Shown piece by piece: positions 1 through 64,000 of a stretch of 64,000 nucleotides of DNA (its first letter is position 1; every line of letters starts with the position of its first letter). A program made the translations under genes and the position numbers. The stretch is taken from positions 46,287-110,286 of the forward strand of contig SNVD02011435.1 of assembly GCA_013180625.2 (NCBI GenBank), in the 5' to 3' direction. The notes under the pieces are model-generated. The model ran no database searches. It was not told the DNA's origin and was given only the letters and a program-made list of their open reading frames with translations. The stretch comes from Boswellia sacra. Taxonomy: Eukaryota; Streptophyta; Magnoliopsida; Sapindales; Burseraceae.

Positions 1-394
1 TAAAGACTCTTAAACACTCATTTTCTCAAAACACTCAATATCAAAATTTTAAAAAATTAAGTTTACTTTGCACACCTCTCAAAATTTCAAAGATAACCTT
101 TGTTCTCTGTTATTCAAATCATTTATATCTAGTCTTTTTTTTTTTATTTACATGATTTTACTTTTTCTTTGTATGTTCTTTCTTTCATTCTTCTTCTTTT
201 GATAGGATATATTATAAGTGGTGCTATTCTTACAAAGAATCTATATAATTTTATACAAATCTATATGATAGTATTAAATAATTGTCACATCATCTACATT
301 AATTAAGATAACTAAAATTTAAAATTTACTCATCTAATCAAATTATGACACATCAATTTATATTAATAAATTTACATGAATAGTATATAAAAAT

Positions 395-509
395 AGTATT
401 ACTCTCTATTATAATAAAATTAAGGAGTTTAAATTTGATTTAAGATAGTGTACAAGAAGAGTATTATTCTATATTATAATAAAATTTGAAAGTTTAACTT
501 TGATTTAGG
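395..509. repeat. Direct repeat, two ~50-bp copies
   Basis: Copies at 395-444 and 460-509 share a stretch running from AGTATTA through TATTATAATAAAATT to TTTGATTTA, with a handful of substitutions. The period is 65 bp. It looks like a local tandem duplication in AT-rich DNA, and no function is implied. Confidence 0.6.
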
Positions 510-664
510 TATGTTGTATTGAACATTTATGGATTTATTTAAATTAGTAATTTTTATTATTATTAGGAATTTTAACATCCTAATTTGAGAGGCATCCTAA
601 TTTATTTTTAAAATAATTGAGTTTGATAAGATTTCTATTTCTTGATAGAACTATAATAATGAAT

Positions 665-860
665 AATATTACACCTACAACCCATTTACAATCAATTTAT
701 TTTACAAGATGAGTTTGTACAATTTGAGTTGATAAAATATTAGTAGATGAATAATTATTATATTACTTAATTTAACATTCTTCATTTATGTTAATTTTTT
801 ACTCATAAAGTGATTTTTGTTGACTCATATGATAAAAATAGTGGTTGTAAATGTAATATT
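665..860. mobile_element. Short MITE-like inverted-repeat element
   Basis: The left end AATATTACACCTACAACC is matched at the right end by the reverse complement AATATTACATTTACAACC, an 18-bp terminal inverted repeat with two mismatches. The interior is AT-rich and non-coding. A related copy lies at about 15345-15543: its reverse complement shares a stretch including ACAATTT(G/A)AGTTGA followed by AAAATAT and AGATGAA. A clear target-site duplication was not found, so the superfamily is not assigned. Confidence 0.55.
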
Positions 861-3533
861 ACACAAATCTAATACCTAGCTAAGTTGGATTTTAAGGCTT
901 CAAAAATATGTGTACTTATCTTATTTTTCAAATTTGGTAATTGTTATATTTTGATATTTAAATAAAGATTATTTTCTTCCTTAATTTTATTATATTTTTG
1001 TCTATAATTTCTTTGATTGTTTCTATACATTCCTCTGCCTTTGATTCTTCTTCCCCTTCTTTCCTGCTGATCACGGAAGACGTTCTCGTCACTTTCTTTT
1101 TTTAAGAAGTTGACTTGAAAATCAAAACCGCAGAGTAAATAATTTTATTAATTTGAGGTTGCGTAACGATTTAGAATTAACTGCCACGACAATAAACTCC
1201 AAATATCTGAGCAATGTACGGGTTGAATGCGCTAATTACTTGTTAATACTTCAATGAATTACCTGCAAAAAATTCCATTGTCCCTTCCAAGTATTCAAAG
1301 AAGTAATGTTACCTTGCGAAACAACAAAACTTGACCTCGCTTCAATTACTTTAAATTTTTTTTTTTTGGGGGGTTTCTTGATTGACTCCTTTTTTAAATT
1401 TCTTTTATGCAAATTGATTGATAGTGAAGTATAGAAGTCGGGTTTGTTAACAAGGTTTAAAGTTGAGGAAGGTGGTGCGTCTATAATTAATACAATTGAT
1501 TGGGAATATTTTAATAATGAAATGGGTGTTTACAGTCCTTTTCTTGATGCAAACAACGTCACCCCCTTGACCCTCACACGAAGCACCATGGTATTGTAAC
1601 TTAAAGTTTTAAATTAATTAAAATTTAGACACCAATGGATAGTTATTCATCTTGTCCAATCTAATGATTGAAACAATTGTTGAATAAGGATAAAGAAATT
1701 TAATGGTTTGTAAGAAATTTAAATTATCTGACACCAATTATTAGAGATTCTTGCTCCAAAATTTAATGGTTGAAAATTTGTTGGGTTAGCATCAAAAAGA
1801 CTAATTACAAATTCTCTGCATCTTCCATTAGATTTGAAGAAATAGATAACTGTGAAAAACTTGAATTATCAATATAATATCATCACTATTAGAGGATGCC
1901 CCATTTATTTATTTGTTATAGATTTGAATAAATAGATTTTATAATAATAATAATAAAGAAATAATCAGATACATATATGTTGATTTCAATAGATTTTTAA
2001 TAATGAAAATTAATCGATCTCTTTCTATAGTGTTTCAATTGTATTTATAGAAGACTGTTATCTACGATCAGCATATGGATCTTATAAGATTGGATATTGC
2101 AGGTAATACATCAATTTGGGTATTTAACTTACATCGGATCAATCCTTCAGGTAAGGAAGCTTACTACATTAAAAATCATATGCATAATGCATAAAATAAG
2201 AATCTAGAATTTTAATGATAAGTCAATAGTAATTATAAATCTAGATTTTTAATCACAGATCAATCATACGCATGACAAAATTTAACATCTAATTAGGGTG
2301 CAATATTCCATAAAATCTAACATCTCAATCTTAAATTCACATAGATAATAGGGTTTGGCTTCCTAATCCTAAATTATAACATTAGACTAGTATAATTTAA
2401 AGTTTTAACATTAATTATTAACCATCCATCTAATCCAATTGAATTATTAAGAGAAGAGTGTTACAAAATAATACATCAATTATGTAATATACAAGAACTC
2501 TTTCAATCTTAAATTAATATATGATTAATTATTAATCAAAATAAAAATTAAGTTCTTAATAAATAGATTAAGTTGAGCCTTTAAACTTTTAGAAAACAGT
2601 CAATGATTTTGAAAAATGAACTCCAATTTCCCAAGTCTAATAATAAACATTATCAATATTACGAAGATATGGAATCCAAAAGGAGGTAAGTGAGTAAAGG
2701 GAGATAACGGTAAATTACCAAAAATTAAATAGGGAAAGGCAAAGAAAAGAGAAGCTTTCTCTGAAACTGGCAAGAAAAATGATAAGTAGACAAAGCTATG
2801 CCATGCAACGCATGTGATGGCTGATTTAAATTTTTGGAGAGTAATTGTGCAACTTGTGAGGGAACAGTACTTGAATAATTTTAGAGAGCTACTTGAGTGC
2901 AGTCCAGCCATGCAGTACCGTATATATTTGAACATGAGCTTTAAGTGTCCCTTTATGCTTCTGAAAACAACAGGCATGTCATATGTCTGCAGTGCAGTAA
3001 AACAATCTCTCTCAAAGCAGATGAGTTTCCTTAAATGACAATTGGTAAAGATATACTTTTCATTCCAAAATATCTACCATTTTTCTATCCTCAATGATGT
3101 GTAGTAATTTAAGCTTCACATGAATGAAAAAAATGATGTCAGACATATTATGATATTACATCTATTTAAGACTTCAATTGAAACGTGAATTTGGGATAAT
3201 TTTGAGACATGTGATATCACTCAATCTAAATATTAATCCTTTACCTCATGCTAAGAAGTTAAAAGTGGAAGATTATTATTAAAGTCCCCTTCCCAAAAGA
3301 CTTGCATGCTGACATTTTTTGTTTTCGACCCTGAATCTGATTCATCCCTCAACAGTAGCCTGTCCATTTGACATATCAAATTCTTTTACATAAAGTTTCA
3401 AGAAAAACTAAATCTAAATTCATGTTTCAGATCAAATCTAAACATAATATTAGAGCTTCACCATGGTAGATCGAACTAGTAAGTTCAATATTACATAAAA
3501 ACTTTCGAAGTATGGATCCATGGAAATGACAAA

Positions 3534-6192
3534 TCATTTCAAATTTAACAACTTTGATCGATACGATTCCTCGTCACCTATTGCAGGAGGTATTATCCAT
3601 GTTCCAAGAGGATGTCCAGATATCATCCCTCCTGACAAGCATCAAGTCAATTCTAAATCAAGGACCAGGAATAGAAGAAGTCTCATTTCATAAAAAATTG
3701 ACTTCCAATAATTTACCCTCTTTAGTGGCTTCTTCACATCTTCTGTGGTAGTCAACTGACAGTTGAGGGTCTAAAGATTTCAGTAATGTCTGATACTTCT
3801 CTTCAGCCTCAGAAATGTATTTTGCCTAAAAGGAAACTATATGTTTTAGAACAAACAACAGTAACATCCAAATCATAGCTAATACCACAAATTTATGTCA
3901 TGGTTTTGGTCATGAACTCTAATCTTGAGAAGGCAGTGGTCTAACAACATATCCTCTTGCAATAGAAGACCTGAACTGGGTTTGAGAAGGGAAAGGATCT
4001 ATTCTCTGACTCTGTTCAAGGCTAACAGACCTGTTATATATATACACAGCGACTTTACCCAAATGATTTCAGCAAATCTTGGTTGAAATGATTTTACTCC
4101 AAAAACAACTAGTCAAGAAAGCAAGAAAAATAATAGAAAAATCTATACATCTATATCACATGGTACTACCCATGTAAAATCAGACAGAGTTATGAAATTA
4201 ATCTATTTTAAATTATGAATTCTTGTATCCCTGACAGAGAATCAGAATCAGATGCATTTACTTGGGGCTGTGGTAGTGTATGTCATTTATGCGCCATGTA
4301 CTAATTTCCCCCCTCCCCAGCAATATACTGGAATAAGTGAACCCAGTTTTGAGGAGGGAAGAGATCTGATTATCAAAATTGAGAAAGCCACGACGGGTGT
4401 TAATAAATAAACAGAGATGTGCGCTAATAATTATTTTGATGAATCTTGCTACCATCCAAAAACATTAAATCGACGAGGCATGATAAATAAATGGCCAAGT
4501 AAAAGCATATCAAATTATTGTTGAAAAATTTTAAATAGTAGATGTGCTTCCAACATATTCCAAGACGAACATGCCTTCCTGAAGTCTTATAGACTGAAAC
4601 ATAATCATGAAACGTTCAAGTTTGACAAGTTTATGTTACAAAGTATTGCTTTTCCAATTACCCTAATTTGTACTCATTTTCTTATGGTATTAGATAAGTT
4701 ATTGCTAATAGGATTCATAGTCAACATGAATATATATTATGCATTGTTGAATAAGCAAAATGGAACACATTGGAATATGTAACATTTAATAACCTATAAC
4801 TCCAATATCCTATGCATTTTGATATTGTTCAGAGTTCATTAATATCAATGAGAAAAGGTGGACAACAGCACACAAATTCAGTTTCTAAGACTATATAGCA
4901 GTTCAAATACAAACTAGATGACAGATTGGTGTACTCACCAGCATGGTTGGAGCTGATGATGATCCATATATTCTAACAAACATGCGCAAAATGTTGAAAT
5001 TATTCTCCAAAACATCATCCTACATGGACGACCATAAAGTTTAGAACCAGAAATGACTTTTCTCAAACCTGAAACAGTTCTATGTATTTATAACCCTGTC
5101 AATCAATAAACTAACCTCATAGTCAAACCTGCAGCATCATTGTCCAGCTAGGTTCTCAGTGAAAACATTGTTACGCTTGCCACATGATAACATCAATAAC
5201 AAATGATTGCATTAAATGCTAATGATTTCAGCAACATCATAATATTTGAGAAAGAATTACAGCCACTGAAATGATAACCACGTGAATTTTCCACAAGAAG
5301 CTACAACAAATTAGTGGAGAAACAGACAGGCAAATAATACTTACAAATCATCAGATATTTCGACCAGAAATTCTGAAATTGACAGAAATTCCATGTGCAA
5401 GTCATTCACCTTCACAGTAGCTTCAAAGAAAAGACATTTAGCTTCCTGAGATATACCAGCTCCAGCAAACATTAAAGAGTAATGGAGCACATATCATGTT
5501 ACACCAGAAATCATAACAGCAACAGCATTTTAGTCATGTTAAAACATATCAATTACAGAACCACATTGCACAGCTAAGGTCTTATATCTTTTTTCTTTTT
5601 TCTTTTTTTTTTTGGTGGTGAAATGATGGGGAAAAAAGAAAAAAAGAAAAAGGAATTTTTTTTGGATATATCAATTATACTAATGAATACTCCAGAAAGG
5701 TTTCAGCAAAAGAAAATTCAAAAACAATACAAGATATTGCAATCTGAGAAGAAAGGAGAATATGAGGTTACATTGTTAGAGGAGGCAACAAAATATGACA
5801 TCTTGACATAATTTGGTCTTAAATTTTTTTAGGAGAAATTTGAAGCTTTGTGAAAAAGTTTGAAAAAGTGAACAAAGGCTTTCGATGAACATTTCAGTGG
5901 GATCTTATTTGTTTATATGAGCTCATAGAACAATAATATATCTGCTAGACAGAAATATGCAAACAAAAATTACCTTTTCTCCCCTCAGCTGGTACAAAAG
6001 AAGATTAAGGACCCTATAATCAAATGATTTTAGATGAATTGCCCTCATTACATCTTCAACAGAGACCTGAGAAACATTTTTTTTTTTTAAATCAAAGCTA
6101 GGCAAATTATTCTTGGGCATTATTACAGTTTGCAACTAACATAACTCTCTTCAAATTTATTTTTAAAAAATAATAATAACAGTAATAATAAT

Positions 6193-6233
<41 letters not shown>

Positions 6234-6824
6234 AATAATCAAAGATTTAAAAAAGAGAGAGAGAAGGAGAGAACATATATCATGAATTTATTTGAATCAT
6301 TTCTACAACAACAGGCTGCTCTATAAGCAAACATGGAGAAGTTGTAAATGCTGCCAATTCATGCATGAAAGAACAAGACCTGATGATAAGCAATGATTGA
6401 ATTAATGTTGCAATTTTCACAGTCTAGTCTCACTGATATACCGTGCAAACATGTTAAGCAAGGTACAATTTGGGTTCATCAAGTAGTTGTGCATCGACGC
6501 AAAATATGAATATTAGACATTTTTCTTAAATCATATGATCAACGAAGCACATTAACAATGATAAACAAGATTTATAAGACAAATTTTTAAACTGTTCCCT
6601 CTTGACTTTTGTTAACAATGAAAGGAAAAAGGCTAAAAAAGAAAGCAATACCAGTCCCACTGAAGCACAAAAGTAATGAACTTCAAAAGCGAAAAGTTAA
6701 GTGATACGAAAAGTAAGAATTCACTGTCAGATACCAGTTACACCAATTTCTCATTCAAAACATTTTTGCTTAAGTGTATATGAAATTAACATAATATATA
6801 TACATCTATATATGTGAAATTAAC

Positions 6825-6901
<77 letters not shown>

Positions 6902-9029
6902 TAGTTAGCAACTGAAATCTAAAGTGCAAAGGTACCTTGAAAGTATACAACAAAAGTACTTGCACAATAAATTAAAACTATTAGGCTCAAGAAGCTTTCC
7001 CTAACAAAGTGCCATTACAGAGACAACTGAACCTGAACAATTTTTATTAAACTGTCTGCACAGGGATTCCCAAATAACACAGAAAGAATCATAACTAAAA
7101 ATTTTAAGCCAGTGTAAACATGATTCATTGAAGAAAAAAGGACCACAATAATAAACACCTGCTTTTTGCTCATCAATGAACAACACAGCTTTCTTTCTAA
7201 AGCCCAATACTCTTCTCCGCATCTTAATTCTTCTCTGATCCTTAATTCATGAAGCAAAGACAAATAAAATAAAATAAAAATTATATTCAAGCTTCAGAAC
7301 CTTTTGAGTTTGCCAAAGAGTACTGTCAAGGGTGAGAAATTGGACCTCTCTGTCAAAAGGCCATGATGTTCAAAGAGATGCACAAGTGGTCTGAATGGAT
7401 CACTTTTGAACACTTCCAATGACTTAGTAACCTGTACTCAAACAGAATGACTTAGCTAAGTGATTAACCTGTTACAAGATTCTTGCAGTAGAAGCTTCCC
7501 AAGTTCTTAGTACTAGTACCTCAGATCCTCTTTCTAGAACAGTATCTACATTGGACGGCATATCAAGAATCCTCTCATTCAAACTATCAAGCTGCACATA
7601 AAACAATTACTGTTAAAGAAGTAGAAAAAATAGGCATAATAAGTCAATATTAAATATTTCTGGTGCAAATTTTAAAAAATAAATGCAGCCAGCTTTCATA
7701 AACTTTTTCATTTCTCATACTAAGATTTCTCTAGGCAAGTAAATAGCAGGCAGGAACACAGGCATTGAAGATTCATTTGATTTGCTTTAATTAGAAAGCA
7801 TTCAATGCTTCCCTTGTTGGCTTTGCACCACTGATGTTTTGGCAGTCAAACCACTAGGGATCATCAAACTTGAGACAGATCTAGGTTTTTACCTGATAAA
7901 TATAACTTTCTGTGAACGAAAGCACAGGCAAATACTTGAATAATGTTTGCGGACTGTTTGAATCCATTCCATGAAACATGAAGTAAGATCTGCACTGTTG
8001 ATTAGTTGAAGTTTATAGCAAAAATTAGAAATATGGAACTTGATAACTCAAAGACTTAGGTTTTGATTGAGAAAACGGCAAAAAAAAGTAAGGGATAAAA
8101 AGGATCAAAGATATCAATTAACAGATTAAACAAAACAAGAAATTGTTTAAGAGAAAATAATTGCTTACAAAATCCTCAAGCGTAGAATTTGCTCGCTGCA
8201 TGGCATCAAGGCCAACCATTGGCATGTCTTGGCAATTACTACCTCCCAACAAATCATACTCGTTCTTTTTGACAATTTCAGTCCCAATAGAATTTAGTTG
8301 AGAGCCTGCAAGAAAACAAAATTCTGATGCAAATTTGTTTACACTGTATCAAAGTTCAATTGACTTGCGAAACAAGCTCTATTTCATGTACCTTCCTGAC
8401 CAAACCACAGGGATGCTTCCTCAAGAAATGGACCTGAAAACTGGAAAAAGAACAGAAACAAAAACCTATCAGAAACGTCCTCTACTCTGCTGCCTTGAAT
8501 TTAAGTAACAGTCACTAAATTTGCAATTGAGATGTGCTTGGTTACTGAGAAAATGAGCAAAAGTGTAGGGAATCCAAAAATTCTAGAAATTTCTTTAAAA
8601 TTGCTAAAATTAACAATGTTTTTTTTTTCTAAAGTAATTTTGAGTTCATACAAGTAGAAGTTTGGTGAGAAACAAATGAAATGATACAGGCAATGCAAGT
8701 GATAGAGGGTTTATGGAAAGAATGAAATTAAAAAAGAAGGCTTACATTTGGCAAGTGTTGGGAAATCAAGGCGCACTTAGAGCGGAAATCGAGTCCTCCA
8801 CAGGGTTGTACCTTGAGAAGCGAACGAAGCAATCAGTAAACAGCTTAAAATATAAGCAACCAAACCAAAGCAAAAGCAAATGGAGTACCAGAAGGAGAAG
8901 GACATTAGCTAGAAACCGATTACATTCGTCGTTATTATTATTATTATTAGAAGAAGAAGTAACAAAGCCGCGTGACTCCATGAATGATAATGCTTTGTGT
9001 AACTGTTCCAGCCTTCTCAGTTCTTCCAT
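3534..9029 (-). CDS. Gene A: 14-exon gene, 412-aa protein of unknown function
   Basis: Spliced by hand on the minus strand. Exons: 8889-9029, 8746-8811, 8392-8440, 8169-8305, 7893-7994, 7520-7591, 7301-7431, 7159-7240, 5974-6066, 5345-5409, 5116-5128, 4939-5019, 3717-3825, 3534-3631. Every junction has GT-AG borders and the 1239-nt reading frame stays open to a TGA, which strongly supports the model. The protein starts MEELRRLEQLHKAL, has an Asn run (residues 28-33) encoded by an AAT microsatellite, an acidic segment around residues 308-320 (EISDDLFDYEDDVLENN), and ends in a segment containing GHPLGTWIIP (about 386-395). No signal peptide, membrane helix or known catalytic motif is visible, and I do not recognise the family. 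An in-frame upstream ATG at 9113 would add 28 residues; 9029 was chosen because the sequence from there looks more protein-like. Intron 7 is only 60 bp. Confidence 0.85.
5116..5128 (-). other. 13-nt microexon (exon 11) of gene A
   Basis: The minus strand reads CTGCAG, then the 13-nt exon GTTTGACTATGAG, then GTTAG. It joins exon 10, which ends in phase 2 (TT), to exon 12, which begins GATGAT. With it the junction reads SDDLFDYEDDV and stays in frame. Without it exon 12 would be read in a frame that gives no sensible protein. The frame logic makes it the best solution. Confidence 0.75.
6195..6231. repeat. (AG)n microsatellite in intron 8 of gene A
   Basis: About 18 uninterrupted AG units, followed by a shorter interrupted GA-rich stretch to about 6275. 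It lies in the 1.1-kb intron between exons 8 and 9 of gene A. Confidence 0.95.
6829..6900. repeat. Compound (TC)n(TA)n microsatellite in intron 8 of gene A
   Basis: About 14 TC units run directly into about 18 TA units, ending near TATGTATATA. A short unit, GTGAAATTAACATAAT, just upstream repeats a similar stretch at about 6780. The site is expected to be length-polymorphic. Confidence 0.95.
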
Positions 9030-9200
9030 TTCTCCCGCAGCAGCGCTTCGGTGACGGCTTACAAGTACACTACGGAGCAAAACAAATGAGAGGCCCAGCC
9101 CATCCAAGTCCAAGAAGATTATTTAGACTTGTAATGGACCTCCCGCTTCTTTATTTTAACTTTTCAGTCCTCTACGCGTTCTTAAATTATTGTTTTAGTT

Positions 9201-9498
9201 AGGATGTTCAAAAATCCCTGACCCAATCTAACCCGATCCGATCCGATCGGGTTGATAGGGTTTTTTTCAGATCGATACTAAATAGTAACTCGAATCGGAT
9301 TTAAATAGTATCAGTTTGTAATCGGATTTGAATAATATGGCTTAATAAAATTCAACCCGATCCGACCCGATTGGATTGGTCGGATTTTTCTCGGGTCGTT
9401 ATTGAATAGTAACTGAAATCGGGTTAAAATTATCGGGTTTGAACAGTATCGAATTGTGATCGGGTTTAAAAAACCCGACCCGACCCGTGAACACCCCC
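9201..9498. mobile_element. 298-bp hAT-type MITE with perfect 8-bp target duplication
   Basis: The element begins AGGATGTTCA and ends TGAACACCCCC, so its ends are imperfect inverted repeats of the GGGGTGTTCA type. It is flanked by identical 8-bp sequences TTTTAGTT at 9193-9200 and 9499-9506, the duplication length typical of hAT transposons. The interior is non-coding and full of ACCCGATCCGA-like and CGGGTTTAA-like motifs. It lies just upstream of gene A, between the two host genes. Confidence 0.85.
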
Positions 9499-9506
9499 TT
9501 TTAGTT

Positions 9507-10465
9507 CATAACGTATTTGGCATGATAATTATTTCTATATTTTAGAGTTTATACAAATAATTTTTAAGGTTAAAAGTATGCTTACATAACATAATTATGC
9601 TTGTGCTCCGGAAAGGATAGAGTTAAAGTTAAGAATTTGTAAAACGATATTTAAGAGAATCATAAATTTTATTAAGAATTTTTTAATGGAACAAGTTAGA
9701 AAGATACAACATTGTTTAATAAATTATTGAGCTATCGAGTTGTATGCTAAACAGTTTGATAGTATCATAAAATTGTAGAACGATACTAGACAACCATCTA
9801 TCGTTGTATGCTAAACAGTTTGATAGTATTAAGAATTAGAAGTAAATTTAATACTTGATATTTAATTTGATCAGATTTTCTAGATTATTTAAAATGTTAT
9901 AATTTTTTTATATAATCCCACATATTTTGACTCCTTTTCACCTTTTCCCAAATATAATCAAGAATTCTTTTATATAGTAATCATTGACCATACAAAAAAA
10001 GCACAAAACAATATGAAATCTTAAAATACATTTAGGTGAATTGTTGAAAACCCCTTCATAGGCCTTCATCGACAAGCACTATCAACTTCCTACATAAAAC
10101 TTTTTCAAGTTGCACTTCCTCGTCATCCGCATGCCAAAATAATCTAATCAGCTGTCACCTCAAACACAATAGAAAAGTTAAAAATAAAAAGTTGGGAAAT
10201 GTATATATAGGTATATATTAATTTTTCCCTCTAAACAAGTGCACAGGAAGCCATTACTTGAGACTCCATTTTGTAATATAGAAAGAAGATTGTTACAATT
10301 GTATCCAAAATGATTGAGAATCATATTGTCATCCCAAAACGAAGGTGTGAAAGTGAATAACGTTACCATACAATTTGAAGCTACAAACACAGGAAGCAGC
10401 ATGGAGAACCGATTGCTTCTCACCCATACAATACTTTGGTGAGCTAAAAAATAAGGATCTCTAGT
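9507..10465. other. Intergenic DNA between genes A and B, with a 27-bp direct repeat
   Basis: No gene was recognised. A 27-bp sequence beginning GTTGTATGCTAAACAG occurs identically at 9739-9765 and 9803-9829, with a 64-bp period. The right part of the stretch probably includes the 3' UTR of gene B. A minus-strand open stretch at 10178-10423 shows no motif and is not called. Confidence 0.5.
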
Positions 10466-10540
10466 TTATTTTTCCTTGCTGGCTGTTTTTCCTTCATCTT
10501 CTATATTGGCAGAATCAAGAGACACAGAACGTTTCCCCAG
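10466..10540 (-). other. Possible alternative last exon of gene B
   Basis: On the minus strand TTTTGCAG is followed by an open stretch of 24 codons (starting LGKRSVSLDSANIEDEG, ending SKEK) and a TAA. It has a good acceptor and coding-like composition. No strong phase-0 donor was found in exon 3 of gene B to join it, and the main model stops before it. It could be an alternative terminal exon or chance. Confidence 0.3.
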
Positions 10541-10662
10541 CTGCAAAATGGAATACTCCCATGTGCAGCTAAAGTAAATAATCAACCTGCAACTGGCTCA
10601 AATGATCGAATGATAAAAGCTTAAGACAGGAGATTCTCAATATAATTGCTGCTCCAAAATTC

Positions 10663-13600
10663 CTATATTCTATCATTGTTGCTTCCGCTGCTTGATCCCA
10701 TAGCTTGAGTCTCACGTGTTTCCTTTTGTTCTGCAACATCGGCCAACTTGGATGTCTCAAACGTATCTTGTTCTTGTCTAGATTCCTGCCTGCTTTCAAA
10801 TAACTTCCCAGTCTTTCCAATAGCAAGAATTAGTTCAAGTTGTTTCTGTTGCTGCTCCTACAAAAATACTCAATCCCAGAAGTTGAAGTCAAGTCAAATG
10901 CAAATTTGCGGTATAAAACTAATTAAAATTAATGCATTTGCTCGACCTGGACATGGATCAACCACCAAAGAGTCATCAAATAATGGCAGCCCAACTTGAG
11001 CTGAAGTTTGCTTATATCATTGGGAACTCATTGCATACACTATAGCCCCTGTTGGGTACATGTTTGTTTGAAAATATATAGCCATTCCATCAAGCCACTT
11101 TGATGGAGAATAAAGAATCTATGTATTATAGGAATTACTTTTTTTTACGCATTGAGATAATCACCGTTTAGATACTTTACTTCCTAGTTTAATTAGGTCT
11201 TGGCCATTAGAAAAGAGGCCTTACTTTGTTTTATCGGCACATTTTGATGGATAGCTGATAAAAGAATATTGGTTTCTCTCCCAAGTCTCCTCATAAAGAA
11301 TATTGACATGAACAGGTCACTTACCTAAAACACCCACGATAAAATTTTTAAAAGCTGCATCAGCCCTTGGATCTACCAAAAATACCCTGATTTTGCTTAC
11401 GTGTTCACTGAAGTCTAAACTGGGACATTGCCGACATAGTGATATAAAACTTGCAGCATTTGGACTTCTGATCACTTGGCCAAAACCAAAAACCTTGATC
11501 ACTCCAATCCAAACCTTGGATTTGAACGGCTGAAAGCTCTGTTAGACTTTTAACATCATAGAGCTAAACCATAGCATTTCTTTTTAGGTCTAATAATTAG
11601 TACAAATATAATAGCTTAGAGACTTCCTCAAGTTCATGCAGCTTTTTTATGTGTATTGTTTCTTATTAAAATCTGCAAACTCTAATTTCTCCTCAAATCA
11701 AGGACATTGAAAGCCAAGCATACATATTAGGCCAGATCATATAAAAAAAACATTACTACCATAGATCTAAATATTTAAATTACACCTAAATCTCTAATGA
11801 TGAACCACTAAATATTAACAAATATCAGTTTGCAGTTTAAGATAATTACTTGACGCTAATAATAAACCACGTCATAAGACTTACCTGCATTGCAAGCAAA
11901 ACCTTCTGAATTTCACCAAGCTCCTTTTCAAGAATGTCTTCTTGCATGGCCAGTGCTCGAGTGGCTTCTGAATTCTTTTGGGCCAAAGCCGCAGTCTTAA
12001 AACCCAAACAGAAAGAAAGAATAACAAATAAATACACTAAAAAACAAATGAGTTCATATGCAAGTGACTAAGAGAGACACACAATAATTCTATCATACTG
12101 AACAAAACAATTATTTGATTAACCCTGTGACATCAATTTTACTCTGCAACTCCATTCTTTCAACAGATCATACTTCATAGATAGGATAAACAACTATAAA
12201 TGCCATCTTATTGCATTTGGGATTTGAACAATTGATGGTCCTCTGATGGATTTCTTTGAACCAGAAATCAAAGAACTAAGGAAACACATTTTCAACAGCA
12301 AAACACCAAGTATGCTCACAATTCAACAGAAACAAACCAGTCTGATGCTCTCAGCAAACTGTATATGCCACAAATTCCAGTAGTAAGATTCTGAATTCCA
12401 AAGCCTTAACATAGTTATATAATCAAAATGTCACTTTTGGCTAATTAAACCTCCCAGCATAAAGATTCCAGATCTTTTTTTTTTTTTTTCCCATTTCGTT
12501 TTAAATAAAGAAGACTTGATCTAATATGTCACACATAATTTCAGGAAGCACAACCTCCAGAAAAATTGCCCCTGCAGTTAGCCAGTCAGCTAATAAGCCT
12601 ATCAGACATAATCTCGTGAGATACTCTGTTCTTAGCCTCCATCATGATTCATGCAGATCTACTTTACTCCTTAGCCTCCATCATGATTCATGTAGATCTA
12701 TTTTCCTCCTAAAAGTGCATGGACCTATTTAGTTCCAGTTTACTAATCCAAAATAGTGACAAACCCGTAAGTCTCATATCTACCACGTCTTTGTATTAAA
12801 CTCATAACTAAAAATAGAACCTTTGTCATGAAGAAGAATACGTGTTATTAAGTATTGGATTTGTCATCAGAAACAAATAACTAATTTAAACCTCCTGTAA
12901 CCAGGTTTACCATATCAACAGATTACATTCCACACAAATAGCTTCAGAGAATCAATTGTCAGCTCCATTCTACAATATCCTTCTCATCCTACTTCTGAAA
13001 ATTAACAATCTAATTAAGCCACACAAATGTGTCATAACTAATGTCAATTATAGAGCAAGTGAACAAGGCAAAAGTTAGGTTGTGTACTGTTCCTTATGGT
13101 GCAATAATCCAGTCTCTCCAATGTGTATGTCTGTCAGCTTTTCCAAGTCCCTAACATGATAATACAATAGCATTTTACTACAATCTCAAAGTTTATTTTG
13201 GACAACGGCATATTCCTATTTCCTATAGAATATTCCTCATTTCAAAAGAAGAGTAATAGTATTATTTACCTGTGTGGCAACTAATTTACTACCTTTACCT
13301 TTTTTTCTTCAAGTGCCTAGATATCCCTCAACCTTTCTGTATTCATCAAATCTAAATCAAAGTCTACTTTAAAATGCTAACACCTTGGTAACTAGCAAAC
13401 TCGAGGTTGTAATAACCCAAATACATAACCACAAGGGATTCAAACCCCTGACCTAGTGGAAGATCAATGAACTGCCATAATTTGTTTGATGATCCTGATT
13501 CACAAGTAAGGTCAACTAACTGCTAAAGAAATGATTGGGGGCAAGCATTGAAGTGCTCTTATCAGAGTTCAGTAACTTAGGTCATGTTCCTAGTATTTTG

Positions 13601-14987
13601 TCCTTTTCATTGAAAGAGAATAAAAAATATATTAAAAACAGGTGCCGTGAAAGAAAATTGTGAAGTTGCTCAGCAAGAAAAGCATGCATGCCTAGATTAC
13701 ACCAAAGAATTGCAAGAGACTGCCGATTTGGAATGGGACACATAATTTAGAGATGTCCTAGAGTAGCACTAACTAGTTATATGAAAACAATTATCACTTG
13801 TTCTTCAAATGATTTAAATGGAAAGCAGCATATATTCCGTAGACTTGACGAGAAAAAAAAAATATCTTGATGCCAGCACTTAGAAGCATCCCTTTTATGG
13901 ACTTCTAAGATTAAGGCATCATCACATTCTCTTCTAAGAATAACACCTTTCTCTCCAAATGCAATGAATGAAACTGCATTCTATCACACGGAATGCAAGA
14001 CAAGATTCGAAGGATCAAAAAACTCTTGGTAACTTAGGCTGCCACACTAAATCTGAATTAGAAGGTCTCAAAAAACAATCACACGATCCATATTCTCTCC
14101 TAACGTCACTCTATCACTGGACTTCGTAGTGAACAAATGTCCTTAACTTTGAGGCTTGCTTCACCTACATCTTTCTCTTGTAATAACTGTTCATATTCGT
14201 TTAACCTTTTTCACATCTCTAAAGTTTATCACCTTCTACAAAAAGATAATTATTGTGAATACTTCACCATATAGACATGTCATAGTAAGTCATTATTTCC
14301 TCTTCATATAGCCATGTAATTTACAATCTATCAAAAATAATTCCAAACTTGACCAAAGCTGAGAATTGCCATTACCTGAGTAATGGGCTCTTTGAGAGCT
14401 TTCCGTGTAACCCGGAACCTAATCCCCAACTTCTCAAGCTGCCTAGACAAAACCCTTATAATTGTAGCGGAGCTCCTCAAATCCTCCTCCAATTTCTCAA
14501 TCCTCTCCACTAAATTCACACTCCCACCATCCTCCCTCCCTACACGCCACCACTGGCGCCGCCTTAGCACCGCCCCTACCCACACACCACACAGCAACGC
14601 CGCAACACCACCCGCCAAAACCCTCCTCCCAACCAAACCCACCACAGCCTTTGACCCCGCAATCGAGTAATTCACAACAAAACCAACAGCAATTATCGTA
14701 GAAGATAAAAGACAGAGCAGCTCAACCACTGACAGAACCGTATCAAGATTGAAAGTTTCATGTTTTTGCGGCGTTAATGAACTGGGGTTGGTGGAACACC
14801 GTGGCTTGAGGGAGTGGTAAAAATTGGGAATGAGAGTGGGTTTAGAGGAAATGCTGAGGAAATTGCGGGAGGTGCTAGGAGGGGAAAAGGAGAGATTATT
14901 TGGGTTTCTGCGGGTGGTAGTGAAGAGGAGTGAGAAACGAGAGGAGGGGAGTGAGTTGGTGAAGAGATGGTGTGATGTGAGAGACAT
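10663..14987 (-). CDS. Gene B: plastid-targeted-like membrane/coiled-coil protein, 305 aa
   Basis: Three exons on the minus strand, 14376-14987, 11885-11995 and 10663-10857, all with GT-AG borders and all in phase 0, give 305 aa. Residues 1 to about 64 are rich in Ser, Thr and Arg with almost no acidic residues, as in a plastid transit peptide. Two hydrophobic helices follow (about 83-106 and 113-140), then RRRQWWR. The rest (about 159-260) is heptad-like and rich in Glu, Leu and Gln, consistent with a coiled coil. The C-terminal tail is hydrophilic. From this I infer an organelle-membrane protein exposing a coiled coil; the family is not recognised. Intron 1 is long (11996-14375) and carries a small tandem duplication. 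The start at 14987 is the first ATG after a pyrimidine-rich leader. Confidence 0.8.
12631..12708. repeat. 39-bp tandem duplication in intron 1 of gene B
   Basis: Two adjacent 39-bp units, 12631-12669 and 12670-12708, both begin CTTAGCCTCCATCATGATTC and differ at only a few positions. The duplication is recent and non-coding. Confidence 0.85.
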
Positions 14988-15200
14988 TGTTTGTTTGTTG
15001 GGGTTTTAGGGTTTTGAATAGAGAGGAGTAGACATGGGTGTAGAGAATGAAGAAAGGGAAGAAAGAGAGAGAGAGAGAGAGATGTTATGGCGATGGATTC
15101 AATAGGGGGTTGGCTTGGCGCGCAGGAGAGGAGAGGGGCTATCAATTTTTAATGAGCTTTTGCCGTCCGTTATTCTGTAAGAAGGAATAACATGACACAA
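14988..15200 (-). promoter_or_regulatory. 5' leader and proximal promoter of gene B
   Basis: Upstream of the gene B start, the minus strand carries a pyrimidine-rich run (the GA run at 15061-15083 on the plus strand, read as CT repeats), a common feature of plant 5' leaders and core promoters. No convincing TATA box was picked out. The assignment rests on position and composition only. Confidence 0.4.
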
Positions 15201-15344
15201 CAGAACACTTCACTTGGCGAATGCTCTCCGGTCATCATGGGCCTCCCATTTTAAATTCTTTCAAATACAGGCCAGAAAACGCATGCCCCTCGTATTTACT
15301 TCAACTTGGCCTCTATTTCTTTTTTTTTTACTACATTTTTTTTA

Positions 15345-15543
15345 TAATATCATTACACATACAACTCATTTACAATCAAAATTTTATATAATCTAAATTA
15401 ATATAATATTATTAAATAAATATTATTATATCATTCAATTTAATCTCATTTACTATTTTTATTTTTCATCTTCTAATGATATTTTGTCAACTTAAATTGT
15501 ATAAAATAAAAAGTTGTATCTAAGTTATAGGTATACCATTATT
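15345..15543. mobile_element. MITE-like element related to 665-860
   Basis: The left end includes CATTACACATACAACTCATT, and the right end reads as a degraded inverted copy (AGTTATAGGTATACCATTA). Its interior, read in reverse complement, matches the element at 665-860. It is non-coding, and its ends are less certain than those of the other copy. Confidence 0.45.
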
Positions 15544-16199
15544 TAAAAAAATAAAATCCAAAATTAAGAGGAGCTTTTGAAAAATAATCATGCTCTAAAC
15601 AATACATTGTTATGATCACATTTCAATAGATAACAAAGATTTTTTTGTAATAAATACCAAGGACTACCAGATGCACAGAGCGGAGCCACTTACGGTTGAC
15701 TAAATTCAACCTATATATCATCTTCACAGCCATGAAAATCAACTTTTAACTCTGTTTTAACCAACTAAGAAGTACTTAAATATTCTGCTTTTCATATACT
15801 CCACTTATTATATTCCCTTGTTAAATTGATTTTAGCCAAACACAATTATACAAACAATTTTCCTATTTCTTCTAAAAGACTACTTGAACTCCTTTACAAC
15901 TCAATATCTTGCTCTTTCTTCAACCTTCAAATTTTCTTAGAATTAAGTCTTGAATTTCACTTAAACTTTCTATCACTTTAATCCTTTTTTTGAATTACCA
16001 AAATCTTTTCTTTTTTTTTTTGTGTGTTTGAATGGTGTGTTGTTCCTTATGTGTTGGTAAATTATGAACTTTAATGTATCCGTTTGTTTATCGTGTGAAG
16101 TATATTTTCAAGAGTTTTTGGGCTAAGAGTATTTGGTTCTTGGTTATACCCACATGAGCCTTTGTTGCAAGAACATTGCACTGTCCATATCAGAAAAAT
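15544..16199. other. Unassigned AT-rich DNA, perhaps the upstream part of a copia LTR
   Basis: No gene is seen. The stretch leads into a TATA-containing LTR-like region, and some of it may be the U3 part of that LTR. No matching 3' LTR was found to fix the left border. Confidence 0.3.
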
Positions 16200-16855
16200 C
16201 TCAGCTAACCATTTCTGTCCTTATCTCATCATATGGTTATTTTTTTTGGTATAAATATCACTCTTTTATTGACGATTTTCTTCAAGCTCTCTAGACCTAA
16301 AAGCTTCGAAGTAGTAATAATCTTCTTTGGCAAGATATTTGCTCATCTTCTTCATTATTCTTTATTATTCATTCAAAAAATGAGGGATTCAAGTTCATTC
16401 TACAAGAGAGGAATTTCTTGTGTTCGAAGCTCAAAGGGAGTTTAAGCTTCAACTGAGAGGGAGTCTTGGCATCACAATTAGGGGAAGACTATCCCATTTC
16501 CAACTGAGTGGGAAACTTAGTTGAGCAAGATCCAAGTCAATCCAAGAAGATTTCATCAACTTCATCAAATTAGAAAAGGATTTTCTATTTGTTTGGGTTT
16601 GTATGCTTGATTGTAATCGAATTTGTGATTGATTTAGTAGATTTGCTTCTACCTTGGAAAGGGCCTCCATGGATGTAGACTAAGAAGGATCTTAACTGAA
16701 CCATGTAATTTTTATGTCTTGCTCTGTTTGAGTTCTTGTTTTATTATATCTTTTTTTTTTTTTTGGTTCTTGATCTGGTGGCTTCTTGTTCTTAATCAAC
16801 CTTAATTGTATAAAGTTGAAAATTCATAAAAATAGGACCTATATGAATTGTAAAT
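16200..16855 (+). repeat. 5' LTR (R/U5 side) of a SIRE-like Ty1/copia element
   Basis: The region ends immediately before a methionine-tRNA-type primer binding site and a copia gag, so it must be the 5' LTR. A TATA box (GGTATAAATATCA, 16248-16260) fits a transcription start near 16290. The left border is not determined because no second LTR copy is present in the window. Confidence 0.55.
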
Positions 16856-16867
16856 TGGTATCAAAGC
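16856..16867 (+). other. Primer binding site, tRNA-iMet type (copia)
   Basis: TGGTATCAAAGC differs by one base from TGGTATCAGAGC, the usual plant copia primer site complementary to the 3' end of initiator tRNA-Met. It lies between the LTR and the gag start. Confidence 0.8.
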
Positions 16868-17016
16868 GGTGTTGATAAGTTGTTTCAATTAGATCTATGT
16901 TCACTTATATTTTTTTTATTTGCTGGGTGTTTATACTTGCTAGACTTGCTAGATATTTTTTTCTTATTGTCTTTGTTGGGTGTTTATCTCTTTTCAGTAT
17001 GTGTTCTTTGCATTGA

Positions 17017-17830
17017 ATGGATTCATTTCACAAAGGTGGGTCTATTAATAGACCTCCAGTGCTGGATAATTCAAATTATCCTTATTGGAAAAATCACATG
17101 AGAGTTTTCTTCAAATATATTGATGAATGTATATGGTTATCTGTTGTTAATGACTGATTTCCTCCAATTATGATTGTTAATGACGAATTAACTCCTAAAC
17201 TAGTTGATAAATGGAAGCCTGAGGAACTTGAAAAAACTAGTTGGAACTCAAGAGCTTTACATACCATTTTTAATGTTGTGTCTTATAATCAGAAGAAAAT
17301 AATTGCTAACTGTGAAATTTCTAAGGAAGCTTGGGATAAGCTTCAAACCAAAAATAGAGGGACACAAACTGTGAAGAAATCTAGGGTTATGCGTCTCACC
17401 ATTGATTTTGAAAATCTCACAATGTATGATGATAAGGCTATTTCTGATTTTTATGCTAGAGTCTGTGATATTTGTAATGAATGTTTTGTTTTAGGTGAAG
17501 TTTATTCCAATGCCAGAATTGTCAGAAAAGTGCTCAATCATTGCCTAAAACATTCAAAGCAAAGGCGACTTCCATTGAAGAATGTAGAGAAGTTGAAGCT
17601 CTAGATTTGGATGAGCTCATTGGTTCACTTTAAACATATAAAGTAAATCTAAAACAATGGAACAATGACAAGTCAACTTCTGGAGTAGCTCTGAAGCATT
17701 CACAAAATCCTAATAAATTCTCAATCGAAGACCTTGAGAATCTTGATGAGAGAAACTAGCTTTCTTCACTAAAAACTATGTTAAATATTTTAGGAAGATG
17801 AAGAATGGAAATTCCAATGGGAGAAACAGT
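17017..17830 (+). pseudogene. SIRE-like copia gag, N-terminal half, degraded
   Basis: An ATG at 17017 opens MDSFHKGGSINRPPVLDNSN and continues through YPYWKNHMRVFF, a typical start of copia gag. A TGA at about 17155 replaces a Trp codon, and a long open part then follows (17170-17604) with the conserved gag core EAWDKLQ...NRGT. More frameshifts follow up to a KMKNGNSNG-like stretch at about 17800. The zinc-knuckle half lies 13 kb away at 31.16 kb, so the gag gene was split by later insertions. Gag would form the virus-like particle. Confidence 0.8.
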
Positions 17831-17969
17831 TTTAGTTGTGAGTGGGGCCTCCATCCCACTCCAAGTGATTGTGACCATGACATTGCTCTTCAAGGCCTTG
17901 TGGCACTTGGAGGTACCACAAAACAAGTTATAAAGGTAGAGACTAGAGATTATCAAAGTCGTCATTCGA
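17831..17969. other. Left remnant of unresolved DNA inserted in the SIRE-like gag
   Basis: Gag homology stops at about 17830, and element 1 starts at 17975. The intervening bases continue, across the element 1 target duplication, into 29174 and beyond. They therefore belong with 29174-31125 to one older insertion whose type I could not determine. Confidence 0.4.
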
Positions 17970-17974
17970 GTAAT

Positions 17975-19337
17975 TGACACATCCAAAAAAGGATTGTCTC
18001 CCAAGTATAGGAGTGTCGAAGTAATAAACCTGGTGAGACCGGGGTCGATCCACGAGGAAGGAGATTTTAGCGCTACAAATTATATGCTAAGCAAATATGA
18101 TATAATTGATTCAAAGATATGACAAAATAATATCAACAATAGATAAGAATAATTAAAATGCGCAAGTAAAAGGAATTAACACAATAATAATAAAAGCTAA
18201 GGTTAGGGCATCCGCCCTTGATATTTCGAATAAGGATAATTAGCCCATTTTAGTTATATGAATTATATTTGTTTCATTACCAATTTATACCACTTCTTGT
18301 AAATGGGTTCAAGCATCTAATGTGCCAATCATCATATGTCTACAACAAATCAAGGTTCCTAACTAGATTCGTGTCGGTAAGGAAGAACCATACATCATCT
18401 AGAAAGGATCCAAACATTTGATGTGCCAAGGATTGTCGACAATGGATCAAGACCTCCACTTTACGAGTGGTGTCAAGATTGATTAAGAAATTAAATATAA
18501 ATCATATTGAATAAACATTATAAGATTAAGATTATTAAGCACATATTAAGGGTCAGAGAATCCTTATTCTCATATCAAGGGTTTCCCTTTCACCTTAGCA
18601 AAAGAGAAATTAGAAGAACATTATAATAGAAAGAAAATAAAATGCAAGAAAAAGGAAATTCATTAATAACATAAACACACAAAACACAATACAAGATCCT
18701 AGCCAAAGCCAAAATGTTCCAGCCAAGGCCAAGATGCCCTAATGGGTCACAAGGCACCTCTATTTATAGATACATCCAGGGGCAAACTTGTCAAATTACA
18801 AGGGCATAATTGTCAAATATTAGTTATAAATATCTTTGACAATTGGGATCATTAGGCACTGACTTTGACCATCAATTTTGACATCGAAATGTTGTGAATT
18901 TTAATCATATGTCTTCATAAAAGTTGTAGATATTTCTCTCAGATTTCTAGAACATATTGATTTGCACAATTTGGATACGTATTTTGAGAGATACGGTCCA
19001 AATATTGAGGCATGGTCAGACTGGGCCGAGACTGTAGATGGGTTCACTTCAAGCCCAATTTTGGTCCACTAAGAGCCCGAATTTGATGATGCTTGTGAAA
19101 TGCAATCTTGTAGACAATTGAATCAGCTTTCCAAAACATTAAGAATTGCACTATTCTGATCTATAAATAGAGAGTTATGCCTATTTTATCGAACCTGTAA
19201 CAAAACCAAAATTAAGAGGAAGTTAATTCCAAAGATGCAAAGACTACAAATATGCTTAAGTTGAGAATTTAATGACACTATTAATGCAATATGATGAACT
19301 AAGCTCTTATTAAACATACATATTTAAGTGTTCATCA
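17975..19337 (-). repeat. Element 1 3' LTR
   Basis: 1363 bp; in plus-strand reading it starts TGACACATCC and ends GTTCATCA. It pairs with the LTR at 27800-29168. It lacks the ~172-bp module seen in the element 2 LTRs. Confidence 0.93.
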
Positions 19338-19349
19338 CACCCCCCAACT
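19338..19349 (-). other. Element 1 polypurine tract
   Basis: On the minus strand AGTTGGGGGGTG directly precedes the 3' LTR (TGATGAACAC). This is the expected primer for plus-strand DNA synthesis and is identical to the tract at 57191-57202 in element 2. Confidence 0.9.
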
Positions 19350-20666
19350 AGCTTATTGCTAGTCCCTAGCAATTAAAGCGTTATTATTTAGAAGTGATTT
19401 ATAGAATTTTACATCCAAGGTGGTCATTTATTGCACTCTCTTTGATTTTATCCAAATAAACAAACTCCCAACTGATTTTTTTTTAAATGACTCATGTACC
19501 CTTCAGTCAAGATATCAATAAACCTCCTTTTTGTGCTCAGTCAACACATGACTATGGGGCTTATAGAAAGAAGCCATATCGGTTCTAATATTTGTTAAGG
19601 CTAACAACTTTAGGTAGGGGGCATTCATTTATTTTATATATATATATATATGTGTTTTTTTTTGAAAGAATGCATCTTTAACCCATGTAGCGAGCCTTAG
19701 GCTAATGGCTCCCAGACCAGTTGGCCTTAGGGCATTAGGTGTTAAGACAACCCTTCGAGCTTAACGACTCGGGTTGCCGATGCTTTATTTTTGCTTAGAA
19801 ACTTATGGATAGTGCAATGTTCAATCCCATTAAGCTTTCTCCTTAATCCATGTAGCGAGCTTTGGGCAAATAGCTCCCAAACCAGTTGGTCTTAGGGTAT
19901 TAGGTGTTGAGGCACCCCTAGGGCTTAATTGCTCGAATTAAGGAGGCTACGAGACCAAACTTATCCACAATTGTTATTTTTTTCTTCTTTTTTTGTTTTT
20001 TTTTTGTTTTTTTTAACTTTCCCCTTCCTTTGTGTTGTTATCCTAAACAAAATAAAAGAACTCAAATATTACAACATTTCATTTTGCCACCCACAATCAT
20101 GCATCAAGGTATGTGTGTGTGTGTGAAGAAAGTCTCATGAATACTTGCTTAATGAGTACATAAGCACACAATTTTTTTTTTTAAATGATAAGGCTGTGAG
20201 AGTTCATAGATTTTGAATAATTCAAAGTGAAATGAATAAGACCGTCCTTGTTATAAAATTCAAAAATCAAGACTAAATATATCAAGTGTGGCTAAAATGA
20301 GTTCATAAGATCAAAATAAAATGACAAATTGGTTAGAATGGGTTTCAAGAGTTCAAACTGGCCCTCCTTACTCTGCCATTCCTGACCCAGAATGCGTCTC
20401 AAGAGGATTTGAACTCCTTACACCGCACTCTGAATCTAATTACTAACTCGCTTTTTTTTTTTGCAAGAAAAAAGAAAATTCAAGACACACTTATGTCTAC
20501 TATCCTTCCCCCCAACCAACCAAATGAAACATTGTCCTCAATGTTTAAATGTAGAGAGATAAAGTATAGGAGACATTACCTGAAACTTCTGTTATTCAAG
20601 AGAGATGACCTGAAGGACTCATAAAATAACATGCTAAAAATAAAATAAAATAAAAGACAAAAAAAA
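19350..20666 (-). other. Element 1 non-coding tail between LOG and the polypurine tract
   Basis: About 1.3 kb without a credible ORF. It contains two ~90-bp direct repeats at about 19683-19771 and 19848-19938 (period 165 bp), each including CATGTAGCGAGC and CCAGTTGG followed by TTAGG. The same layout is conserved in element 2, so the tail belongs to the family and is not a local insertion. Confidence 0.75.
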
Positions 20667-21316
20667 TTACAAACGGAGATTCAGATCCAATTTGCACTTT
20701 TTGTTTTGCCCTCCTGCCCAATTAATTTGAGTACTAGCTGGGTCAGGTTCATACTCAACTTCTTGTAATTTGTCAAGTAACTTACTAGCAGAAGTGGCAG
20801 AAACAAGGATCTGTCTCGCCCAATGTGGGATAAAATTTTGTTCTACAGCTGCATCAACAAAACTTATTAAAGGATCAAAGAAATTGTTAACATTCAACAA
20901 ACCTATGGGTTTTTGATGGAGGTTCAGTTGGGCCCAAGAGGCAATTTGAAAAATTTCTTCAAGAGTCCAAAGCCACCTGGTAAAGCAATAAAGGCATCTG
21001 AATTGATGAGCATATGTGCCATGCGTTCATGCATAGAGGAGACCTGTAACTCCTTCCCAACCGTTTTTCCAACAATGCTTTCTACAGCCAAAGCTTTAGG
21101 AATAACTCCTAACACTTGACTACCTCCTACATGTGCAGCTGTTGATACGCAACCCATTAACCCGAGGCTACCTCCCCCATAAACCACATGAATCTTTCTT
21201 TCAGCCAGTAGCCTACCAAGATAGTTTGCTACTTCTACAAACTCCTCACTTTTACCCGGTCGAGATCCGCAGAATACACATATCCTTTGGATTCGACGTT
21301 GTGAAGTTCCCTCCAT
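20667..21316 (-). pseudogene. LOG: Captured LOG cytokinin-activating enzyme, 1-nt frameshift
   Basis: LOG (cytokinin riboside 5'-monophosphate phosphoribohydrolase) releases active cytokinin bases from their nucleotides in the cytosol. The frame starts MEGTSQRRIQRICVFCGSRP and carries VVYGGGSLGLMG (residues 44-55), MHERMAH (95-101, with Arg98) and PGGFG (113-117), all family hallmarks. One base is missing within the PGGxGTxxE motif compared with element 2, which shifts the frame, and the C-terminal third is open in another frame. Without that deletion the gene would be 217 codons including the stop, the normal LOG length. There are no introns, although plant LOG genes usually have several. 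It lies 3' of integrase and ORF-X inside a TSD-flanked retroelement, with its own TATA box upstream. The end reads LDLNLRL. Confidence 0.9.
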
Positions 21317-21365
21317 GTCTATGCAACTCTCTAACTATGTGTGAAGAAGAGAACAAGACATGTGG

Positions 21366-21373
21366 TATTTATA
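21366..21373 (-). promoter_or_regulatory. TATA box upstream of the captured LOG (element 1)
   Basis: On the minus strand CTATAAATACC lies about 50 nt upstream of the LOG ATG at 21316, at a spacing that would give a short 5' leader. The corresponding position in element 2 reads CCATAAATACC. The promoter is inferred from motif and spacing only. Confidence 0.6.
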
Positions 21374-21631
21374 GAGTGCAAAAAGGTATGCTAATGATGA
21401 TATCTATCTAGGTAGCTCGGTTGTTTGTTGAAAAAGTTGACAATAATGCATAAAAATTCAAAAGATGATGAAATAAGACACCATAAGTCAAACAAAAGAT
21501 ACAAATTCAAAAATGACAGCTATGAGGTATTAAAATTCAAAAATGATGGCACGCATGCATATGTACAGGTAGTTGTGACTGTGGCTCACATCTTCCTCTG
21601 GTTTTACGTCCAGAAACGGCTTAAACACCTT

Positions 21632-22177
21632 CTATGAGTTGGGGATATGCTTCCCATCCAGTTTTCTTATAAACTGGCAAACAGGGTCGTTTTGAGTCAG
21701 ATTCCCAAGACTATAGCGTTCCTGCTCATCTCGGAATTGTGTCCACAAATTAAAATTTTCACGCTGCACAAGTCCACAAGAATGCGTCTCAAGAGTCGTT
21801 CAGATATCATTCAAAGACTCCTTACTCAGTCCATTCTTGATGAACTATACTTTATCCTCTCGATTGTTAGACAAATATCCCAAGGAGCGGCAACGCTGGT
21901 TACAAGTCCATCTTGCACATCTGAACAAACTTGTAACCTTTTCGCTCTTCGCTTTTTGGCGTAAGAGCTTTTTCCCATACCTGGCATGTGAGACATAAGA
22001 TTATCTGAAAATTCATAAGAAAATCGAACCTTGGCTTCAATTAACCATCTTACTTCGACAGGCATACCCTTACATCAACATCCTTAGTCTTTCTGCATGA
22101 GCTTTGTAAATTTTAAGCAAATCATTTGGAGGAAGAGAGGGAAAATGTTTGTGCAGATTTGAGAGAATGGTGTCCAT
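21632..22177 (-). pseudogene. ORF-X, accessory ORF of unknown function (element 1, frameshifted)
   Basis: Starts MDTILSNLHKHFPSL and matches the 182-codon ORF at 54328-54876 along its length. Compared with that copy it lacks two bases at about codon 36, giving an immediate TAA, and is one base short near the Cys cluster. I do not recognise the family. It sits between the integrase end and LOG, where Athila elements may carry an env-like or other extra ORF. Confidence 0.65.
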
Positions 22178-22301
22178 GTGAAAATGCGAGAAAAGAAAGG
22201 AAAATGAATGCAAGGTGAGCAACAGTTTTTAGGGAACTGAAAAACCGACTTTAAAAGTCATGGAGTACCGTATCCGCCACTTGACCGGGAAAAATCAATC
22301 C

Positions 22302-25300
22302 TTAAAAAGGATCGACTAAAGCAATGGACTCTTCATTTTGGTCAAAATTTTCAAAGAATGGTTTTAACCGTTGTCCATTAACTTTAAACACATTACCATT
22401 CTTTGGGTTCTCAATTTCAACTGCTCCATGAGGGAAAACATTTTTAACAATGAAAGGTCCAGTCCAACGAGACCGAAGTTTACCAGGAAACAAGTGCAAT
22501 CTTGAATCATACAAAAGAACTTTTTGTGAAGGTTCAAAAGATTTTCTAACAATGAATTTGTCATGAAAAACCTTCATTTTTTCTTTGTAGATTTTAGAGT
22601 TTTCATAAGCCTCATTCCTGATTTCTTCAAGTTCACTCAGTTGGAGTTTACGTAACTTGCAAGCATCATTCAAGTTTGTGTTAAATGTTTTAATGGCCCA
22701 ATAAGCTTTATGCTTAATTTTCACAGGCAAGTGACAAGGTTTTCCATAAACTAATCTATAAGGAGACATTCCTAATGATGTTTTGAAAGCAGTTCGGTAA
22801 GCCCAAAGTGCATCATTAAGTCTTAAAGACCAGTCTCTACGATTTAGGTTAACCGTTTTTTCTAAGATTTGTTTTATCTCCCTATTAGCTAATTCAACTT
22901 GTCTACTTGTTTGTGGGTGATAAGGTGTAGAAATTTTATAGGTTATTCCATATTTCTTCATTAGGGTTTCAAATGGTTTATTACAAAAATGCGTACCCCC
23001 ATCACTAATAATGGCTCGAGGAATTCCAAATCTACTCAAGATATTCTCTTTCAAGAATTTGACAACTGTTTTGTGGGCATTGTTTCGACATGGAATTGCC
23101 TCGACCCATTTTGAAACATAGTCTACTGCAACAAGGATATACACAAAACCAAATAACGGTGGAAAAGGTCCCATAAAATCAATACCCCAACAATCAAAGA
23201 CTTCAACAACAAGAATGGGATTCAAAGGCATCATGTTTCTTTTTGAAATGGTTCCCAATTTTTAACAATTTTCACACGTTTTGCAAAATGCATGTGCATC
23301 TTTAAATAAGGTAGGCCAATAAAATCCACATTGCAAGATTTTAGCAGCTATTTTTCTAGATGAAAAATGTCCTCCACATGCTTCGGAATGATAAAAGTTA
23401 ATGACACTACTTACCTCATTGTTGGGTATGCATCTTCTTATTATTTGATCCGGACAATATTTGAAAAGATACGGATCATCCCAGTAAAAATTTTTCACCT
23501 CGGTTAAAAATTTTCTTTTGTCTTGAGCATTCCAATGAGGTGGCATTTTCCTTGTCACAAGAAAATTTACAATGTTAGCAAACCAAGGTATAGTAGCAAT
23601 AGAAAATAAAAATTCATCAGGAAACGAATCATTGATATGTGAAGTTTCAATTAATGTCTCTGTCGTTAGTCTTGAAAGATGATCAGCAACGACATTTTCG
23701 ACTCCTTTCTTATCCTTTATTGTGATGTTGAATTCTTAGAGCAATAAGATCCACCGTATCAATCTAGGTTTTGCATCCTGTTTAGACATTAAATATCTCA
23801 CAGCTGCATGATCAGTGTAAACAATTGTGCGAGAACCAATTAAATAAGAACGAAATTTGTCCAATGCAAATACTACTGCAAGTAGTTCTTTTTCAGTTGT
23901 TGTATAATTCATTTGTGCATCATTTAAAGTCCTACTTGCATAGTATATCATATAAGGCTTACCTTCTTTTCTTTGTCCTAAGACAGCACCAACGGCATAG
24001 TCGCTTGCATCACACATCAATTCAAAAGGCAAGGACCAATCAGAAGATTGCATAATTAGAGCAGTTGTTAAAAGTCCAATTAATGTATCAAAGGCATTTT
24101 GACATTCTTGAGTCCATTCAAAGGAAGTATCTTTTATTAAGAGGTTACAAAGAGGTTTAGATATAGCACTGAAATTTCTTATGAACCTCCTATAAAATCC
24201 AGCATGCCCTAAGAATGAACGAACCTCTTTAACTGTTTTTGGTGGAGGCAAATGGGAAATTAATTCCACTTTTGCTTTATCCACTTCAATTCCTTTAGAA
24301 GACACCACATGACCTAAAACAATTCCCGAAGTGACCATATAATGACATTTTTCCCAATTCAAAATAAGACTTTTTTCTACACACCTTTTTAGGACTTTTT
24401 CTAAATTTTCAAGACAATTATCAAAAGAGTTTTCAAAGACAGTTAAATCATCCATGAAAACTTCTAAACAATGCTCAACCAAGTCACTGAAAATGCTTAA
24501 CATGCATCTTTGAAAAGTGGCTGAGGCATTACAAAGTCCAAAAGGCATTCTCCTAAATGTAAAAGTGCCGAAGGGGCACGTGAATGTGGTTTTTTCTTGG
24601 TCTTCGAGTGCAATGGAAATTTGATAATAGCCTGAGTATCCATCAAGAAAGCAGTAGTAGGGGTTTCCTGCTACTCTTTCAAGAATTTGGTCAAGGAACG
24701 GTAAGGGAAAATGGTCTTTTCTAATGACAGCATTTAATTTTCTATAATCAATGCACATCCTCCAACTAGATGAGGCACGAGTTGGTAATGATTCCCCCTT
24801 TTCATTTTTAACAACTGTAATGCCAGATTTTTTAGATACTACTTGTGTAGGGCTTACCCACTTACTATCAGAAATAGGATAGATAATTCTCACATCAAGT
24901 AGTTTGAGAACTTCAGCCCTAATGACCTCTTTCATGTGTGGATTTAATCTCCTTTGAGGTTGTTGAGATGTTTTGGCATTTTCCTCTAAATGTATTTTAT
25001 GTGTGCAAATTAAAGGGTTAATGCCTTTTATATCTTTTAAAGTCCACCCAATTGCATTTTTATGCCTTTTAAGCACTTCTATCAACTTACCTTGTTGCTC
25101 GCATGTGAGGGATGAAGAAATTACCACCGGATATGTCTGATTCTCCCCAAGATATGCATATTTCAGTCCTTCAGGTAAGGGCTTCAATTCTAACTTGGGA
25201 GCTTCCTCTTCCTTGCTTTCATTCATTTGCCCCAATTCTTCAAATCTTGATTTTGAGCCTTTTTCCAACACCTGTGCACAATCCAGTAAAGAACATATAT

Positions 25301-27663
25301 TAGAAAGATCATGTTCTAGTTTCATACTTGATTCTAACGAATTCACTAAACAAGTTTCCAAAGGGTCAGAAGAACTTCCTTTTCGGATGTGATCTTCCAC
25401 AATAGATTCGATCATATTAGCCTCCTCAATTTTATCTTCTTCTTCATGTGGTTGTTTGCACATATTGAAAACATTAAGTTCCAATGTCATGTTCCTAAAA
25501 GATAGCTTCATGACTCCATTCCTGTAATTAATCAAAGCATTAGAGGTAGCTAGAAATGGACGCCCTAAAATGACAGGAATTGAATTACATACTTCCACTA
25601 GTTGTGTGTCCAAGATAATAAAATCTACTGGGTAAATAAATTTATCGACTTGAACTAACACATCTTCTACTACTCCTCTTGGTACTTTAATTGATCTATC
25701 AGCAAGCAAAAGAGTCACAGAAGTTGGTTTTAACTCACCTAGATTGAGTTTATGAAAAATCGAATATGGAAGCAAATTCACACTAGCACCAAGATCAAGT
25801 CAATTTTATGGTCTCCAATAACACATGAAATTGTAAGACAACCTAGATCCTTATATTTCACTGTATTATTATTTTGAAGAATAGCACTTACTTGCTCAGC
25901 TAGAAATGCCTTCTTTTTCACATTCAGTTTTCTTTTCACAGTGCACAAGTCTTTCAAAAATTTTGCATAAGAAGATACCTATTTGATCATATCAAGCAAG
26001 GGAATGTTGACCTTTACCTGTTTGAAAATTTCAAAGATTTCAGAATTGTTAGTTGGCTTCTTTTGTGTGGCTAATGCTTGAGGAAATGAAGGCGCAGATG
26101 AGGATTTGGTTTCCCCTTCGCTAGGTATTGGTTTGGCAACCTCTTCCTGCCCTTTAGAGATCGATTCTTCTTCTTTCTCACAAGGGTCAGGAATGTGTTT
26201 TTCAATGACCTTACCATTGTGAAGGGTCATGACTCACTTGGCTTGGTCAAAATAATGGTTACTTGAACTCCCTGCATTTGCGTTAGATTGATCTTTGGGG
26301 TTTTGCAATGTTTGAGAAGGAAATTTTCCCTTCTCTTGGATGCTAAATGTAGATGCAAATTTTGCAAGAATTTCTAACAAATTTGCTAATGTTTGAGCAG
26401 TTTGACTATGGAAAGTCTCTTGCTTTGTAATGAATGAATGCAATGTTTCTTCAAGGTCATTCCTAGGGGGAGGAGCATATGCATGATCATGAGAATTTTG
26501 AAATTTTTGTTGTGTTTGAAAAGGGGCTTGTGAAGATTGTGCATGATTATTATTTTTCCAACTAAAATTTGGATGATTTCTCCAACCAGGATTATAGGTT
26601 TGTGAATATGGATTGTGATTTGGCCTTTTGAAAGTGTTCAAGGCATTGGCTTGTTCATGGAGACATTCCCTAAAGGCAGGCAAAGTTGGGCAATCATCAG
26701 TAAAATGGTCATTGTCATCACAAATATTACAGACATTTTCTTGAATAGAATTCAATTGACCACTCTTTTTCATTTCTAAAGCTTCAACTTTTCTAGCTAG
26801 GGATGCATATTTGGCTTGAAGGTCATGGTCTTCCCTAAGGTTGTAAATACCTCTATTGGATGTCGAGGTTTGGGCCTTGCTTGGTACCTCATAGGTGCCA
26901 GCAGTGTCCCAATTTTGTGCCTTTTCTGCCAAGAATCTAGGAAGTCAAGTGCTTCCTCAGGGTCTTTTTCTTTAAATTCTCCATTACACATTAATTCCAC
27001 TAGTTGCCTATCTTGAGGTGTTAACCCTTCATAGAAGTGTGCAACTACTCTCCAAGTCTCAAAACCATGGTGAGGACAGGTATTAAGTAGTTCCTTATAC
27101 CTATCCCAACATTGGTAAAGGGTTTCCCCTTGTTTTTGAGAGAAATCAGAAATTTGTCTTTTAAGAGAATTTGTTCTATGGGTGGGAAAATTTTTTTTCA
27201 AAAATTGTTGTTTCATCTCATCCCATGAACTGATGGAATTCGACCTCAAATTTTGTAGTCATGTTCTAGCTTTATCTTTTAAAGAAAAAGGAAAAAGCTT
27301 TAATCTAATGGTGTTTATGCTACAATTTGGGTCAGTGTAGGAGCTACATACCTCTTCAAAGAGTTTCAAGTGCGAATATGGGTTCTCCATGTCAAGGCCA
27401 TGAAAAGTGGGTAGAAGTCGAACAAAACTTGGTTTGAAATTGAAATGGATTGAATCTGGAGGAGAAACTACACAAGATGGTACACTAGTCCTTACCGGAT
27501 TCATGTAGTCTCTGAGGGTTCTTCGTTGGTTGTGATCATTTTGTTATGAACGGTTGTCCCTTTCATCCATGAATATTTCCTCATGATTGTCGGCCATGTT
27601 TTCTAAGGAAGATGATGTTTTTCTAACAAGTCTACCACTAGATGTTCGTGACCAAATTTTCAT
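22302..27663 (-). pseudogene. Element 1 gag-pol (Athila-like), interrupted
   Basis: The start MKIWSRTSSGRLVRK is conserved with element 2. In order along the strand are: gag core (IRLKLFPFSLKDKARTWL-like, about 27300); a CX2CX4HX4C zinc knuckle CNICDDNDHFTDDC (about 26700); aspartic protease related to LDLGASVNLLP (about 25790); RT with FMDDLTVF (about 24450); RNase H with MCDASDYAVGAVLG (about 24010); an HHCC integrase domain (23262-23558); and the DDE core (22302-23258) with ISDGGTHF and GIDFMGP. It is broken by frameshifts in gag and protease. At least three Gln-to-stop (CAA to TAA) changes are seen, in gag near 27550 and in pol at 23736 and 23259. The integrase core is the longest intact piece (318 codons). 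Confidence 0.9.
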
Positions 27664-27776
27664 GCAAGAAAGAGAGAAGAAAAGAGGGGAAAAGATGAAC
27701 ACACAAAAAAATAAAAAATTTAGATCTAAGATGAGAAAAGAGAATACTTACAATTTTGCACGTCAATTTTTACCTT

Positions 27777-27793
27777 CCCCGGCAACGATGCCA
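27777..27793 (-). other. Element 1 primer binding site, tRNA-Asp type
   Basis: The minus strand reads TGGCATCGTTGCCGGGG, six bases inside the 5' LTR. Element 2 has TGGCGCCGTTGCCGGGG, which is complementary to the 3' end of plant tRNA-Asp(GUC) plus CCA. The element 1 copy carries two transitions. Confidence 0.85.
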
Positions 27794-27799
27794 AAAACT

Positions 27800-29168
27800 T
27801 GACACATTCGAAAAAGGATTGTCTCCCAAGTATAGGAGTGTCGAAGTAATAAACCCGGTGAGACCGGGGTCGATCCACGAGGAAGAAGATTTTAGCGCTA
27901 CAAATTATATGCTAAGCAAATATGATATAATTGATTCAAAGATATGACAAGATAATATCAACAATAGATAAGAATAATTAAAATGCGCAAGTAAAAGGAA
28001 TTAATACAATAATAATGAAAGCTAAGGTTAGGGGATCCGCCCTTGATATTTCGAATAAGGATAATTAGCCCATTTTAGTTATATGAATTATATTTGTTTC
28101 ATTTACCAACATTTATACCACTTCTTGTAAATGGGTTCAAGCATCCAATGTGCCAATCACCATATGTCTACAACAAATCAAGGTTCCTAACTAGATTCGT
28201 GTCGGTAAGGAAGAACCATACATCATCTAGAAAGGATCCAAGCATTTGATGTGCCAAGGATTGTCGACAATGGATCAAGACCTCCACTTTACGAGTGGTG
28301 TCAAGATTGATTAAGAAATTAAATATAAATCATATTGAATAAACATTATAAGATTAAGATTATTAAGCACATATTAAGGGTTAGAGAATCCTTATTCTCA
28401 TATCAAGGGTTTCACCCTTTCACCTTAGCAAAAGAGAAATTAGAAGAACATTATAATAGAAAGAAAATAAAATGTAAGAAAAAGGAAATTTATTAATAAC
28501 ATAAACACACAAAACACAATACAAGATCCTAGCCAAAGCCAAAATGTTCTAGCCAAGGCCAAGATGCCCTAATGGGTCACAAGGCACCTCTATTTATAGA
28601 TACATCCAGGGGCAAACTTGTCAAATTACAAGGGCATAATTGTCAAATATTAGTTGTAAATATCTTTGACAATTGGGATCATTAGGCACCGACTTTGACC
28701 ATCAATTTTGACATCGAAATGTTGTGAATTTTAATCACATGTCTTCATGAAAGTTGTAGATATTTCTCTCAGCTTTCTAGAACATATTGATTTGCACAAT
28801 TTGGATACGTATTTTGAGAGATACGGTCCAAATACTGAGGCCTGGTCAGACTGGGCCGAGACTGTAGATGGGTTCACTTCAAGCCCAATTTTGGTCCACT
28901 AAGAGCCCGAATTTGATGATGCTTGTGAAATGCAATCTTGTAGAAAATTGAATCATCTTTCCAAAACATTAAGAATTGCACCATTCTGATCTATAAATAG
29001 AGAGTTATGCCCATTTTATCAAACCTATAACAAAACCAAAATTAAGAGGAAGTTAATTCCAAAGATGTAAAGACTATAAATATGCTTAAGTTGAGGAATT
29101 TAATGACACTATTAATGCAATATGATGAACTAAGCTCTTATTAAACATATATATATAAGTGTTCATCA
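27800..29168 (-). repeat. Element 1 5' LTR with promoter
   Basis: 1369 bp. On the minus strand it begins TGATGAACAC and ends GAATGTGTCA. A TATA box (CTATAAATAGAGG on the minus strand, plus-strand 28587-28599) marks the likely start of the R region. The same box is conserved in all full LTRs of the family in this window. Confidence 0.92.
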
Positions 29169-29173
29169 GTAAT

Positions 29174-31125
29174 TAACCCTGAAAAATAGTTGTATGACAA
29201 TAACCGATCGCTTTCTTCGAGGCCTAACTACACAACATCCCTTTAGAATCAAGTTCGAGAAGTTAGGTACAGCTCTTTAATCTACTCGGATAAAGTCCAA
29301 CCTCCACTAGGGTTTGTCGAGTTTAAGATTTTAGTAAGTCAATTGCTATCTATCTTGATCCTAAATTCAATTTATGCACACAACTGACTTTTATCTGAAT
29401 TATTACATGTGAGGTGAGGCAATTCATAAGCATTTATAAAGATAAAGTACAGTAAAGTGTAAACACGGGAAAACGGGAAGGGAATTACATGAATTGAACA
29501 AAAAAAACATACTGGGAATTAAAATGTAGACAAAGAAAGTGTAAGAAACAAATTAACACTTCTATTCCTCATTCTAAGCTCAACAAGTCTGCCATTGGAA
29601 GATGGATCTTCCACCAAGCACTGTAGCTCTGTTTATCATCCAATCACCCTTATGCGTACCAAGCTCCACTGAATAGGGCTGCTCAATAGCAATTTTGAGC
29701 TTATCCTCTCTAACCAATACTCCAAAATCACTGCTCTCCAAATCGGGTTCCTCACCATCAGTGTGAGTCTACCTGGTCCAACCATAATTACGCCATTTTA
29801 ACAAGACAAATAATGAACATAAATATTTGTTAGAATGTAGGTGAAAGGTGAAGTGTTGACGAGTGCACATTCTTATAAGTCCAGTAATATAACTTGCCAT
29901 ACAGTCCATTGGATCACGACATCTGTTTATAGATTAAGTAGTGTCTTATATGTTTTGATGGACTAAGAGAGATGAGTATTCATAGATTAAATAGCATCTA
30001 TGCGCATTTGGATGACCATTCATGATTTGAACGACATCGCTTGGATGGAAAGAAAATAGAATGAAAGGCGATAAAAAGTACAAATAAAAAATAAAATGCA
30101 GTAAAGTATGATAATGTTGTAGAATGTAAAAGGCAATAACATAAACAAGCACAAAAAGTAAAATGCGGTAAAATAAAAGTGTAATAAGGTAAATGAAAAT
30201 AAAAGTATGATAAAGTAAATAAGCACAAATAAAAAAATGATAAAAGATAAGATGTAGTAAAATAAATGGTGGATATCAAGGAGAATGCATATTAGAGTAG
30301 TGGTTTTCTATCTAATACTGCCGACCCACCATCATTCACCCGTATTCACCTAATCTCCGCACTAAACGCAAATCATAAAAAATGTAACAAAAATGGTAAG
30401 ACAAGGGAGGAAAAGTGGTGATTTGCCTCAAGCTTTATTGAATACTGAGTGTTTTTGGTCGATTGTTAAAAAATTGGATGAAATTGAGGGTGTGTATGTA
30501 AAGTTTAGAAGTAAAAAAGGGTTTGATAGTGTTTGAAGATGGGATGTATATGTTGAAAATCAAAAGAGAGTGGATTGGAAAGTATTGAAAGGGCTAAAAG
30601 GAAATTTTATAGAGCTACCAAGCAAATCGAGGTGAATAGTTATTCCTAAAATGACAGAAACGGTAGAAATTTTTAGAAAAATTGGGGAAGGAGAACATGT
30701 GTGTGTCATACGTGTGTTGCTACATTTTTTAGGCACACCCGCACCCTTTAAGATGCTCATGCCTCTCCTATGTGTACACGTCTTCTCCTACATGAGTATA
30801 TCATTTTTTTAGCTTTAAGTGCATAGTGGGCTTCTTTTGTAGGCCTTTGGGTTTGTTTTCGGGGTTTTTGATAATTCTTGGGCTTTTTGGGTCTAATTTG
30901 GGTATTTTGGATTTGATGTGTATAGGTTTATGTTTTTATATTGGTTTTGGATATTTTAAGTATTTTTAGTCCATTTTTCAAATCAATGGTCCACATTACT
31001 CGATATTTTTTGGTCTTCGTCATCAGGCTTAAAACTCCTTATCGTCGGGCTCAAACCATAAGCACAAAATTCATGCTTACATATGGATTTCAAAAGACTT
31101 TGCCAAATCAATCCTTGTTAATCTT
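29174..31125. other. Unresolved insertion between the two halves of the SIRE-like gag
   Basis: Continues the sequence of 17831-17969 across element 1. It is AT-rich, with no recognised ORF and no paired LTR or TIR visible by eye. It contains a minus-strand open stretch at 29580-29768. It is probably a decayed transposable element that landed in the SIRE-like gag before element 1 arrived. Confidence 0.4.
29580..29768 (-). other. 62-codon open stretch with coding-like composition
   Basis: Between a TAG and a TGA the minus strand reads, in part, DGEEPDLESSDFGVL and GTHKGDWMINRATVLGG. There is no start codon near its head and I recognise no family. It may be a decayed exon or TE fragment. Confidence 0.25.
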
Positions 31126-33360
31126 CACAAAAAGGTTTAAAAAAAAACGAGAAGACAAACAAGGGCATTAAGTGTAGAGAGTATAAGGACTTTGGTCATA
31201 TACAAGTTGAATGCACCAATACACTTAAGAAATATGGACGTACTTTGACTACAACCCTGAGTGACAGTGATAATGATGAAAATCACAATGATGATGATGA
31301 GGCTAATTATACAAGAAATTTTTTGGATTTCATTGGTCACTCTCGAGCATCTTCTAATCAAGCTTCTGAAATTAATACATCTGATTAATCAGATTCAAAA
31401 ATGGATGATTAGCAAATAGCTTATTATAAAATATACAATCAGTGGCTCCAAATGGCACAAAAAGTCAAGTTGATTAAATAAAAAAACAACCAACTCGAAG
31501 AAGACAATAAGGAGTTGATTAACAAGGTGGAAGTACTCAATCGTGACTTGAGGCACTCAATCGTGACCTTGTTAACAAGCAATTTTTGTTTGACCACAAC
31601 ATGAAAGAGCTAAGCGAGGAAAACATAACAATTGAGAAGCTGTTACTTGGAGCCTTCAAGCTTGACCAAGTTCTTAGTATTGGAAAACCTTAATTGGAGA
31701 CAAAACAGGCCTTGGTTACTAGGATCTTCAACGGAAACATTTGTGAAGACAACTGATGCAACAATTGAACCAGTAGACTTTCAACAAAACAAGTAGATAA
31801 ATTTATTCCAATTTGTCATTTTTATGGAAAACAAATGTTCACATGTTTTAAATTGGAATTCTATTTGTCTAAACTCATTCAAAGTGGTAAGAAATTTAAA
31901 ATGAGAAATACAAATAACATCAAAAGAAGAATTTGGAAACCTAAAAGACACATGTCTTGTTTTTTTGCACACACCTCATTGTTGGTTGCTAATCATGATC
32001 AATGGTATTTTTATAATGGATTCTCCAAACAATTGACTAGAAATAGATCTTATTTATCAAATTTTGAAATTATGTCTAATTGTTTTGTTACTTTTGGTGA
32101 TGGAAACAAAGGCAAAATTAATGGGAAAGGTACACCAACTATGTAGGGTCTGCCATATTTAAAGAATGTACTCTATGTTGAAGGTCTAAAGACAAATATA
32201 GTAAGCATATTAGATGTGTGATGATGATCACAATATTGTGTGATTTTCAAAACAACAATGTCATGTGGTAAACCAACAATGGAATTATAGTTTGATTGGA
32301 TAGAGCTCTAATGACAACTATTATCTGCTGATAAACAACATTGTTTGTCATAATTCTATTAGTAACAACTTTGAATTGTGGCATCACAAACTGGGATATC
32401 TTTACTACAAGGATTTGTACTATATGGCTAGAGCAATGATTAATGCAAAAGATCTATCCAAAAAATCTTAGGATGAGATAATCAACTCTTCTTGTTATAT
32501 CTATAAGAGAGTTCATTTGAGACCAAGTACAAAGCAAACATCATATGAGCTATGGAAAAGTAAAAATCCAAATCTCTCTCATTTTCATATTTTTGGATGC
32601 AAATGCTATGTCTTTAATGATAGAGAAAATCTTGCTAACTTCAATGCTAAGAGTGATAAAGGTTTCTTTCTTGGTTATTCATTTAATAATAGGTCTTATA
32701 GAATCTATAGTGAGAGAACTAAACTCATTATAGAATCTATAAATGTTCTATTTTGTGATAATGATATTGCTGTAGATAAATTTAAAGAAGATGATGCTAA
32801 AGGTAGTAATGTTCCCACACAATCCCCAACTGTGAGAACATTAGAGCTAAAAACTCTTGAATCATAAACTATAGAATAGCCACCAACATGTATTCATCCA
32901 GAAACACATGAGTCACCAAAGTTAAAGAAAGGTCCACCATCATGGATACAAAAAGCTCATTCTACGTCCCAAGTGGTTGGAAATTCTGATGATGTCACGG
33001 TAACATGAAGGAGGCCAACTAATGAAATGAACCATCTGTGTTATATAAGTTGCTGCACTCAATGTATATGGATGAAACAAATGGTTCTTGACTATGGTTT
33101 TCAACAAAAAACCATCACTGTCTTGTGAGATAACCTTAAAGTCATCAACATTTCAAAAAATTTCAATTTAAAACTCATGTTCAAAGTACATTGACATTAG
33201 ACACCACTTCATTCATGATCCTATTAAAGAAAAAGTTTTTACTGTGTCACATGTGAACATCAATGCTCAAATTGCTGACCTTTTTACTAAGTTGTCAGAT
33301 ACCCAAACATTCGGTAGTTTCAGAAAGTCTATTGGAGTTTGCTTATTGCAATACTGATGT
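31126..33360 (+). pseudogene. SIRE-like copia gag C-terminus and pol, degraded
   Basis: Begins with NKGIKCREYKDFGHIQVEC, a CCHC-type knuckle typical of SIRE-like copia gag. It continues through an acidic stretch and a coiled-coil-like region (31400-31690). A protease/pre-integrase piece follows (RSYLSNFEIMSNCFVTFGDG region, 31980-32200), then a pre-integrase LGYLYYKDLYYMARA and the integrase C-terminal region (32517-32867, FHIFGCKCYVFNDRENL). The RT is absent: from about 32870 homology jumps to the RNase H end (DIRHHFIHDPIKEKV, about 33190-33340). Stops are frequent. It is the continuation of the gag at 17017-17830. Confidence 0.75.
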
Positions 33361-33523
33361 TTGTTTACAATTTTTTTAAAAATAAAATAAATGAATTAAT
33401 AAAATTTTAGATTGGTTTTCATGGTGATTTTGATATGTTATTCAAATTGATTGCTACTCATCTTTTTTATTGTGCTTGATATAATATTCTATGGTATCAT
33501 CTGTTTTCCTGATTGTGCTATAC

Positions 33524-34723
33524 AGTGAATTGTTTGAAGAAGTCTACATGGATCTTCCACCTAGATGTATGATACCAAAAAAAATCGTCAGAAAGTTTGT
33601 AGGTTAAGAAAATCATTATATGGGTTAAAACAGTCTCCAATGGTATGGTTTGGATGATTTACAAAGTCTATGACAAAATTTGACTATCATTAGAGCAACT
33701 TAGACCACACCTTGTTTCTTAAAAGGCAGTAAGAAAAAATAACTATTGTCATTGTATATGTTGATGATACGGTAGTCATAGGAAAAGATCAAAAGGAAAG
33801 GATGGCTCTATAGGAATACTAAGGCTAAGAAGTTTGAAATGAAAGACCTAGGTCCTTTTGAAATATTTTCTTGGGATAAAAGTGTCTAGACCTAGTAAAG
33901 GTATCTTTCTATCCCAAAGGAAATATACCTTAGACCTACTACAAGAAACTGACATAATAGCATGTAAATCAGCTGATATACTAGTTAAAAAAAGCTTAAA
34001 ATTATTTGTTGAGGTTGACCAAGTACCGGTTGACAAAGGAAAATATCAAGACTTGTTGGAAGATTGATGTACTTAACATATATAAGCCTATATCTTGCCT
34101 ATGTATTAAGTATTGCAATCAATTTATGCATAATCGTGGTAAACAATAAATGAATGCAGTCATGCATATTTTAAAGTTTTTGAAATTAGCTCCTAGAAAC
34201 GGTATTTTATTTTTAAAAACACAAGAAAATGAAGTATAGGTGTAGATAAATATGCAGATTGGGCTGGATCAGTTGACCACAGATGATCTACCTGAGGATA
34301 CTTTACATTTGTCGATTGAAATCTTGTCACATGGAAGAGCAAGAAGCAGAATTTTGTTGCATAGTCAAATGCAGAAGCTGAGTATAGAGGAATGGCCTTA
34401 CAAATTTATAAAGCATTGCGGCTTAGATTTTTCTTACATTATCTAGGATATTCATTAAATAAACCAATTCAATTATATTGTGATAATAAAGTAGCATGTG
34501 ACATAGCTCATAATCCTATTCAGGGTGATCAAACTAAGCATGTGAGGTTAACATATTCTTGATCAAGGAGAAATTGGAAGAGAAAATTGTGGAGTTATTG
34601 AATACTCAATCAAAAAATCAAATAGATGATATTGTCACCCAAGCAATCTCAAATAAAGTATGATCACAAACTATCTGGACAAGTTGGGTATGTGTGACAT
34701 CTATGCACCAACTTGAGGGGGAA
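33524..34723 (+). pseudogene. Ale-like Ty1/copia pol remnant (RT and RNase H)
   Basis: Starts abruptly in RT with EEVYMDLPPR. It continues to IVIVYVDDTVVIG, the YVDD catalytic motif (about 33745), then FLGIKVSRPSKGIFLSQRKYTLDLLQE. RNase H follows (YADWAGS at 34250, LYCDNKVACDIAHNP at about 34475). Frameshifts and stops occur throughout. The 5' part of the element is missing and the type differs from the SIRE-like copy upstream, so this is a separate element that abuts it. Confidence 0.8.
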
Positions 34724-34990
34724 TGTTGAGATTATAAAATATATCTTCATTGATTCTCCTTTTCTTTGTTAGAAGATTTCTTAGATGTGATCAAATCAAT
34801 AGGATTTGAAGGGATTTTATTAACTTCATTTCAGGCTTTGATTTAGGTAGCTAATGGGGGAATTCACCCCTATAAATATCATGTACAATTGTCATAAAAA
34901 AGTACGAATACAAATTATTCATCCCTTTTATTTTGAGATCCCACTTGTAACATAATTTTTTTATTATAGAATTTCTATATTTTCAAGTGA
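34724..34990 (+). repeat. 3' LTR of the Ale-like copia remnant
   Basis: A polypurine tract TTGAGGGGGAA (34713-34723) is followed by TGTTGAGATTATAAAA, a typical copia LTR start. A TATA-like CCTATAAATATCATG lies at about 34870. The 3' border is only approximate because no second copy is present. Confidence 0.65.
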
Positions 34991-35544
34991 ACTGAGCCAC
35001 ATAGGAGCAAATTAAAATTAATTTTATTTTTCTCTATCAATATTTTTTTATATTTTTTTGATAATTGACTAATATTATATTGAGTTGGTGTTTATTATGC
35101 ATATATGGGTTAAACAATTTAATCCATAATTAAAACATGTTTATTAAATAAGTAACACATTTAATAATTGTGTTGTATTTGTGTTTCAAGTTTTGACGTG
35201 AATAATTAAATAGACATATCAATGTTGCAAAAAAATTCATTAATTCATAATTTGACATGACACTAATATGATATATCAACATGAATTAACATCCTACCAT
35301 AAAGTTAACCAATACATTGACTTGGCTGCCAAAGGGTTAATGCCAGTTGAAAACTTGGCTTTCATTGACTTTTGCCTCCTTGTAGTTGGAATTGGAATCA
35401 AAGAAATGTATTCCAATAGTTGCTAGTTGGAGGATCGACTACTACCACATGGAGAACTTTCTCAATTAAGAGGAGGAGTCATATCAGCCTTTCAGATAAC
35501 TGAGCTACTTAGAGGGTTGGCTGTAAGAGGTTAGCTTAATTTTG
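34991..35544. other. Unassigned AT-rich DNA
   Basis: No ORF or repeat was recognised. It separates the Ale-like LTR from the 5' LTR of element 4. Confidence 0.4.
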
Positions 35545-35932
35545 TGATAGGCCTCCAATTTGCATTACTTAAGTGAGGCATCAAAAGTGACAGGGGTAAC
35601 AAATTTTGTTTGTAGCTAGTGGGTCCTTCAAAAGGTGTTGTTTTAATTTTTTATTAGGTAGGGTTGCTTAATTTATAGTCCAATTAGCTTAGCCTAGTGA
35701 TTTGAGCTCGTGGTTAGTTGGTAATTGTTTTTCTATTTTATGTTTTCACATAAGGGTATAAAAGGGGAATGGGTGAGTATAAAAGGTAGGAATTGATTTG
35801 TTTTTACTAAATAAGCTCAAGGAGAGTCTAGGTCTCTCAAAAACTTAGTGTGTTTTGTTTTCAATGGAACATACAATCTTTTTACTCAATCGATTGCAAC
35901 ATTTCCAATTGTTTTATTCTTTGTTCCTATCA
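35545..35932 (+). repeat. Element 4 5' LTR
   Basis: Starts TGATAGGCCTCCAATTTGC and ends ...CTATCA just before the PBS. The first ~185 bp match the 3' LTR at the window end with roughly 80-85 percent identity by eye. Confidence 0.8.
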
Positions 35933-35935
35933 TAT

Positions 35936-35947
35936 TGGTATCACAAC
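35936..35947 (+). other. Element 4 primer binding site
   Basis: TGGTATCACAAC, three bases after the LTR, resembles the tRNA-iMet-type site TGGTATCAGAGC with decay. Confidence 0.6.
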
Positions 35948-35961
35948 AAGAGAACTAGGCC

Positions 35962-38900
35962 ATGGTAGGGAATAAGGTAGAAGTGAGGATGGACTCAATG
36001 GAAGAGAGAATAGAATCGATTGAGAATGAGATGCATCAAGAACTCAATATGATGCGTGATAAGTTACAAAAAATCTAGTGCTTGAAAAAAAAGTCAATTG
36101 GATCCTCGAGAAGCTAGATCAGTTGTTGAATGGTCCTTAAGAGATTAAGCAAGTTGAGACTAATTAGAATAAGAAGTTGAAATCAGTGGTCGAGAAAATC
36201 TAATAGAGTCCATCGGCCTACCTTAGTGGGGGTAGTGAATAGAGTGGCAATAGTTGCAACTCAAATTTTAGAAATGAGAGTAGAGTTCAATGAGTGGAAA
36301 TATCAATTATTGATGGGACTAATCTTGATCATTGGATTTTTAGAGCTGAACGATTTTTTTCTATGGATCGGATGATCCATTTCAAACTTAGAAGTGACAT
36401 TTGCGAGTTTGGATGGGAAAGCATTGGCATGGTTCCAATACGAGGATGGTTGTACGAATCTCCAAAGTTAGGAGAAACTGAAATAAATGATACTGAAAAG
36501 ATTCAGGCCATCGTAAGATGGAACTCATTGTGAGAAATTTCTCGCGTTAAAACAAGATGAATCAGTATGAGAATTCAAGGTCAATTTAAGATACTTGTTG
36601 CATCATTAGTAAATATGCTAGATGATATACTTGAAGGGAACTTAATAAATGGGCTCAAATCATAAATTAGGTCTGAAGTCAGACTAATGTAGCCCAATGG
36701 GCTAGCTCGAATTATAAAGGTGGCCCAAAAGGTTAAAGACAAAAATATTTTTCTCAAAAAGCCAAAGGCCTGTCAAGTCAGAACTTTACACAGAATCTAA
36801 ATCCAAACTTTGGATATGTATTATAGGTAAAGATTTATGACTACAACGTTGCAAAAGACACAACCTCAATGGTAAATAACATAGTGTAGAAATTGGTGGT
36901 TACAATCAAGAAACTTTCTGACTTTAAGTTGTAATAAAAGAGAAAGAAAGGGCTTTGTTTTCGCTATTATGAGAAATACTCTATCAAGTATCACTATAAA
37001 AATTGAGAATTATAAGTTTTAGTTCTCAACAATGAGGAAGGATTAAGCGAAGTCGTAGATGTGGGAGAAGAGAAGAAGATGGGTCAAGCTGTGGAAGTGT
37101 TCAACATGGTGAAGTTATCTTTGAATTTAATGGCGGGTCTCACTTCTCCTAAAACTATGAAGCTCAAAAGAAGAATTGGGCAACAAGAGGTTATTGTCAT
37201 GATTGACCGTAAGGCTATGCACAATTTCACCTCTATAGAGTTGGTCAAAGAAAATGGAGTTGCCTATAGCAAATACAGAAGGATATGGGTGCTCACAGGG
37301 ATCAAGCTTTTGGTATGCAAAAAGGGAATTTGCAAAAGAGTGGTGCTTTCCTTACAAGAACTGGAAATCATGGAAGATTTTTTACCACTAGAATTAGGCA
37401 GTCCACATGTGATTTTGGGAACAAAACGGTTGGAATCCTTAGAAGGGAGTGCGTGTTAGTTGAATATTTTGATGATGAAATTTAAAGTTAGAAAGATGCA
37501 AGTGACATTCAAAGGAGACATAAGACTTATATAAATCACAAGTGTCCTTAAAGGCTATGCTGAAAAATTTGAAACATGAATGGTAGAGGTTGATGTTAGA
37601 GTTGGAAGCATTATAGGAGGTTATGAAGCAACAATGACTAAACTTCTAAAAATGATTCAAGACGTTTTGCAGAAGTATAACTTAGTTTTTGCCATGCCAG
37701 CTAGGTTACCACCTATATGAGGTCGAGAAAATGCTATTAATCTTAAGGACAATTCAATACCCGTGAGTGTTCAATGTTATTGATATCCTCAAGTGCAAAA
37801 AGATGAGATTGAATGTTTTGTATGAGATATGCTTGCTGTCGAAATAATTTAGTGGAGAACAAGGCCGCTCTCAAGTCTAGTTTTATTGGTTAAGAGACTG
37901 TTGTGCTCAACAAAGAGATGATATAAATTTCAGTTATTGATGAGCTGTTAGATGAAGTATATGGAGCACAAATTTTCTCCAAACTTGATTTCAAATTAGG
38001 TTATCATCAAATTTAAATTTGACAGGAGAATGTGACCAAAACCAATTTTTGCACTCATAATGGTCACTATGAATTCTTGGTGAAGTCCTTTATTTTAACA
38101 AATACTCCGGCCACTTTTCAAGCTTTAATGAATGAGGCCTTCAAAAATTATTCATGAAAGTTTGTGCTAGTTTTCTTTGATGATATCGTAATCTATAGCA
38201 TTTCTATGGCAAAGTATGTGAAGCATGTGGAGGGGTATTATAAATCTTGAAGTGTCATAATTTGTAAGCCAATGTGAATAATTGTCTATTTGCTCAAACT
38301 AAGTCATAATACTTAGGACATATTATCTTTGTTGAAGAGGTGTCTGCAAATGCAGCAAAAAAAGATGCAATGATCAAATGGCCTACTCCCAAGAGTTTCT
38401 AGGGTTTGTGGGTCTTACGCGTTATTACTGAAAATTTGTGGCTAGATATGGGAGTATAGTATGGCTACTTACTGAGCAATTAAAAATAGATAATTTCAAA
38501 TAAAATGACAAGGCTAAGACTGCCTTTTAGCTGCTCAAATGTGTAATGACTATTGTACCATTTTTGGCTTTATCATATTTTACTTAACCATTTGCGGTGA
38601 AGATGGATGCATTGGGTTATGGTTTAAGGGCTGTGTTAATGCAAAATTAGAAACCAGTGGCATATTTCAGTCAAGTGTTGAGTCCAAGAGCTTGTCTTAA
38701 GTCAATATATAAGTGAGAATTGGTGGCTATAATCTTTGCAATTATGAAATGGTCTATTTACTTAGATGATAGTTTATTGTGTGTACTGACCTAAAGAGCT
38801 TAAAATTTCTCCTGGAACAATGGGTGATTGGAAATGAACAAAAAAAAAATGGCTTGCCAAGCAATCAAGTATGATCATAAGATTCAATAAAGGCCAAGGT

Positions 38901-39622
38901 TAGAAAATAATTTTGCCGATGCCCATTCTCATATTTGAATTGATGTTGAATTAGCAGTTTCATCCATTCCTCATGTGCTGAATTGGGATTAGTCATATAT
39001 GGATCATGATAAATTCTTGGCTAGAATCCAATTTGATGTGCAATAAGACAATTCATTCAGTTGAACACATGAAGCTATTATACAAGGGAAGGTTAGTAAT
39101 TGCTCAAAAAGTTTCTTTCTATTCCTTTTTTGTTGAGAGATTATCATTGTGGTCTTGTGTTCCTGAAGAAGATTGTTCACCTTCATAGCATTCCCTATTT
39201 TATCATCTCTGATTATGATAAGGTTTTTTTTTAGTCTTTTCTCGATAAATTTTCAAACTTTATAGCACTTCTCTTAAGTAAAGCATTGCATATCATCCAT
39301 AAATGGATGTTTAGTCGAAGGCCATCAATCGATACGTAGAGACTTACTTAGATTGCTTTGTTTTTGATGAGCCTAAGCAATGGGCGAAGTGGCTGCCTTG
39401 GTCAGAATATTGTAAAACACCTTTTTCCATATCATGACTAATTCCACCCCTTTTCGCCTCCTCTATGGTCAAGTTCCCCTGCCTTTGGTCCATTTTGAGA
39501 AAGTTTCTATTGCTCTACGACTCCTTGAAGATCGAGATGTTAAGTTGGATGATTTGAATATGCATTTGCTTTGAGCTCAACAGAAATGAAGGCCACAGTT
39601 GATGAAAGCATAGGGAGGTGCA
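35962..39622 (+). pseudogene. Element 4 gag-pol, first part, heavily degraded
   Basis: The gag start MVGNKVEVRMDSMEERIESI is followed by a gypsy gag core (DGTNLDHWIFRAERFFSMDR, then KALAWFQYEDG after a frameshift, 36294-36480). A protease-like region follows at about 37100-37440; its active-site stretch reads MIDRKAMHNFTS, so the expected DSGA-type motif is lost. RT has FFDDIVIYS (about 38178), and RNase H has KMDALGYGL (about 38600). The last piece is the end of integrase (FRLLYGQVPLP, about 39450). Many stops are present. The reading breaks off at the hAT insertion and resumes at 63374. Confidence 0.75.
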
Positions 39623-40728
39623 TTATAAGGTAGGGGTGGGTATTTGTCGGGTAAAGTCGGGATTTGAACAAAACTGACTAGACTCGTTCATTATTCGGGT
39701 TTTGAAATTGAGACCTGATATCAAGTATATTTTATAGGATACCTCACGTGAACCGACCATTATCGGGTCAGGTAGACTTGATTGGGTAAATCAAGTTAAC
39801 TAGAAAATAATAGATGCTGAATAAAATTTTCAATTGAATGCAACTTCCAAGTTATTATGTTGCGTCAGTTACAACAAACATTTGAGAAGTTAAACACAAA
39901 ACAAATTTTAGACAGTGTAGTTGAGTCGCTTGCAATATACGTTTAAGAAATTAAACAAAAAAAAAATTTCACGTGTAATTGAAATAGAAAATAATCATGC
40001 AAACTACTAAAACTCAAATTTTGTTTACATACTGCAATTCGAAATCTTTGATATAACAATCCACATAAACTAATGTTATTGGTACAAACTAACATGAACA
40101 ATCGACTAAAATAAACTTGGCCAGCAATTACTTAACAAAAACTCAACCAGCAATCTATGAATAATAATGAAGAGCAATCACTTATCGACAGTGAAATTGT
40201 CGAGGTGACAACCAACTGGAGGGGCGGCGACTTGGCTGGTAGTGTGGACGTCCACTGAAATTGTTGGGTGGCATTATGGCATGCAGTGCGTGAGGAGAGG
40301 GGGAGACGATGAAATGATGATCAATGGTGATGAAAGTAGACTCATGAGCAAGGTAATAAGGTGAGGGAGAGATTTAGAAAATTGCAAAATGATCGAAAAA
40401 GTGTAAGCCATAAGATAGAAAGGAGTAGGGATGAATGAAATTGGGGCTAGGGTGTGGGTTCGGAGAAAAATAGATTTTATACCCTTGTTTTATTTCTGTG
40501 TGCTAGGGTCTACTATTTTAGCTTGTGCATAACAAATAACAAATGACGTAATGACAAGTCCTATAAATATGTTTTTGAAAAATACATTGTCGAGTTTATG
40601 TCGGGTTCGGGTTTAAAGGAAAATATCCCATCAATACCTGATGTTTGTCAGGTTTACCCAACATCGGTTTTTTTAATTGAAACACCTGACTATACCCGAT
40701 TTAGGTATGGTAAACCCAATTGGGTCAG

Positions 40729-42665
40729 TAGACACTAGATTTTGGAGGCTCGATGATGAAATGAAGATGATTGTCGAGAAATGAAAATGATCAAAATGCC
40801 CTTGGAAACAAAAATAAGAAAGGTGAGAAGAAACCAACCAAGAGTTTAGAAAAATGACACATGAATTCAAAAAATCACAGAAATTAATCTAGGATGAATC
40901 TAATGATGAGTCATATACCGTTGTCAATCTATAGAAGTATATTTTTCATAGAATTTTATAGATCACAAATCAGAGTTGAATTCGAAAAGTTATGTGCGAT
41001 CAAACAGATAAAGGTTGAAAGAGGATTGTATTGAAAGAAATGCAATAGAAGGGGGTTCAGTGGGCCACAATCGAGCGGCGTTGTAGGACAGCCGGCCGAC
41101 TGCCCTACCACTGATAGGCAATCCACCTATAGCTGATCGACTATTCCACTATCGATCGACGGTCCTCACACGCCGATCGACTGTCTTCCCCATATTTTTG
41201 GAAAATCTCAACTGGTTCCTTCCTTTTTTGTTTCTTTGCTTCCTTTTTCAACTGAACCCTTCAACTATATAAACCCACCTCCTCCTCACTTTTCAACACA
41301 CATCCAGAAATCCTTTATCTCTTCCTCTAGACACACTTGTGAGAATTCCAAAGAGTCATTTCTAGTCTAATATTTTTCAAGTGTTTTATATTACTCTAAA
41401 CTCAGAAATGGTACGTCTTGAAAGCAGTTTTCTCTTCTCCTTGCTATTCTCTTCTTTATTTTTCTTACTTTAGAATAAGCATGTTTAGGTTTATATATGC
41501 TTAGAATAAGCATGTTTAGGGTTATTATGAATTGTTTTAACTTTATTTGTTTTACGAGATGGATAAGAGTGTCAAGGTAAGTCCGTTTTCGCTTCCTTAT
41601 TTTGAATCATGTCATAAGTTTATTTTCTTTGCAAATGCCTTAGAATCATGTTTAGGAGCTGATGATTAGAATCATGCTAGGAAGACTTATGATTTTTGAA
41701 GCATGCTAAGAAATAGCATAGAACAGATAAAATTACCATGTTTACCCTTGAATGCTTGAATTGGTCTAGAAATGATTGATATTGGTTGATTGAATTAGGA
41801 CAAAAATGCCATGTTTAGGCTAGAATTATAATCATTTATTACAATTACTATGATATGCTAGAATTGTCATGCTTAGGTAGAATTCCATGATAAGAAATAT
41901 CTAATCTAGGTAAAAGTGCCATGATATTAGATTATGGCTTTGTTTGGATTTTAATCGAGTGATTTATTATTATGAATGTATGAATATACCATGACTATGT
42001 TATGACTTGAATGATGTCATAAAAAAGGCTTGATAGACATTAAATAGACTCATATATGATGGTAAGGAATTCATTATCTATTGAGTCTCAACTTGAACGT
42101 TTATATTCAATTTATGATACATATGAATATTCAATAAATGTTATGAATGTGATATTTTGAAGTATTAGAAGTATAATTTACTTTACTTATTGAAGAACAA
42201 TTGTTGTAATCCTATCTTTTATCCCCTATGTTTGAAAAGGAATGTAACTCTATTCTCCTTTCTCTTTCTTTATATGAATATACAATTGTTATTAGTTACA
42301 TATACCTCATATGTCTCAAAGAAATAAAATTGAAAATGTGTGCACAAAATTAACCACTTAAGCAGACTATATAGCAATGTAAGCTATTTTTATTTGGTAT
42401 ACCCTAATGGAGGCCGGATTTTGATCTGGGCAAGGCAAATGGCTCATACCTAACTTCCTAAACCCATCTCTAAAGGGATGAGGGTAGTTTAGGTCTTGAA
42501 GCGAAGGATCGGATTGCCCTCATTCATTCCTAATTGAATAACTGGGTGGCTACTCCATTTCTCCAAATATGTCCATGGCTCGTTTGTGTTCCTTTAAGTC
42601 TCGAAAAGAGGCTTTGACATAATGTCGTGGTCGTAAATGCTTTAACAGGATGAAAGCTTCGTTCA
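40729..42665 (+). repeat. Element 3 5' LTR
   Basis: Starts GTAGACACTAGATTTT (an initial T is missing) and ends GATGAAAGCTTCGTTCA. It aligns along its whole length with 61409-63343. A stretch near 41265 (CAACTATATAAACCCACC) is a good TATA box. Confidence 0.85.
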
Positions 42666-42668
42666 TAG

Positions 42669-42686
42669 TGGTGACTCCACTGGGGA
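42669..42686 (+). other. Element 3 primer binding site-like sequence
   Basis: TGGTGACTCCACTGGGGA follows the LTR by three bases. It resembles primer sites of Tat/Ogre elements (TGGCGACTCTGCTGGGGA type). The tRNA is not assigned. Confidence 0.65.
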
Positions 42687-43464
42687 TAAAAGAAGTTGAT
42701 TCCGATTGGGATACTAAATTATAATAGCTTACTTTATTATTTGAGTCCTTGCATCACTATACTTTGCACATAATAAGCATGAATTGCCTAAACTAGCTGT
42801 GTGGTATTGACATGAGAAGTCTTTGGCTCTATTCGACCCTTAAATGACTCATATTGGCGCCACCACCTTTAAGCATGTACCTTTAACTTGGTATAAAAAG
42901 CGACCGGCCTAAAGGGGCATCTCTCACTCAAAGCAGCCTAGACCATTGGACGCTTGAGACCTAAACCTATGTAGATGAATGTAGAAATTTTCAATATGAT
43001 GAATGTCCAAAACCTATGTTAAAATGCATGATGTAAATTCCACATGATTAGAGTAACATTGACTCAAACCTTATAGAACCATGAACGAATGCCACATGTC
43101 AAATCACCCACAAGAACAAAATAGGAACATATGTCACAAGTTAAGATTATCATGACATTGAGAGCCATGTAATAATAATCATGAAGACTCCAACATCAAC
43201 TTGAATGTTAGAATTATGAGAGAAATTCTTGCATTCCCACATCTCATGATGATGACTTGAAAATGAGGCCAAAATCCTAGGAAATAGACTTAACCTCATG
43301 TATATGAGAGGAATAAGGTTGGAAGGCTGAAAGTCTGTCTATATTCTTGTATGAACATGTATCATATCATGCATACATGGTATTAACACCTTTGTTTTGC
43401 AGTCATCATTGCTTAGGTTAGATGAGATAGTCATTTAACAAGACAAGAGGAACCAGTCGCTAAA

Positions 43465-44593
43465 ATGGTCACACCCAACAACAACAATCAAGAGATAGTC
43501 TAATTGAGAGTTGATATGATCGCACTTTAACAACAAATGGCCCAAATCATCAAAGCTTTACAAAACGGGCCTAACCACATGAACTAGCCTTCGCTTGAAA
43601 GTAATGATAATGATAAGGTTAGACTAGCAAGGTAGAGGTAGGGAAAAATGGCCAGCCAACCAAGATAAGCCTGAATCGGTCAAGCAATTAACCAAGGACA
43701 TGAAGAAGGTCCAAACTCTTTTAAAGAAGAATGAGTTGAAAGGGGTCGAAGACCTAGATAATATGTTGTTGATTAGAGACAGTGATTTGCCACCAAGTTT
43801 TGCATGCCGGATGTGCCCAAGTTTAATGAAAAGGGCAACTGAAAGACTTCCTTGAGACAGTATGCTACTGTCATGGCCATCACTCCTTTAACGAATGAGT
43901 ATATTTTGAAGTAATTCATGCTATCCTTGAGACAGTTTGCGATAGTATGGTATCATGATTTACCCAAAAGGGTTTGATAAGATCAGAAAGAATCATCTAA
44001 ATAGTTTGTGAAGCAGTATCACCGTAATACCTAATTGGGGTAACCTTGACGGATTTGGAGATGACTTGCCAAAAGTCTAATGAGACTTTTTCAAAGTAGT
44101 TAGTCCGTTGGAGGGCTAAAGCTATAAAGATGATCATAAAGCCTGTGAAGAAAGACCAGGTTCATATAGTGATCAATGGGGCCCATCTTTCGTTAGAGAT
44201 AGGCTTGCGGGTTTTCTAATCAAATCTTTCGAAGACTTGTATGATTTTGGCATCCAAATAGAAGAAGCAACAATAACTACCCTAGAAGAAATCAAATGTA
44301 ATATGACCAAACTAGTGGGTCAAATGATAGGGATGTAGAAAAGCATTAACCAATAAAGTTAAGTCAATTGGGATGACCTTATCTAAAGTACTTAAGAAGC
44401 TCCATGACCAATTTGTATTGTTCCCATTGACACCAAAGCCTCTATAAAACCCACGATCAATTAACCACAAGCATCATGAATATTGTGATTTCCACCAACA
44501 AACTGGTCATGTCATCAACAAATGCCATCACCTTCGACATGAGATACAAGACCTGATCAATAATAAAAAAATTCCTGACTCGAAGAAAGAATA
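43465..44593 (+). pseudogene. Element 3 gag, Tat/Ogre type, degraded
   Basis: Starts MVTPNNNNQEIV. A retrotransposon gag core is recognisable in pieces (MPDVPKFNEKGN, LRQYATVMAITPL, FVKQYHRNT; 43800-44040). At 44484-44526 HHEYCDFHQQTGHVINKC gives the C-X2-H-X4-H-X4-C finger typical of Tat/Ogre gag, followed by LRHEIQDLI. Multiple stops and frameshifts are present. No pol follows. Confidence 0.65.
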
Positions 44594-46723
44594 ATGATGT
44601 TTTGAAATGCTTCATTTCAAGGATGCTATGCTTGTGAATTGTGTGTTCTTTTGATGATCATTGATAAAGTCATGATACTCATTGGAAATAGATTATTGGT
44701 AATACACGAGATTATATTGTTTACATGCTTGACTCTTTTTGCTAGATGAGTTTTATTCTTAATTCTTTAATCATTTAAGCATAATAGCTATGAATATGGA
44801 AATTTATATCACTTAGAGAAACTTTATGTGAATAAAGTTGTGTTGAAATATCATAAGACTCTAAAACTCGTTTGATCACCACTCAAGGCGAAATCCTAGG
44901 CTTCGTAACATGTGGGAAGTGATTTAGGCCTTCTTTAGATTGATTGAGCCGTTCAAACCCATCTATGCTTACTTCATTGTCCGTAGCGTATCTCATTGAG
45001 GCTTATCAAGCCTTTTCTTTGTCAAACCACAAAATTTATCCTACTACTAGAAAATTTTTTCCTACATAGTACCCTTCACTCATAGTATATGAACATTCTA
45101 GAAAAAAGCATAGAAGATCATGCTTATGGGAGAATGTAAGGAATTTTAGAAGTTTTGTGCAATTTTGAGCTCAAAGAAGAAAAAGGAAAAAAAAAAAAGA
45201 AAAGAAAAAAGAAGAAAGGAATGAGAAAAGAAAAAGAAAAGAAAAGTGTTAATCCCATTACTTGTAAAGTTTAATGGTGTAACCACTCAAAATTGAAAGC
45301 AAAGCAAACGTGGCAGATGAAGACTTAAAGTTGAGAGGTATAGCCATTCAAAATTGAAACGAACATGTGATGAAAATGAGTTGATGCTCTCAATTAAATT
45401 CTAGAATGGTTGTATGACTATGAGTAAGTTAACCTTATAATTTCTTTATTATATCTTGACCCAAGCCTGGCATTACAAGCTTGATAAAGCCCTAATGATC
45501 TTTGATATTGTGAGGAGCCTACATTAGTGGAAAGTGATGTGAAAAATGGGCTTATGATAGTCCTTCTATCTTTCGATATTGATCACTAGTTTTTATTTGC
45601 ATAAAGATATCTGAGTTTTAATAAGTGAAGTATAATTGGCTATACACACACACACAAAGAATCTTGAATGAAGTAATTTCGACATTAGAATCGAAATTGT
45701 GAACAATCACAATGTCAATGCATTAGCTTTGAGCTATCGAATTTCAAAAATCTTTAAAGAATTCAAATGTGAATCAAATTGATGCACAACTCACATTTAG
45801 CATTCCAAGTATTGGATGTGTTGAAAACATTTTAAAAAGAAGAAAATCTACCAGCAGTTCCTATTAATGGCATCAAAGAAGGAAACCTTGCCACCAACAG
45901 TAAAGAAAGAAGATACATAAAGAAGTTAACCATTTTACCTAGCATTGATGTCTACAAAGAAGGAGGAATAATGCCCTTAAAGTTAGATGAATAAATTTCC
46001 CAAGACAGTACTAAACTCCTCATACAGGGGCCAAAGAATTGCCCATTCGTCTTGAGAAGTAACAAGAAGTAAGGGGCAAAGAATCGCCCAATCATCTTGA
46101 GAAAAAAACGTAGTAGGGGGCAAAGAATGGCCCATTCATCTTGAGAAGTGAAAAGAAGCAAGGAGGCAATCCATTCATCTTGAGAAAAGAAAAAAAAGAA
46201 GGGGCAAAGAATTGCCCTAACCATCCTAAAAATCATGGTAGATAGAATTGTCTCAATCATCTCGAAGGAAGCGTAAGAAATGGTGCTTGAAATAGGCAGA
46301 TTGACTATTTGTTAGAGGATTATTTTGAGCATTTGAAGATTCATTACATAAGTCTGTAGTACCAAAAGTCTCCCCCAGCTTATCACTAAGTCATCCTTAG
46401 TATCCTCTCATAAGAAAAACAAGCTGGCCCGAAGTCAGTCTACACCTTCAATGATCATCTAGCCCAAGAGACATGCATATTTAGCATAAGCATAGAGCAT
46501 GCATACATGAAGCATAAATCCTTTTCTTGTAGGAAGCATAATCCAAAACGGAGCAAAGTCCAAAAATGAACAAATTTTGTAGAAACATAAGGTAATTGTA
46601 TAGGAAAGGGCTTAACACCTAGAGGAATAGCAGCAATAGCATGATATGCAAGTCACTGGATTATGAAACTCAGTCTCGATGAGACCAAATGGAAGCTATC
46701 TTGATTAGGTACTTAGTCTTTGA
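44594..46723 (+). other. Element 3 non-coding interior, left part
   Basis: There is no pol homology and no credible ORF. A purine-only tract of about 70 bases lies at 45174-45246. A short minisatellite is at 46027-46258. The first unit of a 60-bp array is at 46610-46723, where element 2 is inserted. Confidence 0.6.
46027..46258 (+). repeat. Minisatellite, ~56-bp unit, 4-5 copies
   Basis: Units follow the pattern GGGGCAAAGAATTGCCC, then ATTCATCTTGAGAA, then an A/G-rich spacer. Each unit contains the short palindrome GGGCAA...TTGCCC. The array belongs to the element 3 interior. Confidence 0.8.
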
Positions 46724-46728
46724 TAAGA

Positions 46729-48256
46729 TGATAAACACTTAAATATGCATATTTAATAAGAGTTTAATTCATCATATTGTATTAATAGTGTCATTAAATT
46801 CCTCAACTTAAGCATATTTGCAGCATTTGCATCTTTGGAATTAATTCCTCTTAATTTTGGTTTTGTTACAGGTTCGGTAAAATAGGCATAACTCTCGATT
46901 TATAGATCAGAATGGTTCAATTCTTAATGTTTTGGAAAGCTGATTCAATTTTCTACAAGATTGCATTTCACAAGCATAATCAAATTCGGGCTTTTAGTGG
47001 ACCAAAATTGGGCTTGAAGTGAACCCATCTACAGTCTCGGCCCAGTCTGACCAGGCCTCAGTATTTGGACCGTATCTCTCAAAATACGTATCCATATTGT
47101 GCAAATCAATATGTTATAGAAAGCTGAGAGAAATATCTACAACTTTCATGAAGACATGTGATTAAAATTCACAACATTTCGATGTCAAAATTGATGGTCA
47201 AAGTCGGTGCCTAATGATCCCAATTGTCAAAGATATTTACAACTAATATTTGACAATTATGCCCTTGTAATTTGACAAGTTTGCCCCTGGATGTATCTAT
47301 AAATAGAGGTGCCTTGTGACCCATTAGGGCATCTTGGCCTTGGCTGGAACATTTTGGCTTTGGCTAGGATCTTGTATTGTGTTTTGTGTGTTTATGTTAT
47401 TAATGAATTTCCTTTTTCTTACATTTTATTTTCTTTCTATTATAATGTTCTTCTAATTTCTCTTTTGCTAAGGTGAAAGGGTGAAACCCTTGATATGAGA
47501 ATAAGGATTCTCTAACCCTTAATATGTGCTTAATAATCTTAATCTTATAATGTTTATTCAATATGATTTATATTTAATTTCTTAATCAATCTTGACACCA
47601 CTCGTAAAGTGGAGGTCTTGATCCATTGTCGACAATCCTTGGCACATCAAATGCTTGGATCCTTTCTAGATGATGTATGGTTCTTCCTTACCGACACGAA
47701 TCTAGTTAGGAACCTTGATTTGTTGTAGACATATGGTGATTGGCACATTGGATGCTTGAACCCATTTACAAGAAGTGGTATAAATATTGGTAATGAAACA
47801 AATATAATTCATATAACTAAAATGGGTTAATTATCCTTATTTGAAATATCAAGGGCGGATCCCCTAACCTTAGCCTTCATTGTTATTGTGTTAATTCCTC
47901 TTGTATTTTAATTATTCTATTGTTTATGAACTTTTTATTTTATTTACTATGGTAGGTTCTACCACCTTATGAAATTGTTCTTTAATTTACTATGGTTGGT
48001 TATACCACCTATTTCCATGGATGGTTTTACCTCCTCTTGCTTTTTGTTTTATATTTGAATGGTCGGTAATACCGCCTACCATCTTACATATTTATTGATA
48101 TTATCTTGTCATTTCATTGAATTATTCACACTATATTTGCTTATCTTATAATTTGTAACGCTAAAATTTCCTTCCTCGTGGATCTACTTCGGACTCACCG
48201 GGTTTATTACTTCGACACTCCTATACTTGGAAGACAATCCTTTTTCGGATGTGTCA
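46729..48256 (+). repeat. Element 2 5' LTR with promoter
   Basis: 1528 bp, TGATAAACAC...GGATGTGTCA. The TATA box CTATAAATAGAGG is at 47297-47309. It contains a ~172-bp module (47925-48096) that is absent from the element 1 LTRs. Confidence 0.94.
47925..48096 (+). repeat. LTR-specific module with four hairpin-like GGT...ACC motifs
   Basis: Four related motifs lie at about 47948, 47991, 48017 and 48058: TATGGTAGGTTCTACCACCT, TATGGTTGGTTATACCACCT, CATGGATGGTTTTACCTCCT and AATGGTCGGTAATACCGCCT. Each is an imperfect palindrome around GGT...ACC. The same block is in the 3' LTR at about 58430-58605 but is missing from both LTRs of element 1, where the flanking sequence is continuous. Confidence 0.8.
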
Positions 48257-48262
48257 AGTTTT

Positions 48263-48279
48263 TGGCGCCGTTGCCGGGG
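48263..48279 (+). other. Element 2 primer binding site, tRNA-Asp
   Basis: TGGCGCCGTTGCCGGGG lies six bases after the LTR. It is the complement of the 3' end of plant tRNA-Asp(GUC) including CCA, a primer used by Athila-type elements. Confidence 0.9.
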
Positions 48280-48391
48280 AAGGTAAAAATTGGCGTGCAA
48301 AATTGTAAGTATTCTCTTTTCTCATCTTAGATCTAAATTTTTTATTTTTTTTGTGTTCATCTTTTCCTCTCTTTTCTTCTCTCTTTCTTGC

Positions 48392-51300
48392 ATGAAAATT
48401 TGGTCACGAACATCTAGTGGTAGACTTGTTAGAAAAACATCATCTTCCTTAGAAAACATGGCCAACAATCATGAGGAAATATTCACGGATGAAGGGGACA
48501 ACCGTTCGCAACAAAATGATCAAAACCAACGAAGAACCCTCAAAGACTACATGAATCCGGTAAGGACTAGTGCACCATCTTGTGTAGTTTCTCCTCCAGA
48601 TTCAATCCATTTCAATTTCAAACCAAGTTTTGTTCGACTTCTACCCACTTTTCATGGCCTTGACATGGAGAACCCATATTCGCACTTGAAACTCTTTGAA
48701 GAGGTATGTAGCTCCTACACTGACCCAAATTGTAGCATAAACACCATTAGATTAAAGCTTTTTCCTTTTTCTTTAAAAGATAAAGCTAGAACATGGCTAC
48801 AAAATTTGAGGTCGAATTCCATCAGTTCATGGGATGAGATGAAACAACAATTTTTGAAAAAATTTTTTCCTACCCATAGAACAAATTCTCTTAAAAGACA
48901 AATTTCTGATTTCTCTCAAAAACAAGGGGAAACCCTTTACCAATGTTGGGATAGGTATAAGAACTACTTAATACCTGTCCTCACCATGGGTTTGAAACTT
49001 GGAGAATAGTTGCACACTTCTATGAAGGGTTAACACCTCAAGATAGGCAACTAGTAGAATTAATGTGTAATGGAGAATTTAAAGAAAAAGACCCTGAGGA
49101 AGCACTTGACTTCCTAGATTCCTTGGCAGAAAAGGCACAAAATTGGGACACTGCTGGCACCTATGAGGTACCAGCAAGGCCCCAACCTCGACATCCAATA
49201 GAGGCATTTACAACCTTAGGGAAGACCATGACCTTCAAGCCAAATTTGCATCCCTAGCTAGAAAAGTCGAGGCTTTAGAGATGAAAAAGAGTGGTCAATT
49301 GAAATCTATTCAAGAAAATGTCTGTAACATTTGTGATGACAATGACCATTCTACTGATGATTGCCCAACTTTGCCTGCCTTTAGGGAATGTCTCCATGAA
49401 GAAGCCAATGCCTTGAACACTTTCAAAAGGCCAAATCACAATCCATATTCACAACCTACAATCCTGGTTGGAGAAATCATCCAAATTTTAGCTGGAAAAA
49501 TGACAATCATGCACAATCTTCACAAGTCCCTTTTCAAACACGACAAAATTTTCAAAATTCTCATGATCATGCATATGCTCCTCCTCCTAGGAATGACCTT
49601 CAAGAAACATTGCATTCATTCATTACAAAGCAAGAGACTTTCAATAGCAAACTGCTCAAACAGTTAGCAAATTTGTCAGAAACTCTTGCAAAATTTGCAT
49701 CTACATTTAGCATCCAAGAGAAGGAAAATTTCCTTCTCAAACATTGCAAAACCCCAAAGATCAATCTAACTCAAATGTAGGGAGTTCAAATAACCATTAT
49801 TTTGACCAAGCTAAGTCAGTCATGACCCTTCGCAATGGTAAGGTTGTTGAAAAACATATTCCTAACCCTCGTGAGAAAGAAGAAGAATCGATCTCTAAAG
49901 GGCAGGAAGAGGTTGCCAAACCAACACCTAGCGAAGAGGAAACCAATCCTCATCTGTGCCTCCATTTCCTCAAGCATTAGCCACACAAAAGAAGCCAACT
50001 CACAATTCTGAAATCTTTGAAATTTTCAAACAGGTAAAGGTCAACATTCCCTTGCTTGATGTGATCAAACAGGTACCTTCTTATGCAAAATTTTTGAAAG
50101 ACTTATGCACTGTGAAAAGAAAACTGAATGTGAAAAAGAAGGCATTTCTAGCTGAGCAAGTAAGTGCTATTCTTCAAAATAATAATACAGTGAAATACAA
50201 GGATCCAAGTTATCCTACAATTTCATGTGTTATTGGAGAGCATAAAATTGAACAAGCTTTACTTGATCTTGGTGCTAGTGTGAATTTGCTTCCATATTTG
50301 GTTTTTCAGAAACTCAATTTAGGTGAGTTAAAACTGACTTCTGTGACTCTTTTGCTTGCTGATAGATCAATTAAAGTACAAGAGGAGTAGTAGAAGATGT
50401 GTTAGTTCAAGTCGATAAATTCATTTACCCAGTGGATTTTATTGTCTTGGACACACAACCAGTGGAAGTATGTAATTCTATTCCTGTCATTTTAGGGCGT
50501 CCATTTCTAGCTACCTCTAATGCTTTGATTAATTGCAGGAATGGAGTCATGAAGCTATCGTTTTGGAACATGACATTGGAACTTAATGTTTTCAATATGT
50601 GCAAACAACCACATGAAGAAGAAGATGAAATTGAGGAGGCTAATATGATCGAATCTATTATGGAAGGTCACATCCAAAAAGGGAGTTCTTCTGACCCTTT
50701 GAAAACTTGTCTAGTGAATTCATTAGAATCAAGCATGGAACTAGAGTCTGATCTTTCTGATATATGTTCTTTATTGGATTGTGCACAGGTGATGGAAAAA
50801 GGCTCAAAATCAAGATTTGAAGAATTGGGGCAAATGAATGAAAGCAAGGAAAATGAAGCTCCCAAGTTAGAATTGAAGCCCTTGCCTGAAGGACTGAAAT
50901 ATGCATATCTTGGGGAGTGATGAACACTTAAATATGCATGTTTAATAAGAGTTTAGTTCATCATATTGCATTAATAGTGTCATTAAATTCCTCAACTTAA
51001 GCATATTTGTAGCATTTGCATCTTTGGAATTAATTCCTCTTAATTTTGGTTTTGTTACAGGTTCGGTAAAATGGGCATAACTCTCTATTTATAGATCAGA
51101 ATGGTGCAATTCTTAATGTTTTGGAAAGCTGATTCAATTGTCTACAAGATTGCATTTCACAAGCATCATCAAATTCGAGCTCTTAGTAGACCAAAATTGG
51201 GCTTGAAGTGAACCCATCTACAGTCTCGGCCCAGTCTGACCAGGCCTCAGTATTTGGACCGTATCTCTCAAAATACGTATCCAAATTGTGCAAATCAATA

Positions 51301-54195
51301 TGTTCTAGAAATCTGAGAGAAATATCTACAACTTTTATGAAGACATATGCATATCTTGAGAAAAATCAGACATATCCGGTGGTAATTTCTTCATCACTCA
51401 CATGCGAGCAACAAGGTAAGTTGATAGAAGTGCTTAAAAGGCATAAAAATGCAATTGGGTGGACTTTAAAAGATATAAAAGGCATTAACCCTTTAATTTA
51501 CACACATAGAATACATTTAGAGGAAAATGCCAAAACATCTCAACAACCTCAAAGGAGATTAAATCCACACATGAAAGAGGTCATTAGGGCTGAAGTTCTT
51601 AAACTACTTGATGTGGGAATTATCTATCATATTTCTGATAGTAAGTGGGTAAGCTCTACACAAGTAGTACCTAAGAAATCTGGCATTACAGTAGTTAAAA
51701 ATGAAAAGGGTGAATTATTGCCAACTCGTGTCTCATCTAGTTGGAGGATGTGCATTGATTATAGAAAATTAAATGCTGTCACTAGAAAAGACCATTTTTC
51801 CTTACCCTTTCTTGACCAAATTCTTGAAAGAGTAGCAGGAAACCCCTACTACTGCTTTCTTGATGGATACTCAGGCTACTATCAAATCCCTATTGCACTT
51901 GAAGACCAAGAAAAGACCACATTCACGTGCCCCTTTGGCACTTTTGCATTTAGGAGAATGCCTTTTGGACTTTGTAATGCCCTAGCCACTTTTCAAAGAT
52001 GCATGTTAAGCATTTTCAGTGACATGGTTGAGCATTGTTTAGAACTTTTCATGGATGATTTAACTGTCTTTGGAAACTCTTTTGATAATTGTCTTGAAAA
52101 TTTAGAAAAAGTCCTAAAAGGGTGTGTAGAAAAAGGTCTTATTTTGAATTGGGAAAAATGTCATTATATGGTCACTTCAGGAATTGTTTTAGGTCATGTG
52201 GTGTCTTCTAAAGGAATTGAAGTGGATAAAGCAAAAGTAGAATTAATTTCCCATTTGCCTCCACCAAAAACAGTTAAAGAGGTCCGTTCATTCTTAGGGC
52301 ATGCTAGATTTTATAGGAGGTTCATAAGAAATTTTAGTGCTATATCTAAACCTCTTTGTAACCTTTTAATAAAAGATACTTCCTTTGAATGGACCCAAGA
52401 ATGTCAAAATGCCTTTGATACATTAATTGGGCTTTTAACAACTGCTCCAATTATGCAATCTCCTGATTGGTCCTTGCCTTTTGAACTGATGTGTGATGCA
52501 AGTTACTATGCCGTTGGTGCTGTCTTAGGACAAAGAAAAGAAGGTAAGCCTTATGTCATATACTATGCAAGTAGGACTTTAAATGATGTGCAAATGAATT
52601 ACACAACAACTGAAAAAGAACTACTTGCAGTAGTATTTGCCTTGGACAAATTTCGTTCTTATTTAATTAGTTCTCCCACAATTGTTTACACTGACCATGC
52701 AGCTGTGAGATATTTAATGTCTAAACAGGATGCAAAACCTAGATTGATACGGTGGATCTTATTGCTCCAAGAATTCAACATCACAATAAAGGATAAGAAA
52801 AGAGCCGAAAATGTCGTTGCTGATCATCTTTCAAGGCTAACGACAGAGACATTAATTGAAACTTCACCTATCAATGATTCTTTTCCTGATGAGTTTTTAT
52901 TTTCTGTTGCTACTATACCTTGGTTTGCTAATATTATAAATTTTCTTGCGACAGGGAAAATGCCACCTCATTGGAATGCTCAAGACAAAAGATAATTTTT
53001 AACCGAGGTGAAAAATTTTTACTGGGATGACCCATATCTGTTCAAATATTGTCCAGACCAAATAATGAGAAGATGCATACCCGACAATGAGGTAAGTAAT
53101 GTCATTAACTTTTGTCATTCTGAAGCATGTGGAGGACATTTTTCATCTAGAAAAATAGCTGCTAAGATCTTACAATGTGGATTTTATTGGCCCACCTTAT
53201 TTAAAGATGCACATGCATTTTGCAAAACATGTGAAAATTGTCAAAAATTGGGATCCATTTCAAAAAGAAACATGATACCTTTGAATCCCATTCTTGTTGT
53301 TGAAATCTTTGATTGTTGGGGTATTGATTTTATGGGACCCTTTCTACCGTCATTTGGTTTTGTGTATATCCTTGTTGCAGTAGAATATGTTTCAAAATAG
53401 GTCGAGGCAACTCCATGTCGAAACAATGACCACAAAATAGTTGTCAAATTCTTGAAAGAGAATATCTTGAGTAGATTTGGAATTCCTCGAGCCATTATTA
53501 GTGATGGGGGTACGCATTTTTGTAATAAACCATTTGAAACCTTAATGAAGAAATATGGAATAACCCATAAAATTTCTACACCTTATCACCCACAAACAAG
53601 TGGACAAGTTGAATTAGCTAATAGGGAGATAAAACAGATCTTAGAAAAAACGGTTAACCCAAATCGTAAAGATTGGTCTTTAAGACTTAGTGATGCACTT
53701 TGGGCTTACCGAACTGCTTTCAAAACATCATTGGGAATGTCTCCTTATAGATTAGTTTATGGAAAACCTTGTCACTTGCCAGTGGAAATTGAACATAAAG
53801 CTTATTGGGCCATTAAAACATTTAACACAAACTTGAATGATTCTTGCAAGTTACGAAAACTCCAACTGAGTGAACTTGAAGAAATCAGGAATGAGGCTTA
53901 TGAAAATTCTAAAATCTACAAAGAAAAACTGAAGGTTTTTCATGACAAATTTATTGTTAGAAAATCTTTTGAACCTTCACAAAAAGTTCTTTTGTATGAT
54001 TCAAGATTGCATTTGTTTCCTGGTAAACTTCGATCTCGTTGAGCTGGGCCTTTTATTGTTAAAAATGTTTTCCCTCATGGAGCAGTTGAAATTGAGAACC
54101 CAAAGAATGGTAATGTGTTTAAAGTTAATGGACAACGGTTAAAACCATTCTTTGAAAATTTTTGCCCAAAACGAAGAGTCCATTGCTTTAATCGA
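48392..54195 (+). pseudogene. Element 2 gag-pol (Athila-like), interrupted
   Basis: Gag starts MKIWSRTSSGRLVRK (48392). A 1-nt loss ends the first frame at 49009. The zinc knuckle CNICDDNDHSTDDC is at about 49330, and the protease site LDLGASVNLLP at about 50263. The pol frame is cut by the LTR fragment at 50918-51346. RT (FMDDLTVFG, about 52048), RNase H (MCDASYYAVGAV, about 52490, with Tyr for the Asp seen in element 1), an HHCC finger (53085-53245) and the DDE integrase core ([24 protein letters not shown]) follow in one frame. That frame has three isolated stops at 52993, 53398 and 54040, and a frameshift in the last ~20 codons. Two of the stops are Trp-to-stop transitions. Confidence 0.9.
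50918..51346 (+). repeat. Truncated LTR fragment inserted in pol
   Basis: 429 bp equal to the first part of the family LTR, starting exactly at its TGATGAACAC terminus and stopping at ...GAAGACAT. The 14-bp sequence ATATGCATATCTTG occurs on both sides (50899-50912 and 51345-51358) but only once in element 1. It separates the protease side of pol from RT. Confidence 0.9.
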
Positions 54196-54327
54196 TCCTT
54201 TTTAAGGATTGATTTTTCCCGGTCAAGTGGCGGATACGGTACTCCGTGACATTTAAGGTCGGTTTTTCAGTTCCCTAAAAACTGTTGCTCACCTTGCATC
54301 CATTTTCTTCTCTCTTATTTTCTTTAC

Positions 54328-54876
54328 ATGGATACCATTCTCTCAAAATTGCACAAACATTTTCCCTCTCTTCCTCAAAATGATTTGCTTAAAATTTATA
54401 AAGCTCATGCAGAAAGACTAAGGTTGTTGATGCGTAAGGGTATTCCTGCTGATTTAAGATGGTTAATTGAAGCCAAGGTTCGATTCTCATGTGAGTTTTC
54501 AGATAATCTTGTTTCCCATATGCCAGGTTTGGGAAAAAGCTCTTATGCCAAAAAGCGAAGAGCGAAAAGGTTACAAGTTTGTCCCAGATGTGCAAGATGG
54601 ACTTGTAACTAGCGTTGCCGCTCCTTGGGATATTTGTCTAACAATCAAGAGGATAAACTACAGTTCATCAAGAATGGACTGAGTAAGGAGTCTTTGGATG
54701 ATATCCAAACGACTCTTGAGACACATTCTTGTGGACTTGTGCAGCGTGAAATTTTTAATTTGTGGACACAATTCCGAGATGAGCAGGAACACTATAGTCT
54801 TGGGAATCTAACTCAAAACGACCCTGTTTGCCAGTTTATAAGAAAACTAGATGGGAAGCATATCCCCAACTCATAG
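54328..54876 (+). pseudogene. ORF-X, accessory ORF of unknown function (element 2, one internal stop)
   Basis: A frame of 182 codons starts MDTILSKLHKHFPSL and ends LDGKHIPNS, open throughout except for a TAG at codon 95, where element 1 has CAG (Gln). It has a basic nuclear-localisation-like stretch KKRRAKR (75-81) followed at once by a Cys cluster (C85, C88, C93, C97), suggesting a small zinc-binding, nucleic-acid-binding fold. The rest is helical and polar, with no signal peptide or membrane helix, so it is not env-like. It lies between integrase and LOG and is 318 bp from the LOG start. I do not recognise the family. Confidence 0.7.
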
Positions 54877-55136
54877 AAGGTGTTTAAGCCGTTTCTGGAC
54901 GTAAAACCAGAGGAAGATGTGAGCCACAGTCACAACTACTTGTACATGTGCATGCGTGCCATCATTTTTGAATTTTAATGCCTCATAGCTGTCATTTTTG
55001 AATTTGCATCTTTTGTTTGACTTATGGTGTCCTATTTTATCGTCTTTTTTTGAATTTCTATGCATAATTGTCAAAATTTTCAACAAGCAACCGAGCTACC
55101 TATTTAGATGTCATCATTAGTATACGTTTTTGCACT

Positions 55137-55149
55137 CCATAAATACCCC
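55137..55149 (+). promoter_or_regulatory. TATA-like box upstream of the captured LOG (element 2)
   Basis: CCATAAATACCCC lies about 50 nt upstream of the LOG ATG. Element 1 has the better match CTATAAATACC at the same place. It suggests a private promoter for LOG inside the element. Confidence 0.5.
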
Positions 55150-55194
55150 ATCTCTTATTCTCTTCTTCACACATAGTTAGAGAGTTACATAGAC

Positions 55195-55843
55195 ATGGAG
55201 GGAACTTCAAAACGTCGAATCCAAAGGATATGTGTAGTCTGTGGATCTCGACCAGGTAAAAGTGAAGAGTTCGTAGAAGTAGCGAATTATCTTGGTAGGC
55301 TACTGGCTGAAAGAAAGATTCATGTGGTTTATGGGGGAGGTAGCCTCGGGTTAATGGGTTGTGTGTCAACAGCTGCACATGTAGGGGGTACTCAAGTTTT
55401 AGGAGTTATTCCTAAAGCTTTGGCTGTAGAAAGTTGTTGGAAAAACGGTTGGGAAGGAGTTACAGGTCTCCTCTATGCATGAACGCATGGCACATATGCT
55501 CATCAATTCAGATGCCTTTATTGCTTTACCAGGTGGCTTTGGCACTCTTGAAGAAATTTTTCAAATTGCCTCTTGGGCCCAACTGAATCTCCATCAAAAA
55601 CCCATAGGTTTGTTGAATGTTAACAATTTCTTTGATCCTTTAATAAGTTTTGTTGATGCAGCTGTAGAACAAAATTTTATCCCTCATTGGGCGAGAAAGA
55701 TCCTTGTTTCTGCCACTTCTGCTGGTGAGTTACTTGACAAATTACAAGAAGTTGAGTATGAACCTGACCCAGCTAGTACTCAAATTAATTGGGCAGGAGG
55801 GCAAAACAAAAAGTGCAAATTGGATCTGAATCTCCGTTTGTAA
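55195..55843 (+). pseudogene. LOG: Captured LOG cytokinin-activating enzyme, 2-nt frameshift
   Basis: Starts MEGTSKRRIQRICVVCGSRP and carries YGGGSLGLMG (46-55). After codon 79 two bases are missing relative to element 1, which shifts the frame into a stop. The remainder is open from 55475 and contains MHERMAHM (Arg98 in family numbering) and the full PGGFGTLEE motif (113-121) with the catalytic-type Glu121, then WAQLNLHQKPIGLLNV as in plant LOG proteins. The end is LDLNLRL, an LxLxL pattern. It is 649 nt against 651 expected for 216 aa plus stop, which is normal LOG size. There are no introns. The break differs from the one in element 1. In plants LOG acts in the cytosol and nucleus to release free cytokinin. 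Confidence 0.92.
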
Positions 55844-57190
55844 TTTTTTTGTCCTTTATTTTATTTTATTTTTAGCATTTATTTTATGAGTCTTTCAGGT
55901 CATCTCTCTTGAATAACAGAAGCTTCAGGTAATGTCTCCTATACTTTATCTCTCTACATTTAAACATTGAGGACAATGTTTCATTTGGTTGGGGAGGAGG
56001 GGGGGGAAGGATAGTAGACATAAGTGTGCCTTGAATTTTCTTTTTCTTTAAAAAAAAAAAAAGAAGCGAGTTAGTAAGTAGATTCAGAGTGCGGTGTAAG
56101 GAGTTCAAATCCTCTTGAGACGCATTCTGGGTCAGGAATGGCAGAGTATGGAGGACCAGTTTGAACTCTTGAAACCCATTCTAACCAATTTGTTATTTTA
56201 TTTTGATCTTGTGAACTCATTTTAGCTAACTTGATATTATTTAGTCTTGATTTTTGAATTTTATAACAAGGAGGTCTTATTCATTTCACTTTGAATTATT
56301 CAAATCTATGAACTCTCACAACCTTATCATTAAAAAAAAAAAAATTGTGTGCTTATGTACTCATTAAGCAAGTATTCATGAACCTTTCTTTACACACACA
56401 CACATACCTTGATGCATGATTATGGGTGGCAAAATGAAATGGTGTAATATTTGAGTTCTTTTGTTTTGTTTAGGATAACAACACAAAGGAAGGGGAAAGT
56501 TAAAAAAAAAAAAAAAAAAGCAAAAAAAGAAAAGAAAGAAAAAAGAAGAAAAAATAGCAATTGTGGATAAAGTTTGGTCTCGTAGCCTCCTTAATTCGAG
56601 CAATTAAGCCCGAGGGGTGCCTTAACACCTAATACCCTAAGACCAACTGGTTTGGGAGCTATTGGCCCAAAGCTCGCTACATGGATTAAGGAGAAAGCTT
56701 AATGGGATTGAACATTGCACTATCCATAAGTTTCTAAGCAAAAATAAAGCATCAGCAACCCGAGTCGTTAAGCTCGAAGAGGTGTCTTAACACCTAATGC
56801 CCTAAGGCCAACTGGTCTGGGAGCCATTAGCCTAAGGCTCGCTACATGGGTTAAAGATGCATTCTTTCAAAAAAAAAAAACACATATATATATAAAATAA
56901 ATGAATGCCCCCTACCTAAAGTTGTTAGCCTTAACAAATATTATAACCGATATGGCTTCTTTCTAATAAGCCCCATAGTCATGTGTTAAATGAGCACAAA
57001 AAGGAGGTTTATTGATATCTTGACTGAAGGGTACATGAGTCATAAAAAAAAAATAATAATAATAATTGGTTGAGAGTTTGTTTAGTTGGATAAAATCAAG
57101 GAAAGTGCAATAATGACCACCTTGGATGTAAAATTCTATAAATCACTTCTAAATAATAACGCTTTAATTGCTAGGGACTAGCAATAAGCT
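55844..57190 (+). other. Element 2 non-coding tail between LOG and the polypurine tract
   Basis: About 1.35 kb without a credible ORF. It has two ~95-bp direct repeats (about 56596-56690 and 56761-56856, period 165 bp), each with CCAACTGG and GCTCGCTACATGG, the same layout as in element 1. It also has A-rich runs near 56050, 56330 and 56503-56556, and a G-rich stretch near 55990. It probably serves in packaging, termination or expression of the LOG transcript; this is inference. Confidence 0.7.
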
Positions 57191-57202
57191 AGTTGGGGGG
57201 TG
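57191..57202 (+). other. Element 2 polypurine tract
   Basis: AGTTGGGGGGTG lies immediately before the 3' LTR TGATAAACAC. Confidence 0.9.
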
Positions 57203-58769
57203 TGATAAACACTTAAATACGCATGTTTAATAAGAGTTTAATTCATCATATTGTATTAATAGTGTCATTAAATTCCTCAACTTAAGCATATTTGTAGCAT
57301 TTGCATCTTCGGAATTAATTCCTCTTAATTTTGGTTTTGTTATAGGTTCGGTAAAATAGACATAACTCTCTATTTATAGATCAGAATGGTGCAATTCTTA
57401 ATATTTTGGAAAGCTGATTCAATTGTCTACAAGATTGCATTTTACAAGCATAATCAAATTCGGGCTTTTATGGGACGAAAATTGGGCTTGAAGTGAACCC
57501 ATCTACAGTCTCGGCCCAGTCTGACCAGGCCTCAATATTTGGACCGTATCTCTCAAAATACATATCCAAATTGTACAAATCAATATGTTCTAGAAAGATG
57601 AGAGAAATATCTACAACTTTCATGAAGACATGTGATTAAAATTCACAACATTTCGATGTCGAAATTGAAGGTCAAACTCGGTGCCTAATGATCCCAATTG
57701 TCAAAGATATTTACAACTAATATTTGACAATTATGCCCTTGTAATTTGACAAGTTTGCCCCTGGATGTATCTATAAATAGAGGTGCCTTGTGACCTATTA
57801 GGGCATCTTGGCCTTGGCTGAAACATTTTGGCTTTGGCTAGGATCTTGTGTTGTGTTTTGTGTGTTTATGTTATTAACGAATTTTATATTACTAAGTAAC
57901 TTTTCCAAAAAAAAAATGAATTTTCTTTTTCTTGCATTTTATTTTCTTTCTATTATAATGTTCTTCTAATTTCTCTTTTGCTAAGGTGAAAGGGTGAAAC
58001 CCTTGATATGAGAATAAGGATTCTATAACCCTTAATATGTGCTTAATAATCTTAATCTTATAATGTTTATTCAATATGATTTATATTTAATTTCTTAATC
58101 AATCTTGACACCACTCGTAAAGTGGAGGTCTTGATCCATTGTCGACAATCCTTGGCACATCAAATGCTTGGATCCTTTCTAGATGATGTATGGTTCTTCC
58201 TTACCGACACGAATCTAGTTAGGAACCTTGATTTGTTGTAGACATATGGTGATTGGCACATTGGATGCTTGAACCCATTTACAAGAAATGGTATAAATAT
58301 TGGTAATGAAACAAATATAATTCATATAACTAAAATGAGTTAATTATCCTTATTTGAAATATCAAGGGCGGATCCCCTAACCTTAGCCTTCATTGTTATT
58401 GTGTTAATTCCTCTTGTATTTTAATTATTCTATTGTTTATGAACTTTTTATTTTATTTACTATGGTAGGTTCTACCACCTTATGAAATTGTTCTTTAATT
58501 TACTATGGTTGGTTATACCACCTATTTCCATGGATGGTTTTACCTCCTCTTGCTTTTTGTTTTATATTTGAATGGTCGGTAATACCGCCTACCATCTTAC
58601 ATATTTATTGATATTATCTTGTCATTTCTTTGAATTATTCACACCATATTTGCTTATCTTATAATTTGTAACGCTAAAATTCCCTTCCTCGTGGATCGAC
58701 CTCGGACTCACCGGGTTTATTACTTCGACACTCCTATACTTGGGAGACAATCCTTTTTCGGATGTGTCA
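57203..58769 (+). repeat. Element 2 3' LTR
   Basis: 1567 bp, TGATAAACAC...GGATGTGTCA, with a TATA box at 57771-57780. It is 39 bp longer than the 5' LTR because of a small insertion at about 57883-57922 bounded by a repeated TGAATTTT-like word. It carries the hairpin module at about 58430-58605. Confidence 0.94.
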
Positions 58770-58774
58770 TAAGA

Positions 58775-59660
58775 CCTAATCAAAGTAACATGATATGCAA
58801 GCTGTCTGGATAAGGCAGTTCAGTCTCAATGAGACACTATAGAATTTGCATGATGTGCAAGTCGTCTAGATCAGGTAGTTCAGTCTCGATGAAACACAAT
58901 GGAAGCGGCACAATGTGCAAGTTGCCTAGATCAAACAGTTCAGCCTCGATTAGACCTAATAGAAGTAACAGGATGTCAAGTCTCCTAGATCAAGCAGTTT
59001 AGTCTCGATAAGGCCCGATAGAAGTAACACAATATGCAAGTCACCTAGATTTGGTAATTCAGCCTCGATAAGACCCCATGGAAGCAGGATGATATGCAAG
59101 TCGCTGAGATCAAGTAGTTCAGTCGAGACCCGATAGAAGCAGCATGATGTACAAGTTGCCTGGATCAGGCAGTTAAGTCTCAATGAGACACAATAGAAGC
59201 GACACGATATGCAAGTCATCTGGATAAGGCAGTTCAGTCTTGATGAGACCTAATAGAAGCAACATAATGTACAAGTCACCTGGATTTGGTAATTCAATCT
59301 CGATAAGACCTGATAGAAGCAGCACAATGTGCAAGCCACTTGGCTCAGGCTCCTCAATTAAGCACGATATGCAAGTCACATGGATCAGGCTTCTCAGTTC
59401 AGCATAATGTGACAACTGCCTACTTTAGACTCTTCAGTTTAGCACAACATGTAAGTTGCCTGGATCAGGCTTTTCAATTCAGCATGATGTGTAACTTACC
59501 TAGATCAGGCTCCCAAGTCAACACAATGTGCATATTGCATAGATCATATAGCTAAGTCTCAATGAGACTTCTCTCAAGCAATATGATGTGCAAAGGTAGC
59601 TCCATCTCGATGAGACCTAATGATCGCCTGAAGCAACACGATGTGTTAAACACATGGATA
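58775..59660 (+). repeat. ~60-bp minisatellite array of element 3
   Basis: About 13-14 degenerate units with the consensus words GATGTGCAAGTC, CCTGGATCAGGCAGTTCAGT and CTCGATGAGACC. Units start near 58798, 58858, 58918, 58977, 59037, 59097, 59152, 59212, 59271 and 59332; from 59332 they become shorter (~40-60 bp). A further unit lies on the far side of element 2 at 46610-46723, so element 2 inserted into the array. Confidence 0.88.
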
Positions 59661-60744
59661 AAGATTTTAAGCAATACAATGTACAACATGCTAGAAGAAG
59701 GACAACGTTATAGATGAGGATCACCATAAAAATAAGGACTGCAATAGTTGAAGACAATCGAAGAGGACCACATTTCAGGAGAAAGATTTGAAATGATCAA
59801 CTGTACAAGAAGTGCAAGTATAGTCTAGAAGAGACTCAGTTTGCAAGATTTGCAAATCGCCTAGAATAGGTCAAACTTTCTCAAAAGAACTCACATGGTC
59901 TAGAAGAGACACAATAGTTTGTAAGAAGTACATATTGCCAAAAGTGGGCAATGTAGTTTAGGAACTTGCCTTAAAAAAGACATTCACCTTGAAGAAAGAA
60001 TCTCTCTTGAAGAAAGACATCTCCCTTGAAGAAGTCATCTGCCTAGGAGAATGACTCTCTTTTAAAGAAAGCATCTCCCTTGAAGAAGGAAATCAAAGTC
60101 TACCTCGAAGAAGGGATCATGAAAAAGAAATTTGAAGTTCACCTTGAAGGAGGAGGTTCAAATTTGAAGTTCAACTTAAAGAAAGGATTTGAAAAAGGAC
60201 TTAGAGAAAATTTGAGTCACATGGAATTTGATGACCAACCGACACACGTGGAAAGAATTCTTGCAGAGACAAGAAAGCAATTTGTTAAAGAACACATCGA
60301 ATAAACTTTGAATTGATTTGAAATTATCAAGAGATGTTTGATATTTTGCAGGAACTTACAAGAACAATAAAGAAATCCCTAGTGAATCCAAGAGGGCATA
60401 ACATATTAAGAACTTTCCTTAGTGAAGAATAAGAATATGTAAAACAAGCAAATGAAGACAAGAAGTACTCAAAGAAAGGGCATGAAACCTGATGAATGAA
60501 AGGTCTAAAAACCAAGAAGGTAGAATATGACAAAATTCTCCTCAATGAGTTTGAAGAATTCAACAAGTGAAGAATAGAATAAAGAATACTCAGAAGAAGG
60601 GCATGAAACCTAACGAATGCAAAATAGTAAAAGATAAAAGAAGAATGAGGAATACTCAGTCGAAAGCATAAAGAATGAAAAAGTCTAAAGACCGCGAAAC
60701 AGCGCATGATAGACGTTTTCTCGATAAGCATGCATTAGAAGAAA
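59661..60744 (+). other. Element 3 non-coding interior, right part
   Basis: Purine-rich DNA with short imperfect repeats: CTTGAAGAAAGA/CATCTCCCTTGAAG-type units at about 59985-60115, and AAGGGCATGAAACCT...GAATG-type units at about 60475-60690. The open stretch at 60080-60304 is a by-product of the repeats and is not called as a gene. Confidence 0.55.
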
Positions 60745-61262
60745 CCCTAACAAGTAGATGTACTTAAGATTGTTTTAAGCCTTTAGAATAGGCACAAGCT
60801 TTAAGAAGAGGCTCATAGAAGAGTATCGAAAACCTTAAGAAGTAGGTACATTTAAGAGAGTTTTAAGCCCTTAGAATAGGCACAAGCCCTAAGAAGAGGT
60901 GCACTGAAGAGTGTTGAAAACCCTAAGAAGGAAGTACACTTAAGAGTGTCTTAAGCCCTTAGAATAGGTGCACTGAAGAGTACTAACACATCCTAAGAAG
61001 TGTATGCACTGAAGAGTGTTAAAAACCCTATGAAGTATTTACATTGAAGAGTGGTTTATCTTAGCATCATAAGGATGCACTTTATGCATTAGAAGGATGT
61101 ATTTGTTTGCCCTAGAATGGTGCACATTATACATCATAAGGATGCACCTATCCCTACTAAAAGAGTGCACTGCATGTATTAGAAGGATATATTCTAGCCC
61201 TTAAGTGGGCACACCATCCCTTAAGTGGGCACGCCAGCCCTTGAGTGAACACACCTCTCTTG
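60745..61262 (+). repeat. Two further minisatellite blocks of element 3
   Basis: From about 60770 to 61045, units combine TTTTAAGCCCTTAGAATAGG, GCACTGAAGAGTGTT and AACCCTAAGAAG in varying order. From about 61065 to 61262, units combine CATAAGGATGCAC, CATTAGAAGGAT and CCCTTAAGTGGGCACACC. The polypurine region and 3' LTR follow. Confidence 0.75.
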
Positions 61263-61408
61263 CAGGAATTGAAAAAGGAAAGTAGAAGATAAGAAGTCTG
61301 ATAGAATGCAAATAAAGGTGAAGAGGCTAAGATGAAAAGAGGAAAGATGAAGTAAGAGTAATTTGTCGATCTTTATGTTTCACAAACCTCTTAAAGTAGG
61401 AGGCAAGC

Positions 61409-63343
61409 TGTAGACACTAGATTTTCGAGGCTTGATGATATAGATGAATGCCAAGCAAAAAAAATGACCAAAATACCTTTGGAAGTAAAAGGAAGAAAGG
61501 TGAGAAGAAACCAACTAAGAGTTTCAAAAACTGACACATGACTTTGAAAATCACATAAATTAATCCGGGAAGAATCTAATGATAAGTTATATATCATTGT
61601 GAAGCGACGGATGTCTAGTTTCATAGAAGTTTACGGATCATAAATTGGAGTTGAACTCGGAAAGTTATATGTGATCAAATAGATAAAGGTTAAAGGAGGA
61701 CTGCATTGAAAAAACGTGAAAGAAAGGGGTTCGGTGGGCCACAATCGTCAACGGTTGTAGGGCAAGTGGCTGATACCACCAGTGGGCAGTCCACCTACAG
61801 CCAATTTACTGTGCCATTACCAATCAATGGTCCTCAAATAGCCAGTCTGCTATTTTTCCTATATCTTTGGAAAATCTCAATTGGACCCTTCCTTTTTTAT
61901 GTTTCTTTACCTCGTTTTTCAACTCAAACCTTTAACTATATAAACTCCCCTCCTCCTCACTTTTCAAAACACATCCAGAAATCCTCTATCTCCTCCTCTA
62001 TGATACACTTATGAGAATTTTAAGGAATCCTTTCTAGTCTAATATTTTTCGGACGTTTTATATTGCTCTAAACCTGGTAAGGGTATGTCCTGAGAGCAGT
62101 TTTCTCTTCTTCCCCTATTCTCTTCTCTATTTTTCTTGCTTTAGAATAAGCATGTTTAGGTTTTAATGTGATGCTTAGAAGCATGTTGATAGTTATTATG
62201 AATTGTTCTAACCCTTGTTTGTTTTGCGAGATGGATAAGTCAAGGTAAGTCTGCTTTTCTTTCCTTATTTAGAATCATTTTAGGGATTTATTTTCTTTGC
62301 GAATGCCTTAGAATCATGTTTAGGAGCTTATGACTAGAATCATGCTAGGAAGACTTATGATTTTTGGAGCATATTAAGAACTAGCATAGAATAGGTAAGA
62401 ATTACCATGTCTACCCTTTGAATGCTTGAATTAGGCTAGAATAGCCATGATTGATATTGATTGATTGAATTAGGCCAGAAATGCCATGTTTAGGCTAGAA
62501 TTGTCATGATTTGTTACAATTACTATGAATAGGCTAGAATTGTCATGCTTAGGTAGAATTTCCATGATAAGAAATATCTAATCTAGGTAGAATTACCATG
62601 AAAGTAGATTATACCTTTGTTTGGATTTTAATTGAGGGATTTATTGTTATGAATGTGTGAATATACCATGAACATGTTATGACTTGAATGATGCCATAAA
62701 AGAGGCTTGATAGACATTGAATAGACTCACATATGATGGTTAGGAATTCATTATCTATTAATTCTAACTGTTTATATTGAATTTATGATATGCATCAATA
62801 TGCAATGAATGTTATGAATGGTATGAATGTGATATTTTGAAGTGTTAGAAGTAGAATTTACTTTATTTGTTGAAGAACAATTATTGTAATCCTATCCCCT
62901 GTCCTTCATGTTTGAAAAGGAATGTTACTCTATTCTCTTCTCTCTTTCTTTGTATGAATATACAATTGTTATTGGTTAAATATACCTCACATATCGACAA
63001 AAGGTAAAATTGAAAATGTGTGCATAAAATGAACCACTTAAGCAGACCGTATAGCAATGTAAGCTATATTTATTTGGTATACTCTGATGGAGGTCAGATT
63101 TTGATCCAGGCGAGGCAAATGGCTCACATCTAACTTTCTAAATAGGTCTCTGTAGGGATGAGGTTAGTTTAGGTTTTGAAGCGAGGGATCGGATTGCCCC
63201 TATTCATTCCCAATTAAATAATTGGGTGACGACTCTATTTCTCCAGACGTACCCATGGCTCATTTGTATTCCGTTAAGTTTCGAAAGAACTTTGACACAG
63301 TGTCGTGGTCGTAAATGCTCTGACAGGATGAAAGCCCTATTCG
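61409..63343 (+). repeat. Element 3 3' LTR
   Basis: 1935 bp, TGTAGACACTAGATTTTCG...GAAAGCCCTATTCG. A TATA box lies near 61935 (CAACTATATAAACTCCCC). It aligns along its length with 40729-42665, with roughly 15 percent difference. Confidence 0.85.
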
Positions 63344-63373
63344 GATCAGGTCGGTTATTTATGCCCACCCCTA

Positions 63374-63815
63374 CTATGAGGTCAATGACTTGGCTTTCGT
63401 CAAACTTTGTCTATACCGTCCAAATTTTGTCATTGCAGCAAAAAGTTGGCTCCTCAATACTATGGTTCCTATAAGATATTAGCTTGTATAGTATTGTAGC
63501 TTATAAGCTCGAATTCCACCAACTAAATCCATCCATCCCCTTTTCCATGTCTCACATTTGCGAAGGGCTATTGCATAGCAAATTCTTCTTTCCAGCTTCC
63601 TAACAATCTCTTACTAGAATTGGAGATTTGTGTAAAACCTACTAGTGTGCTTGTTATGCGCCCCAGTGTCAATGGAGTTCCAAGCAATTTGGAAGCTCTG
63701 ATCCAATTAAAGGATTTACCTTTTATGAAGCTACATGGCAATCATTTGATGTTCTTTAGCATCAATTTTCCAACTTTCACCTCGGGGACAAGGTGAAATT
63801 CTAGGTTGGGGGTAA
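63374..63815 (+). pseudogene. Element 4 pol, second part (after integrase)
   Basis: Resumes the reading frame broken at 39622: the segment YEVNDLAFVKLCLYRPNF and then KKLAPQYYGSYKIL match the post-integrase region of gypsy pol. It is degraded after about 63480. A polypurine run GGTTGGGGGTAA lies immediately before the 3' LTR. Confidence 0.75.
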
Positions 63816-64000
63816 TGATAGACCTCCAATTCGCATTACTCATGTGAGGTGTCGAAAGAGACAGGGGTAACAAACGTTGTAAATAGTTGGTTCGTCCTTT
63901 AAAGGGTGCCGTGGAAATTTTCTACAAGGTGGGGTTGCTCGGTTTGTAATTCCGTTAGCCTAACCTACTGATATGAGTTGGTAGTTAGTTGGTAATTATT
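63816..64000 (+). repeat. Element 4 3' LTR, cut by window end
   Basis: Starts TGATAGACCTCCAATTCGC after a polypurine tract and matches the first 185 bp of the 5' LTR at 35545. The remaining ~200 bp lie beyond the window. Confidence 0.82.

What the first reader, a model, noticed from the sequence alone, without database searches (positions are those of the whole stretch)
20667..21316. Athila-like retrotransposon family carrying a LOG cytokinin-activation gene
Seen: two independent, TSD-flanked elements (17975-29168 and 46729-58769) each hold a LOG coding copy at the same internal position, 3' of integrase and ORF-X and 5' of the polypurine tract. The gene is intronless and of normal family length (216 aa), with VVYGGGSLGLMG, Arg98 and PGGFGTLEE motifs. 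Known: LOG enzymes make free cytokinin in one step. Inference: an ancestral element captured a spliced LOG mRNA and spread it, so a mobile element could have carried a hormone-activating enzyme. I am not aware of a described retroelement family with LOG as a resident gene.
Basis: partly seen in the sequence, partly recalled or inferred. Interest (0 to 1): 0.9.

Follow-up and report, generated by a model that had tools for sequence, protein, structure and literature searches.

The report
Retrotransposon lineage carrying a cytokinin-enzyme gene
Two separately inserted, now broken copies of a plant retrotransposon carry, beside their own genes, an intron-free copy of a LONELY GUY hormone-activation gene; such genes had been reported inside plant retrotransposons before, but here the gene shows signs of having been kept by selection while the element was still jumping.

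Summary
Two Ty3/gypsy elements (E1 17975-29168, minus; E2 46729-58769, plus) have different 5-bp target duplications, unrelated flanks and about 2.4% LTR divergence each, so they are independent insertions. Both hold an intronless LOG gene between integrase and the 3' LTR, in sense orientation. Neither LOG copy is intact: each has its own frameshift, at a different codon. Between the copies LOG has 12 synonymous and 6 other changes (omega about 0.18; P about 3e-4 against neutrality), so it was probably kept by selection in the transposing lineage. Two substrate-pocket residues reported constant in known LOGs differ in both copies (Lys100 to Met, Glu125 to Gln), so cytokinin activation cannot be assumed. 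The claim that no such family is described fails: PMC9289625 reports the LOG (YgdH) domain in Gypsy-type elements of two Citrus species and poplar, citing a 2011 paper. Host, further copies and a host LOG tree could not be examined, because the genome search machine did not complete.

The parts
17975..29168 (-). E1: Athila-like LTR retrotransposon with 5-bp TSD GTAAT at 17970-17974 and 29169-29173
27800..29168 (-). E1 5' LTR
   Evidence: LTR pair p = 0.0235 over 1364 aligned sites; ends read
17975..19337 (-). E1 3' LTR
27776..27793 (-). E1 primer binding site, two differences from the E2 one
   Evidence: sequence; the tRNA-Asp assignment is recalled
26234..27249 (-). E1 gag, broken into two overlapping frames; Retrotrans_gag PF03732 in the first
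23736..25781 (-). E1 RT and RNase H frame
   Evidence: PF00078, PF17917, PF17919
22302..23258 (-). E1 integrase frame
   Evidence: PF00665 1e-16
21632..22177 (-). E1 ORF-X, broken; its piece 21829-22074 matches carlavirus nucleic-acid-binding protein weakly
   Evidence: PF01623 E = 3.5e-4, 20.9 bits, equal to the cut-off; PF05515 17.9 bits, below its cut-off of 23
20667..21316 (-). E1 LOG gene copy, intronless, 1-nt gap at codon 117
21366..21373 (-). TATA-like TATAAATA 50 bases upstream of the LOG ATG in E1 (one base differs in E2)
   Evidence: sequence; 18 occurrences in the 64-kb window, both strands
19338..19350 (-). E1 polypurine tract next to the 3' LTR
   Evidence: sequence
46729..58769 (+). 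E2: second Athila-like element with 5-bp TSD TAAGA at 46724-46728 and 58770-58774
46729..48256 (+). E2 5' LTR
   Evidence: LTR pair p = 0.0242 over 1528 aligned sites; ends read
57203..58769 (+). E2 3' LTR
48263..48280 (+). E2 primer binding site, starts TGG
   Evidence: sequence; the tRNA-Asp assignment is recalled
48290..50920 (+). E2 gag and protease region, broken
   Evidence: PF03732; frames; no protease family matched
50918..51346 (+). Internal copy of the first 429 bases of the LTR, interrupting E2 pol
51208..54042 (+). E2 RT, RNase H and integrase frames, broken
   Evidence: PF00078, PF17917, PF17919, PF17921 above cut-off; PF00665 30.2 bits, below its cut-off of 32.6
54328..54876 (+). 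E2 ORF-X with one internal stop at 54610; first piece 54328-54609 matches carlavirus nucleic-acid-binding protein
   Evidence: PF01623 1.2e-7 (32 bits, cut-off 20.9), PF05515 3.7e-6 (27.5 bits, cut-off 23)
55195..55843 (+). E2 LOG gene copy, intronless, 2-nt gap at codons 80-81
57190..57202 (+). E2 polypurine tract next to the 3' LTR
   Evidence: sequence

Best explanation
An ancestor of these Athila-like elements took up the spliced transcript of a plant LOG gene and held it as an extra sense gene between integrase and the 3' LTR. That lineage then transposed with the gene aboard, giving at least these two independent insertions. While the lineage was active the LOG reading frame was kept by purifying selection; after the copies parted both decayed, each by a different frameshift. 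Shown: independent insertions, shared position and orientation, absence of introns, excess of synonymous change, both copies broken. Inferred: capture by template switching or read-through from a spliced RNA (likely, about 0.8); a benefit of the protein to the element, for example raising free cytokinin or another purine base in dividing cells that pass new insertions to the next generation (about 0.3); expression from the 5' LTR or from a promoter taken along with the gene (open).
For: TSDs differ and E1 flanks do not match E2 flanks. E1-E2 divergence of 3.8-4.4% in gag-pol exceeds the about 2.4% of each LTR pair, so the common ancestor predates both insertions. LOG sits at the same place with alignable sequence on both sides. 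LOG changes: 12 synonymous, 6 other in 214 compared codons, omega 0.18, P = 3.7e-4 and 3.2e-4 with methylation-context rates. The element's own genes by the same count: RT-RNase H 0.37, INT 0.48, PR part 0.56, gag pieces 0.56 and 0.51, ORF-X 0.46. LOG genes of peanut mostly have 7 exons and 6 introns (PMC13257298, passages). LOG in plant Gypsy elements was reported independently (PMC9289625 section 12).
Against: Only two copies were seen, so selection rests on 18 substitutions. The LOG ratio is not significantly different from that of pooled gag-pol (12:6 against 70:94, Fisher P = 0.079), and by the same test the PR part and both gag pieces do not individually depart from neutrality (P = 0.078, 0.11, 0.24). 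The multi-exon parent gene in the host was not found because the genome could not be searched. A TATA-like box 50 bases upstream of the ATG in E1 is not expected of a plain mRNA copy. Both copies share Lys100 to Met and Glu125 to Gln at pocket positions, which speaks against canonical LOG activity.
Confidence: 0.75

Rival explanations
1. Passenger transduction: the LOG copy was picked up once and carried along in a few copies with no benefit to the element.
For: Both copies are broken. [quoted passage not shown] Expected non-synonymous changes from decay after insertion alone are about 11, against 6 seen (P = 0.065), so the low count is only marginal by that measure.
Against: 12 of 18 LOG changes are synonymous where about 26% is expected without selection. 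LOG/YgdH passed a filter of at least five consensus elements per species in two Citrus species (PMC9289625), so it is not a one-off in that genus.
Confidence: 0.2
2. The captured protein is no longer a cytokinin-activating LOG but a related nucleotide hydrolase with another substrate. This rival concerns function only and is compatible with the capture history.
For: Pocket positions Lys100 and Glu125, identical in CgLOG, AtLOG3, OsLOG and CpLOG by PMC4979012 section 6, are Met and Gln in both copies. The pieces are only about 52% identical to AtLOG3 (58/112 and 55/106), while the two Arabidopsis proteins compared share 77/112 and 68/92. Some plant LOGs mainly release the riboside (PMC11593424, abstract and passages). 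NCBIfam's cytokinin-LOG equivalog NF058542 scores 81.7 and 51.6 bits on the two pieces against a cut-off of 300, though pieces could hardly reach it.
Against: Catalytic Arg99 and Glu122 positions, Met96, His97, Trp129 and the PGGxGTxxE motif are kept (motif in one frame only in E2). The same changes may occur in a host LOG branch that was not seen here.
Confidence: 0.35
3. The two elements are copies of one another by segmental duplication.
For: High identity (94.6-94.9% in the two long BLAST matches) over the element bodies.
Against: Different TSDs; no E1 flank matches an E2 flank; E1 lies about 370 bases from a copia gag relic while E2 lies inside a 60-bp tandem array.
Confidence: 0.01
4. 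Each element captured LOG separately.
For: None found.
Against: Same position, same alignable non-coding sequence on both sides, and LOG divergence (2.8%) below that of gag-pol.
Confidence: 0.01

Closest known systems
Gypsy-type elements with a YgdH (LOG) domain in Citrus sinensis, C. clementina and P. trichocarpa (PMC9289625, citing Steinbauerova et al. 2011 Genetica 139:1543)
   Same: LOG-family domain inside plant Ty3/gypsy LTR retrotransposons, in at least five consensus elements per Citrus species.
   Different: In the section and passages read the paper gives only a domain screen for it; position, frame status, selection, pocket residues and a neighbouring virus-like ORF are not described there. 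Whether the window is from one of these species is unknown. The 2011 paper is not held; that its abstract speaks of two Athila-like elements similar to LOGL4 is recalled, not seen.
Phalaenopsis Gypsy elements with an AlkB m6A demethylase ORF (PMC9289625)
   Same: A plant Gypsy lineage that kept a captured host-type enzyme through rounds of replication.
   Different: Different enzyme; activity shown in vitro there; large (25 kb) elements with a dual RNase H as in Tat elements.
Retroduplicated NLR genes inside LTR retrotransposons of pepper, tomato, potato and rice (PMC5664825, passages)
   Same: Intron-free copies of multi-exon host genes inside LTR elements, with purifying selection reported in pepper.
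   Different: About 72% of those in pepper lie in elements without gag-pol; different gene family.
Maize Bs1 (PMC13317346 and PMC7264820, passages and parts read)
   Same: Host gene sequence transduced into an LTR element.
   Different: Bs1 carries segments of three genes, none with a full-length ORF; here one gene of full family length.

Membership tests
Athila lineage of Ty3/gypsy | LTRs with TG...CA ends and a 5-bp target duplication | tested here: met
Athila lineage of Ty3/gypsy | Gypsy order gag - RT - RNase H - integrase | tested here: met
   no protease family was matched
Athila lineage of Ty3/gypsy | No chromodomain and no second RNase H (separates it from chromoviruses and Tat/Ogre/Retand) | tested here: inconclusive
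   no such Pfam match in the eight frames, but broken frames and the gaps between them were not searched
[quoted passage not shown] tRNA-Asp is among those used) | tested here: inconclusive
   PBS starts TGG; the tRNA-Asp assignment is recalled, no tRNA set was compared
Athila lineage of Ty3/gypsy | Athila ORF-1 domain PF03078 (in 16% of Athila elements, PMC6317226) | tested here: not met
   no match; found in a minority of members, so not required
Athila lineage of Ty3/gypsy | RT/RH/INT phylogeny inside the Athila clade | not tested
   no reference set of plant elements was available
LONELY GUY phosphoribohydrolase | LOG/TIGR00730 fold family | tested here: met
LONELY GUY phosphoribohydrolase | PGGxGTxxE motif with catalytic Arg and Glu | tested here: met
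   in one frame in E2; in E1 the frameshift falls inside it
LONELY GUY phosphoribohydrolase | Pocket residues Met96, His97, Lys100, Glu125, Trp129 | tested here: not met
   3 of 5 kept; Lys100 is Met and Glu125 is Gln in both copies
LONELY GUY phosphoribohydrolase | Releases free cytokinin from the riboside monophosphate | not testable with these tools
   needs an enzyme assay
[quoted passage not shown]
   usual LOG structure from peanut, PMC13257298
Retro-captured host gene in an LTR element | A multi-exon parent gene in the same genome | not tested
   The genome search unreachable in 14 of 14 tries
Carlavirus-type nucleic-acid-binding protein (ORF-X) | Match to PF01623 above its cut-off | tested here: met
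   E2 piece 32 bits against 20.9; E1 piece 20.9 bits, equal to the cut-off; 0 of 6 controls (5 shuffles, 1 reversal) matched it
Carlavirus-type nucleic-acid-binding protein (ORF-X) | Same fold and nucleic-acid binding | tested here: inconclusive
   single-sequence model has mean pLDDT 54.9; binding not testable

The most novel reading that the evidence does not exclude
This Athila-like lineage assembled a two-gene 3' cassette: a plant RNA-virus-type cysteine-rich nucleic-acid-binding protein (ORF-X) followed by a LOG enzyme with a changed substrate pocket. Both were kept by selection while the element was mobile. The cassette would act on the host cell (RNA-level defence and purine or cytokinin metabolism), like accessory genes of a virus, rather than on transposition itself.
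Probability: 0.15. Interest if true: 0.8.

Novelty: new member of a known kind. Interest (0 to 1): 0.42.

Why it matters
Plant LTR elements often carry extra genes of unknown origin. A case where the source (LOG) is plain, and where the gene evolves under constraint like the element's own genes, lets one ask whether a retrotransposon profits from handling a plant growth hormone or its precursors. The neighbouring ORF-X, with its resemblance to a plant RNA-virus protein, would be a second import and seems the less expected of the two.

Tried and rejected
Segmental duplication: rejected. Separate captures: rejected. Chance match to LOG: rejected. Chance match of ORF-X to the viral family: 0 of 6 scrambled controls matched PF01623 or PF05515; 2 of the 6 gave weak matches to other families at E 0.12 and 0.029. 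Methylation-driven mutation as the cause of the synonymous excess: expected fraction stays 0.26. Structure of the ORF-X piece: mean pLDDT 54.9, so no fold search was made. Relatives in viral contigs: none for the ORF-X piece (3 stretches matched a pattern, none confirmed) or for the LOG piece (17 matched, none confirmed). Reading frame across the E1 empty site: no frame of 60 codons or more ran across it on the plus strand; one of 90 on the minus strand does, and was not followed. No tRNA found in the window.

Paper searches (10 of 10 used) were seen as listings, capped at 15 or 20 rows in several (20 of 10,782; 15 of 376; 20 of 59). In those titles and abstract starts no paper names a LOG gene in a retrotransposon; PMC9289625, listed for other reasons, turned out to report it in its text. 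None of the 15 papers listed of 59 names, in title or abstract start, a carlavirus-type protein inside a retrotransposon. Neither shows absence from print, since the lists are capped and most subscription papers are not held.

Full report
What is there. Two LTR retrotransposons lie in the window. E1 spans 17975-29168 on the minus strand, E2 46729-58769 on the plus strand. Their ends are TG...CA with perfect 5-bp target duplications, GTAAT and TAAGA. LTRs are about 1.36 kb in E1 and 1.53-1.57 kb in E2, with pair divergence 0.0235 and 0.0242. At the intergenic rate of 1.3e-8 used in PMC5664825 (passages) that is roughly 0.9 million years each, an inference that depends on the rate. Pfam finds Retrotrans_gag, RVT_1, RNase H and integrase domains in gypsy order; no chromodomain or second RNase H was matched in the eight frames given. 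That fits the Athila branch, but no RT tree could be made and Athila ORF-1 (PF03078) was not found, so 'Athila-like' is a likely placement and not a tested one.

LOG. Between integrase and the 3' LTR both elements hold a LOG-family gene in sense orientation: E1 20667-21316, E2 55195-55843. Family matches of the open pieces are strong. The two copies align over 651 columns as 216 codons and a stop, without introns; peanut LOG genes mostly have 7 exons and 6 introns, range 3-7 exons (PMC13257298, passages). Neither copy is intact: E1 has a 1-nt gap at codon 117 and E2 a 2-nt gap at codons 80-81. The gaps differ, so they most likely arose after the copies parted. gag and pol are broken in both, so neither copy looks able to move by itself today. 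tblastn of the LOG and ORF-X pieces finds only these two places in the window.

Independent insertions. TSDs differ, no E1 flank matches an E2 flank at E <= 0.01, E1 lies about 370 bases from a copia gag relic and E2 sits inside a 60-bp tandem array with related units on both sides. E1-E2 divergence in gag-pol is 3.8-4.4%, more than the about 2.4% of each LTR pair. The LOG-bearing ancestor therefore predates both insertions, and the element moved at least twice with LOG aboard.

Selection. I counted changes between the copies against a neutral spectrum taken from the LTR pairs and the stretch between LOG and the 3' LTR. LOG: 12 synonymous and 6 other changes in 214 codons, expected synonymous share 0.26, P = 3.7e-4, omega about 0.18; with CG/CHG/CHH-specific rates P = 3.2e-4. 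The same count gives RT-RNase H 28:30 (omega 0.37, P = 1.5e-4), integrase 15:21 (0.48, P = 0.025), protease part 13:20 (0.56, P = 0.078), gag pieces 10:17 and 4:6 (0.56 and 0.51, P = 0.11 and 0.24; the two gag pieces overlap by 136 bases in different frames), and ORF-X 14:19 in 179 codons (0.46, P = 0.025). So LOG looks constrained at least as much as the element's own genes; the difference from pooled gag-pol is not significant (P = 0.079). The test rests on one pair of copies and 18 changes, and non-synonymous changes expected from decay after insertion alone (about 11) exceed the 6 seen only marginally (P = 0.065).

Is it a cytokinin-activating LOG? [quoted passage not shown] alanine replacement of the tested residues, S19A excepted, nearly abolished activity. 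In the window the catalytic positions, Met96, His97 and Trp129 are kept, but Lys100 is Met and Glu125 is Gln in both copies. The lysine is present in 5 of 5 chains aligned (two of them, 5zbj and 5zbk, nearly the same protein) and the glutamate in 2 of 2 aligned. The element pieces are about 52% identical to AtLOG3, while the two Arabidopsis proteins compared share 69-74%. Either the parent was a divergent host LOG, or the gene has changed in the element; no host LOG could be fetched. A changed substrate is quite possible.

How it came in. Absence of introns and sense orientation point to a spliced RNA, taken up by template switching or read-through during reverse transcription. A TATA-like box lies 50 bases upstream of the ATG in E1 and differs by one base in E2. 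TATAAATA is found 18 times in the window on both strands, so chance within 100 bases is near 1.4%. If real, the captured transcript began upstream of the normal start, as in read-through. This is a lead only.

ORF-X. Between integrase and LOG lies a second extra frame. Its first piece in E2 (54328-54609) matches Carla_C4 PF01623 at 1.2e-7 and Viral_NABP PF05515 at 3.7e-6, both above the curated cut-offs. The E1 piece reaches PF01623 at 3.5e-4, just at the cut-off, and PF05515 at 0.0032, below it. None of six scrambled controls matched either family. The second E2 piece matches nothing convincing, and the other three E1 pieces nothing. A model of the first E2 piece is of low confidence. The element thus may carry a protein of plant RNA-virus type next to LOG; whether this is homology or a short shared basic and cysteine-rich motif is open.

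What is known. PMC9289625 (section 12 read) screened 121 angiosperm genomes and found the YgdH domain, 'otherwise found in LONELY GUY', in Gypsy consensus elements of Citrus sinensis and C. clementina, and of P. trichocarpa without its filter, in line with Steinbauerova et al. 2011. The 2011 paper is not held; that its abstract names two Athila-like elements similar to LOGL4 is my recall. LOG in plant Gypsy elements is therefore in print. PMC7264820 (first two of three parts read) reviews extra ORFs and gene transduction; PMC13317346 (passages) reviews capture in plants. What this case adds is the anatomy of two independent copies, evidence of constraint, the pocket changes and the ORF-X match.

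Limits. Copy number, a host LOG tree and expression were not tested. The large protein database was switched off.

Verdict. A real captured gene in a real, formerly mobile element; the general phenomenon is known, the functional claim is unproven, and the virus-like neighbour deserves its own look.

Noticed in passing
54328-54609 (+) and 21829-22074 (-): ORF-X pieces match the carlavirus nucleic-acid-binding protein family PF01623 (1.2e-7 in E2, 3.5e-4 in E1).
   Followed up: partly
50918-51346 (+): Internal copy of the first 429 bases of the E2 LTR within pol, flanked by a short duplication of pol sequence; possibly a template switch.
   Followed up: partly
58789-59335, with related units just left of 46729: 60-bp tandem array into which E2 inserted.
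   Followed up: partly
17170-17604 (+) and 32517-32867 (+): Copia-type gag and retroviral SH3-like domain relics on either side of E1, perhaps one copia element split by E1.
   Followed up: no
27062-27170 (+): Rfam snoR71 match (41.7 bits, gathering 40) antisense to the E1 gag; perhaps a family of repeat origin or a chance match.
   Followed up: no
40728-42657 and 61410-63335: Direct repeat of about 1.9 kb at 83% identity, not identified.
   Followed up: no
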